The notes under the pieces were generated by a model. That model searched no databases. It saw only the letters and a program-made list of their open reading frames with translations, and was not told the origin of the DNA. The translations under genes and the position numbers were made by a program. From positions 8,245,220-8,309,219 of the forward strand of contig OX422189.1 in NCBI GenBank assembly GCA_949130485.1: a stretch of 64,000 bases of DNA. The letters run 5' to 3'. Each line of letters begins with the position of its first letter. The first letter of the stretch is position 1. The stretch comes from Agelas oroides. Taxonomy: Eukaryota; Porifera; Demospongiae; Agelasida; Agelasidae. Below, one piece after another: positions 1 to 64,000 of this stretch.

Positions 1-166
1 AGAAACAAAGGTATGCCATGGTTGAGATTCTCTTCATCATGCAGTGAAAATATGTCATTGTGAAGTTTTGCATTGGCTTTTGAAGAAATTATGCAGCTGA
101 ATAACCACAGATAATGGAGCTCCAAGTATCATAGCTATAACTATATGGACTATATGTGAAACTTAC

Positions 167-409
167 CACAATGGGATAAAAAGGTTCAATCATAGCGATT
201 CCAGCATTCAGAAGTGTATAGGCGAGCAAGTGCATCACTGCAGTGAAAAGCTTTCTCCATCGGACCATAGTCACTGGTGCTACTGCCCTTATAGTAGCTC
301 CTTGTCTACTATCTTCCTGCTCCAGCGGTGCTGTGCAGCTGGTATGACTGCCATCCTCCACCTTTTCTCTGCTTTGAGGTTGCAACGAAATTTCCTCTGA
401 ACTTGACAT
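167..409 (-). CDS. MFS-type transporter, first coding exon (partial gene)
   Basis: The exon opens with MSSSEEISLQPQS and continues through a polar N-terminal tail into one hydrophobic segment (VMHLLAYTLLNAGIAMIEPF). This is the usual start of transmembrane helix 1 in major facilitator carriers of the SLC18/SLC18B1 type, which often read as a helix followed by I-x-P-F-x-P. It ends in phase 0 at a clear donor (GTG|GTAAGT, splice site at 166/167). The rest of the gene would lie beyond the left edge. The frame stays open upstream to 526, but the MSSS methionine is preferred because the upstream stretch is low-complexity and looks like 5' UTR. A decayed copy of this exon lies at 5036-5465. The family call rests on a single helix, so confidence is moderate. 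Confidence 0.45.
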
Positions 410-609
410 GCTGCTGTTATCAAATCTGCATGGATGAGGAACTCCATTGTTACAGTGATATGTGTTTCCCCGGGGAACGTGTGCTCTGAACACATTTTCC
501 CTATTGATATCTATTCCCCCAAACACATATCACTAGCAAACATTAGCATCAGTGCATATATATTTCCCAGGGTTAACTGTTCTCCCATGATTAATGTAAG
601 AAAGTACTA

Positions 610-1330
610 CAGTGGAACCCCTCTATAACTGACCCCATTGGGAACCAACTTTTTGTCCCTCATAGCGAGGTGTCCCCAACTCAGGGGCTTAATTACCATT
701 AATTTAGAGTGTGCAGATCCAAGGATACAGTGAGAGCCACAAGTAGCTAGTCGTACATGTAAGTGGGAGGACAACTGATTAACCATCTGGTAAAGAGAGC
801 GAGAACAAAAACTTTTCATATTGAACATAGTACAGTGCATCCTCACTCATCCGAACCCCTTTGTGCACACTACAAAAACAAATGGGTTGAAGATGGTAGC
901 TAGTTATGAGAGGATTATTTTTGGTATTAGAGACTAGTTGCATAACACAACCTGAGAGGAGCTGCCCAGTTCATCTTACAACCACGAGGGAATCACCTGG
1001 CAGTGATTGCATTAAACAGCATGGACGTTCCTTATAATTACTGCAACTGGATTTGTAATGACTCCTTCACAGATGTTCTGAGGGTTGTCAGTGTATTGTG
1101 GTTGTAAGATGAACTGAGCAGCTGCCTCTCAGGTTGCCTTATGCATAATATACCCTCCAATAACCACTGCATGTCTCTCGAGCTTGTATGCAACCAAGGT
1201 GACCACTGTGTGGTTAAAACAACCAATTTTTTTTTTTGCAGAGCAGGTGTTCGGATAACTGAAAAGTGACTATTTGTATACAAAGCAGATTACTTTCCAT
1301 TGAATGCACAGTAAAATATCTATGAACATC
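610..1330. mobile_element. Two nested pogo/Tc-like MITE fragments
   Basis: A TA-flanked CAGTGGAACC terminus starts at 610. It is the same terminus as in the complete elements at 19987 and 42584, but no matching right end is seen. A second TA-flanked terminus (CAGTGCATCCTC) starts at 833. Its body at about 1248-1330 is nearly the same as 29083-29175, where GTTCGGATAA-type ends are seen. Inside the second one, 948-992 and 1088-1138 form an inverted repeat (core CAGTTCATCTTACAACCAC), a further small foldback. No coding potential was found. Confidence 0.55.
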
Positions 1331-1740
1331 ATTATTTGGGGCCAGGTGTAATGTTTAATTTGGACCCCCCCTAAAATTCGTTCCCCCCCCGGAACTGAAA
1401 AATATGGACTTCCTATACAATGCACGCTTCCGCGTAGCGTACAAAAAGCAACTTTATCTTGTCCCAAGATTGCCTAGGAAGTCACTGTAATAATTGACCC
1501 CTTCGTTGTAGAGTAGCCCTAACGTCGTTTCGATCGAGACTCCCGCGCCCTCAGCACTGCAAGGGATGAACGCTACGCAAGCGATGAACGTTAGAGGGCG
1601 AGCGAGGCGAGTCTTGGAACGATACTACTGCAAGCGATTAATGCAGAATGCTAGAGATTATACTGACCTAGACATGGTTCATGCAGTGTTGCAGGTGTAG
1701 GAGTGGACTTTTCCCGTAGTCACAGAGGGTAGTAGTGTAC

Positions 1741-2187
1741 CCGTAAACGCTTTAATTAACGCGCCGTTAAAAAATAATTACGATCCGCAAAGGCGCCTTG
1801 TTTGGAGCGAAAAAAATTACTTCGGACCCATGGGGGCGCCTTATTTAGGGAGGCGCCTTCGAATTAGAGCGCAACTGACACCTTACCGTGAAGTTGAAAG
1901 AGCTGAGTATGGCTACACTGACAACGATCGAATTTGAGTACGTTATTCCAGGCTACCATGAGCACAAGCACGTTTGGAGTCCAGAGATTAAAAGTAGAAG
2001 TAGAAATCAGTCGAAGAACTAGATGTCTCGAAAGTCACACGAGTCGGGTGCGAAATCTCTCTCAATAGAAAGCGCCCTTAAAAGATATTTATGTCGTCAA
2101 GGGGCGCCCGCGTTAGAGCGAGAAAAATTAGTTTCCTGTCAAAAGGGCGCTTTCATTAGAGAGGCGCGTTAATTAAAGCGTTTACGG
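1741..2187. mobile_element. MITE with CCGTAAACGC inverted termini
   Basis: The left end CCGTAAACGCTTTAATTAAC is matched in inverted form by the right end ending GCGTTTACGG. About 25 bp are paired almost perfectly, and the internal sequence is rich in GGCGCC/GGGCGC. The element is about 447 bp, non-coding, and followed by TA. It is a non-autonomous DNA transposon of unassigned superfamily. Confidence 0.7.
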
Positions 2188-2189
2188 TA

Positions 2190-3229
2190 GTATGGTTCCA
2201 TTACTAAGTGTTTAGGCTAATTGTTATGCTTTTGTAGTTATTACTAACAGGGGTCCAAATATTTCAGCGGAGAAGAATTTTTGTAAGTTCCGGGATCCAT
2301 ACTTATCGGTTCGGGGGGAACAAGTTTAGGGGGGGGGACAAGTTTGCCAAGACCCCAGTGATATCACTAGGGAAATGGTTCGGGTCACACGTTCTCTGGG
2401 GAAACACATATCACTGTAATACCGTCACGTTCTGTGTAGTTTCAGCCTTCTACGAGGAAACTGGGACCAGCTGACATATTAAATAGCATTCAGGAACTTA
2501 CCGACACGATTTAGTACGGGTTGCCGAGAAGGACCATTCCATTCTGCCAATCTCAGCATTTCCAAACTTGATGTTTCCAATCTTAACATTTCCAACTTCC
2601 AATCTTAATAGGTAATATAACCTTACGGGAACGCGGAATGGGTCACGCAAACGGCGCGTTTCCATATTATCTACGGTTAAACAGCCCGTTATAAAAGCGT
2701 GAAGCTCGCTATCCATTGAAATTGTCAACAAGTTTCACTGAATGACTCAAACAGTTGACAATCTACTGACAAGATGTTGCAAAAACACTGCACTCCGCAG
2801 CAATAATCATCTACGTGCAGCTGCATTCTGCCTATAGTCACATTCCCAAACCACAGATTGCATGCGTTATTATGAGGAAATAAGAAAATGGTATATGTAT
2901 TTGCTAGCTTAACGTCCACTTAGCTAGTCTTTCACTTATCCTTATCTATGGCATTCTTTTTGAAGTGAATTAAAGTGAATTGCTTGCTTTTTTGTATAAC
3001 TTTCCAAGTTTGCACACAAATTGGTGCGTCCTTCACTTTCTTGCTTTCATTGTAGGTGCCTGAGTTTATCATAATTCATGTATTTCAGCACTGATAGTAT
3101 TTCAAACATAATGTAACAACTAATGTTTTAAGTTCATAAACATTGCATCTTTTCAGTCAACAGTGACATAGCTCTATACATGGAGATCAGACAGTCATGT
3201 TAGCATGAATGAGAAACGATTGGTTGTTT
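2190..3229. other. Intergenic sequence, no gene recognised
   Basis: Short C and G runs (about 1376-1392 and 2317-2340) flank the preceding element. On the minus strand near 2720 there is a short open stretch starting MDSELHAFITGCL that runs into simple GGAAATG-type repeats and is not convincing as an exon. A piece of this stretch (2540-2605) recurs in inverted orientation at 5032-5085. Nothing else can be supported. Confidence 0.4.
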
Positions 3230-3838
3230 ATGGACCATCCCTGTCTATGTGGTTTATCTGTTATATATCCCACCTAGTATTATTTTTGCTTATACAACAG
3301 GTGGGGGTTTACTGTGATAATTTCCCTCCCTGAGGGCTACAAGGGAAATTATGGCCCATAATTCCCTCTTCATGCATTTTTAGTTTACAGTCTACTACAT
3401 TGTCAGACTATAGTACAGATTTTACTGTGACAGTAAATAATATTGAAGTTACCAATATGCAATCAGGTGGGATATATAATAATTATAGCACAAGTGGCCA
3501 GGGATTTATGGCTGTAGTAAACAAACCTCAGACTCTGTCTGTTTACTGCCATAAATCCCTGTCACCTGTGCTATAACATATTCTCCACTCTGATTGGTCC
3601 TTGTTGTTATTAGCAAACACACAATCCACATGGTAGTTTTCACTGTAAACAAGGTATGTTATTTTATTACTAAACATGTATAGTAGTTTACACAGTAAAC
3701 AAGGTAGCTTATAGGAAAACATCATTTTACAACTTCTGTGGTATATGGAACAGAATCTACAGAAGCTACAACTTCCTGTCAGTAGCTATATGAAAAATAA
3801 TACCCACCTGTTGCCACCGAAACAAGGAGTATATATAG
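3230..3838. repeat. Compound inverted-repeat element; second copy near 53 kb
   Basis: There are two internal inverted pairs: TATATATCCCACC near 3265 with GGTGGGATATATA near 3470, and the ends of 3488-3575 around CCATAAATCCCTG. The downstream part, 3547-3838, is repeated at 53030-53312 in the same orientation with small indels. It includes TCTCCACTCTGATTGGTCC and the stretch ending near CTACAACTTCCTGTCAG. It is a dispersed non-coding element. Confidence 0.65.
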
Positions 3839-3927
3839 GCATGTACATGTTGGTAACAATAGGATGGTCCAACTCATACAACTCTCCACTAGATTCAGCA
3901 ACCGAAAGTCTGTGCCTGTCTAGCCTC

Positions 3928-4007
3928 GTCCCCAGGCTCTCTCCTCAAAAACGGGGGTTACTCTCTCCTCCCCCTGTTTTTGAGGAGAGAGCCTGGGGAC
4001 GAGGCTA
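3928..4007. repeat. CTCGTNCCCAG-family hairpin, 80 bp, near-perfect palindrome
   Basis: The left arm TAGCCTCGTCCCCAGGCTCT continues through CTCCTCAAAAACGGGGG. The right arm repeats it in inverted form and ends GGGGACGAGGCTA. It is one of the longest-stemmed members of the hairpin family found throughout this window. Confidence 0.85.
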
Positions 4008-4019
4008 GTGCCTGTCGCA

Positions 4020-5030
4020 GTTTAAGTGGTCTAGAAGGAGACCATATTCTGCCAAAGTAAAATTAGGGCACACATTATGCTCTTGACAGTAGTGGAAGCA
4101 ACTTTCTCAAAGTCTCCGGAGGGATAACTTATGGAAGACATTTACCCTGCAATTATTTGGTACTTATACTTATCTGCCTGTTCACCAACTGAAGAGGTAC
4201 ATGTGTTATGAGCCTCCACTGTATAGGGTCTGACAAAGCCATGCATGACCAACTATTTAGCACAATCTTAGTGTGCCTGAGTAAGGAGCTGAGAGTCTCT
4301 GAGATTTAATCCTGTAAGGCATATGGAAGCAGTATTCCCAGATTCCAATGTCATGAATTCCCTAGCTAGAAAGGTCAATATTTAACCCAAAATTGAAAAA
4401 GCATCCCTGAATTCAGAGCTGTCATTGTACTGCTAGAAGGTAGAAGGACAACCACATACAACTCTCTGGTCTAAAAAGTAGGTAGCTAGACCACTGTGAG
4501 TCATTAGGAGAGCAACCAATGGCAATGTGGATGTTTTAAGTCTGTTTCGTTGCCAGTAATCTGAGAACAAATTCTCTGTCATCTGTGGTACAAAAATGTT
4601 ATCACAGCAACACAACCACTGACAAGACCACGTGCTATTATCCAGTATGGTGCTGGCACCACAGATTACTGAAATCATAGCCTCGTGCCCAGGCCATTGT
4701 TAAAGTTTTAGAAACAATGACATAATTACTAGACAATCTTGAATATAACCCCTTCAGAGTCTGACCCTGCTCTCAATTTACACTGGATGCATGTTAAGTG
4801 ATTCTCTACATATTGGCATTTTATCCCTAATGCCTCTGTACAATTCCTAGATATTGCCATATTAAAAGGTTTCCCTACCCCCTAGAGTACTATCAAATCC
4901 TCTAAATCTAGGGATATCTCCCTAAGTCTGGGAACACAGGCTTGGAATGGCAAATGTAGTCTCATTCACAGATCACAGATTGCTAACTGTGGTCTGGGAA
5001 CGAGAATGTGCTAAGTGCCGCAAGAAAATG
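4020..5030. other. Intergenic sequence, no gene recognised
   Basis: No exon-like open frame with supporting splice sites was seen. A single unpaired arm of the CTCGTNCCCAG family lies at about 4680-4697. Confidence 0.4.
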
Positions 5031-5035
5031 ATGTT

Positions 5036-5465
5036 CAGATTGGAAATGACAAGATTAGAAATGCTGAGATTGGCAGAATGTAATGGCCCTTCTTGGCCAT
5101 GGCCACCTAATTTATAGTTTTAGTACTTCACCACAATGGGATAAAAGGGTACAATCATATATAGTGGTTCCAGCATTCAGAAACATCTAGGCAAGCAAGT
5201 GCATCACTGCAGTGAAGTTTTCTCCACTGGACCATAATTATAGTCACTGGTGCTACTGCCCTTATAGTCTACTACCTCCCTGCTCCAGCGGTGCTGTGCA
5301 CCTGGTATGATTGCCATCCTTGTTTTGAGGCTGTAACGGAATTTCCCCTGAACTTGATATGCTGCTGCTATCAAATCTGCACGAACAAGGAGCACCCGAT
5401 GTCACGTTTGGTGCATGTATATAGTTTTGGCCTTTCAGGAAACTGAGGTGAACAACAATATGCAC
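5036..5465 (-). pseudogene. Decayed copy of the MFS transporter first exon
   Basis: The sequence aligns with 150-460 in the same orientation, including the helix-coding part, the cysteine/serine-rich tail and the splice donor region (GTG|GTGAAG near 5130). The methionine used in the intact copy is ATA here (5358-5360), and indels split the frame into two overlapping short frames. The A/T-rich inverted block at 5032-5085 also has a partner at 2540-2605, so the duplication carried flanking DNA. It is probably non-functional. Confidence 0.6.
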
Positions 5466-5897
5466 TCCTCATCAGTCTTCACAGATTTTATATAAATTAT
5501 AATCTTACTCAATCCTCTGTTTCTTCGCAAACAATTAAATTTTTTTTTTGCTATTTAGTAATTATAGCTTTTATTGGTGGTGCTAATCCTAATGGGTGTT
5601 TAATCCTCAAGCTGACCTTTCATAGACCTTCTAATAATATAGTATAAGGTGTACACGGACACACACAAAGTATAATTCTAATAATTTCTGCTACCTTGCA
5701 AGGTGGTTACAATGAGAAAACCATAGCACATGGAGTGTTATCCTAGACAATAGGAAACTCAATACATTGGTTCCTCAATACAGTATGTACTATAATATAA
5801 TCAAAAGTGGTCTTTGTGTCAATAACTACTACACTAACAGCAATAACAACACGTTCATAGTTTGGGAAAGTTCAAACCAACATCCTCAGCTAGCTAA
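5466..5897. other. 3' flank of scramblase A, no gene recognised
   Basis: A/T-rich intergenic sequence lies directly downstream of the scramblase A stop codon on the minus strand. No canonical poly(A) hexamer could be assigned with confidence. Confidence 0.35.
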
Positions 5898-6706
5898 TCA
5901 TTGGCTGTGTTCAAAGAACATGAAGTCCTAGGGGGAAAGAAAAGAAGTAGAGTTAATCGTGACTTGAACCAACCTAGGTCTATAGTATTACATGTATGTC
6001 ATCACTTCTGAGAATGCGAAAATATACAAAGGTAAATTGAAAACACCCACCCCCCCTCTTTTTGCTCAAGTTCCTGCGCAGGATCAATCATCAAAAGCAA
6101 ATGTAGCAAGGGCCCACATATGTTGAAGTATGACAGCAGTTACTTGCACGAGCATAACAGCTAAATTTTGCCAGTAACTTGAGATTCTAAGCCTAGGAAT
6201 GTATCACAGCTTGCGCAGCCTGCATCCCGTAGTGGGCGGATATTATATACATTGTATGTGTCTACTCGTCTGGTTTTCGTATCTAGCGCCCACTCCCCTT
6301 GTTTAATGTCCCCAAAACATGGCCACTTAATACGTACTCTATGATATACCGTATAGCGGGAAACTTTTGAGGGATAAAACTTTTGCAAAATGGCGATTTT
6401 CGCTGAGAAAACTTTCATGGATTGCTCAGTGGTGTCACCGCCAAAAGATGCCATGCCCCCCAATTTTGCAGAGAAAACTTAGCTACAAAACCTCGAAATC
6501 TGCAAAAGGTTTCTCCCTTGAAAGTTTTCCGCTATACGGTACACAAGGTAGAGTTTACATGAGGTATTGTTAGTGTGTGCGATTCTGTCGTGTGGTAAGT
6601 GGAACTCACAATGAGGAAGCAAGCTCCCAACATCACTGCCTTCATCTTCACATCAAGGTCCATGGGGACTGTGTGTGTGTATGTGTATGTGTGTGTGTGT
6701 GTGTGT

Positions 6707-6794
<88 letters not shown>

Positions 6795-6808
6795 GTGTGT
6801 GTGTGTGC

Positions 6809-6840
<32 letters not shown>

Positions 6841-9800
6841 GTTGACAAAGGACGTTATCTTGTGCTCTGTACATATGTGGGCGGAGCTTCACGATAGTGA
6901 GCATTGTGCATGTGGAACACAAGAAATATATATGTTGGAATGTGACAAATATGAAGAAAGCTTATCAATGACAGAGATTATGAAGACAAATCTCTCATAC
7001 TACATAAAGAAATAATCATGTACATTTCAGGAGGCAAGAATAGAGGAAAGTTGCCGAGACTCAAACCCAGGACACCAGGCTTGAGCCACCAGTTCTTTGC
7101 CAGATAACCACAAGCCCCCACAATCCTCTATATATATTGCATAGGGGGTGGTGGTTGTCCAGTTGTTGTAGCTCAGTGGCAGCGCACTGGCAGCTCAAAC
7201 CAGGCGTCCTGGGTTCGATTCCCTGAGACCGCCAACTTTTTCACTTTCCTCTATTTTCGCCTCTTACATCTAAATCTTTTTATTCCCAGCAGGATGTTCT
7301 AAGTATTGTTATTGGTAAAAAGGGAAGTGGAATGGGTTTTAACCAGACGATCCAACTGCTTTGCAACCGAATGTTCTACATTTAGTGCTTGTAAGACCCC
7401 TTCCTTCCCCAATATTGAAAGTGATTTGTGCTGAGGTTCTTTTAAACCTACTGCACTGCAATACTTACACTGGATTCCAAAGTTGTCAGCATCGGTAAAG
7501 TATTCCTTGGCCAGTCCCGACCACTGCTTCGTGATCTTGCCCACAGGTTGGGTGCCATCAGGGGACAGAATCTAGGATAAAGAATTGTTGGCACAATGTC
7601 ACTGTGCAAGTAGTCAATCACTCCTGTACATATAGAAATCATTCTGGCACGTATTTCAATCGCAAAGGGCACAGCATCTACGAAGGTATTATAGTTGAAG
7701 CAGGGGCGCATCTAGCCAAGAAGGAAGGGGTGGGCCCTGACAGTATCTTATTTTTGTGTGTGTTTTGTGCTGAACATGGTTGTAGATAGCAGGCAGGACA
7801 GCCATCGTGGCCCCTCACTGGGATCAACGTTCAACTGGTGATTGGTAGCCTATAACATCTGTTGTTTGGACCATCATGTTGCAAGGAAGCGTAAGGTGGG
7901 CCTGGGCCCTCTAGGCCCCAACCTAGATCCGCCACTGAGTTGAACTGACCCATAGACTATAAGTGACTTAAAAAAAGTGGTCCCGCCCTTTCTGTAGTAG
8001 GCCACGGGTCGGGAGTTCAAAGGGACCGAAAACAGTGGTCATGCGATGACCGGAAAGGGTACTCCTCCCCTGAAGATCAGTGGTTTTTTTTACCATATCT
8101 CCCCCCCAAAAATTCTCACTTTGCCATAACTGCCCCACCCATTTGAGCCATAACTGCCCCACCCACTTGAGCCATAAATGCCCCACCCATTTAAGTCATA
8201 AATGCCCCACCCACTTGAGCCATAAATGCCCCACCCATTTAAGTCATAAACGCCCCACCCATTTAAGTCATAAATGCCTCACCCATTTAAGTCATAAACG
8301 CCCCACCCATTTAAGTCATAAATGCCTCACCCATTTAAGTCATAAATGCCTCACCCACTTGAGCCATAAATGCCCCACCCATTTAAGTCATAAATGCCTC
8401 ACCCATTTAAGTCATAAATGCCCCACCCATTTAAGTCATAAATGCCCCACCCATTTGTCATAAATGCCCCACCCATTTAAGCCATAAATCCCCCACCTAT
8501 TTAAGCCATAAATGCCCCACCCATTTAAGCCATAAATGCCCCATCCATTTAAGTCATAAAAGCCCCACCCATTTAAGCCATAAATGCCCCATCCCCATAT
8601 CCCATTATGTTTTAACTTTTATGTATGTGTGGAAATTTTCACATAATGAACATTGATGTGCCAGCTGGGTGTTGGTGCCCTCCCACTCGACACACAAGAT
8701 TCGCCACTGAGTTTAACTGACCCATAGACAATAGTGCCACTTTCACTAAGCACTCACTGTCTCATTAGCAGTACATTGTGATCTGCCATTACTTTCTAGG
8801 ATACTTAGTGTCTCCCTCAGTTTTTACAAAGTGTATAAAGAGGCTTAATTGTGGCTTTGTTTTCTTTTGTGAAACTGTAAACACTCTAAGTAAAGTACAT
8901 ACTGGATATTGTAGCATTAGTAGATTGTATTATTAACCCTCAGCGCGCATGCGCAGCGAGGGTTACAGTACTTCGTTTGTCTGTCTGTCTGTCTGTCTGT
9001 CTGTGTGTATGTGTGTATGTATGTATGTCTGTTACAACTAGCTTGGCTCACCTGGCGGCTAAATCTCTGAAGTTTGGACACAGATAGGCTTCAAATTGAA
9101 CGAGGATGTGTTCAAATTGAGCCGATTTCGCCAAGAACGTTTTGTTCAAGAGTTATGCTGCGATTCGTTTGCCACGGCGAGCGCTAGTCGGCCATATTCT
9201 AGTCTCAGAATGAGTTCACGTGCCCTGGTCTGGGATCCCGGATCTCGGCCCGGGAGTACAGTAGCCTTGTTCCCAGGCTCTTCCGCTCCGGAATGCGAAA
9301 TTGAGCATGTACAATTCGCGTTCTGAGACAGCCTGGGAACGAGGCTCAGACCAAGGCACGTGAACTCGTTCTCAGACTAGAATATGGCCGACGCGCTCGC
9401 CGTGGCAAACATGAATCGCAGCATAACTCTTGAACAAAACGTTCTTGGCGAAATTGGCTCAATCTAAATGCATCCTCGTTTGGTTTGAAGCATATTGGTC
9501 AATACTGCTACAATATGTATGTCAGGCATGGTACATATCCAGGATTACCAGGGAATGTCCCACAGATTCCTTACCTACTACACATGCTCACTACATTAGG
9601 GAGGGGTTTGTTGGGGCAAGGTAAAGGGATACTAGGACAACTTGGGACACTGTTATGACTTTGTGTAGTCTCAGCTAGCTATCTAGTGTACCATCATACC
9701 ACATGAATTTCCTTCGCGTACTTAGCTATGTCCTGTGACTCTGCGTTAATACTACGCGCCGAGGGTTAAGCACTTCAGTGCTCTTCATTATATTATAAGT

Positions 9801-12800
9801 AATAGTTATATCCCTCCCTGGGTTGTGGTCTCGCACATTTGTGTCAGCCCCAGGGAGGGATATAACTATTATATAACCTGTTACCTAGGCAACATCACTG
9901 TAGAAGAGAGATATGAGCAACATTCTTATATGTTGCCTAGGTAACAGATTATATTATAGGGATAAATGACAGTAAGAGTGTGCAACTCCCATATGGTTTC
10001 TACACCCACCATCTGGATAGGATGCCCTAGGCAATCAGCAGTGAATATGCTTAATATGAAGCCATTCTAGGTGCTAGTGTACATTAGCCATGGGAACATT
10101 AGCAAAAGCCAACCTCTTTACTGTTGTGTTTTCACAGCATAGCACATTTACTGCTGATTGCCTAGGGTGCCTCTAATTGCTGGACTGGAATATGGAATGG
10201 AACGCTGGACTGGAATATGGAATGGAAGGCTGGACTGGAATATGGAATGAAACAATGGAATGGAATATGGAATGGAACGGTGGAATGGAAAATGGAATGG
10301 AACGGTGAATGTGCATAGTTACAGCTAACTCGTGTAGCTGGCGCTGTTCTTCAAGGTTGAGGTAGCTACTATGTGTCTATAGCGCTCTTATCTCACCGCA
10401 GAGGCTGTATGAGCAAGTCCAGTGCATGTTGCCAGCATTCTTCCTTGTGTGGTATCATGATGTCACGGTCAGAACTCGGGGTCCCCGGAGACCAGCTACT
10501 GTACCATGCATAGGAGCCACGCTTAATACTGTTAAGGAAGGCTGGTACTAAGGTTGTGAGACCTAGGAGTGACCAAGGATCGAGGTGCACAGACAAAGAC
10601 CGAAGTGAAGAGACTGAGGATCGAGCACTAATTTCTGCCATCACATTTTTGTCCACGAAGACTATAACTATAGTCTTGCAAAGCCAGACACTTGTTTTTC
10701 GATCGAGAGTCTGGCTTTGCAGGACTACAATAAAGCATCTGATGATGAGCCAGCAACGGTACCATGCTTGGATATAGAAGCATGACGTTGGGCAATGCCG
10801 TACTTGCTCATAAAGCTTCTGCGGTGCGATAAAAGTCCTAGAGATACGCTAGGTAGTTCAACCTAGACTGAGCAGCGACAGTTACAGTACAGAGTGTACG
10901 TTCACTGTTCCATTCCATTTTCCATTCCATCGTTCCGTTCCATATTCCAGTCCAGCAATTAGAGACGCCCGATTGCCGGCGGCTAAAGAAACCATGCGGG
11001 AGTTGCACACTCTTACTGTAATAAACTCTTGTGCACTGGTACAGCAGAACACAACATACCCGTATGGTTGGTAATTTCCGTGGGTACAAATTTTCGCAAA
11101 ACAGGCCAAAATTTGGGTTTCAGAAATTTTCACGGTTTTAATTTTTGTAGTCGGTGAATCTGGGACCTGTGCGTTAGCTAGCTGTATGTCTAAAAGCTGA
11201 GCAAATGTCTAGAATTGTCTACAGAGAAAATCTCAGATGGAAATCTCAGCTCTTTGTTCCAGTGTGGCAAGAAAAGTAGCCTCGTACCCAGGACATTCGT
11301 AGAAATGATTGCTTCCGCTCTCGGCCTTGTGCCACCGTCCGGTTCGTGCATCTGTGCTTTAGCAGCTCTTGACTTGCAAAAACAAATTCCTCGCAAAAAT
11401 TACCAACCATACGGTAGCTCTCCAACAATTACCTCAAACTCCACTTCGCACCATTTACAGGTCCAGCAGGGACCCTTGATCCTGAGCACCGTCTCACCGT
11501 CTGCATTCTTGACAGAGAACCACGGGTAGATGTAGGTACAGTCTTGCTCGATGTGTCCAATGGTGGTGCCGGGGGGTGACTGGACCTCCATTGTTTGCAG
11601 ACAGCAGAAGCAGCACCATCCCTGGCAGCGATATGGACGTATCAGTTGGATCACCTGGACAATGGAGAGAGGAAGAGGAGGTGAAGGAGAGAGGGGAGGA
11701 GGGGAGAAGGAGGGGAGGGGGAGGAGAGGAAAATTTAGGGGAGGGGGAGGAGAGGGAAAGAGAGGGGAGGGGAAGGAGGAAGAAAGGGAAGGAGAGGAGG
11801 AGGGAAGGGGGAGGGAAGGAGAGAGGGAGGAAAGAGAAGAGGAAAGGGGAATATGATTAGGGTTAGAATAAAAGAATAAAGTTTTGTGCTCAGCCACGTA
11901 AAAACAAACATTCAGCATCTCATGGTTCTCAGTGGCTCAAGTGACCACACAAAAACATTTTCCACAGCTTCCTACTACATACATACCTCCCTCTGAGAGT
12001 TGTCAGTGATGCTCATGGTGAAGGGACGAACCGGACCACAATACTGGCGAGCACAGCAGTTGGACACTGGCAGAGGAAAACAGAGATCATTCACTTATTG
12101 TGTATACACAGCCTACACTACCAGCCCTATACAACTTGTATAGAGCCTCGTTCCCAGGCCCCACCCAGCTTTCCATTGTTTGCAGTAACCATGTGAGGAG
12201 AGCCTGGGAACGAGGCTATCTTCCATACACGTATTGGCCCCCACCCAGCTTTCAATCGCTTGGAGTACAGACAAGTCCGGTACCTTTCCTCACGTGAACA
12301 TGACATAATCAGAAAATGGTGAAAAATTTCAGAAGAAACCAGCACTGTTTTGTGTATTGTTCAACCAACCCCACGCTTAGTGTGTACGATATTCACCCCC
12401 CATCAGCTAGATTCATGTGTACTGTGGTAAGTTACAGTAGGCGCCAATAAAAAGTTTACGTTTCGTTTTCGTTCCACAGTCATTCTACGATGTGAACCGT
12501 TCCGTTCCATTTTTACGGAATCCCCCGTTTTTGCGTAAATACGGTTGCTGACTCAGCAATTATTGGCTTTCACAAGGAATGGGTAATTTTCGACACGACA
12601 TATTTTCGGTTAGAAGCAAGCTATGGACATGGAGTAAAGTCGAACGTATAGCTAAGGCTTGTAGATACAACATATCCAAGAATCAAGAAAAAACTTCCCT
12701 GGACCATGATAGTTCCAAGCGCTATAACAGCTACAAACATGGGACAAGAACTGTCATATAGAGAGACTCTAGGCCTAAAACATATCACGGGTTGAACAGC

Positions 12801-15800
12801 ATTGGACATAGGGTGCAGCTGTTATAAACGTTCAAGTACTTTGACCGTCCGGAAACCGTATAAACGGTGCGTATTATGCTTCCGTAGTAAAAATTTCATA
12901 CCGTTTTTTGAAGAATGGTCGCACTGTAGAACATCCGTTGAACATAAACGAAATGTAAACTTTTGATTGGTGCCTACTGCACCTGGCATTCTGAGCCCTA
13001 GAGTGCCTACACACAGTTAAACCCTTTCTACCATGCATTTTATCCTGGTGTCACTTACATAACCAGGCCCTTAGTCTTGTTCCCAGACCCTCAGCAAGAA
13101 CCCCCAGATCAGAGGAGGGTCTGGTGAATATAGTACATCATCACCCCATAGACTATATAGCGTTGATTTTGAATAAAAGCTAACTTAGGCCTTTGAAGTT
13201 GCTTCAGTAAATTTGAAGTGTGATAAGTAGGTCTGTAAAGGTGTGATGAGTAAAGCTAAGTACTTGTGGTCAGGAAGCTCAGTGCTCAGTACATACAAGA
13301 TAATTGGCCAATGAACCAATCAGATTGTTACCTCAACAATTTTGTACTATATTCACCAGTCCTTCTTTTTGCAGTGTGTGTACTGTACTGAGGTTCTGGG
13401 AATGTACAACCAGTTTCACACGGCTTCATTGTTTCGGAAAAAAGGGTAGGGTATAAGGGTCGGGCAGGGGATTGTTTCTGAAACGTTTCGGAAACGTACA
13501 TGTATTGTCCGGGGTACACTACATCTACATCTTAGTAGGTAGAACGAGACTAGGTCCCTCCCCCTTTTCCACACTGCAAGTGACAGAAAGCTGGGCATGA
13601 GCCTGGGAACAAGGCTACATTGAGAGGGACGCTGTAAAACGCGGAATACGGAACAACGGAATAACTTTGATTGACCGGAAATGAAATTGCTTTGTAATTA
13701 CAGACATTGCACGTGTTGAACTGCCATCTGGTGAGGTAGCCCTGCCAATGCTGGCACTACTGTCTGTATTCTGGAGTTGTAGAGGGACTACAAATGCTAC
13801 AAACTTTGTTGAAGACCTCGACTGTTGCCCTAAAGCTAGGCCTGCCGCTAAAATTAGCGCCGTGCTATCCAGTAAGAAGAGGACGAGCAGAAGTGGATCA
13901 TAGTTGTTGATACAAAAACTAGGCACTGATGTGAAGGACAATAGGATTGCAAAAGGCCTAAAGCCAGTAAACGCGCAGCCTGAGAAACCGCTGCATGTAT
14001 CCCGCGCTCAGATCGCTGTCAGGCCAGCCACGGTGGCGAAGCTCTGTTCCACTCACTTGCAGCCCATGCATGCTAGGTGCACGAATATTGAGAGTGACAA
14101 AACGACTTCCATTCATAAAGTCAGGCTCACGGAGGCAGTTTCAAGCTTGGGAACGGACCCCGCTTTGTAAGTCAAACTACAATGCACAGTCTTTTTAGTG
14201 TAGCCCGCCTACAGTCCTTTTTAGCTCATACAAGGCTTTAGCTTTGTAACCATCGAGGTCTCCCACAAGGCTTACCCAGTGTTTGTAGCTCCTCTGCAAC
14301 TTCAGATACAAAGAGCGGTAGCAGAGCCCTCGCTAGTCTCGTCCCCAGACACCAAATTTTGCACGCGCGCCCTGCGACCTTGTCGAAAATAGGGTCTGGA
14401 CACGTTCACTGGTAAAACTGGGGGCATAATCATACGAGCATATCAGCATGTTGTCGCACCAATCAGATTGCTCAGGTAAAGTAAATTGCATTATGCGTCA
14501 TCACAAATAGCCAGGTTGCAAATTTTTGGGCGCCAAAGCAAACGCTGCTGGTAGCTGATAATGTAATTAACACCTACAATTACCCAATTTACTGACCGCC
14601 GTATGTAAACATGCCCCAGTTTTCGTAGTGAAAGTGTCCAGACCCTATTTTTTGACGAGTCCGCAGGGCGCGCGCAAAAAATTTGGTCTGGGGACGAGAC
14701 TAAGCCCTCGCTGGATGGCAGTTCCACATGCAATGTCGGCAATCTTCATTTCCGGTCAATCAAAGTTATTCCGTTATTCCGCTATTCCGTATTCCGCGTT
14801 TTACAGCGTCCCACATTGAGAATGCTTAGCCTAGTTCCAAGACATTGCCAGTTTTGGGTTAGAATAGGGCATGACCCTTGCTATGCGTAATTAATAGCCT
14901 AAAGTGCTCATGTGATACTCAGAGCAGTGACCTAAACCTCGGCAGAAGCTTGAATATAATTGCCGAGCGCCTTAGCGCGAGGCTACTAATCGTGCAGCGT
15001 AGTCAGCTCGCGTTTGTATGTATGTATATCCGTCACACTTTGATTATGTGGGCGCGGTTTCTGTGGTCTCGTCCCCAGACTACTAGTGGTCCGACCAGGA
15101 GGCGATCGAAAGATCGTGCGCGTGCGAGAGCCGAAACGGAGCAGGGGCCACATGGTACTGGTGGGAGCAGGAGGCGATCGACGTGTGAAAAAGATCGTCC
15201 GAGAGCCGAAATGGAGCAGAAGCAGTCAAAGCGTGATTGTGCTAGAGAGCGAAGACGGAAACAAAGGGACACTGCATCAGAAGAGAGTAAGGCAAAGGAG
15301 AAAGAGTCTGACAGATACTCGCATGACACTACGCTCACTTCCTGAAACTCTTCAGACGACCGCTTTGCCATCTTCATCGCTCTATCTTGTCTCCAGCACC
15401 TAGCACCTACACGCTACACGTGGTTACAACGGATATCTACTTGCATATTTCCGGATATTCTTCTGCGCGAGGCATACTCTGCGCATGCGTATTCCTAGTA
15501 TTATGTTAATGAATTCCAGACCCAGAGCAAGATCCCCAGTAAGAAAGGAGGAGGGTCTCTGGTGAATATAGTTACATCATCACTCTATAGGCTAGCGTTG
15601 ATTTCGAATTTCACTAAAAGCTAAGCCTTTGAAGTTGCTTGCTGGGCTTCAGTAAATTGGAGGTGTGCTAAGTACATACATGTAGGGTGAAGCTAAGTAG
15701 CAGGCCTTCCCCAGCTCCAGCGGCACACATGACGTCACAGGTTCTAGACACGAATTTATATCTCCAGCTACAGATAAGCTAGAGAAACAAGACAAGTTCC

Positions 15801-18800
15801 AGCCAAAAGACAAGTCCTACATGTACCTCTAGAACATACCTGAGTCTGAAGCAGAACCACTGCAAGCATTGCAAATCTAAAAGCAGCTGCTTATTCGCTA
15901 CGTTAGCTAAATTTTGTCACTTCAGATATTTCACACATGTCGTTCGGCAACCCTTTGGAGCTAGTCCTTCTAGCTCGGATATGTTTTGTACGCTTGATGT
16001 TGTTCTCCGTCAGCGCTTGTCTCGTCTTCGTAGCTAGTACAGAACGCAAGATCGGTCTTCTCCCTAGCATGGCTATATCAAGAGCGCATAAGAACGGGCG
16101 GCTAGAGTAAGAGCGTGTAACTACGTAAAATTCGAAACCGGGCGGAAATTGCCGCCAGTACTAAAAATAGTAACACGCCCTGCGCATGCTGCGTTGACAT
16201 AAGCCATTATGCATTGTTGCTAAGCACGCACGTGACCGTGTGTTCTATTTTTAGTACGGTTCAATAATTTTGCCCGGACTACGGGCTTCTATTGGAGTTA
16301 CACACTCTTACTCTAGCCGCCCGTTCTTATGCGCTCTTGCTATATATATAAGCGTGACAACATGTGATGCCTGTGCCGCGGATCATGTGGTAAGATTCAC
16401 CAGGCCTTTTCCCTCCGTTTTTGCATACTGCAAGCGATCAAAAACTGGAGCTAGGGAAGGCCTGGGAACGAGGCTAGAAGATAAGGTACTTGTGGTCAGG
16501 AAGCTCAAGATAATTGGCCAACAAACAAATCAGATTGTTACCTGCAATATTTCTCTGTGCTCAAAATTTTATATATTCAATGTACCAGACCCTCCTTTTG
16601 CAGTGTGTGCACCGTACTGAGGGTCTGGGAATGAGACTACCAGGCCCTTCCCCCTTTTATCACACTGCAGTCGACAGAAAGCTGGGCGGGGGCCTGGGAA
16701 TGAGGCTACATTGAGAATGCTTAGCCCCGTTCCCAGACTTTGCCAGTTCTGGGTCACTACAATAGGGCTATGCTCGGTAATTGATAGCCTAAGTTAGCGC
16801 TCATGTGATACCCACAGCAGTGACCTAAACCTCGGCAGAAGTTTGAATACAATATTATGAATTCTATACAAGAAGGAGGGGGAGTGGCTTTGAAATTCCA
16901 GAGAGGAGCAAGCTGAGTACTTACTATAAGTAGCCCTGAATTCCTACATTGTGATGGTTATCACTAAAACAACATCAGCCTAGTGTGAGGGGGGGTGGCT
17001 AGAAATGTCAATGAGTGACCTTTTGTTATCTCTGCTCATGAATCACATAACCTGACACATCATCACACCCTCCTACATGTGGGTGCTGTGAATAACACTT
17101 CCCACACAATGGTTTGAGCAGAGGTTGCATAAAAATGAATTTTGTAACCACATGCCATTGGCATTAGCTTGACAACAAATTGCTGCAAATGAGAACTTGA
17201 ATAATTATCCACATGCCTCCTGATCAACAGTCTTGCTCATAGCTAACACGGTTCTCCAAAACCATATGGGACAGTCTGGTGTAGACAGTGCAAATTATTG
17301 CATTGCCGTGTTGGAAGCGTTGAATCTCTGAACTTCTGCTAAGGGTGGATCGCCATGTTTGAAGTACCCAGACCTCACTTGATATGTATATCGCTTCCAG
17401 TATAACAATACTGACAGCAACCTGCGCTGGTTTCGGGTCTGGGAACTAGACTAGTATTCATACTGTGCCCTGATAACAATATGAACGATAACAAAACTTG
17501 TGATGATTTTCTAGTAATGATAGTAGCTTAGTAGTAGCGTTGGTGATAATCATAAAGTACGCAGACATAAGGAAAAAGGGCTTACAATCACTGGATTGTA
17601 AACTTTCACACTCTGTCCACACACATGTACTTCTTCACTACGTGTGTATATGGGCACCGTATACCCAGTACATATGCACTTACTTTCAGCAGCAAAGTAG
17701 ACTTGTTGTCCAACGGTGTTGCGGACACGATACTTGTTCTCCGTCTCCCAACCAGTCACCACTACAGGAAATGGAGAGAACAACATCATCATAGTCACAC
17801 CACTCCATTCAGATTACATACTTCTGGTCAGCTACAGTGGTGGCCGGGGAGGAGTGCCACAGCTGTTATTTTTACCAAAGGTTCTTTCTAGATTGCTTCA
17901 GATTGTGACCACAGATTAGTCTCATGATCATCTCGCAGAAAGAGGGTCTGGTGTTCTGAGTGACTGTGACATGAGGCAGAATTGCTCTCCAATCTCAGAG
18001 CTTGAATCAGCTTTCAAAATGTGTAATTATATGACATAAGCAATCATATTTTGAACAGTGAATTGGAGGTACATGCAGAATAAACTTCCCCCGCAGCTTG
18101 TTGTCCCAAGAGACTTTACCGCCGTCAAAAAGCTCAAGTCCCGAATGTCAAAAGCAATTATGGCATATTCTTTATACATAGGCCCATGTGACAAGATAAG
18201 TCGCTTGGAAGACGAGACCTCTTTCTGCTCTTGGGATCTATATACGAGTGAGGCTAAGCACAGAATAGGCTTGACCTGGCTTGACATGGTCATGTGAGAA
18301 GGTGAATGTCTTCATTCTGTGGTTTGACTGTTGTTATAGGAGGTTAGATTAGAAGCAGCTAATTAGTGACTTAAGGACATATTCATACACCATAACACCT
18401 GGCATAACATGAACTCATGACTAGAGACGTGATGGTGCCTAGTTTCTTTGGCGAACAGGTAAGGGAAAATTAAATTCCTCTGTGATTTTCTCTATACTGA
18501 TTTTCTCTACACTTAATGAAACAGCTTTGTGAATGGCGGATTGTTTTGTATACAGAGGTTTTCAGGTTGCTTGTCAAACTGGACAAGCTGCAAGTGTAAA
18601 GTCCACTTTTGTAAAATAACCACTAATCAGATTTAACACTGTTCACTAAAGCCTGCTTGTGTAACAATTTAATTAGTAGTTAGTTTAAACAAGTAGACTT
18701 TGCATTTGGCACTTGTGCAGTTTGACAAGCAACCTGAAAACCCCTGTACTTATATCTGTGTATGTATGTATGAATGCAGGGTTCTCGCTAGGCCTTTACC

Positions 18801-20763
18801 GGATGGTTTTGCACCATTTGGTTAACTGCAGCACCATTTGGATGTGGTGAATTTAGGTAAGAACACCATTTGGATCACTTCCTAAACCTTGCCCACAGCA
18901 GTTACTATCCTCGCTTCCCACCTTTAGCGGTGTGTAGAGAGGGTGTTTCATACCTGCCTATTGTACTATGCACCGTTTGGAAGTAGATTTCTAGCGAGAA
19001 CCCTGTATAAATGTGTACACTATAATGTATACATCATCTATCTCGCATCACCCCAAGACAACATTTTAATTTAACACCACAGCTGAATGCCACAGTAGCA
19101 AAACAATTAAGGCTTTCACTCTGCATGCTACTGTTGATGTCATGATGCAGCCAGCAAATGAGGTCAAGTGTTTGATGGTAAGGTGATTACGAGAGACGTT
19201 TGAGAGGGGCAGCTGGAGCGTGAGCATCTACTGTATGAGGGATAGCAATCGCCATCAAGCTACTTACAGAACGCAGAAGGTGGAGAGATCCTTTTGCTAG
19301 CTTTATGGTTTGATTGTCCAAGTTGAATAGCAGTGTATTTATACAATGTGTGGCTGAATGGTCAAACAATAGCTGTTGTGATTGTACACACAATAGCTAT
19401 GTCACATGTCAGCTTCCAGCAGTTACGAAAAGGTTCTTGCAAATTATGTAAGGTCTTTAGTAGTCTATCAAGCCAGACCATCTCTCACCCTCCAGAAAAG
19501 TGAGAGAGGGTCTAGCAGATGTTATTAGTATTCATAGTTCACAGCTTGTTTAATCTGCAGCCCTAAAACTGCACCAGTATTAGTTTTATATACTGAAGCC
19601 AAGGTGTTGCTACTGTCTCGAAATGGAACAGTAGGATCTGATTGGTCAGCATCTCATGCAACTAATAACATCCTTTCTCACGAGGGTGAGAGATGGTCTG
19701 CCTTGATAGACTAGTTCTTTAGCAAATACAGGTGTTCTGCATGTACCACACAGCACCTGCCCACAGCGCTGGCATGGCTTCCCACATAAACAAAGACCTT
19801 CATATCTGTCTCAGCATCTACTTAGTCAATATTGCATCATGCACCATACATGCAATTTTAAAAGTAAATATCTAGCGAACCCTGCAAGCTATGGAGGTCT
19901 ACTCCCAGACCATTTCCTAGTTCTGGGAATGAGGGTGGGTGGACAACATTTGTGATAGTTTCCCATACTTGAATCTTTGGCTTGTACAGTGGAACCTCTC
20001 TTAAAGGACACCCCTGAAATAAGGACACCTGGTTAATCAGGACACTTGCCTGAGTCCCAACTTTATATAAATACATATTATTCTCCCCCTGAAACAAGGA
20101 CACCTCACTAATCAGGACAATTGTTTTGGTCCCAAGGGTACCCATATTAGAGCGGTTCCACTGCATCCTCTTTCTCATTTCTGTGTACGTTTGAGGACCA
20201 GTTACATGTGAGTTTAGTATAAGAAACAGGGAAACAGTATTACGTTTCAAGGGTGAGGCTCAGTTACATGTCTCTGCAGTCACTACAGGAATCACATGTA
20301 GTCACACTACTAGTTATATGACATATGGCGCCCCATAACTAGCCACCCAAATCAGATCTAGTTACAAGAGACAAATTCTCAAAGAAAGAGTTTACTCATC
20401 TTGGACAATTCAAAACCTATTGCTCGTGATTAAACATGTCATTCTAACACAATTGGACATTATGAGCTTTTTGTTATCCAATCATAACTGATTATTACAC
20501 AATCAGTTAGAGAGGCTCTAGTCTAAACTAGCCCTGCTGCTAATGGGTTTTCTCCAACGTTTAAACAATCATTGACTCAAGGCTATATCAGATGGCCCCA
20601 AGGAAGCCAGTGTAGGTTCAAGAGCTAGGCATGTCAGGGGAGAAAAATCCCTCCATCACCCAAACAGGAGACACACAATACGGCTGTACTACACTCAAAT
20701 GATATTACATTCCTATTGCAATAAGTGGAGCCGTATAACAATAGTTCTAGCTTCATTCCTGGT

Positions 20764-20794
<31 letters not shown>

Positions 20795-21364
20795 ATAGGA
20801 ATGTGCCTGGCAATAAGCACATACAATTACATGCATTCTTATTGCAATAAGCCAAGTGTAAGAATGGAGCCGTATAACACTTGTTCTACCATTCCTGGTG
20901 GGGGAGGGGTTAGCACATACAATAGAGTGACTGTATAGCTGGCTTTGTCTTCCTGGGATGAGAGGGAATGGTAACATACATATACATGTAGCTGTACGCT
21001 TTCCTTGTATCGTATTTAAACAACTTCCTTTTGTTTGCATTGTTTCCTACTTTGCAATTTGTTGTATGTATACATACACGACTCCCTGGTAGACCAGCCC
21101 TGGCTGAAGGGACATTTCAAAATTAACATTTATCGATCTATCTAATTATGGGCTAATTTGTTTCTAACTTAGTTCCTACAGGGCAGACATGAGGGGGAAC
21201 GAGCATGGTGATCATGCTATACAGTAAGTATAACATACGTTCCAATAGCTCAACTTGCTGGTGCACGAGCAGTTGGTCAATCTGGGTGAGATATTCCAGT
21301 CCGGGAGGACAGCCAGGGATGACCTCCTGTGGAGCCGCCATCCATTGTACAGGTTGTGGTGGAG
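5898..21364 (-). CDS. Phospholipid scramblase, gene A
   Basis: Scramblases are Ca2+-responsive, lipid-anchored membrane proteins that redistribute phospholipids between leaflets. Exons on the minus strand, all with GT-AG sites and matching phases, are 21239-21364, 17684-17761, 11987-12066, 11433-11654, 7469-7571, 6610-6668 and 5898-5927. In order they encode [31 protein letters not shown]...VYFAAE, the CGPVRPF segment, the Cys-rich CCFCCLQ palmitoylation-type stretch with [15 protein letters not shown] followed by the Ca2+-loop [19 protein letters not shown] with the start of the membrane helix, and the terminal DFMFFEHSQ-stop. The first listed exon enters in phase 1. A candidate initiator exon ATGGCTAAA|G with donor GTACGT at 24275-24284 fits that phase and would give about 235 residues, but it is only 10 nt long. 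The protein lacks the long proline-rich N-terminus of vertebrate PLSCR1. Exon sizes 78, 80, 222, 103 and 59 nt equal those of gene B, so the two are paralogues. Confidence 0.88.
6349..6539. mobile_element. 191-bp MITE with TA target duplication
   Basis: The left terminus CCGTATAGCGGGAAACTTT and its inverted partner ending CCGCTATACGG are each flanked by TA. The element sits in the last intron of scramblase A. The TA duplication and terminal type suggest a Tc1/mariner or pogo relative. Confidence 0.75.
6669..6846. repeat. (TG)n microsatellite abutting a splice acceptor
   Basis: About 175 bp of TG/CA, interrupted by TATG and TGCG units. On the minus strand the (CA)n tract runs directly into the acceptor CACAG|TCCCC of the scramblase A exon at 6610-6668, in the position where the polypyrimidine tract should be. 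Confidence 0.9.
7028..7110 (-). mobile_element. tRNA-derived SINE fragment (inverted copy)
   Basis: The reverse complement carries GTGTCCTGGGTTTGAGTCTC and a tail CTTTCCTCTATTCTTGCCTCC. This matches the plus-strand SINE at 7160-7300, with a diverged B box. Confidence 0.65.
7160..7300 (+). mobile_element. tRNA-derived SINE
   Basis: It has an A box TAGCTCAGTGGC (7169-7180) and a perfect B box GGTTCGATTCC (7212-7222) at tRNA spacing, followed by a non-tRNA tail of pyrimidine-rich sequence. The acceptor stem does not pair and the anticodon arm is malformed, so this is a SINE head and not a tRNA gene. A sister copy lies inverted about 60 bp upstream. It lies in scramblase A intron sequence. Confidence 0.7.
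7572..8120. other. Scramblase A intron, repeat remnants only
   Basis: No exon was recognised. The stretch contains old repeat-like sequence such as CCTAGATCCGCCACTGAGTT near 7922, which recurs in part near 8698 (TTCGCCACTGAGTTTAACTG), suggesting the ends of a decayed transposon. Confidence 0.35.
8124..8595. repeat. 24-bp minisatellite, about 20 copies
   Basis: The unit CATAAATGCCCCACCCATTT plus four bases (AAGT or GAGC) is repeated head to tail, with point variants. The 24-bp period keeps one frame open as an octapeptide repeat (HKCPTHLS), which is a by-product of the period and not evidence for a gene. The array lies in a scramblase A intron. Confidence 0.9.
8937..9765. mobile_element. piggyBac-like non-autonomous element with internal foldback
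   Basis: The ends CCCTCAGCGCG and the inverted partner CGCGCCGAGGG are each flanked by TTAA (8933-8936 and 9766-9769). A TTAA duplication and CCC terminus are the hallmarks of piggyBac-type elements. After a GTCT microsatellite (about 8978-9004), arms of about 150 bp at 9087-9234 and 9345-9493 form a long foldback. A CTCGTNCCCAG-family palindrome sits at its centre (about 9266-9346). No transposase frame is present. Confidence 0.75.
9801..9950. repeat. Two adjacent hairpins
   Basis: AATAGTTATATCCCTCCCTG at 9801 pairs with its inverted copy ending at 9870. Immediately after, CTGTTACCTAGGCAAC near 9880 pairs with GTTGCCTAGGTAACAG ending near 9948. Both are MITE-like palindromes. Confidence 0.7.
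9969..11024. mobile_element. About 1.05-kb foldback element with nested MITE
   Basis: The left arm, from CAGTAAGAGTGTGCAACTCC near 9970, and the right arm, ending near 11023, are inverted copies. They are continued internally by TCTAATTGCTGGACTGG (10173 onward) against its complement near 10960, and by CACCGCAGAGGCTG (about 10395) against its complement near 10815. The left arm is interrupted by a 143-bp MITE at 10025-10167 (ends CCCTAGGCAATCAGCAGT) and by an expansion of a GGAATGGAATAT-type simple repeat (10186-10305). A 17-bp hairpin (GTCTTGCAAAGCCAGAC) lies at about 10673-10726. Confidence 0.7.
11279..11310. repeat. Unpaired arm of the CTCGTNCCCAG hairpin family
   Basis: GTAGCCTCGTACCCAGGAC is present without a close inverted partner. 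It is probably a decayed copy. Confidence 0.5.
11660..11856. repeat. Purine/pyrimidine tract upstream of scramblase A exon at 11433-11654
   Basis: About 190 bp of almost pure GGGAGGAG/GGAAGG on the plus strand, so (CT)-rich on the coding strand, lies immediately 5' of the acceptor CCATTGTCCAG|GTG. It acts as a giant polypyrimidine tract and also has H-DNA potential. The homologous intron of gene B has the same kind of tract (57585-57800). Confidence 0.85.
12147..12219. repeat. CTCGTNCCCAG-family hairpin
   Basis: The arms GCCTCGTTCCCAGGC and GCCTGGGAACGAGGC enclose a loop containing CAGCTTTCCATTGTTTGCAG, the conserved loop type of this family. A related unpaired loop copy follows at 12240-12275. 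Confidence 0.85.
12435..12979. mobile_element. 545-bp MITE, CAGTAGGCGCC termini
   Basis: The left end CAGTAGGCGCCAATAAAAAG is matched in inverted form by the right end CTTTTGATTGGTGCCTACTG. It is flanked by TA on the left and CA on the right. It is non-coding, and the termini suggest a Tc1/mariner-pogo relative. Confidence 0.7.
13626..14812. mobile_element. Mutator-like foldback element, 9-bp target duplication
   Basis: The termini GGGACGCTGTAAAACGCGG and its inverted copy open long arms of about 115-125 bp (13626-13750 and about 14700-14812) that share TTTGATTGACCGGAAATGAA. The direct repeat ACATTGAGA is present at 13617-13625 and 14813-14821. Long terminal inverted repeats with a 9-bp duplication are typical of MULEs. 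The paralogous copy at 16708-16716 has a single ACATTGAGA and no insert, which is the empty site. No transposase frame was recognised inside; a second foldback is nested at 14334-14702. Confidence 0.82.
14334..14702. mobile_element. Nested 369-bp foldback of the CTCGTNCCCAG family
   Basis: TAGTCTCGTCCCCAGAC followed by a GCGCGCCCTGCG block is matched in inverted form by GTCTGGGGACGAGACTA. Arms of about 65 bp include AATAGGGTCTGGACAC. It is the long-foldback form of the hairpin family, inserted in the Mutator-like element. Confidence 0.75.
14951..15511. other. Unassigned R/E-rich open stretch between the duplicated blocks
   Basis: A plus-strand frame to 15345 is arginine/glutamate/lysine-rich, and the minus strand has an equally long frame with no recognisable domain. 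There are no supporting splice sites or homology I recognise. A single CTCGTCCCCAGAC arm lies at 15067. It is left as unassigned. Confidence 0.3.
15512..16860. repeat. Segmental duplication, copy 2 (empty site for the Mutator-like element)
   Basis: It is collinear with 13072-14950. It lacks the Mutator-like element but carries its own insertion at about 15705-16480, which includes the 261-bp element at 16079-16339. Family hairpin sequences at about 16400-16474 and 16640-16708 sit in this copy. Confidence 0.75.
16079..16339. mobile_element. 261-bp inverted-repeat element with 6-bp target duplication, copy 1
   Basis: The termini CAAGAGCGCATAAGAACG and the inverted copy ending GCGCTCTTG extend about 45 bp. 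The flanking direct repeat is CTATAT (16073-16078 and 16340-16345). Two further copies are at 43121-43378 and 59589-59827. The internal sequence is conserved and includes GTTCTATTTTTAGTACGGTT. Confidence 0.85.
16861..17683. other. Scramblase A intron, no other feature
   Basis: No exon was recognised. A single family arm GTCTGGGAAC lies near 17435. Confidence 0.35.
17762..18552. other. Scramblase A intron, no other feature
   Basis: Overlapping short open frames exist on both strands at 18027-18297, but they have no splice support or recognisable similarity. Confidence 0.35.
18553..18746. mobile_element. 194-bp MITE with TA duplication
   Basis: CAGAGGTTTTCAGGTTGC at the left is matched in inverted form at the right, ending CCTG. 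Both ends are flanked by TA. Confidence 0.78.
18777..19005. mobile_element. 229-bp hAT-like MITE
   Basis: The termini CAGGGTTCTCGCTAG and CTAGCGAGAACCCTG are flanked by TATGAATG (18769-18776) and TATAAATG (19006-19013). This is an 8-bp duplication with one mismatch. The CAGGGTTCTCGC type terminus and 8-bp duplication indicate the hAT superfamily. Confidence 0.75.
19461..19713. mobile_element. 253-bp inverted-repeat element
   Basis: TAGTCTATCAAGCCAGACCA at the left pairs with its inverted copy ending CTTGATAGACTA. Arms are about 31 bp, with GAGAGGGTCTAGCAG inside. Confidence 0.75.
19987..20163. mobile_element. 177-bp pogo/Tc-like MITE
   Basis: CAGTGGAACCTCTC at the left and GGTTCCACTG at the right, with TA at the left and CA at the right. 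The interior repeats AGGACACC motifs. It is the same family as 42584-43018 and the fragment at 610. Confidence 0.75.
20690..20920. repeat. Imperfect tandem duplication with long poly-G run
   Basis: The block ATTGCAATAAG...GGAGCCGTATAACA...CATTCCTGGTGGGGG occurs at 20713-20793 and again at 20841-20905. In the first copy the G tract has grown to about 30 consecutive G (20764-20793), a strong G-quadruplex candidate. Confidence 0.8.
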
Positions 21365-21367
21365 CTG

Positions 21368-21470
21368 GAGTGGGGAGGGAGGGAGGGAGGGAGGGAGGGA
21401 GGGAGGGAGGGAGGGAGGGAGGGAGGGAGGGAGGGAGGGAGGGAGGGAGGGAGGGAAGGAGGGAGGGAGA
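21368..21470. repeat. (GGGA)n array upstream of a scramblase A acceptor
   Basis: About 100 bp of GGGA repeats. On the coding strand it is (TCCC)n directly upstream of the acceptor CCACTCCAG|CT of the exon at 21239-21364. Confidence 0.9.
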
Positions 21471-21693
21471 GGGGGAAGCAGGGGAAGGGGAGTAGGGGGA
21501 AATGATATGAAGTGGAAGTATGCATACATGAAACTACTCCTCCCTCCTCCCTCCAAAGTGCCATGATCACTGAGGTAACATCATTCACAGATGGTTAAAC
21601 ACAAACATTTGAACTGCTACAGTCCAGTAGTGACAGCAAGCATTCAGGATGCTTGAATTGACCATTCCTTCAGCATCTCATTTATATGACCAA

Positions 21694-22247
21694 TAAGGTT
21701 GCACCGATATTGGGATCGGCTTATCGGATATCGGCTTATCGGCCAACATCCGCCTGTATCGGTATCGGATGTTTTGTTACCGGTATGGCCGATAATCAAC
21801 TGCGCATGCGCAAAACTGATCATTGCCACGTGTTGATCATTTTGTCGTGAGTTTTGTCGTGAGTTTTGACTTAACTCGTTGTTGAGGCTGAGAATGTTGA
21901 CGAAGAGGTCGCCTATTTGGGGCTGTTTTAAAGTAGGTGAAGACACAAAGTTTGGTATTTGCAATGTGTGTGGCCAGTCGATTTCACGCGGAGGCAAAAC
22001 CACGAAGACGTTCAACACAACGAATCTTGTATATCATATAAGAGGAATGCACGCAGAGCTGCATTCAGAGTTACTGAAGAAGTGCGACGAAAGAACGAAG
22101 GAAAAGGCAAGCGCTCCAAGTAGCAGCAGACAGCTAGTGGTAGCAACTGCTAACTTCATATCGGATCGGTCATCGGTATCGGCCTATATCGGCCCCATTC
22201 TATCGGTGATCAGAATATCGGCTAAATCCTATATCGGTGCAACCTTA
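21694..22247 (+). mobile_element. hAT element reduced to a BED zinc finger
   Basis: The termini TAAGGTTGCACCGATAT and its inverted copy ending GGTGCAACCTTA are flanked by a perfect 8-bp duplication ATGACCAA (21686-21693 and 22248-22255), diagnostic of hAT. Sub-terminal ATCGGCTTATCGG repeats are present at both ends. The only coding content is a BED-type zinc finger (about 21894-22080: WGCFKVGEDTKFGICNVCG...TTNLVYHIRGMH, with the C-x2-C and H-x4-H arrangement). The transposase catalytic domain is deleted. The frame runs through the right terminus to 22307. Confidence 0.85.
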
Positions 22248-22255
22248 ATGACCAA

Positions 22256-24270
22256 TGTGGAGGCAGGACAAGCCTATCTAGACAAAACATCTTGTTTAAA
22301 ATGTTAAGTCAGTGGAAGCTTGCAAAGAGATCCATCATGATAAAATGGAAGTTAGCCTAGCCTGCCCCCCATGTGAAAATCAACAACATCAACAACAATA
22401 ACAAAAAGCAAGGAGATGCAGTCTTAGTGTGTTAAGTTGGCTCAAGAATGCAATTAATGACCAACACGTGATGTGATATCCTGAACTTTGTCTTACCTCA
22501 CTCTGGACCACTGCCTGTGGTATGTTGATCAGATTCCTGCCTTTGAACATTATTTTAGAGAACAGCACCTCACAAATCATCCCGGACTACTCTCAGCCTC
22601 TACCCAATATTACAGGCAAAGTCACATGCAATGGTTTACATGGATATCTGGAGGAGTGCCACGCTTTCAAAATATCACGTCATTCACACAAGACTGGTAG
22701 CTGAGTTTACCACAACGGTGTTGTCAAGAAAGTAAAAGACAGTAAAGACAGCCATCTCATTGTGCCACGCCTCAAAGATGTCCACCCAATGTCCATACAG
22801 TTACATCACTGCACATTATGACTTTTGCTAGGCCTCCACCTTGTCTTAGTACAGCACACAAGAAAAATTGGGAATGCTAGTGCCCGTCTTTGTGGAATCC
22901 ATCTCATTTGACGTCACTGACTATGTGCAGCAAGAGTCAACTAGCTAACTCACTGGTGGCATTTATGTTTCAAACACGGAATAAAGACTTTGTCTTTGTC
23001 GGTAGCAGTTGAAATAACAACTATGAACACAAAGTGACGTCAATCGAATACACGCATCTACATTCATACAGATTGGAAGAACTTCTTCTAAGCTGTCTCA
23101 AGAATGGACTATATGCATGACAAACAAGCCAGGATACTCTCAGGTGTTCAATACTTGTAGGATGCCTCTAGTAAGTGAATACAGGTGATCTCGTCATGTG
23201 CGAGGACGTCAAATAGCATCACGTAGACAGAAAGTAGACACATGCTAGTCTCGTGCCCAGACTACTTTTCGCCGAGCGGGAAAATAGTCTGGTAAACTGC
23301 CTATAACGTTTTGGCTCCAATTGACACCACGTCAACTGGATTGTGAATTCAAAAGCGCTCTAGTACAACCGAACTCCAAGACAGCTTACATGTACTTGTG
23401 CTCCTTTCAAAGATACAATAGCCTAGCCTATACACGGCAGCTAGGGTTGTTGATCAATGTCCATTTGTTGGCATGCATGTGAAATACAATCTTCGATGAC
23501 GTCAAGTGTTAAATTAGAAAAGAACAATGTGCCAGCATGCGGGCGCACTTGAACAAAAATGAAATAGGCAGTTGACCACACCCATTTTCCCAGCAGGTGC
23601 GAAAAATGCGATCTGGTGCCCAACCAACAAAAAAATTGAGTCGATTAGTCTGAGCAACGACACTGTCTACGAACCCCCTGGATTCCAGACCTTGGACAGA
23701 CATAATTTACACAAAGAAGGGCTGCGGTATTCTTTGTCCGGTACCCGGTACCGTCCCTTGTGCGTCTACCTTCTGTCTATCCGCACATGAAAAAAGACCC
23801 CCCCAGGCATTCCCTCTTTGGATTTGTATATTGGAACTGATCAACACTTTAGACAATGAAGGCCTGAGAACAAGCCTAACCAAGTGGGGGCGAAAGGTTA
23901 ACCACCTCCTCTGGTCAGGCACCACAAACCAATTAGCTGTAAAGAGGAGCCACTTTAGTGGCATAGGCTCGCCATTATACTTTCAAGTAGATAAATTAAC
24001 CGCTGGGCCATGGGAGCAGCTGCCTACCCATGCGTACGTACCCACACAACCGCACAAGGGGCTCCGATCAGGACTGGTCCTAAATTGTACATACTTTAGT
24101 TTTCTCGTTGAGTACAGACCAGCAAGAAGCTGCCGCAGGCGATACTCTGTGCGTGTGCTGAAAAAGCTGCTGAGTCATGTGGGCGATGCCTGGAGCTAAA
24201 AGTGTCCAGTCCTGAGACAGTGCCCCTGGCGGTACACGTAAAGCGTGCATACACTCAAAAACGCATTGAC
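22256..24270. other. Region between scramblase A and K1, no further gene recognised
   Basis: This would be intron 1 of scramblase A if the candidate initiator at 24275-24284 is real. Short open frames on both strands (22389-22704, 23441-23964, 23831-24457) show no known domain. One CTCGTGCCCAGAC family arm with inverted partner GTCTGG is near 23250-23292. Confidence 0.35.
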
Positions 24271-24284
24271 GTACCTTTAGCCAT

Positions 24285-24572
24285 CTTTGTTTGAAGATTT
24301 GACAATTCGTGCAGCAGGTTTCCCGCACAAAGTCCTCCGTCCCCGCGGTAGCAACACCTACGACTACGTCTGTACAAGGTGGGGGTTCTTCATCTGCGCA
24401 TGCGCATGATCGATAGATTGAATCGACGATTGGGGGCGGGCCCATAAGCATAGTCATAGACGATAAGCGATCTGGAGGCGGGAACGGCCTGTGAACGAGG
24501 CTACTACGATCAACAAGTCAGCCACTCTAGTGACTCTATGAGGACCACTCACAACGTAACTGAAAATACGTT
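24285..24572. promoter_or_regulatory. Candidate divergent promoter region between scramblase A and K1
   Basis: If the scramblase A initiator is at 24275-24284 (minus), only 288 bp separate it from the K1 start codon at 24573 (plus). The interval is G/C-richer than its surroundings, with no TATA box visible. This is inferred from arrangement only. Confidence 0.3.
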
Positions 24573-24590
24573 ATGGCAAACCAGCCTGAA
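24573..24590 (+). CDS. K1 exon 1 (initiator, MANQPE)
   Basis: ATGGCAAACCAGCCTGAA is followed by the strong donor GTAAGTCTTG, phase 0. The paralogue K2 has the matching exon ATGGACAACCAGGCTAAA with the same donor sequence, which supports both as true first exons. Confidence 0.7.
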
Positions 24591-27500
24591 GTAAGTCTTG
24601 TGGCTAAATCATTTGGCTAACTCGCACGAAGCAAAAGTGGGTGGGAATTTATACAGTATTGCGTCCGCTATGAGCCTGTTATGGCTATCACTAAAATCAT
24701 AGCTATGCTAAAATTAATAGTTTGACTATAAGTATGTGACAGATAGATCTACGTTTGATATGTCTATGTGGGTGGGTGGATAAATATACCACGTCATTGC
24801 GTGTGGGTAGATTTCAGATCAGTGTTATGCTGGCAACAAATTAAATTGGTATGGCCTAAACTAAAATGCTTGCTTTATTTATGCTGGACAGCAAACTCAA
24901 ATTTTATGCTGCTCGGGCCAGATGGCTTTTCAAAGAGGATCGGTAGGTCAGCTTAAAATGACAATAGTCTGAGCACTAGGAGCAATCCTCACCGACCTTT
25001 GACCTCCAATGACGTGTATCCTCAGTAGTGCATGGCTATAAATAGCAACAGTTGTTCACATTTCTTCACTTTCGCCCTGATGACGACTGGAGCATTCAGT
25101 CAAAACATCGGCAAGTTATTTTCCAAGCTCAAGTTGGTAACAGATAACCTTCTCTTCATTTAAAATTAGATAGGTATGGCCTTATGGGAATTGATTTACT
25201 AGTATATGTGAATCACCCTTAATCCAGTGAAGTTGCTCACCAAATACCGGCCAGCTTCTGTTATAATGGAAAAATTGATCAAAACAACATGACCATGAAT
25301 GGAAATTATTACGGTTCAATATCGCTGCATGCATGGCCTATGCATGTACTGCCCAATTAATCGGCTTCTGCGAGTTGAAACTTCTTAAATAAATACTAGC
25401 TTCTGCCGGTGGAGATTATTGGCTTCTGATATAAGCCCCACGATGATGAATCATCTCACTAGTATAAGAGTAGTAGTACCTGGGGGTCAACATTGTCAAT
25501 AACTGGCAACCATCTTGCCATGGTGCTTTGTCTGAGTGAGAGGATTGACCAGCAAGTATTAGAAATCAGCATTGTTATAGACCTTGCATGACTAAATGTT
25601 ACTTACTGTAGTGTTGAACTGCTGCCACCAAGGCAATTCAATGTCCGTGAGCAACCAGAACTGTCAGCAGTTATGCTTGTGCACTCTGACTTACTATATT
25701 ATGACTTAAGGAACCTGCAATCTCCCTGGAAAAGGTCTAGATGTTATGCAAAGTCATCCACTACGCAGGATGTGTTTCAGCCAATACCAAGCCTCATCAG
25801 TAGACAGAACAGGCTGCTTACTGACAGCAGAGGACAGTGAGCTTTCTCTAAAGTGCTTTACTGGTTGAAAGCTTACTTAGGTTAACCCTATCACTTAATA
25901 AAGATCTATAGCTTTATGTAAAAAGCTCTGTTTTAGAAAAGTGTTTCCAGCTCCAGCACAATGTAAGGTTATGGCTAACTTAGCAACATGGAACTCATAA
26001 CAGCAATTAGTTAACACAACTGGCACATTAACTAGAGTCGTAGACTGTGCCTTACATAGGTATTTCCATTCCACAGAAAACCCTCTTTCATCCTCTTGTC
26101 TCGTTAGAGTGGGAGAGATGCGCATCACTTCCAACAGTTCAGCGCATGCGAGATGCCCAAGCTGTAGTGCTGAATAACAAAGTTTATGTTAGTGCAGCTG
26201 GCATACTGGACCCAACTGGAATGTGTGGTTTCGATAGCAATATCATTTGTATATATGATGTCAGTGGCAATTCGTGGAAAGAGATTCGAAGCACTACCTC
26301 TCAACATGCCATTGCTGTCTACAAAAAGCAACTAGTGTTGGTTGGAGGAAAAGATCACTCTACTCGTGCCTGCACCAATGAGTTACGGGTCCTTCAGAAT
26401 GATGAGGAAAAATGGACCCAACCTCTTCCCCCTATGCCAACAAAGAGAAGCAATGCATCAGCCATAGCTATTGGAAGCCATCTGGCAGTGGCAGGAGGAC
26501 ATGAACCTCTTAGACATTATCCCATTCCCCTTGACACGGTGGAAACCTATGATGGTCATGAATGGACAGTTGCCGACTCTTTGCCAAAACCCAGCTATCA
26601 CATGAAATCAGTTCTCCAGGGAGACACCTGGTACCTGATGGGTGGAGAGGAACAAGGCAGAGAAGTTTATTATGCCTCATTAAATGACCTGATAGTCACC
26701 ACCACCTCTAACCCAACAACACCAGTGTGGAAGAAACTACCAGAGGTCCCTTTTAAGAACTCCACTCCTGCTGTGTTCATGAATGAACTTATCGCTATTG
26801 GAGGCAAGGTAGCAGTAGACCTTCCACCTCAGTTTTCTGCACTACAGTCACTACGGCCTCCTCGATTTACTTCCAAAATCCATGCCTACTCCACCTCAAC
26901 ACAGTCCTGGGTGTATGTTGGAGACATGCTCAACGCCTACTGCTCCACTTGTGCCACTACTCTTCCCTCAGGAGAATTATTCCTGGTGGGAACAGTCAAT
27001 TATCCTTATAGAATGGGACATATACGATGTGATCAAATGCTAAAAGGAAGTGCCAAAGGTGAGCCATGATTCTTGTTATGAATACTGCATTCACTTTCTT
27101 GAGCACAAATTACAGCCAAATCTTACCTATGAGAGTGTTATTAGTTACCATGGTTGGTTACAGCATAGACAGTGAAGTGTTAGACTGTACTCTACTGTCT
27201 ATGGTTACAGTGTTTAGATAAAGCCCACATTTTAATACTGCTTACATTGCTGCTGGTCAACTTGGTGCTGGCTTAACAAAGCCCTGGCCTAAAATTTGTT
27301 TTAGGAGCAACTTGGCTATGCAGTAGCCTCTTTTGTGCAAGGGGCAAGCTATGATTCTTGCTATGAGTATGATAGCACAAAACTATTTTACAGCCTTGTC
27401 TGCGGTTTTGTTACATGTGAGTGTTTAGGAAGAAAGCCTGATGTCTACCTGCTGATCTGCTTGGTACTACCAAAAACAGCTCAACAGTTGCACTCTGGCC

Positions 27501-30500
27501 AGACTAGTTACACTTTGGCCTTTGTACCTACTAGTTTTTTCATGCGGCACTGTATGATCTCTTTTCTTAATACAGAGATCCAATTTCCTGATGGTGATTT
27601 TAGCATGAGTGCTATTGCACGTATGAAAGCAATGGCTGACATTGACATTTGTCATGAGTTAGCACCTAAACATCGTCAAATGATAAAGAAGTTGTCCCTA
27701 CCACAATCACTCTCCCACAAGCAAAGTCCTACTGGCACCATCATGGTTGTCTTTGAAGAGTGGCTTGATGGGAAAAGTCCACTACCTCCTACATGGGCTG
27801 AGATGATGGCAGTCCTGAGAGAAATTGGAGTGAATGATCTGGCTGAGTGCATTGAAAAGTATTTTGCTGGTGAGCAATTTCATTCTCTTGACCACATCAC
27901 ACGCTCAGAGTGTGCATGCAGCCTTAATCCTATATGCTACTCTCCCAGAGCCTGGGAGTGATGCTAAGTGTGTATGAACTTGCCTTTAAAGTGCTCCAAA
28001 GCAAGAGAGTAAAATTTGACATTTAACTATATGGCTACATGTGTTACATAATATCATTAAGGTTACGATCAACTAGTTGGAAACCTGTGAAATGCATACA
28101 AGTGCCAGTTGTTTACATAAGCAATTATAGTTGACGTAGTACACAATAACTATTTATTGCGGAAGCTGCACGAACGTGCGTCCCCAAACTCACTGGCAAT
28201 GCTCGAGGCCTTGCCATATTTCGAAGGCAGATCGCTTATCCTTGTGCCAAATATAAGGCAAGGAAAGTGTTACTTCTGTGTTCTGGTGTGTTGTACGGGT
28301 AAAGTAGTGTATTTAGAGGGCGGCATGTAAAGAAATCGGACTTGAATTGAAGATTCTACGCTCTGAAGCACATTTCTTACACCCAAAGCAGTTGAATTCC
28401 TACAAATAGTATACATAAAGCACCAGATATCTTTGCGTGCTGACCTAGCAAATACCGTGGATAATGCAAGAAAAAATTTCAGGATCAAGCTTTTTATAGT
28501 CGCCGAGTAATTTGATGCAAAAGTGTTCAAGCGGTGTGGCTAATTGCTGGTTCGAATGTGTTGGGGCGTTTTTAAACAGAAGCTTTTTTGTCTCTGAATA
28601 ATATATTTCTTTCATGTGCTTTTGGACTGCAACTTGTTTGAGATAAATATCAGTTACGGTTTTGGAGATATTAAAGCAATAAATTTACTGTGCCAACAGC
28701 CTCCTGCGCAGTTGATCGTAACCTTAAGGCACGCACTTATGACATTCAGAGAATTTGTTTATCATGAGGTAATCAACAGGCTTGAATCTCTAGCTTTGGC
28801 AGGAGTGGTTTCTCTCTTTTTTGCTTCATGTTCCCAGACCACTGACCACTGCAGTTGCTCTGGGCATGAAACTAGCATGCACACACAATTAGCCGAATCT
28901 GTGCTCTTAAATCTCTCACAGGCATGATTTTTAACAAAAATTTAGTAATGTCTCTCGCTCTGAATTGAACACTAGATTAGGTATGACATTCCCATATAAT
29001 TTAACTCACAGGAACCAAAGACAGCTAGTATACATTGCTTCCTCAGTTATCTGAACCCCTTTGGGCAGAGAGGTGTTCGGATAAGTGAAAAGTTCTAAGA
29101 GAAACAATACTATTTGTATACAAAGCAGATTACTTTCCATTTAATGCACAGTGAAATATCTATGAAATAATTGTTTGGGGGTTTCGGATAATCGATGTTC
29201 AGATAATCGAGGATGCACTATAGCTATATTGCTTTGGTTTATAGGGGTTGATGCCTGTGCCATGCTAGCCTCATACCCAGGCCGTTCATTGAATGGCCTG
29301 GGTACGAGGCTAGCACCATGCAGGATGGCAAAAAATGATGGAAAAGTCACAAAAAAGTTTGCCAAACGCAAACAAGCACATGTAGGGATGAAATCCTCAA
29401 AAACCAACCAAACAAGACGGGAACGACACCACAATACTTTTACACCATCCCTACATCTTGTGCCATTTTGCCAAAACTGTGTGTTTGTATTTGTTTTTTA
29501 GTTGTGTGTAGAAGAGGGTTGTCTTGTAGATGGAAGGGTGTGGCGTGGGTGTGTTGTGCATAGTGAGTATGTTGTGTTGTTGGTGGTTGCTACTGAGTGT
29601 AGCAAGTATGGTCCAAGTTGTGTGTAGAAGGTGTGGAGTGAGTGAGGAGTGGTGAGTGTGTGTGGATGTTGGAATGTGCATTATGTTGTTAAGTTTTATG
29701 CCTGTTTAGCATGATAGATATGGGTTGTCTTGTATACAGGTGGCTGTGAAGTGAGTAGTGGTAATTTTGTAATGCTTTGTGAAGGATGGGTTATTTTGTG
29801 AGATAGTTGAATGGAGTGAAGTACTATGTTTGTTTGTGGTTGGTGTGGGCTAATAATTACAAATGTAGAGGGTTTTGTGTTGTGTACAGGTGGCAAAATG
29901 GCACAAGATGTAGGGATGGTGTAAAAGTATTGTGGTGTCGTTCCCGTCTTGTTTGGTTGGTTTTTGAGGATTTCATCCCTACATGTGCTTGTTTGCGTTT
30001 GGCAAACTTTTTTGTGACTTGTTTCTGTTGTTGTTTTTTTTGTTGCTGTGTAACCACACCCCAAGTGAAATGACTTGTTATGTAGTTTATTGTTTGATGG
30101 ATTTCTGGAGGATGTTAGCTGTTTGCACTTATCCACTTGACAATGGAATCATGGGTGTAACTGTTGTCTAATTGGGTATGTGCATGTGTGTGTGAGTGGT
30201 TGTTCTAAGGCACTGTGGTCTCGGGGTCCTCCCAATAACGGGTATGGGAGGACGTCCTCTTGGTCTCGGGGTCCTCCCAATAACGGGTATGGGAAGATGC
30301 CCTTTTCTTTTCAGGGTTCTTCCAATAACTAGTAAGAGAGTACGCCCGGGAAGATGCCCTTTGTTTTTCCGGGTTCTTCCAGTACTTGTTACGGGACGCT
30401 TGCCTTTTGCTTTCTTTGTTTCGCAGATAGTTCTGCTTATCCCGCGCCCGTTTCTTGTGGACGTTACGCATACTGCGTTCCTTGTCAAATCCAGCACAAG

Positions 30501-30864
30501 TACGTCAACTGCTGTATGAAAGTAGCAACATATGCAATCGTTTGGGAATCAATCGATCGTCAAGTTCTCTACGGAAGTAGAATAACCGCAGCTGCATGCC
30601 AACTTCACGTGCTGTAGCTGTTGAACTTCTGTTGACGTAATCGCTATGAATATTCTATTCTAACAAAATGGCGTATAGCAGCAAGCATAAGCGTGGGGTT
30701 ACCTGAGAATCGCCGATTAATTCGACTTCTTTCTTTGAGAACGATGAGTGGTGGGTACAATACCCAGTAATTTATGCTGATCTTTCGCGTTTGAATCGTT
30801 GTAATAGCTTCAGCCGTTGTCGTGCTATCGTGGTGAGCAAAAGAAGAAGAAGAAGAAGAAGAAG

Positions 30865-30895
<31 letters not shown>

Positions 30896-33800
30896 CAGAA
30901 GATAGACGATTTGCCTTTTTTAGCGACTTGATGTCAGGTATACTTAGCGATGCTTTCCAGCAAATTTAACGATCCTGTTGCCCATGGAAGCACTCGATAA
31001 TGTCTGATATGGCTCATGGAGGCCGTTGACTTACCTAACGCGGACATTTCGAGCGTGTCATTTGTGCACTTTGAATGTGGCCGCCATTTTTTTTCGGGGT
31101 CATCGCTACATATGGCGTACTACCGTATGCCATGATATGATAAATGACGGATAGAAGCTTGCTAGCTGTGTCTGGAGTGCAATTAAAATTGCTTATGTGC
31201 TGTGCACTGTGCAACTGAAGTAATTAGAGTCAAATGAGCAATTAACTTTGTAAAGTGCAGCGGAATGTGCATGTGTTTGGTGGACATACATTACATTCCC
31301 TAGGCTAGTTCTGGAAGTATAAAATTTGCCATAGCACATGGTAGCATACTTTGAGCTTCAGTCTCAATGGTTGCATGCATTTTACTACAGCTCTGGAAGA
31401 CCAGCAACATTACAAAGCCTATCAACAGGCGTTAAAGGAAGGAGTTGCCATACCACTGAAATATGTGAAAGTTCTTTTTTTTGGCCCTCCACAAACTGGG
31501 AAGACATCCTTGAGACGTCGTTTAGTTGGAGAGGTTATGAACCTCGCAAAAGAACCTTTTCAAACAAGCACTGGCACAGCAGAAGGTTATGATGTTATTA
31601 TCAAGCTAGTTGAAGCCAAGAATACCACCTCTACAACTGTTATTACAAAGTCAAAGTGGTCAAATGTAAAAGCCTTGTTTGGCAAAGAAAAAAGCATTCA
31701 TGAAACAGAGTTAGATGAAGAATTGCGGCTCCTCTACCAGTTTATTTATGGAGTTGTTCTTAAGTCTGAAAAGAGTTCTCCTGTTCCTGATATGGTCATC
31801 ACAGAAACAGCCCAGGGTGAAGCTACCAGAGAGCCAAGTCCAGCTGTCCAAGCAAATGTTGTTGAGAGTAATGTCAACACAGAAAATAGTAATCCCACTG
31901 TCTCATCTTCTCAAAACGTTTCATCAGATGTAAAGGCAGGGTATGGACTGAGTGCAAAAGAAATAGAAGAAATTGAGAAAGCTTTTGAAGCTTTTGATAA
32001 AGTTTTGCATACACCTAGACTGGAACAGCTTAATGTTTTGCTGGATGGAACTATCCTTGTGAACATGGTTGACACAGGTGGTCAACCAGCATTCCTTGAG
32101 ATGCTTCCAGCCTTGACAATCAGCCCAGCACTCTACCTTATCTTCTTCAGGCTCAACCAAGAGCTAAAGAAGAGATATCAGGTACAGTATGTCAGTGAAG
32201 ACCAAGATGTTCAATTAGGTGAATCTTCGTACACCGTTGAAGAAGTAATGTTTCAAGCCTTATCAAGCATAGCATCCTTCAGCTGTGCTGCACCCAAGAA
32301 AACTAACATGCCTAATCCATCTCATGCTGCTATGCTCATAGGCACACACAAGGATCTGCTTGGAAGTGATCCAGAAACTGTGACAACTAAAATTAAAGCT
32401 AAAGATGATGCACTTCAAAAAAGTCTGGTCGAGATTTTGGAGACTGATCAATCAAACAAGAATTTATTGCATTACGCTTCTGATGATCATCTCATGTTTG
32501 CAATTGACAACATGACAGGAGATGAAGGAGAACTGGAAAACGTTCGCAAGCGACTTGAGGATATAATCAAGCAAGAGTTTGATGACTGGCCCATCCCGGC
32601 TTCTTGGCTCATGTTCAGTATCTTCCTTCGTAAGATGGGCAAACGTACCATGAGTCTGTTGCAATGTTATGAGATTGGAGATAGACTGAATGTGAAAAAC
32701 ACAGATGAAGCGCTATGGTTCCTACACCACTGTGTTGGAATCTTGATGCACTTTCCTGACATCAAAGAGATTAAAGACATTGTGATCTGTGATCCTCAAG
32801 TCGTTTTTGATAGTGTTACGAATCTGATTTTGAATAGCTTCACATTTGAAAAAGTAAGCAAGCAAGCTTGTGACAAGTTCCAAGAAACTGGCCAGTTCAG
32901 CTTTAAAGACATTCAGAGGATTGCAAAAAGCTTAAAAACTGATACCCTTCCCCTGCCAAAACTTGTCAAACTCCTTGAATACCTCAACATCATTGCACCT
33001 ATAAAACCTGGAGACTCTCTGCCAAGTAGTAGCCTTCCACTCAGCCCTGGACTTCGCCCACAATCATGCCAAGAGGAGAATGTGGTATATTTTATGCCTG
33101 CTGTACTCAGACATGCCAATGGAGAAGAGCTACACATGAAGCAAAGTTGCACAGATCCAGCTCCTCTCGTGATTCGCTTTAAGTGTGGCTTTGTACCTAC
33201 TGGTGTGTTCTGTGCCACAGTAGCCAGCCTTGTTGCCCAGAAACACAGTCGTGGGTGGATTCTTCAAAAACCATGCAAATATCGCTCTCAAGAATATCAT
33301 ATTTTGTGCAAGAACAAAGCCACATTTCGGATCAATGCTGCCTATGATGTTACCTTGATTTCAAAGGCTAAGCGATATGAAATCCATGTTGGTTGCATTT
33401 TAACTACAGTAACAGATGGTACCAAATTGGTAGAGGTCTGCGGCCATGTTCTGGAAACTGTCTGTGACACTCTTGACCAAGTGATCTCCAAGATGAAGTA
33501 CAAACAGTATCTGATTTCTTCCTCTTCTGAGCAAAATGTCTATGAGCTTGGTTTTAAATGCCCAGAGCATCCAGATAGTGATCATTTGGTCATTAACAGA
33601 CCAAAGAAAGGGGGGTCAAAAGTTCTGTCACTTTCTGCAAAGTGCGCCTGGTTAAATTACCATGAAGGCACGTCAATAATGGTTTGTCTTGAAGAAGAGA
33701 GAGAAATTGTTTTTGCGGAGACAAGCTTGCCTCCATCTTTTGCTCAACAGAGTCTTATGTGGTTTAGAAAAGTAAGTGAGTCATGATTTAATTGGCCAGT

Positions 33801-36800
33801 TTCTCTGCATGACCATGTGTTTATGATGCTTGAACAGTGTAACCTCAATACTGCTCACTGAGACACCAGTACCCTCACATGTGAACTGTGAAACATTTGT
33901 CTTACTCTCTGTAGGTTACAAGAATCTCCTCTCCATTACCAGACCCTATATTTGGTAAGGACACCTTGTATGGCATATGTATTACCTTAGAGTACCAATT
34001 AAGCACCCATGTTTTGGGCACATTACAATGTAATGAAAAAAGGATATGGGCGCTATAGGTGTGTAGTATCTGCCCATCTACAATATGTGCATGTTGCTCA
34101 AGCTATGAATGTTTTTATGCCTAGAGTCTCTCTCCCTGTCAATCCTTGACCCATATGTTTATAGTTCTCAAGAACAAGAAATAGAGATACAGTCATACTC
34201 AAGTGACCATTGCTGTCACCTCACCTACTAATTGATAGAATATGGAAGTAATGTATCCTAAGTTTTTGCTGATTTGTAGATATGTATTTTGAGATGTCTT
34301 ATAGCTACATGCTGGTCTTTACTCCATGTCCATAAAATCCAGCTGTTAGTACCAGCCAAATTTAGTCATTTTATTCAAAAGGTGAGTCAAAGTACAGCAT
34401 GCAGCTTAATTATTATCTCTTTTAAATACACAATGTCAGGTACTGTACCCTTATGTTGGCACAAAAACAACCTGACTATCCCCAAATTATGCTTTATGCT
34501 TTTGCAGACCAATTATTCCAGTACTTTATGCCAACATAATAGACTCATCCCTAGCAGAATCACGATTACATGTACTTTAGGTGGGTAATGATACCTTTTG
34601 AATTTATGACTCACAGACCGCTGTCATGCATATCTTGTACCACCTTTATTAGGTTCATCACCTCAAAATCCTGAGCTAAAGGATCTGATGCATCTGCAAG
34701 TTAGTGACTGGTACAGGTTAGGTCTTGCATTAACACTCTCTTCTTATGACTTGGACATAATCGAGAAAGATTTCCGGGGAGATACAAGAAAACAGACATG
34801 CAAGATGTTTGATCTTTGGTTGAAGACACAACCAGATGCTTCATATCAGCAGCTCATCAAAGCACTTTGTGAGGTTGGAGATGAAACAGTTGCCAATTCC
34901 CTACGCAAAAAGTATGGTAAGTATGACATCTTTACATAACTACTTTCAGTATGAATTAAACAACAGTGCCATGACAAAATCACATCTCCTCAATAAAGAA
35001 CTGTTGGTTTTGATCTACATCTGCTGTGGAGGAGAGTAGTTGAACTTCTGAATCATTCATGTTACACCTGTCACAATAATTATAGCATTGTAGCAGGTAT
35101 TTACAGTCAGTAACCACCTGCAAGGGTGCAGCTGGTGGGCAAAGGTTGGTTGTTGCACTGTGTTAGAAAATTGAGTGTTACATTCTGGTGTATGTATTAT
35201 AATTTAGGCACACCCACTTGCATAGCAAAGTATGTGCATGAAATTGATTGCCAAGTCAAAGCGCTGATGGTTGCCATTGTCAACTGTGTGCAGCACAATC
35301 TTCAGATGTATCCTTTTTCTTTACTCGTGTCACACGAGTGTGTCACAATTTATTTTGTGCTCTATTGCATCAAAAACAAACTCACAGTTTTAGCTGTCAC
35401 AATCAAAACTAAAACCCATGGCCATGCCAATTCCAGTAGTGGGAATGTGGAATTTTTTCTGTGCTGTATATAGTGCACGTCCATCTCAAATTATATCTGC
35501 CTCTCTCACAGACAAGTATAGCCTTGAGAGCTCTGTCAAGGACTACAGCAAGAAATGCAGCCCAAGCCACTCTCCTGAGCGACCCAAGCACCATTTCTCT
35601 GAGTGGCACCACACTTCCTTTCAATCCAGGTACTGGCAATCTAGGTCACCTGAAATAAAGAAAAGGAGAAAGCCATCCAGTTATCTAAGCAGGTTGTAAT
35701 CTTCATGACAAAAAGTAATAAGCATGAGTGATGTACATCCATAGAGCTTAGCTTTGTCAAAAAGTTTTATCATAACACAGTTTAGAGTTATAGTAGAACC
35801 TCCCTTATCCGGCCTTCGAACTTACAGGCACCTCCTTCTACCAGGCACTATCTTTGGCCACACAAAATTAATTTCCTGTCCCTGGTCAGCTGCGGGTAAT
35901 GGTAATGGCGAGTGACTCAGTATTCAGAATGTAACCACAGTGCTGACATAGTCTGCACCCAGTGGCTTCACCCCCTTCTGGCTTCTCTAAGGATGCTTAG
36001 TGTCTACTTTTTGCTTGTACAACTTGGTTTGGGACACCATTTTTTTTTACACTTGGGTTGCCTGGTCATTTTTACTAGGACCGCAAACAGGAAATTAAAC
36101 TTGAGTGGCCTTACTCTATGATATTTTAATGACATATGTTGGGTACAGCACTATACACAATATACATATTTCTCAGTTACGGGCATTTTCTAAGTTATGG
36201 TCCCATGCTGCCCGGATAACAGAGGTTTTACTGTACTAGTACTGTTAGCTAAAAAGCCTTGCTTTATCATATGCTTCTTCAAAACAAGCTTCACCATTAA
36301 TAGAGGTTCCAGACATGAGATGTCTATCATGAACAACAATCTGCTTTACCCTTACATGCACCATACTCAGTACACATAGCAAGGATTCTCTATATGAATA
36401 CATGACATCACATATGCAGGCAAATCCCTTCTATGAGAGGTGAGGGTGATGTACCTGGTGAAGGGTAGTTTGTTGTTAACCACAGTTTCATTCAAGGTGT
36501 ATATGCAATGAATATCTACTCAAATTGGAAGTACATCCCTTCCTCTGTATTATATTACTTACCATAAACTCTGGTTATTAGGCGCACCTTGCTATTAGGC
36601 ACATATTATTTATTAGGCGCATGCTTCCTTCCTGGCACTCGGCATAGTTTATTAAGTGCATGTGCATTAAATACGGTACACGATGGCGGCGAGAGAGCGA
36701 GTGAAAAACGATGGCATCAAGAGCACGCAGCAGACTGGATGGTCATCCTAAAGTCAATCAAAGAAGAGCTACACAGGTGTTTCCCGCTTCTAGATAACAT

Positions 36801-39800
36801 GAAGTATGCAAGCCACACCCTTTGTTGCTTACAACTGTCCAGGAATTTCTATTCGTGGAACCGATGTCCACGTGATATGGGGGCCCCCCCCTAAATACCC
36901 GCCGTCACCTGAAATCAATGGATGTCAAGATGGACCACTCATGTTTTACCATAGATAGCTATACTATCCATGGTTTTACGAACAAGTCCGTGTCTTAAGG
37001 GGAGCCCCAGACCACCAGCGATTTGGGCCCTGGGGGGCCCCCATATCACTAGCAATTTGGGATTGGGGGGCCCCATATCGTGGGGGGGGGGGGGGGCATA
37101 TCGCACTTACAATGGCATACACTTCCTTAAATACATGATGACCACAAATTTCGCTCTCTTCTGATTTTACACCGATACTCACCAGGTGAGTGCATGTAAC
37201 CATCTACTGCACAGTGCCGGAACGTTGCTTACTACACCAATACCTGCTTCAATTGCATCCCTTATTTAACGCATGTCCTCTATTAGGCGCATGCTTGCTT
37301 ACCACTTAGACTCATAAGCGCATGCGCTTATTAACCAGAGTCTACGGTATGTTATATACATGAAACCTTTGATTTGCATCTTGGCTTGTAAATACAGAAG
37401 CCCATCTCCTATCTGGAGCCCCTGCCAAAAGTCCAGTTCAAGATCCCCCACCTCAAGTAACATATATCGCTCTGTCAGCCCGAGGAGAAAAAGGTTAAAG
37501 TCCAGATCTTATTCCTTTCACAAGCAACAATCAAAATCATGTTCTCCCGGGAGGTCAATGTCTCGATTCCCCCCTAAGAAAAGGTCGAGGTCTCACAGTC
37601 CAAGACATGGCAGTAAGAGAAAGCAAAGATCAAAATCACCTTCTCTCAGGAGAAGGTCAAGGTCTCAATCCCCTCAGAGGAAGGAGTCAAGATCTCACAG
37701 TCCAAGTAGTAAGAGAAAGCAAAGATCAAAATCACCTTCTCTCAGGAGAAGGTCAAGGTCTCGATCCCCTCAGAGGAAGAGGTCAAGGTCCCACAGTCAA
37801 AGACATGGCAGTAAGAGAAAGCAAAGATCAAAATCACCTTCTCTCAGGAGAAGGTCAAGGTCTCGATCTCCTCAGAGGAAGAGGTCAAGGTTCCACAGTC
37901 AAAGACATGGCAGTAAGAGAAAGCAAAGATCAAAATCACCTTCTCTCAGGAGAAGGTCAAGGTCTCAATCCCCTCAGAGGAAGGAGTCAAGATCTCACAG
38001 TCCAAGTAGTAAGAGAAAGCAAAGATCAAAATCACCTTCTCTCAGGAGAAGGTCAAGGTCTCGATCCCCTCAGAGGAAGGGGTCAAGATCTCACAGTCCA
38101 AGTAGTAAGAGAAAGCAAAGATCAAAATCACCTTCTCTCAGGAGAAGGTCAAGGTCTCGATCCCCTCAGAGGAAGAGGTCAAGATCTCGCAGTCCAAGAC
38201 ATGGCAGTAAGAGAAAGCAAAGATCAAAATCACCTTCTCTCAGGAGAAGGTCAAGGTCTCGATCCCCTCAGAGGAAGAGGTCAAGGTCTCACAGTCCAAG
38301 ACATGGCAGTAAGAGAAAGCAAAGTACAAAATCACCTCCCAGGAGGTCAAGGTCTCGATCCCCTCAGAGGAAGAGATCAAGGTCTCGCAGTTCAAGACAT
38401 GGCAGTAAGAGAAAGCGAAGATCAAAATCACCTCATTTCAGGAGAAGGTCAAGGTCTCGATCCCCTCAGCGGAAGAGGTCGAGGTCTCACAGTCCAAGAC
38501 ATGGCAGTAAGAGAAAGCAAAGATCAAAATCACATTCTCTCAGGAGAAAGTCAAGGTCTCGATCCCCTCAGAGGAAGAGGTCAAGATCTCGCAGTCCAAG
38601 ACATGACAGTAACAGCAAGAGTCAGTCCAAACAACAATCTCCCAAGTCACACAGGTGAGGCAGGTATTGTGTATACTGCAGGAAATAATATTTTTAGTCT
38701 AAAAACTTGCACTTGTACATCTGCCATGTGTTACAGTTTTATTTTGTAACTTTCGTTTCCAGTCCCTTACCCTAGTACTTTTTAATTCCAGTTGAAAAGC
38801 AACCATAGCCTCGATCCTTAGATAAGTGATGCTTTACCCCAAGTAATACATCTCACTTCCACAGCTCCAAGAGAAGTAGGTCAAAGTCGAGATCAAAATC
38901 ACTGTCACCCAGGAGAACTTCAAGGTCTCCCAGAAAGCAATTGTGGTCTCATAGTCCAGGATACAGCAGACATTCGTCAAAGTCACCTAGGAGAACTTCA
39001 AGGTACTGTGTATACTACAGCGCCTTCAATTTTTGTAGTTTCATAGTTTGTACTTGCACTTCTCCCATTTACTGCAGTTTTAGTAGTTTTCATGCACAGA
39101 ACTGGATTATCAGTAGCCCCATTTCCAGACCCTTCATCTAATCCAGCTTTTGTCACTTCCAGCGCAGCAAGGGCCTGTTTTCCTGCATGTCTTGTCACAA
39201 CACTACAGATGAGCTTCCCAATGTTATAAACTTGGTCTGTTTGACTTTTACATGAAGTACTGTGTATGTATACTACATGAGTGAAGTAGCTAGGGGATAT
39301 ACAGCTTAAGAAACTGTGCATTTGGATGATTTATGTTAGGTTGAAAAGAAGAGTTATGCTATTGAGCTACAGTACCAGTGAGCACACACAAGTTAGATAT
39401 AGATCTCTAAATCTTTCACATCACTTTTGTCATGTAGAAGGCAACCTCATTCCCAGAGCCCCCACCGAAGGTCTCGTTCCAGATCCCCCACTACAAGAAA
39501 AACGTCTCACTCCCAGAAACACAAGAGAAGAGGATCAAAGTCCAGATCTCAATCTCCCCATAGCCAGAGATCAACCAGGAGGAGAACTTTGCAGTCTTCA
39601 CCCCCTCCAGGAAGCAGTGGAAGTCTCGTGGTCCAGGACACAGCAGTAGTAGCAGATGTCTCTCCAGGCCATAATCTCCTAAGTCATGCAGGTGAGGGGA
39701 GGTATTGTGTATACTGCAGGACTGGAATTTTCGTGGTCTAATAGTATGCACTTGCACTAAAGTGTTAATTAAAGTTTTATTTTGTAAATTTAGTTTTCGC

Positions 39801-42800
39801 AGAACTGGATGATCAACAGCCTTATTCCTAGATTTTTCAGTACAAGAGGTGGCCATGGTCTTGGAACTTTATGTGAATGACATTAAGAACGTTACCTAAC
39901 CTGTAACCTGTAGTGAATGTGTCATTGCCCACACAATATACCAGTAATGGGCAGAACTTTGCTACTCTTGTACCCTTGCTCTTTAAGCAAAATTTTTTTA
40001 TATACAAAAAACTTAAAGAACTTCACATAAGAACTTATAGAGGCTGATTAGCTAGATTTATGGAATTTACACATATTATCATATATCTTTGACCATTTCC
40101 ACCCTCAAATTTGTTTGCACTAAATACACAGCTGAATTGAATAGCATCTACCATCTACACAAATTTTTCTTTTAGTAACCCTCGGTTGCATACTCCACAG
40201 CACATGCTAGTGCAATCTGGAGTAAAATTCTGCCCTGAGTTTGGCCAGCAACAGTAAGTTCTGACAAACTTCATCGTCGAGTAGAGACAGTCATGAGCAA
40301 AACCTTGCATGAGTGTTTCTCTCTGAGAAATGCCCGTCTCGTGTAGGATGGACAGAGACATTAATATTTCCTGTTTACGATTCAAGGGTGTGCTATACTT
40401 CTCCATCTCTGTCCTTCATCTATTTTGTTTCTGCAGCACGGCTTGCTGTACAATATGAGTTCTATACCCCTCCTTTGGCAGCTCAATTAGTGCATGTGCC
40501 CTTTGGTGAACGTACTGTTACCTGTTATTCCTTTAGTATAACATCTCCTTTGGCTTCTAGTTAGTTTATTTATTCATTCCTTGGAGAGTACATACATAGT
40601 ACCAGAAACCGGTCCACTCGGATCAAAACCAAGCAAGTGGTGTCTTGTCTGTGTACACATGCTCATGTATTTATTGATACGTATATACTGTACATTGGGA
40701 AATAAATTATCGTATCTAGAAAATACGAATCGCAACTTTTGATCATTTGTGCAGTCTTTTGCAGTGCAATCATTAGACACAGATCTTGTATGGCAGCTGC
40801 TTGCATTGTGGGGAGTGACACCTGATGTTCACTCGTCTCATGTAACACTCCTACATTTCCGTACAGAGTCTCAACTTAACCACCATACAACAAGTGGAGG
40901 GATTTGTTTCCTGGGGGATCCATGGCGAGAGACTGTCACTTCAGCAGGCAAGGAGATCTCCTGGGCTGACATTGGAATCAAGATTATTATACCACCTGGG
41001 GTTATTCCTGAAGGCAAACCGATTACAGTCTCTGTACGACCATGCCTGAGTGGACCATTTGAACTGCCAGAGGATTATGAATTAGCCAGTCCAGTATACG
41101 CAATCTCACCAGAATTGGAATTCAGCAAAGATGTCAAACTTTTTATTGCCCACTTTGCAGACCTGCAGAGTGAAGACGATTGCAAGAACATGACCTTCCT
41201 GACAACACAGTTATCATCCCTCCCAGGGGACTCACATCCATACAGGCTTTTAGTGCAAAAGAATGGAAACTTTCAGAGAGGTTCACGGGAGGGGGAAATC
41301 TCTCTGAGGCATTTCAGTAAGAAAGCCATTGGAAAAAAACGCAAACAAGATGGAAATCAGCCAGGAGCAAGTGCTAATCAGAGCAAAGGTATGTCCTACC
41401 TCAAAATTATAGTGCATTTATATACAAGCTATATAGAGAATCTCCATCTGTGAACTTGATTGTAATGTGACTCATTTCTGATCGTACGTTCTGCTTTTAC
41501 ATGCATGACATATAGTCTCCCTTAACAAGAAACAGGAACCCAAAATTGACAACAAAGACAACCAAGGAAGTGTTGTGCAAGACAAAGGTAATAAAAGCCA
41601 CTCACATACTTGTAGTAGTTCCACATTTGTCAACACACCTATTTCTTTCTTGCATACTACACAGGAACCCAAAACCTGTATGCGGTACAACTTTATCAGA
41701 ATGAAGGAGTTTATCACTTTAATAATACTGCAGCTGTCACTGTTACACTCCAACAGCCTGTTTACATACTAGTAAGCCCAGTGTCTTCTGAGCATTGTTC
41801 TGAAAGCTTTTAAGCTAGTGTACAAACAGTAATCTTACATCAATCAACCTACAGAACTTCAAGAAATGCTTAGAGGAATGGTATCCTCCTCCTTTCCGCT
41901 TTGTACCATCTGAGACCAGTGTTAACTTTTCCGGGTGTAAAGCAAGTGTTGAAATTCCTACTGATGATGACACACAAGGATGGAAGATTATACCTGACAT
42001 ACAGCCATGTGAGGTATGAAAGTTCATGTGGAATTAAGACTTAGTACAAACTTGCTTAGCACAATTTTCTGAATGGAACCTTTCTTTATACTTCCAACAG
42101 ATAAGCAAAGATGCAGTGGACCTCCCTGTTTCAAAGCCAGATGCAGATTACACCATTGCTTCGACCTATCCACCAAAAATATTGCTGACAATCTCACCTC
42201 TAGCAGCTAAAGTAGACTTCAGATTTTGCCAACTTCCAATCAGTGGATTTACCAAGGAGGTGAAATTTACACTGCAACTGAACCCATCCCTGCGTAGGGT
42301 GACACCACTTAGTCAACGGAGGTTGCTGCCTTCAATAACTGACTGTGAGACTGAACATCTTTCCTTTGGTAAGTTCACATAGTAGTTTATTATTGTAATA
42401 GCATTTCTATGGCAGACCATTAAAGTGAGATCTTCTATCATTTTCTAGCTGCAATCAATGGCATCTTAAATACCCCAGAGTTAAGTAGCACCAATTTGGT
42501 ACTATAAGGAAACTACGAGACTACACCATTCTACATCTTTTTCCATTCTTCCAATCACACACATGCACACCACAATCTATATACAGTGGAACCCCGCTTA
42601 ACGGACACCCCTCAACAGCGGACACTCATGATATAACGGACAATTCTGAAAGTCCCGACTGTCCTTCCACTCACTTCAATGCTTAAGCAACCCCTGAATA
42701 GCAGACACCTTGCTACTCCGTATAATGGACAGTTTTCGCAGTCCCAATTGTAAACAATACTCAACGACCCCAATTTAGCGGACACTCGTCCACCTTTTCA

Positions 42801-44328
42801 ACTTGACATTAGATTAGTTCCGTTACTTGTAGTACTAGCCTTCCCCACCAGCGTACAGCAAATAAAGCTCTGAAAATGTAGCCACGTTGTGCTCAACAGC
42901 CTGATTACACATGCCATGCCTACCGGAAATATACCGGAAGCACCTGAGTTAGGGACACCTCGCTATAAGGGACAAAATGCTGGTCCCCAATGGTGTCCGT
43001 TATAGAGAGGTTCCACTGTACCTATTTACAACCAACAAATGATTCTAGCACTTCACAGCATGCAACTTTCTCACACTGTGGTTCATCTTACATGTATGGC
43101 AACATGCACTATAGACTCAACAAGAGCGCATAAGAACGGGCGGCTAGAGTAAGAGCGTGTAACTACGTAAAATTCGAAACCGGGCGGAATTTACTGTTAG
43201 TACTAAAAATAGTAACACCTGCGCATGCTGCGTTGACATAAGCCATTATGCATTGTTGCTAAGCACGCACGTGACTGTGTGTTCTATTTTTAGTACGGTT
43301 CAATAATTTTGCCCGGACTACGGGCTTCTATTGGAGTTACATGCTCTTACTCTAGCCGCCCGTTCTTATGCGCTCTTGACTCAATATATATAGTTCACTT
43401 CACATCTTCCACATGATATGAGTTCATGCCTGCCATATTCAGTGGCAATAAACAATTGCAACACTGACGAGCTTTGTCTCTGGTCATTGCTAAAATTACC
43501 ACTCAGGAAATACCCTAACTCCTCCCTAACAGCTATGTGCACGATGACATCTACATTTAAGAACATACTTTGAAATAATAGCAGCAGCAACTGTTGACAC
43601 TTTTGTGAGCAAGATTAAACCTATATGGTAAACAAAGTTTGAGTCATATACATTGGTTTTTGTTCTGCTCATGAATCCTTTTCCTAGAAGATCTTTCCTA
43701 GTGGTCTTTTATTTATTTACTAATTTCAGCTCGTACCACATTTAAGGTTCACAAACTATCGAGACCTTTTATCAATACTATACATTGTAGTGGCCACAAG
43801 TGATACGTATACTTAGGTACATAACAACAGTGCTTCTGGCCTGTGTATTATATATTTCCCATCTTGAGGTGTAATAATGGTAAGATAGCGGAAGCAACTT
43901 AGTGTAGTTTATAGACTTGGTATACAAAAAAGAATAAAATGTTTCCTGTACACCAAAGTGTGAAGTCTTGTATTTTAAAAATGAGATGTGTTCATACTGA
44001 GTGATCATTTCTTGCAACAGACAAACCAACTCTGAGAGAACTGATTACTTTTCCAGGAAGGAGGGGGAAAATTGATATCTCAGAACAGATTGGCACCAAC
44101 TACAAACGCTTTGGCATCTTGCTGCTCGATGATCCCAATGGGGTACGAGTAAACGCCATTGAGAGGAAACATCATGAGAAGGGAAGAGAGATCAACCTTG
44201 AGATTCTTCAAAAATGGCTTGAGGGCAGTGGCAAGAAGCCCGTGACTTGGAAAACACTAATAGATGTTTTATTTGATATAGGACTCACAACACTTGCTGA
44301 TGATATTAAAGCTGTTAAGTTGCAGTAG
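24573..44328 (+). CDS. K1: Kelch - death - ROC-COR - death - SR - ZU5 - death fusion protein
   Basis: Seventeen exons with GT-AG sites and matching phases: 24573-24590, 26077-27058, 27576-27869, 31391-33771, 33915-33954, 34653-34916, 35512-35692, 37398-38654, 38865-39002, 39438-39691, 40437-40505, 40765-41388, 41516-41587, 41665-41771, 41855-42013, 42101-42368, 44021-44328. They sum to 7,416 nt, an exact multiple of three (2,471 residues plus stop). Domains in residues: Kelch 7-333, death-like 334-431, ROC-COR 432-1225, death 1239-1326, SR repeats 1327-1936, ZU5 1960-2167, unassigned 2168-2369, death 2370-2471. ROC-COR with death is known from DAPK1, and ZU5 with death from UNC5, PIDD and ankyrins, so a cytosolic signalling scaffold role is inferred. 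The weakest joins are exon 3 to 4 (a 3.5-kb intron) and exon 7's GTTGTA donor. The alternative is two or three adjacent genes. Confidence 0.65.
25070..25120 (+). ncRNA. Decayed hammerhead-ribozyme-like motif
   Basis: CTGATGA (25077-25083) is followed by a five-pair stem GACTG/CAGTC and AAAAC, the layout of a hammerhead core with GAAAC altered to AAAAC. Penelope-like retroelements commonly carry such motifs in their terminal repeats. No reverse transcriptase is nearby, so this is at best a remnant in K1 intron 1. Confidence 0.3.
26077..27058 (+). CDS. K1 exon 2: Kelch beta-propeller
   Basis: The acceptor TTCCATTCCACAG precedes an exon of 327 codons. It reads as five to six Kelch blades: DAQAVVLNNKVYVSA, ICIYDVSGNSWKEI, HAIAVYKKQLVLVGG, AIAIGSHLAVAGG, VETYDGHEWT, YLMGGEEQ, PAVFMNELIAIGG and IHAYSTSTQSWVYVGDM. 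Kelch propellers are protein-binding platforms. It ends in phase 1 at AAAG|GTGAGC. The final blade loses the second G of the usual GG (LFLVGTVNY), where K2 keeps LLLVGGTV. Confidence 0.88.
27576..27869 (+). CDS. K1 exon 3: death-like domain 1
   Basis: A symmetrical phase 1-1 exon. After EIQFPDGDFSMSAIARM come helices typical of the C-terminal half of a death domain: VVFEEWLDGKSPLPPTWAEM and VLREIGVNDLAECIEKYF. This is the W-x-L...TW..L..L...G...LA pattern. It matches K2 exon 3 along its whole length. The donor is TTTGCTG|GTGAGC. If that donor is not used, the frame stops at 27961. Confidence 0.75.
28061..28723. mobile_element. 663-bp TTAA-flanked inverted-repeat element
   Basis: GGTTACGATCAAC at the left and GTTGATCGTAACC at the right, each directly flanked by TTAA (28057-28060 and 28724-28727). 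The TTAA duplication suggests piggyBac-type mobilisation. It lies in K1 intron 3 and is non-coding. Confidence 0.7.
29034..29220. mobile_element. MITE related to the element at 833
   Basis: It starts with CTTCCTCAGTTATCTGAACC and ends GTTCAGATAATCGAGGATGC, with a body shared with 1248-1330 (ACAAAGCAGATTACTTTCC). Confidence 0.6.
29264..29314. repeat. CTCGTNCCCAG-family hairpin, short loop
   Basis: GCTAGCCTCATACCCAGGCC faces its inverted copy GGCCTGGGTACGAGGCTAGC across about ten bases. Confidence 0.85.
29344..30020. repeat. 130-bp perfect inverted repeat with 417-bp spacer
   Basis: Arms 29344-29473 and 29891-30020 are exact reverse complements as far as I can read. They begin AAGTCACAAAAAAGTTTGCC and reach CATCTTGTGCCATTTTGCCA. 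The spacer is G/T-rich. It lies in K1 intron 3. Perfect arms imply a recent origin or ongoing gene conversion. Confidence 0.85.
30205..30471 (-). other. Fragment of a repetitive basic open frame (YWKNPEKKRASS units)
   Basis: The minus-strand frame reads as imperfect 13-residue units, YWKNPEKQRASS, YWKNPEKKRASS and RYWEDPETKRTSS, after MRNVHKKRARDKQNY. Similar basic repeats form the N-terminus of large Helitron-like open frames in sponge genomes (from memory, not checked). Here it stands alone inside K1 intron 3, so it is probably a transposon fragment. Confidence 0.4.
30839..30894. repeat. (GAA)n triplet tract
   Basis: About 18 uninterrupted AAG/GAA triplets in K1 intron 3, on the sense strand. 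Confidence 0.95.
30895..31390. other. K1 intron 3, 3' part; possible alternative promoter region
   Basis: No exon was recognised. The stretch includes moderately CpG-containing sequence (30400-31130). If the ROC-COR exon belonged to a separate gene, its promoter and 5' exon would have to be here, but no ATG exon with a phase-1 donor stands out. Confidence 0.3.
31391..33771 (+). CDS. K1 exon 4: ROC-COR GTPase module
   Basis: A single 2.4-kb exon, phase 1 in and phase 0 out (AGAAAA|GTAAGT). ROC G1 is GPPQTGKTS (31483, about residue 463), G3 is DTGGQP (32071, about residue 659) and G4 is GTHKDL (32341, about residue 749), all intact. The COR part follows with FLHHCVGILMHF and DIVICDPQVVFDSVTNLI, the characteristic first COR segment. 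ROC-COR proteins are dimerising GTPases of the DAPK1/LRRK/MASL1 group. A serine-rich, low-complexity insert separates G1 from G3 (around 31790-31930). The acceptor TTTACTACAG and phase fit exon 3, but the 3.5-kb intron makes this the least certain join. Confidence 0.88.
33915..33954 (+). CDS. K1 exon 5: 40-nt microexon
   Basis: CTCTGTAG|GTTACAAGAATCTCC...TTTG|GTAAGG, phase 0 in and phase 1 out, encoding VTRISSPLPDPIF. It restores phase 1 between the ROC-COR exon and death domain 2. Confidence 0.65.
34653..34916 (+). CDS. K1 exon 6: death domain 2
   Basis: A symmetrical phase 1-1 exon. It reads DLMHLQVSDWYRLGLALTLS, DIIEKDFRGDTRKQT, MFDLWLKTQPDASYQQLIKA and EVGDETVANSLRKKY, a clear six-helix death-domain pattern with W-x-x-L-G-L, M-F-x-x-W-L and the closing LA/VA helix. 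Confidence 0.8.
35512..39691 (+). CDS. K1 exons 7-10: SR-rich repeat block
   Basis: Four exons (35512-35692, 37398-38654, 38865-39002, 39438-39691) linked by phase-2 introns and entering and leaving in phase 1. Exon 8 has about eleven tandem copies of a roughly 34-residue unit of the type SKRKQRSKSPSLRRRSRSRS followed by PQRKRSRSHSPRHG, with 30-residue variants lacking RHG. RS dipeptides of this kind are SR-kinase substrates that mediate nuclear-speckle or splicing-factor contacts, so their place between death and ZU5 modules is unexpected. Exons 8 and 9 are phase-symmetric and could be skipped singly. The whole block is phase 1-1 and could be skipped as a cassette. Confidence 0.65.
35792..36233. 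mobile_element. 442-bp pogo-like MITE with TA duplication
   Basis: TAGTAGAACCTCCCTTATCC at the left and the inverted CCGGATAACAGAGGTTTTACTG end at the right are both bordered by TA. It lies in the K1 intron between exons 7 and 8. Confidence 0.7.
36562..37347. mobile_element. 786-bp MITE with TA duplication and G/C runs
   Basis: CCATAAACTCTGGTTATTAG at the left and the inverted ...TTAACCAGAGTCTACGG at the right, flanked by TA. The interior repeats TTAGGCGCA motifs at both ends and contains GGGGGGCCCCATATC-type palindromic runs (about 36876-37105), including about 15 G in a row. It lies just upstream of the SR exon. Confidence 0.75.
40177..40254 (+). other. Possible cryptic exon in K1, not used in the main model
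   Basis: A good acceptor (TTTTCTTTTAG) and donor (CA|GTAAGT) bracket an open stretch in phase 2 (NPRLHTPQHMLVQSG...). Its entry phase fits exon 9, but its exit phase gives an immediate stop in the next exon. It may be a decayed or alternative exon. Confidence 0.3.
40437..40505 (+). CDS. K1 exon 11: linker before ZU5
   Basis: GTTTCTGCAG|CACGGCTTGC to CCTTTG|GTGAAC, phase 1-1. It encodes RLAVQYEFYTPPLAAQ followed by LVHVPF. It is short and its domain is unassigned; it is included because sites and phases fit both neighbours. Confidence 0.5.
40765..41388 (+). CDS. K1 exon 12: ZU5 domain
   Basis: A phase 1-1 exon. After a short lead it shows the ZU5 signature: GGICFLGDPWRETVTSAGKE, then IKIIIPPGVIPEGKPITVSV, then LASPVYAISPELEFSKDVKL followed by FIAHFADLQSE. 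ZU5 domains in UNC5, PIDD and ankyrins pack against a UPA domain to hold a death domain inactive, and in PIDD the region is autoproteolysed. No canonical HFS autocleavage site was seen, although HFSKKA occurs near the end at about 41308. Confidence 0.82.
41516..42368 (+). CDS. K1 exons 13-16: unassigned region after ZU5 (UPA position)
   Basis: Exons 41516-41587, 41665-41771, 41855-42013 and 42101-42368, in phases 1-1, 1-0, 0-0 and 0-1. They encode a basic linker, then beta-rich sequence: LYAVQLYQNEGVYHFNNTAA, VTLQQPVYIL, CLEEWYPPPFRFVPSETSVN, STYPPKILLTISPLAAKVDF. In ZU5-death proteins a UPA domain normally sits here. I see no sequence proof, so UPA is inference from position. Confidence 0.6.
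42584..43018. mobile_element. 435-bp pogo/Tc-like MITE with TA duplication
   Basis: CAGTGGAACCCCGCTTAACG at the left and the inverted GGTTCCACTG end at the right, each flanked by TA (42582-42583 and 43019-43020). Repeated GGACAC motifs lie inside. It lies in K1 intron 16. Confidence 0.85.
43121..43378. mobile_element. 258-bp inverted-repeat element with 6-bp duplication, copy 2
   Basis: It is nearly identical to 16079-16339, flanked by ACTCAA on both sides (43115-43120 and 43379-43384), and lies in K1 intron 16. Confidence 0.88.
44021..44328 (+). CDS. K1 exon 17: terminal death domain 3
   Basis: Enters in phase 1 after CTTGCAACAG and ends at TAG. It reads LRELITFPGRRGKIDISEQI, RFGILLLDDPNGVRVNAIER, INLEILQKWLEGSGKKPVTW and LTTLADDIKAVKL, a death-domain fold type common in sponge and cnidarian receptors and scaffolds. 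It closely matches K2's last exon. Confidence 0.82.
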
Positions 44329-44394
44329 TTTTTTTGACCACAAGTTGCTGTTTATTTTCTTGTATATATATAATGATGCCTTGATTGGTGTGTA

Positions 44395-44400
44395 AATAAA
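44395..44400 (+). terminator. Poly(A) signal of K1
   Basis: AATAAA lies 67 nt after the K1 stop codon and is followed by T/G-rich sequence. Confidence 0.6.
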
Positions 44401-44744
44401 TCGGTTTACGTATCACTTACTCACCTTTGTATTCTAGGTATATAACAGCTAGGGTGTTTTGTAGGCCTGTAAATAACATGTAAGGTTGCTCAAAGTTTTG
44501 CACACATTTTTACAGTACCTGTTATACAGTTCATGTACTTTTTATTCTCAGGCCTCACCATTTTTATTCTTTGATTTGCATTCACAATAGCAGAACGCAT
44601 TATTGTGAATGCAAACAAAAACAAAGAAATGCCATGACTGGGATCTGTGTTTACAATGACAAACCTACTTTTGACTGAATCATCACATCATTAGAATCAT
44701 TTCTGGGCTGAACCATAGATAATGTAGCTGGAATGTACCAGCTC

Positions 44745-44752
44745 TATATAAG
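44745..44752 (+). promoter_or_regulatory. Candidate TATA box of K2
   Basis: TATATAAG lies about 215 nt upstream of the K2 start codon, within the 635-bp gap between K1 and K2. Confidence 0.4.
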
Positions 44753-44963
44753 AGAGCGATGCTTAAAATGACTGTGGACCATCACAGAGGACGGAGCAGG
44801 CAAATGACATTAATATTGCACTTCAACAGAAATGTTGATCATGAATGTGACAATGCGCGCGCATGCAAGTGAAAAGCTGGTATACAGGAAGAGGGAGGCT
44901 GCGAAGGGTGTGGCTTGCGGGACTAGTGACGTCACTGGCACTAGCGACTTCCGACGAAGATTT

Positions 44964-51464
<6,501 letters not shown>

Positions 51465-51669
51465 TTTCTTCAACCACAGGTCACTGTTTTTTATTGGATA
51501 CAGAAGTTTACTGATGCCTTAATGATTGGTCTGTACATACACTGTACAGTGTACCATTATCATTCTTATTATTTTTATCCTGAGATGTTCTAATTTTGTA
51601 AATTTTATAATTCTTGCATAAACTCACAATAGTACAAAGAAATGGACATAAAGAAACATTAGGTTTGGA

Positions 51670-51783
51670 TAGCCTCATTCCCAGGCCTTCCCACCGTCCA
51701 GTTTTTGATTGCTTGCACATGCCTTCCCCTCCACTGCAAGCGATAAACTGGATGATGGGAAGGCCAGCCTGGGAATGAGTCTA
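51670..51783. repeat. CTCGTNCCCAG-family hairpin, long form with conserved loop
   Basis: The arms TAGCCTCATTCCCAGGCC and GGCCAGCCTGGGAATGAG enclose a secondary pairing of CCAGTTTTTGATTGCTTG and ACTGCAAGCGATAAACTGG. Confidence 0.85.
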
Positions 51784-52002
51784 AGATTTGGAAACACAGC
51801 TATGTACATGATGTAATAACAACAATTAAGGACCAATCAGGTTAACTGATACATATATATGCATTCAGCTATATATATAGGGGATCAAGGATGCATCGGC
51901 CATTTTGGTGACTCGATACATCAAGCCCTTGATATTACAGTAACAAAGTCTATAACCACAGTCTCGACTCATCCTCACACAGTACCGACATTCATTTGTT
52001 GG

Positions 52003-52907
52003 CTAAACTAGCCTCAAACACATCCAGTCCCTCATGTCAGCTAAACTAGCCTCAAACCCATCCAGTCCCTCATGTCAGCTAAACTATCCTCAAACACATC
52101 CAGTCCCTCATGTCAGCTAAACTAGCCTCAAACACATCCAGTCCCTCATGTCAGCTAAACTAGCCTCAAACACATCCAGTCCCTCATGTCAGCTAAACTA
52201 TCCTCAAACACATCCAGTCCCTCATGTCGGCTAAACTATCCTCAAACACATCCAGTCCCTCATGTCAGCTAAACTAGCCTCAAACACATCCAGTCCCTCA
52301 TGTCGGCTAAACTAGCCTCAAACACATCCAGTCCCTCATGTCAGCTAAACTAGCCTCAAACACATCCAGTCCCTCATGTCAGCTAAACTAGCCTCAAACA
52401 CATCCAGTCCCTCATGTCAGCTAAACTAGCCTCAAACACATCCAGTCCCTCATGTCAGCTAAACTAGCCTCAAACACATCCAGTCCCTCATGTCAGCTAA
52501 ACTATCCTCAAACACATCCAGTCCCTCATGTCAGCTAAACTAGCCTCAAACACATCCAGTCCCTCATGTCAGCTAAACTAGCCTCAAACACATCCAGTCC
52601 CTCATGTCAGCTAAACTAGCCTCAAACACATCCAGTCCCTCATGTCAGCTAAACTAGCCTCAAACACATCCAGTCCCTCATGTCAGCTAAACTATCCTCA
52701 AACACATCCAGTCCCTCATGTCGGCTAAACTATCCTCAAACACATCCAGTCCCTCATGTCAGCTAAACTAGCCTCAAACACATCCAGTCCCTCATGTCAG
52801 CTAAACTAGCCTCAAACACATCCAGTCCCTCATGTCAGCTAAACTAGCCTCAAACACATCCAGTCCCTCATGTCGGCTAAACTAGCCTCAAACACATCCA
52901 GTCCCTT
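52003..52907. repeat. 38-bp satellite, about 24 copies
   Basis: The unit contains CAGTCCCTCATGTCAGCTAA then ACTAGCCTCAAACACATC. Single-base variants (CTATCC for CTAGCC, GTCGG for GTCAG) recur in patterned blocks, suggesting higher-order amplification. It is intergenic, 3' of K2. Confidence 0.95.
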
Positions 52908-52939
52908 ATGCGTACCAGACTAGGGCTACACCAGGGAGT

Positions 52940-53433
52940 TATGTTATAGATAAACCACAGTAGACAGGGATTTATGGTCCATAAACCACCCGAGCCCGAG
53001 GGTGCAGCCCAAGGGCGAGGGTAGTTTATGGCCATAAATCCCTGTCTACTGTGGTTTATCTGTTATATTCTCCACTCTGATTGGTCCTTGTAGTTATTAG
53101 TAAATACGCATGGTAGTTTTCACTGTAAACAAGGCATGTTATTAGTAAACATGTAAAGAAATTTACACTCTAAACAAGGTAGCTTATAGGAAACATCATT
53201 TTACAACTTCCTGTGGTATATGGAACAGAATCTACAGAATCTACAACTTCCTGTCAGTATATGGAAAATAATACCCACCTGTTACCACAGAAACAAGGGT
53301 GAAGTGGAGTATATGTTATAGTTATTAACCGCTCACGAGGGCTTTAGTAGATATATAAGCACACCGCCCGAGGGCGCAGCCCGAGGGCGGTGTTGCTTAT
53401 ATATCAACTAAAGCCCGAGGGTGCGGTTAATAA
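52940..53433. repeat. Paired foldbacks with GAGGGCGCAGCCCGAGGGC cores
   Basis: GATAAACCACAGTAGACAGG at 52940 pairs with its inverted copy ending at 53062. TTATTAACCGC near 53320 pairs with GCGGTTAATAA ending near 53432. Both hairpin tips carry CCCGAGGGYGCAGCCC. Between them, 53030-53312 is the second copy of the repeat at 3547-3838. Confidence 0.75.
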
Positions 53434-54067
53434 CTGGCTTCTAGCCCGTTTGCGCATGCGCTTCAATGTGTTGCTATGTTAGCGGTGTGTTTATTTGTGA
53501 ACGCAGCTGTTTTTCGAAGGTTGCACTAGTAGTCTAGCTAGCTTACAGGTACGGTAGTACTCAGTTACTTGTAGTAACAACCATTTTTGTCGTAGCTGCG
53601 ACTTTGAAACCGTTCAACACTGCGATGGGCGACGACAGCCAGTCCGGAAACGGGCCCGAGTGGCGAAGCCTTATGAGAATTGACGGCTATGCCGTGATGC
53701 TTTCTGCTGTTTTCCAACAGCGCTGTTGACAAATTATGTTTCTGAAGGCATCCTATGTCCACGAAACAAGCCTCAAAGCTAGCTTCGTAGCCACCGTGAG
53801 CACAGAGCGTTACCGGTTTGATTTTCGTCTCTTTTGGCCCGTTGGGGCTTGTCCGCGCGGCTTGTTCTCGGACTGGCCATCGCTGTAGTCGACCCATTCT
53901 GTTATCGCAATGCTGAGCGGTTGAGAATGCACATAAAAAATTCTGCGTAAATCCAGGCAAATAAAGTTACCTGTACTTGATGCCCGCGGGATACAAACTA
54001 CAAGGCTTTATCTGAAATATAATGCACTCTATTACATAGCAACCACATAGTAACGGGCTAGAAACCA
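53434..54067. mobile_element. 634-bp inverted-repeat element
   Basis: The termini CTGGCTTCTAGCCCGTT and AACGGGCTAGAAACCAG. It contains a 131-codon minus-strand open frame (53565-53960) with no domain I recognise. It may have entered the foldback next to it, which shares its left border. Confidence 0.6.
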
Positions 54068-54580
54068 GCAATAAAGAGTCACACATGGCCAGTAATTGCA
54101 TGACAACCACAATAGAGGAAGGAGTTGATAAATTGGTTAATATTGTAAAGCAATCCAGACAAGCTTCCTCCCTCCTTAAATTGTCTCATGTCTCTATTTG
54201 CCTAAATAAGCAGTAGCAAATCTGTGTTGACCTAAGACTTGTTCTTAGATCTGACGTGATCATGATGGCAAGGCCTGGGAATGAGGCTAGTGTTGGCCCA
54301 ATCAGTTGCTCATCCAGGCCCAGGCCCTAAACATTGCATGAAAACCATAAATCAAACCTACATTACAGCACACGAAGATCATTAATTTGACAGGAAGCAC
54401 TATAATAACTGTGTGTATTCTTTCTTGTACAAATTCTGCATTTGATAAAAATAAAACCTATGAAGTTTTGCATCTAAAGAGCTAAATTTTGTTTCGACCT
54501 GAAAATAGCAATGAAATCTTTGAAACTTTGCTTTTAAAACAGCTATAAGTGAACATAGATTGACATGTGACCACTCAGTG
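54068..54580. other. 3' flank of scramblase B, no gene recognised
   Basis: A/T-rich, with one GCCTGGGAATGAGGC family arm near 54275. Confidence 0.35.
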
Positions 54581-55529
54581 TCAGTGCTCAAAGAACATAA
54601 AGTCCTGCAGGGGAAGAGAAGGGGAGAGAAACCAATTTCATCACATGAATATAGTAACTGCAGTGTGTACATTGCAGGTGGTTAGCCACTCTGTACATTC
54701 AATTCATAGCCTCAGTAAAATGTTCGTTGCTTGCATTAAGAAATTTTTGCAATTTTATACTGCAAGCAACAAACATTCATGATGAGCCTGGGAATGACGC
54801 TGACAGTGACAGGTGGATCTCAAGGATTGACTCTACATCCCCTGTACTCATCCCCTGTACTCATCACCTGTGTAGTAATAACCCTCTCACTTTTTGTTAA
54901 TGAAACGTTCCTTACTCATACCGTAGTCTTGGGAAAGAGCGCCCACCTCCTACTTTTGGCCCAATTTCCTGTACAGGGTTGAAGTTTACTGAAATGAGCG
55001 CCCACCCAGGAGCAAGCTTCACGTGGCCAATGAAGAGTACTCATGGAGTCTGAGAAGTGCAGCCATGAATTGTATAGACGCCGACGTAGCTAATGCGGTC
55101 GCATTCCACTGGCTACACCATGCTCAACGGGTGATATGTTGTCATTCAGAGTGTTGTGTGCCGTCAGGACTTGACTTCGAAGCCGCCGCCGGCTCCGTTG
55201 TACCTTATTGTTTGTGTTTGAAGGCGTTGAGTCGCTGGAAACATGACATGGGTGCTCTTTTGTGGTTACATGTGGAAACATTCACTCTTTGGCAGACTTG
55301 GAAGGTGCTCCGCCCATGGGTGCTCTTTCGTGGGACTACAGTAATCACATATTCAGGTCTCTTTGGAAATGTGAAGGCATCTCCAAATCTCACTAAAACC
55401 CAGGACAATGGCTAATATGGTGTTGATTATGACATTCCTGACCCAATGCTCACCAGGAGGAAGGTGGCTCCCAGTAAGATGGCTTTCAACTTTGGGCTAA
55501 GGTCTGCGGGAACTGGTGTGTGTGTGTGT

Positions 55530-55574
<45 letters not shown>

Positions 55575-58500
55575 TGTGCGGGTGTGCGTGTGTGTGTGTG
55601 TGTGTGTGCACATGCATGTGTGTAAGCATTCAAACGAACATAAGAAGTGTAGCCTCATTCCCAGGCTCTGATGGAAAGCTGGGTGGGACCTGGGAATGAG
55701 CCTAGGAGAAGTGGGTGTGTTCTCTCAATGACCACAAGTTAGGACTGTATATTTAGCCAAAGAGCCAGTATTCACTAAACATAGACTAAATAGCATACTC
55801 TGGATTCCAAAGTTGTCAGCATCAGTGAATATCTCTTTGGCCAGACCTGACCACTGCTTTGTGATCTTGCCGATTGACTGGGTGCCGTCAGTTGACATCA
55901 CCTGGAATGTGTGTGCATGTGTAAGTACTCTAGTATAGCTCCTCTGATGTACATAGAAGTTCCTAGCCTCATTCCTGGGCCTTGCCGCAGCCCAGTTTGA
56001 TGGCTTACAGTCTACAAAAATGGAAGGCGGAGACCTGGTTACATGTATTTTATCACGTGAATGACATCAACATCTACCTAGAATATAGGTAGACAGAGGG
56101 GGGAGGAGTCACTGACTGAAAGAATGCACTTCGTGTACATATTCCTTCCCCTAAACAACAAGCAGTAAGTTTTCTCCTTTAGTGCTTAATTGGAACACTA
56201 ATTAAAAGGACCTCAAGTTCGTTCAGACTCCTCCCCTTCTTTTTCTATCTGGGTAGAAATTGATGTCATTCACATGCTGAAATGGACCAGGCCTTGCTCT
56301 CCGTTCTGCATAATGTAAGTGAATCAAAAATAGGACAGCAAGAAGGCTAGGAATGAGGCAAAAAAGTCCCTTTATACCTACAACTCTACACTATATGGAC
56401 ACAGACAGACAGACACCCATACAGTCCCTACCTCAAACTCCACACTATCTGGACACAGACAGACAGACACCCATACAGTCCCTACCTCAAACTCCACACT
56501 ATCTGGACACAGACAGACAGACACACATGCAGTCCCTACCTCAAACTCCACACTATCTGGACACAGACAGACAGACACCCATACAGTCCCTACCTCAAAC
56601 TCCACACTATCTGGACACAGACAGACAGACACACATGCAGTCCCTACCTCAAACTCCACACTATATGGACACAGACAGACAGACGCCCATACAGTCCCTA
56701 CCTCAAACTCCACACTATCTGGACACAGACAGACGCCCATACAGTCCCTACCTCAAACTCCACACTATAAGGACACAGACAGACAGACGCCCATACAGTC
56801 CCTACCTCAAACTCCACACTATATGGACACAGACAGACAGACGCCCATACAGTCCCTACCTCAAACTCCACACTATCTGGACACAGACAGACAGATGCCC
56901 ATACAGTCCCTACCTCAAACTCCACACTATATGGACACAGACAGACAGACGCCCATACAGTCCCTACCTCAAACTCCACACTATCTGGACACAGACAGAC
57001 AGATGCCCATACAGTCCCTACCTCAAACTCCACACTACAATGTATATGGACACAGACAGACAGACGCCCATACAGTCCCTACCTCAAACTCCACACTATC
57101 TGGACACAGACAGACAGACGCCCATACAGTCCCTACCTCAAACTCTGCACTATATGGACACAGACAGCCAGACGCCCATACAGTCCCTACCTCAAACTCC
57201 ACACTATCTGGACACAGACAGACAGATGCCCACACAGTCCCTACCTCAAACTCCACACTACACGTATATGGACACAGACAGCCAGACACCCATACAGTCC
57301 CTACCTCAAACTCCACACTATATGGACACAGACAGCCAGACGCCCATACAGTCCCTACCTCAAACTCCACATCGCCACACGTGTAGCAACAGCATGGCCC
57401 CTTGAGCTTCAGCAGTGTTTCATGATCTTCATTCTGGATGGAGAACCAGGGGTAGAGGAACGTAAAGTCTTGTTGGATGTAGCCGATGGTGGCTCCGGGA
57501 GGTGACTGGACCTCCACCTCCTGTAGACAGCAGAAGCAGCACCAGTGGCAGCAGCGTAGGGGTCGGTGAAGGGTGATCACCTGGGAGGAGAGAGGGGAGG
57601 AGGAAGGAGGGGAGGAGGGGAGGAAGGAAGAATGTGGGGGAAGGGAGGAGGAAGGAGGGGAGGGGAGGAAGAAGGATGCGGGGGAGGGGAGGAGGAAGGG
57701 GGGGAGGGGAGGAAGAAGGGGAGGGAGGGGAGGAGGAAGGGGGGGAAGGGAGGAAGAAGGAACGAGGAAGGAAGGAGTGAGAGGAGGTAAGGAGGAAGGG
57801 GGTGAGGAGAAGGAGGAAAAAGGAGGATGAAATGCAGAGGATGAAGACAGGGAAGGAGAAGGAAGAGAGGAGAAATGAATGTGAGATGTGCAGCAATAAG
57901 GTAAAGAGATGTGATCTGACCCAACCATCACTATATGTACTCCCACCCTGTACCCAAGCTTCTTGATATCACATCCATAGCCACGCTTGCTCTGACAAAT
58001 CACGCACATCCACATGCACTTCATTGAAACCTAGCTCTCCTTCCCTCGTTGTTTCCCTTATGTTCCTTGACCCCCCCCCCCCCCCCCCCCAACACATACA
58101 CACACACACACCTCTCTCTCCTGACTGTCACTGACAACCATGTTGAAAGGTCGGCAGGGTCCCCCCCCCCCCCCCCAACACATACACACACACACACCTC
58201 TCTCTCCTGACTGTCACTGACAACCATGTTAAAAGGTCGGCAGGGTCCACAACACTGACGGAGCAAGCAGTTGGAAGCTGGAATGGGCAGACAGACACAA
58301 CACACGGTGATAATGGCGGGTGGAGCACATACCTAACTTTGTGGACACCAACTGGGTGTTCCATAGACACAATACTGTGCAACACACGTTCACAATGGTC
58401 ACAATGAATCCATGTGTCTTGATCGTTACAGACATTCGACTACTGTAAAAAAAGCTCCTTCTACTGACTGATTCTAGTTCAATCGTAATGGCCAGCCAAC

Positions 58501-61500
58501 CTTCTTTGTGTGGGGTAGATGCTGAAGACATATTCATCAAAATGCAAAGTGCTGCCACTGTATGCCTTAGCCTCATTCCCAGGCTCTCGTGCTGGGAATG
58601 AGGCTATGTATGCCCAGTCAGTACCACTATTGTCTCGTGCCCAGACCCACCCGCGAGGAGAGGGTCTGGTGACATTCGGCTGATTCCTCGGGCTTCATTA
58701 CAAATTCATAGCTTGCTGCATGCATAGTTGAGAACTGATAACTAATTTACACGCCTATCATCTGTGTCATTACAGTATACTGAAGTAGCCAAGGATTTCC
58801 GGTGTTGCACTACAGATTGTGTTTTCTGCAATGTGATTGGTGGATGGAAAATTCTCACCAGAAAGCAATCAATGTTAATAAAGTCTGAGGTATCGGCCAA
58901 ACATCACCAGACCCTCTCCTCTCGGGTGGGGTCTGGGCACGAGACTAGTATCACTATATCAGCTATAGGTACATGTATAGTAGATTGCAGTTCCATTCGA
59001 ATGCCACAAGTACTCTGTGGTTTTTCACAGAAACAGTTCTTCTTCAAGGGAGGACTCACCAAACATGTTTAGTTACCCAATCCATGTTGTGTAGTTTGCA
59101 TGAGCGAAACATAGTTGCCATCAAAACTCACAAAATGAGTGACATTCAAACAGAACCACGATCCGTGGTACTACTCTTCTGACTAGCTGAAGGCTCCATT
59201 TCTTTCTTCATGGAACTACAACCAATCAAGGGTATGCGACTCATCATACATGCTCAATTAGTTTAAGATTCATCTGCAGGTCTGTCAGGCCAGGCGCACA
59301 ATCCCTGTACACATATACCCACCCAATGGGGCGGCTCTTTCTCTCTGGGGACCTAAACATAGTCATTACTTTGATCACCTCCCACACTTCAACCAAATGG
59401 CCAAAAATGGTGCACGGTGGGTGCTGAATTTAATCATAGATAATACCCTCTTATCCACGATACAATGCATCACATGAAGCTCCATTGTTTACAGCCTTTT
59501 ATGGGACAAAGCAAACATGTGGTTGTGATAGTTGCTATCCAAAGACTATACATACCCTTGTACACACATGTACTGTGTGTACTATCACCAAGAGCACATA
59601 AGAACGGGCGGCTAGAGTAACAGCATGTAACTCCGTAAAATTTGAAACCGGTCGGACTTTACCGCCAGTACTGAAAACAGTAACACATACTGGGCATGCT
59701 GTGTAGACATAAGGCATTGTTGCTAAGCATGTGACCGGGTGTTCTATTTTTACTACGGTTCAATAATTTTGACCGGACTACAGGCTTCTATTGGAGTTAG
59801 CTCTCACTCAAGCTGCCCGTTCTCTTGCTGTACATTCATACGGTGGCCCTGGAGTGCAGTAAGTTCGGCTCACAGCTCGTTCTAAAGTTCGATTCACAGG
59901 TTTGTATAGCTCGATTCGTAGCTCGATTCAAAGGTCCAAAGCTTGATTCGCAGACCTGAAGCTCGGCCACCATACACTCATCAGCAAGGTGTAGTTAGTC
60001 TGTGAGCAGTTAATCAATACTTCTCGCAAAGAAGTGTTTAATATACGAAACTTTGTTGTATGTTACTTTAATTATGTAAAACAACTGTTACTATTCACAA
60101 TCTGTTCCACATGATTGATAGCCGGAGTAATGCATTGCATAATCTGTTCCAGGCAATTAACAGCTGTTTCATGGTTCACTGGTCCTGCCATGAACAGACA
60201 TTCCATCCTATAATCACCTCTGCTGTGTGCTTACATGAAATTCTAGTAGTACAAGTGTCACAAGTGTTCTGTGTTACCAATGTGGGAAAGAACGTTCTCT
60301 GTTACAAAGTTGAAACTGGAAAACTTTAGCCAACGTTTCAACTGAATGCTTCAGTTACCATCAAGTCAAAGTGATGATGAACGAAGCGAAGCGTTCAACC
60401 CAAATGTTGGCAAAAAGCCTTCCAATGTCAAGCTGGTAACATGCAGAAGACAGCCAACAGTTACTGGAAATCAGATCACTATCTTTATCACACACACGTA
60501 CCTTCAACTGCATGGTACACATCTTTTCCCTGAGTGTTGCGGATGCGATACCGGTTTTTGGTCTCAAATCCGGTGATTGCTACAGATACGGTTGACACAA
60601 CACAACAGGAAGACTTTGAACACACACAGCACTAATAAATGGCATTGCTGCAGTGATGGTAGCCTCATTCCCAGGACACTTCAGTCTGGGAATGAGGCCA
60701 CAGTGATGGTAGCCTCATTCCTAGGACACTTCAGTCTGGGAATGAGGCCACAGTGATGGTAGCCTCATTCCTAGGACACTTCAGTCTGGGAATGAGGCCA
60801 CAGTGATGGTAGCCTCATTCCTAGGACACTTCAGTCTGAGAATGAGGCCACAGTGATGGTAGCCTCATTCCTAGGACACCAGTCTGGGAATGAGGCCACA
60901 GTGATGGTAGCCTCATTTCCAGGACACTTCAGTCTGGGAATGAGGCTAAAGCAAAAGCAACTGTTCTCTAATTAAAGTATCAGTAACGCTAATGAGGCTA
61001 TTCTAAACTGAAATGAGGACATCTCTGTATTTAGAACACTTAACTCCCAAACCTTCTCAATGTAAATGAACAATTAATGAGGACGCCTCTCTAATTAAGT
61101 AGCCTCAAGGTATTCGGAATAGAGGATTTGACTGTAATTTTAATTCACCTTCCACCACCTCAACCTGCTGGTGTATTATCAACTGATCAAGGTCTGTGAG
61201 GTACTCCAGTCCCGGGGGGCAGTCAGGAGGGCTCTGTTGTGGAGCCGCCATCCATTGTTCAGGTTGCTGCTGATCCTGGCTGGCAGCGGCTACCTCCACT
61301 GCATGTGTGTGTGTGTGTGCATGTGTGTGTGTGTGTGTGTGTGCGTGTGTGCATGTGTGTGTGCATGTACAAGTTGTATTTGTGGTGTGTGTACATCCAT
61401 GTACAGTGTACATGTAGGTGTGTGTATGTATGTTGGTTTTACTGTATATGGTTAACTCAGTTAGTGATGGCGAAGCTCCAAACCCACAGGAGGAACTGTA

Positions 61501-62544
61501 TACACCATGGCCACTACCATGGGACCAAGGTAGCAACCATTCTTAACAGATGGCAAAACCTCTAATTCAATTTCAATTGAACATTATCATAACCCACAAA
61601 CAGCTGTGATCTGGTTTACACTGAGGTACATTATAAGCACCAGCATGCACAGTCTATTCCCATCTCCCTGTCACCCCAGCACGAGGCCTGTAAGCAAATA
61701 TCCTCTTCTTTGTTTGTTTGTTGGTTTCCTTTGTGTACAGATTTAGAAGCTTCACACTTGCGGGGGGGCGATCATTACTCATTATCCATTACTAGCAAAC
61801 GCTACATACACTCAGCAAACCTGCGGCACTACGGCCATTAAAGTAGGCATGACTGTTTGGAAGGTGATAATGGCAGTTGAGGTGGCAGGTCTCAAAAGAA
61901 GCAGGCGCTGATGCGAAACAATAAATCTACCTTAGCGAAGAGTCTACAGTGGAACGTGTTTTGGTGGCAACTCCAGACAAGTTAGTACATGTAGTCTCAC
62001 CACAGATGGTATAGTAGGGTTAGGGGCTTTCATTTTTTACAAAAGCTATCGATTCCTCAAACTTATCACCTACGCTAGCTCCTATGAAATTCAAATTGTT
62101 CAAAATTTTGTCCTACGTAGTTTTCTCTGAGTCCTTGTGCTGCAACATGCTGTGGTTTAGTATTGCACATGCGTATAGTATTAAGTGTGAGGAGTAGATA
62201 AGATTTGAAAAATATATGCAGAATGAAAGATTTTGGCCCTATGGTGAAACTACTTGTACCAACTGGGTTAGAGTTACCACCAAAAACACATTTCACTGTA
62301 CACCCTTTACTTAAATAGTGCGAAGCTCCTGAATCTCCACGAAAAATGAAACCGACAATAAAACGAAGAGGGTATTAAATTGCCTACAGGCCTCACGAAG
62401 TCAGAATTTCGCCTAAATTTTAATACTCGTTTGCATGTGAGAATCGGCTGACTTCGCAAGGCTGCTACAGTCTAGTTAAAACTCTGGCATACTATGTCTC
62501 CCGTAAATAAACTCACCCAGTTCCAGTCCTTCCTGATCTGCCAT
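54581..62544 (-). CDS. Phospholipid scramblase, gene B (complete)
   Basis: Eight minus-strand exons with GT-AG sites and matching phases: 62517-62544, 61149-61298, 60502-60579, 58198-58277, 57359-57580, 55799-55901, 55454-55512 and 54581-54604. They sum to 744 nt (247 residues plus stop). They encode MADQEGLEL, a short Q-rich lead, [41 protein letters not shown], a Cys-rich [11 protein letters not shown] with [20 protein letters not shown], the Ca2+-loop [27 protein letters not shown] and DFMFFEH-stop. The scramblase core, Cys cluster and C-terminal membrane helix are all present; the N-terminus is short. Several introns are distorted by tandem arrays next to splice sites (56378-57358, 58083-58197, 60661-60950), described separately. 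Confidence 0.92.
54921..55341. mobile_element. 421-bp MITE with TA duplication
   Basis: CCGTAGTCTTGGGAAAGAGC at the left and the inverted GCTCTTTCGTGGGACTACAG at the right, each flanked by TA (54919-54920 and 55342-55343). It lies in the last intron of scramblase B. Confidence 0.8.
55516..55610. repeat. (TG)n microsatellite abutting scramblase B exon 7 acceptor
   Basis: (CA)n on the coding strand runs into ACACACCAG|TTCCC. It is the same arrangement as in the homologous intron of gene A (6669-6846). Confidence 0.9.
55650..55705. repeat. CTCGTNCCCAG-family hairpin
   Basis: AGCCTCATTCCCAGGCTC at the left, CTGGGAATGAGCCT at the right, with the AAAGCTGGGTGGG loop motif of the family. Confidence 0.8.
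56378..57358 (-). repeat. 54-bp array that multiplies the scramblase B exon 5 splice donor
   Basis: On the coding strand each unit contains GTGGAGTTTGAG|GTAGGGACTG, a copy of the last codons of exon 5 and its 5' splice site, followed by a TCTGTCTGTCTGTGTCC tail. Eighteen such sites occur, the authentic one at 57359 and the others at 57305, 57245, 57191, 57137, 57083, 57022, 56968, 56914, 56860, 56806, 56752, 56702, 56648, 56594, 56540, 56486 and 56432. Spacing is 54 bp except for 60, 61 and 50. Because 54 is a multiple of three, the exon frame stays open through the first units (repeating [18 protein letters not shown]). Confidence 0.92.
57585..57800. repeat. Purine/pyrimidine tract upstream of scramblase B exon 5
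   Basis: About 215 bp of GGGAGGAGG/GGAAGGA on the plus strand, pyrimidine on the coding strand, directly before CTCCTCCCAG|GTG. It occupies the same position as 11660-11856 in gene A. Confidence 0.88.
58083..58197 (-). pseudogene. Partial tandem duplicate of scramblase B exon 4 with its donor
   Basis: Coding-strand sequence for [16 protein letters not shown] and the donor GAG|GTGTGTG is present at 58198-58277 (authentic) and again just downstream at about 58110-58160 with one substitution. A (GT)n-poly(G) tract is copied between them. The duplicate lacks the exon's first half and its acceptor. Confidence 0.85.
58569..58606. repeat. CTCGTNCCCAG-family hairpin, short
   Basis: AGCCTCATTCCCAG...CTGGGAATGAGGCT around a CTCTCGTG loop. 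Confidence 0.85.
58631..58948. mobile_element. 318-bp foldback of the CTCGTNCCCAG family
   Basis: TGTCTCGTGCCCAGACCCAC plus GAGGAGAGGGTCTGGTGA at the left pairs with TCACCAGACCCTCTCCTC plus GGGGTCTGGGCACGAGACTA at the right. Confidence 0.82.
59000..59588. other. Scramblase B intron 3, no further feature
   Basis: No exon was recognised in this stretch. Confidence 0.35.
59589..59827. mobile_element. Inverted-repeat element with CAAGAG termini, copy 3 (diverged)
   Basis: It is collinear with 16079-16339 but with many substitutions and a shortened right end (CTCTTG at 59827). No clear target duplication remains. Confidence 0.8.
60661..60950. repeat. Tandem array of six hairpin units, 50 bp each
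   Basis: Each unit is GCCTCATTC(C/T)(C/T)AGGACAC...CAGTCTGGGAATGAGGC followed by CACAGTGATGGTA. A CTCGTNCCCAG-family hairpin has been amplified head to tail in scramblase B intron 2. Confidence 0.9.
61299..61372. repeat. (TG)n microsatellite abutting scramblase B exon 2 acceptor
   Basis: On the coding strand (CA)n with CATGCA interruptions runs directly into ACATGCAG|TGGAGG. Confidence 0.88.
61566..62516. other. Scramblase B intron 1, no further feature
   Basis: No exon or clear repeat was recognised in this stretch. Confidence 0.35.
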
Positions 62545-63046
62545 TTCCCTGTTCCCGGTAAATGATTGCCTCTTTGATGAACACAAACACCCCAAATCGC
62601 GCGCGACCACGCCCGTTATTTTCGTCCCAGACCCTCCTCGACCTCCTCTGACCCCACCCATAGATATATGACACGGATATATGAATTTCATTTGCAACCT
62701 ATAGTTCATTGTTTGCAAGAAACTTTCAATGGATGGGATGTAAATGGGAAAACCATGGCAAAAGGATGTGGGCGACCGCCTGGAACTAGACTGCAACTGA
62801 GATGACATTTCTTGGGTTAAATCAACCTCCAATGTTTAGATGCATTGAGACCCAAGGAGGACTGCCCAGTTGAGATTTCCTATAGGAGCATGCAGTTTGT
62901 TGAAATTTATGTGTATTGTCTATTGGCAGCTTCTTAGTAAAATAAATTGTACGAATGTAAGGAAACATCATGCTATGTAGAGTTCTCTAAGCTAAGCCCC
63001 AACTATAATGTAAGTTTATAGGGGTTCAAATGCACAGTAGACAATG

Positions 63047-64000
63047 TTACTGAATGTAGACTTCAATAAGTTCTATTGGAGTATCTTCATCGCGATCTTG
63101 GTCCCGACAAATGCGAACTTCAACATCATCAGTTGTAGTCTGGGGTAGCTGCTTACAGAACCAGGGAGGAATCACCCCTGGTGGGTAGCTCAGCTCACAG
63201 CAGGAGGAAGAACCACAACCTTGACCATCCCAGAGTGGGTCATTTGCGTAAAATTGACCATTGGTGTATCCTGGCCCTGGATTTCCACTTTCACAAAAGT
63301 AGTCATTTCCCACAAAAGAAGGAACAAGGGATAGTGCTGTAGCACGGTCAGCACATGGACAAGACCACTCTGGATAGCTGGATGGATTGTTTTCCACAAG
63401 TCCCGCAGCAAAGGTCCAGATGTGTTGTCTTGATCCAGGAAACCCATGTGTTATGGATACCCCATCCACATAGTAGCCCTCTAAGGTCTGAGTGCTGTGC
63501 TGATATGCTATCACTTTCCCACATACATGGCTGTAGTTCATGCCAAATGTGCTGTATGTTACTGACTCACAGCCAAGACCACTTCTGGTCATTTCACATA
63601 GCCTCCTTGGTTTTGAATTTCTGCTGCGTTGGGTCCATGCAGTAGGACACTGCTGGCTGGGGTCTGTCATGTTGAGGTAGGCAACACGTGTCCACCATCC
63701 AGTGCTGTTGCAACCACAAGCTCTGCCCATGCCGCAATAGACCCGCACTGTAGATCCGTTGGAGCTCCTGATCCAGTAGTAACCAGAGAGATGCAAAACT
63801 TGGCCCCGTCTAACCATTTCCCTGCAGCTAACTGCAGGGCAGTGTTCCACCTGGCCAAGATTTTGGTCACTGCAAGGAACTAGAGCTGGTAGGCTGTTTT
63901 TTAAGAGGTTGGATAAATCATTACGAGTTATATCTTGCAGACGTTGCCGGAGCTCATCGGGGCTGCACGCCTGCTCACCTCCTTCTGCAGCTATTGCACG
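63047..64000 (-). CDS. Secreted-type Cys-rich protein with fibrinogen-like start (partial)
   Basis: The frame is open from the right edge to a TAA at 63047. At least 317 residues are visible and the N-terminus lies beyond the window. After a coiled-looking lead (SPDELRQRLQDITRNDLSNL) comes SGYYWIRSSNGSTVRVYCGM, the opening of fibrinogen-related domains. It continues with a family-specific Cys-rich body: WWTRVAYLNMTDPSQQCP, YVDGVSITHG, QHIWTFAAGL, CPC, FVGNDYFCESG, PLWDGQGC, PPWFCKQLPQTTTDDVEVRICRDQ. This layout is a recurring, functionally uncharacterised family in sponges and cnidarians (known to me by pattern, not checked). Probably extracellular and adhesive or lectin-like. No intron interrupts the visible part. 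Confidence 0.8.
   Translation of the reverse strand, partial: RAIAAEGGEQACSPDELRQRLQDITRNDLSNLLKNSLPALVPCSDQNLGQVEHCPAVSCREMVRRGQVLHLSGYYWIRSSNGSTVRVYCGMGRACGCNSTGWWTRVAYLNMTDPSQQCPTAWTQRSRNSKPRRLCEMTRSGLGCESVTYSTFGMNYSHVCGKVIAYQHSTQTLEGYYVDGVSITHGFPGSRQHIWTFAAGLVENNPSSYPEWSCPCADRATALSLVPSFVGNDYFCESGNPGPGYTNGQFYANDPLWDGQGCGSSSCCELSYPPGVIPPWFCKQLPQTTTDDVEVRICRDQDRDEDTPIELIEVYIQ

Follow-up and report, generated by a model that had tools for sequence, protein, structure and literature searches.

The K1 gene model of the sponge Agelas oroides belongs to a compact, multi-copy Kelch-DD1-ZU5-UPA-DD gene family of this genome; its DD1 exon is separated from its ZU5 exon by a ROC-COR-DD2-SR block, which has a related locus at a distance of 1.1 Mb. 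The best explanation, to which we give an even chance, is a family gene with a ROC block that is read as a short chain of 943 residues or a long chain of 2,448 residues and acts as a self-cleaving sensor. K1 lies in the window, the whole 64,000-nucleotide stretch of DNA that was analysed (C7:8245220-8309219), and the genome searched comprised 259 Mb in 141 contigs.

Exon chain and domain content of K1

Our reconstruction of K1 joins 16 exons into an open frame of 7,347 nt with consistent phases (Table 1), in which the internal exon borders are GT-AG and the one stop codon stands at the end; an AATAAA follows downstream of E16 at 44395. The earlier note had described a chain of 17 exons and 7,416 nt, of which the open, phase-consistent GT-AG character stood but the additional exon and the extra 69 nt were not found. 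When the seven exons from ROC to the last SR exon are omitted, the remaining 2,832 nt are also in frame, and both frames, with and without the block, are open with GT-AG sites. K1 can be read either way, since the donor of DD1 and the acceptor of ZU5 are both in phase 1; agreement of phases is thus no guide to which of the two is right, and the open chain is weak evidence for one transcript. Both frames are seen in the DNA, and splicing into a long and a short form is predicted from them. The first exon of K1 has a counterpart in its tandem paralogue K2 (MDNQAK, 44964-44981).

Table 1 Positions of the K1 exons, the gap before the ROC exon and the paralogue K2 in the window.
Feature	Position	Strand	Description	Remark
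E1	24573..24590	+	short first exon MANQPE, donor GTAAGT	weakest part of model
E2	26077..27058	+	Kelch propeller, phase 0 to 1	Pfam Kelch; 71% identical copy in K2; omega 0.52 vs K2
E3	27576..27869	+	DD1, divergent death-like domain, phase 1 to 1	sub-threshold Death match in a relative
DD1-to-ROC gap	27870..31390	+	3.5 kb	high-copy repeats 29343-30040 and 30216-31138; in-frame ATG 31375
E4	31391..33771	+	ROC-COR GTPase cassette, single 2.4-kb exon, acceptor phase 1, donor phase 0	
E5	33915..33954	+	40-nt exon	counterpart in P7b
E6	34653..34916	+	DD2, clear death domain	Pfam Death
E7	35512..35692	+	first SR exon, phase 1 to 2	
E8	37398..38654	+	main RS repeat exon, phase 2 to 2	
E9	38865..39002	+	SR exon, phase 2 to 2	
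E10	39438..39691	+	last SR exon, quits RS frame near its end, exit phase 1	phase fits ZU5
E11	40765..41388	+	ZU5, RHFS motif at end	Pfam ZU5
E12	41516..41587	+	lysine-rich linker	
E13-E15	41665-41771, 41855-42013, 42101-42368	+	UPA-position exons	same order in L045, L023, L046, P12
E16	44021..44328	+	DD3, death domain, carries stop	type also in NACHT-LRR genes
K2	44964..51464	+	tandem paralogue Kelch-DD1-DD3	4 exons, 1,560 nt, open

A Pfam profile search, together with reading of the sequence, located the Kelch, ROC-COR, SR, ZU5 and death blocks where the earlier note had put them. The Kelch propeller matched PF24681 (1.6e-18), the previously noted ZU5 domain matched PF00791 (5.4e-10, 39.9 bits against a cut-off of 21) and the SR block proved to be the open RS-repeat array that had been described. 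A COR segment had likewise been seen in the ROC exon; COR-A was recovered in all eight aligned copies of this exon (best 6.2e-9), although the match in K1 itself (4.4e-7, 30.3-33.9 bits) lies under the cut-off of 35.3 bits, which its paralogues P6, P2a, P1e and P1a pass. The Roc P-loop match in K1 was weak (E about 0.0034-0.0037, under the cut-off), with 8/8 copies matching at E up to 0.1, and the sequences GPPQTGKTS, DTGGQP and THKD are intact in the ROC exon as claimed. Across the eight aligned copies the P-loop G..GKTS, DTGG and THKD are invariant, and the Q of DTGGQP is found in seven. K1 thus has the G-domain motifs of Roc (P-loop, DxxG, N/TKxD), with COR directly after Roc, both of which are membership features of ROCO GTPases. 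A profile search of the PDB with ROC gave a weak P-loop match only, to the leucine-rich-repeat protein 4wnr (E 0.0026), which we take to be the Methanosarcina Roco. No kinase or ankyrin match was obtained in K1, and neither a membrane segment nor ankyrin repeats were seen in it.

The three death-type exons that had been proposed fared differently: DD2 matched Death at 5.3e-13, DD3 remained just under the cut-off of 22.6 bits in K1 (20.7 bits; 21.8 in the spliced short form) and DD1 had no match of its own in the Pfam profile search, while the Kelch and DD1 frame of a relative reached Death at E 0.0041, also under the cut-off. DD3 is 57% identical to a domain of L044 that passes Death at 29.1 bits, and the C-terminal death fold of K1 was accepted through this homology. 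The proposed check against the UPA profile was negative, with no Pfam UPA match at E up to 1 in the K1-family frames searched. Searched against solved structures, the K1-family profile matched the ZU5 domains of ZO-1 and ankyrin-1 and the death domains of ankyrin-2 and PIDD, and no UPA domain. The exons at the UPA position are conserved between ZU5 and the death fold without a profile match, and E13-E15 would be UPA by position and homology.

A Kelch-DD1-ZU5 family and the ROC block within K1

An exon-by-exon search of the genome with the K1 exons, in which only the best candidates were scored so that all counts are lower bounds, yielded at least 60 matches for ROC, at least 135 for ZU5, at least 150 each for DD3 and DD2, at least 30 for DD1 and at least 123 for Kelch; these are exon matches and not gene counts. 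For the 38 closest of the 123 Kelch matches listed, K1 excluded, we recorded DD1 within 3 kb and ZU5 within 6 kb downstream, and found DD1 in 25/38, ZU5 in 26/38 and both in 22/38. The corresponding controls gave 0 on the opposite strand, 0 for DD1 upstream and 3 for ZU5 upstream, the last because same-strand tandem arrays bring the ZU5 of the preceding gene within reach. The counts barely rise when all 123 Kelch matches listed are considered (DD1 27, ZU5 29, both 24), and the pattern therefore belongs to the closer relatives. Of the 30 DD1 matches listed, 25 have a ZU5 downstream on their own strand at 354-2,710 bases, inside a 3-kb limit, with none upstream and none on the opposite strand. 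The L023 cluster contains two tandem compact loci, each ordered Kelch, DD1, ZU5, two UPA-position frames and death domain.

Kelch, DD1 and ZU5 are ordered on one strand in K1 as in the family. K1 departs from the short DD1-to-ZU5 distance, however: its interval measures 12,890 bases where 25 of the other 29 DD1 matches listed stay below 3 kb, and its ROC-COR, DD2 and SR exons sit within this interval. Because of this exon order and exceptional spacing, we regard K1 as a family member with the ROC-DD2-SR block in one interval. Among the 123 Kelch and 30 DD1 matches listed, K1 alone has COR-A within 20 kb downstream. K2, which has Kelch-DD1-DD3, is without ROC, SR, ZU5 and UPA, and its synonymous distance from K1 amounts to 0.40 for both Kelch and DD1 and to 0.53 for DD3.

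ROC has 17 long relatives that are 60-78% identical, and we fetched six of them with flanks of -10/+20 kb, or 30 kb each. P7b, on the same contig as K1, has the ROC, 40-nt, DD2 and SR exons and matches K1 DNA at about 82% in ROC and 84% in DD2. Neither the 30 kb read around P7b nor the -10/+20 kb around the five other fetched paralogues contained a Kelch or ZU5 match at E 1e-3. DD2 and SR were present only in P7b among the six, P3 has a DD3-type exon, and a seventh ROC paralogue, P12, has ZU5 about 5 kb downstream. P6, P2a and P1a have an N-terminal domain in common, which was looked for without success in K1 and P7b. Downstream of P2a, about 10 kb past its ROC exon, is a caspase frame (L015:6660-7706, minus strand; Peptidase_C14, 1.8e-25).

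The synonymous distance between K1 and P7b (0.28 in ROC, 0.30 in DD2) is smaller than that between K1 and K2, which suggests that the ROC copies parted after the K1-K2 duplication. Since the split from P7b, the omega of ROC on the K1 branch has been 0.31 (0.21-0.46) or 0.39 (0.29-0.54) with two outgroups, and on the P7b branch 0.65 (0.41-1.14) or 0.58 (0.34-1.24). Judged by these ratios, purifying selection has maintained the ROC exon on the branch leading to K1, and P7b may be in decay, a possibility that weakens P7b as proof of an independent ROC gene. C3z, which carries a 94% ZU5 copy, was rejected as the ancestor of the K1 joint because the match of its 20 kb to K1 is confined to the SR and ZU5 parts, which makes it look like a partial duplicate.

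The genome has 132 matches to PF16095 (COR-A), 98 of them above the cut-off. ZU5 lies within 3 kb downstream on the same strand in five of the 132, compared with 0 in three controls that included the upstream side and the opposite strand; within 10 kb the numbers are nine downstream and two upstream. One compact locus besides K1, L046, bears out the claimed combination of ROC-COR, ZU5 and death domain in this genome, with a 744-aa ROC-COR frame (COR-A 32.9 bits, under the cut-off), a ZU5 ending in QFS (14.3 bits, under), UPA-position frames and a death domain (26.8 bits, above) in about 4.9 kb from the ROC frame to the final stop. At P12, frames for kinase, ROC, ZU5 and the UPA position succeed one another; two of the frames there look death-like by eye, and the one tested by profile gave no Death match. 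The DD2 exon type (74-80% amino acid identity) precedes a 1,309-aa NACHT-LRR frame and also stands behind a divergent frame with a sub-threshold Roc match, and the DD3 type terminates a NACHT-LRR frame. At C7:7.03 Mb, a K1-like set of ZU5, UPA-position exons and DD3 follows a hydrophobic segment, with its ZU5 frame broken. Phase-1 exons may have been exchanged among these families. An intronless 1,680-aa frame at L043 (C6:9687000-9695000) encodes a TRAF-like protein with RING, TRAF zinc finger and MATH domains and ends in a C-terminal ZU5 (20.4 bits, just under the cut-off).

One chain or a nested gene

The ROC-COR-DD2-SR exons may belong to the K1 chain, or they may form a transcription unit of their own, nested in the intron between DD1 and ZU5 of a Kelch-DD1-ZU5-UPA-DD3 gene. 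The nested arrangement, which we consider rather unlikely, is favoured at the far end by P7b, whose last SR exon carries an in-frame stop and whose block has no Kelch or ZU5 match beside it in the 30 kb read, and by the in-frame joining of DD1 and ZU5 without the block; against it, the last SR exon of K1 is open up to its donor in the frame used, and its exit phase is the one required for ZU5. At the near end, the ATG 16 nt before the ROC acceptor (Table 1) would give MHFTTALEDQQ directly into ROC, but no matching Met is present in the listed P7b, P6, P3 and P12 frames. Five ATG mini-exons with a strong phase-1 donor occur in 27870-31300 as candidate first exons for ROC; they share two donors (29641 and 30331), and all lie in high-copy repeats, which again speaks against a nested gene. 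Weaker donors do occur (that of K2 DD1 is GTTTGT), and the count of strong donors is therefore no exclusion of a separate ROC start.

The repeats themselves have at least 40 genome copies each, at 99-100% for 29343-30040 and at 93-99% for 30216-31138, and many places in the genome have both of them, arranged in this order; P7b has a stretch similar to the second. From this distribution, 29343-31138 is evidently a recent mobile element of about 1.8 kb, and as such says nothing about the ROC start. Its copy number of at least 40 ruled out 30216-31138 as a shared promoter or ROC first exon. The minus strand of the same stretch encodes a short YWxxPExKRxSS-type repeat. Other features of the window include about 670 bases between inverted TTAAGGTTACGATCAACT ends at 28057-28730, which look like a small transposon; a stretch of about 900 bases that by eye is apparently present twice in tandem at 45240-47100, upstream of the K2 Kelch exon; tandem repeats at 51960-52910 (unit about 40 bases, by eye) and 56320-57400 (several frames open); and an open frame at 63047-64000 on the minus strand, running past the window end, for a cysteine-rich, secreted-looking protein.

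A division of K1 into three genes (Kelch-DD1, ROC-DD2-SR and ZU5-UPA-DD3) would find precedents in K2, which does without ZU5, and in the set at C7:7.03 Mb, where ZU5, UPA-position exons and DD3 stand, with the ZU5 frame broken, behind a segment that is possibly membrane-spanning. The ZU5 exon of K1, however, has no Met before the domain and so needs an upstream exon, and ZU5 follows DD1 at short range in most of the DD1 matches listed. The DD1-ZU5 and Kelch-ZU5 spacing ruled out three genes as the main reading; we consider this division very improbable, and separate Kelch and ZU5 genes at K1 unlikely. It is just as improbable that K1 is a decaying chimera, in which an insertion broke the host gene and left no functional product. 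Recent high-copy repeats make up about half of the gap between DD1 and ROC, module copies that are partial or contain stops exist elsewhere in the genome and the omega interval of the P7b ROC extends above 1, all of which would suit such decay; the K1 exon chain, in contrast, has no internal stop, its ROC omega is well below 1 and the omega of Kelch, DD1 and DD3 between K1 and K2 is 0.37-0.52.

For K1, we give one chain or an optional cassette about an even chance. Somewhat short of even, and tentative, is the fuller proposal that K1 is one 2,448-aa protein, in which ROC-COR and the RS repeats would be a frame-neutral optional cassette in a self-cleaving Kelch-DD-ZU5-UPA-DD sensor, in a genome that mixes such exons into more than 100 candidate immune receptors.

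Predicted cleavage and relation to known sensors

The ZU5 of K1 ends in RHFS, and among the 19 other copies read HFS is present in 14 and F-S in 16, the five copies without HFS having RFS (1), CFS (1), HFC (1) and FC (2). The two ZU5 copies nearest K1, C3z and the broken C7 copies aside, have FC instead of FS. With its F-S motif at the ZU5 end K1 shares a feature of ZU5-UPA-death autoproteolytic sensors of the PIDD/FIIND-like kind; in PIDD, CARD8 and NLRP1 this place is the site of self-cleavage, at HF/S or SF/S (PMC3210808), and the cleavage pieces of NLRP1 and CARD8 form autoinhibited complexes (PMC11760013). By analogy, K1 is likely to act as an autoproteolytic death-fold sensor of the ZU5-UPA type that includes a GTPase module, and would release UPA-DD3 after self-cleavage. 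In the mechanism that we propose, the ZU5-UPA module would cut itself at HF/S, as in PIDD, NLRP1 and CARD8, and the C-terminal UPA-DD3 piece would stay bound and silent after the cut. Kelch might serve to bind either a ligand or a partner in degradation, and ROC-COR, as the GTPase, might dimerise or switch with GTP, the two parts together setting the trigger. Removal or rearrangement of the N-terminal part would then free UPA-DD3, and the freed DD3, whose type recurs in NACHT-LRR genes of this genome, could nucleate a death or immune signalling complex.

Like PIDD1 (LRR-ZU5-UPA-death) and NLRP1/CARD8 (FIIND, that is ZU5-UPA, then CARD), K1 runs from ZU5 through the UPA position to a C-terminal death fold, and the HF/S motif at the ZU5 end is a further likeness (for the role of the motif, PMC3210808). 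K1 differs in having Kelch and DD1 instead of LRR or NACHT, a possible ROC-COR, DD2 and SR insert, a UPA assigned by position and a putative cleavage. Among ROCO proteins with death domains, ROC-COR is followed by a death domain in DAPK1 and in Trichoplax as in K1, and Trichoplax ROCOs carry CARD or death domains (PMC4104024). K1 differs from this group in that it has no kinase or ankyrin match, matches the Roc profile weakly and may add ZU5-UPA-DD. UNC5 and ankyrins also have the order ZU5-UPA-death. K1 shares this module order (PMC3210808) without their membrane segment or ankyrin repeats, whereas the relative at C7:7.03 Mb does have a hydrophobic segment before ZU5.

In marine invertebrates, cnidarian NACHT proteins with ZU5 are known (PMC8260672) and TRADD-N is combined with UPA-ZU5 (PMC8195603); as here, these repertoires use ZU5 or ZU5-UPA in varied, expanded immune-type proteins, but with other partner domains, Kelch or ROC-COR partners appearing in the available text of neither paper. 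The earlier note knew of no described protein that has both ROC-COR plus death and ZU5 plus death behind a Kelch propeller, with an SR block inside. In the full-text literature searched we found neither ROC-COR described together with ZU5 nor Kelch together with ZU5 and death. Part of the claimed novelty is softer, as Kelch and WD40 motifs beside Roc-COR have been described for some ROCO proteins (PMC6320773). Where ROCO, ZU5 and death domain were mentioned together in a full text, as far as that text was available, ROCO stood merely in the reference list; co-mentions of Kelch, ZU5 and death domain, seen as titles, include MACC1. In a 2026 sponge NLR paper, by word count of the text available, Kelch is absent and ZU5 occurs once.

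A further parallel is the ROCO repertoire of brown algae, with exon shuffling and alternative splicing (PMC11378527); a large ROCO family, apparently shuffled exons and a proposed immune role are common to it and to the genome here. There, LRR exons shuffle in LRR-ROC-COR, whereas here ROC-COR exons adjoin Kelch, ZU5, kinase and death exons; the 9-47 genes per species of the algae, described in 2024 as the largest set reported, compare with 132 COR-A and at least 135 ZU5 matches here, which are exon matches rather than genes (PMC11378527). PIDD-/NLRP1-type self-cleaving sensors and ROCO GTPases are separate families in the literature examined, and several loci of this genome combine their exons. 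If the exon-swap picture is true, the sponge would offer a test system for a varied receptor set in an animal without adaptive immunity, and for whether a ROC GTPase gates ZU5-UPA release; a K1 that is indeed one chain would be a cousin of PIDD and NLRP1 gated by a GTPase.
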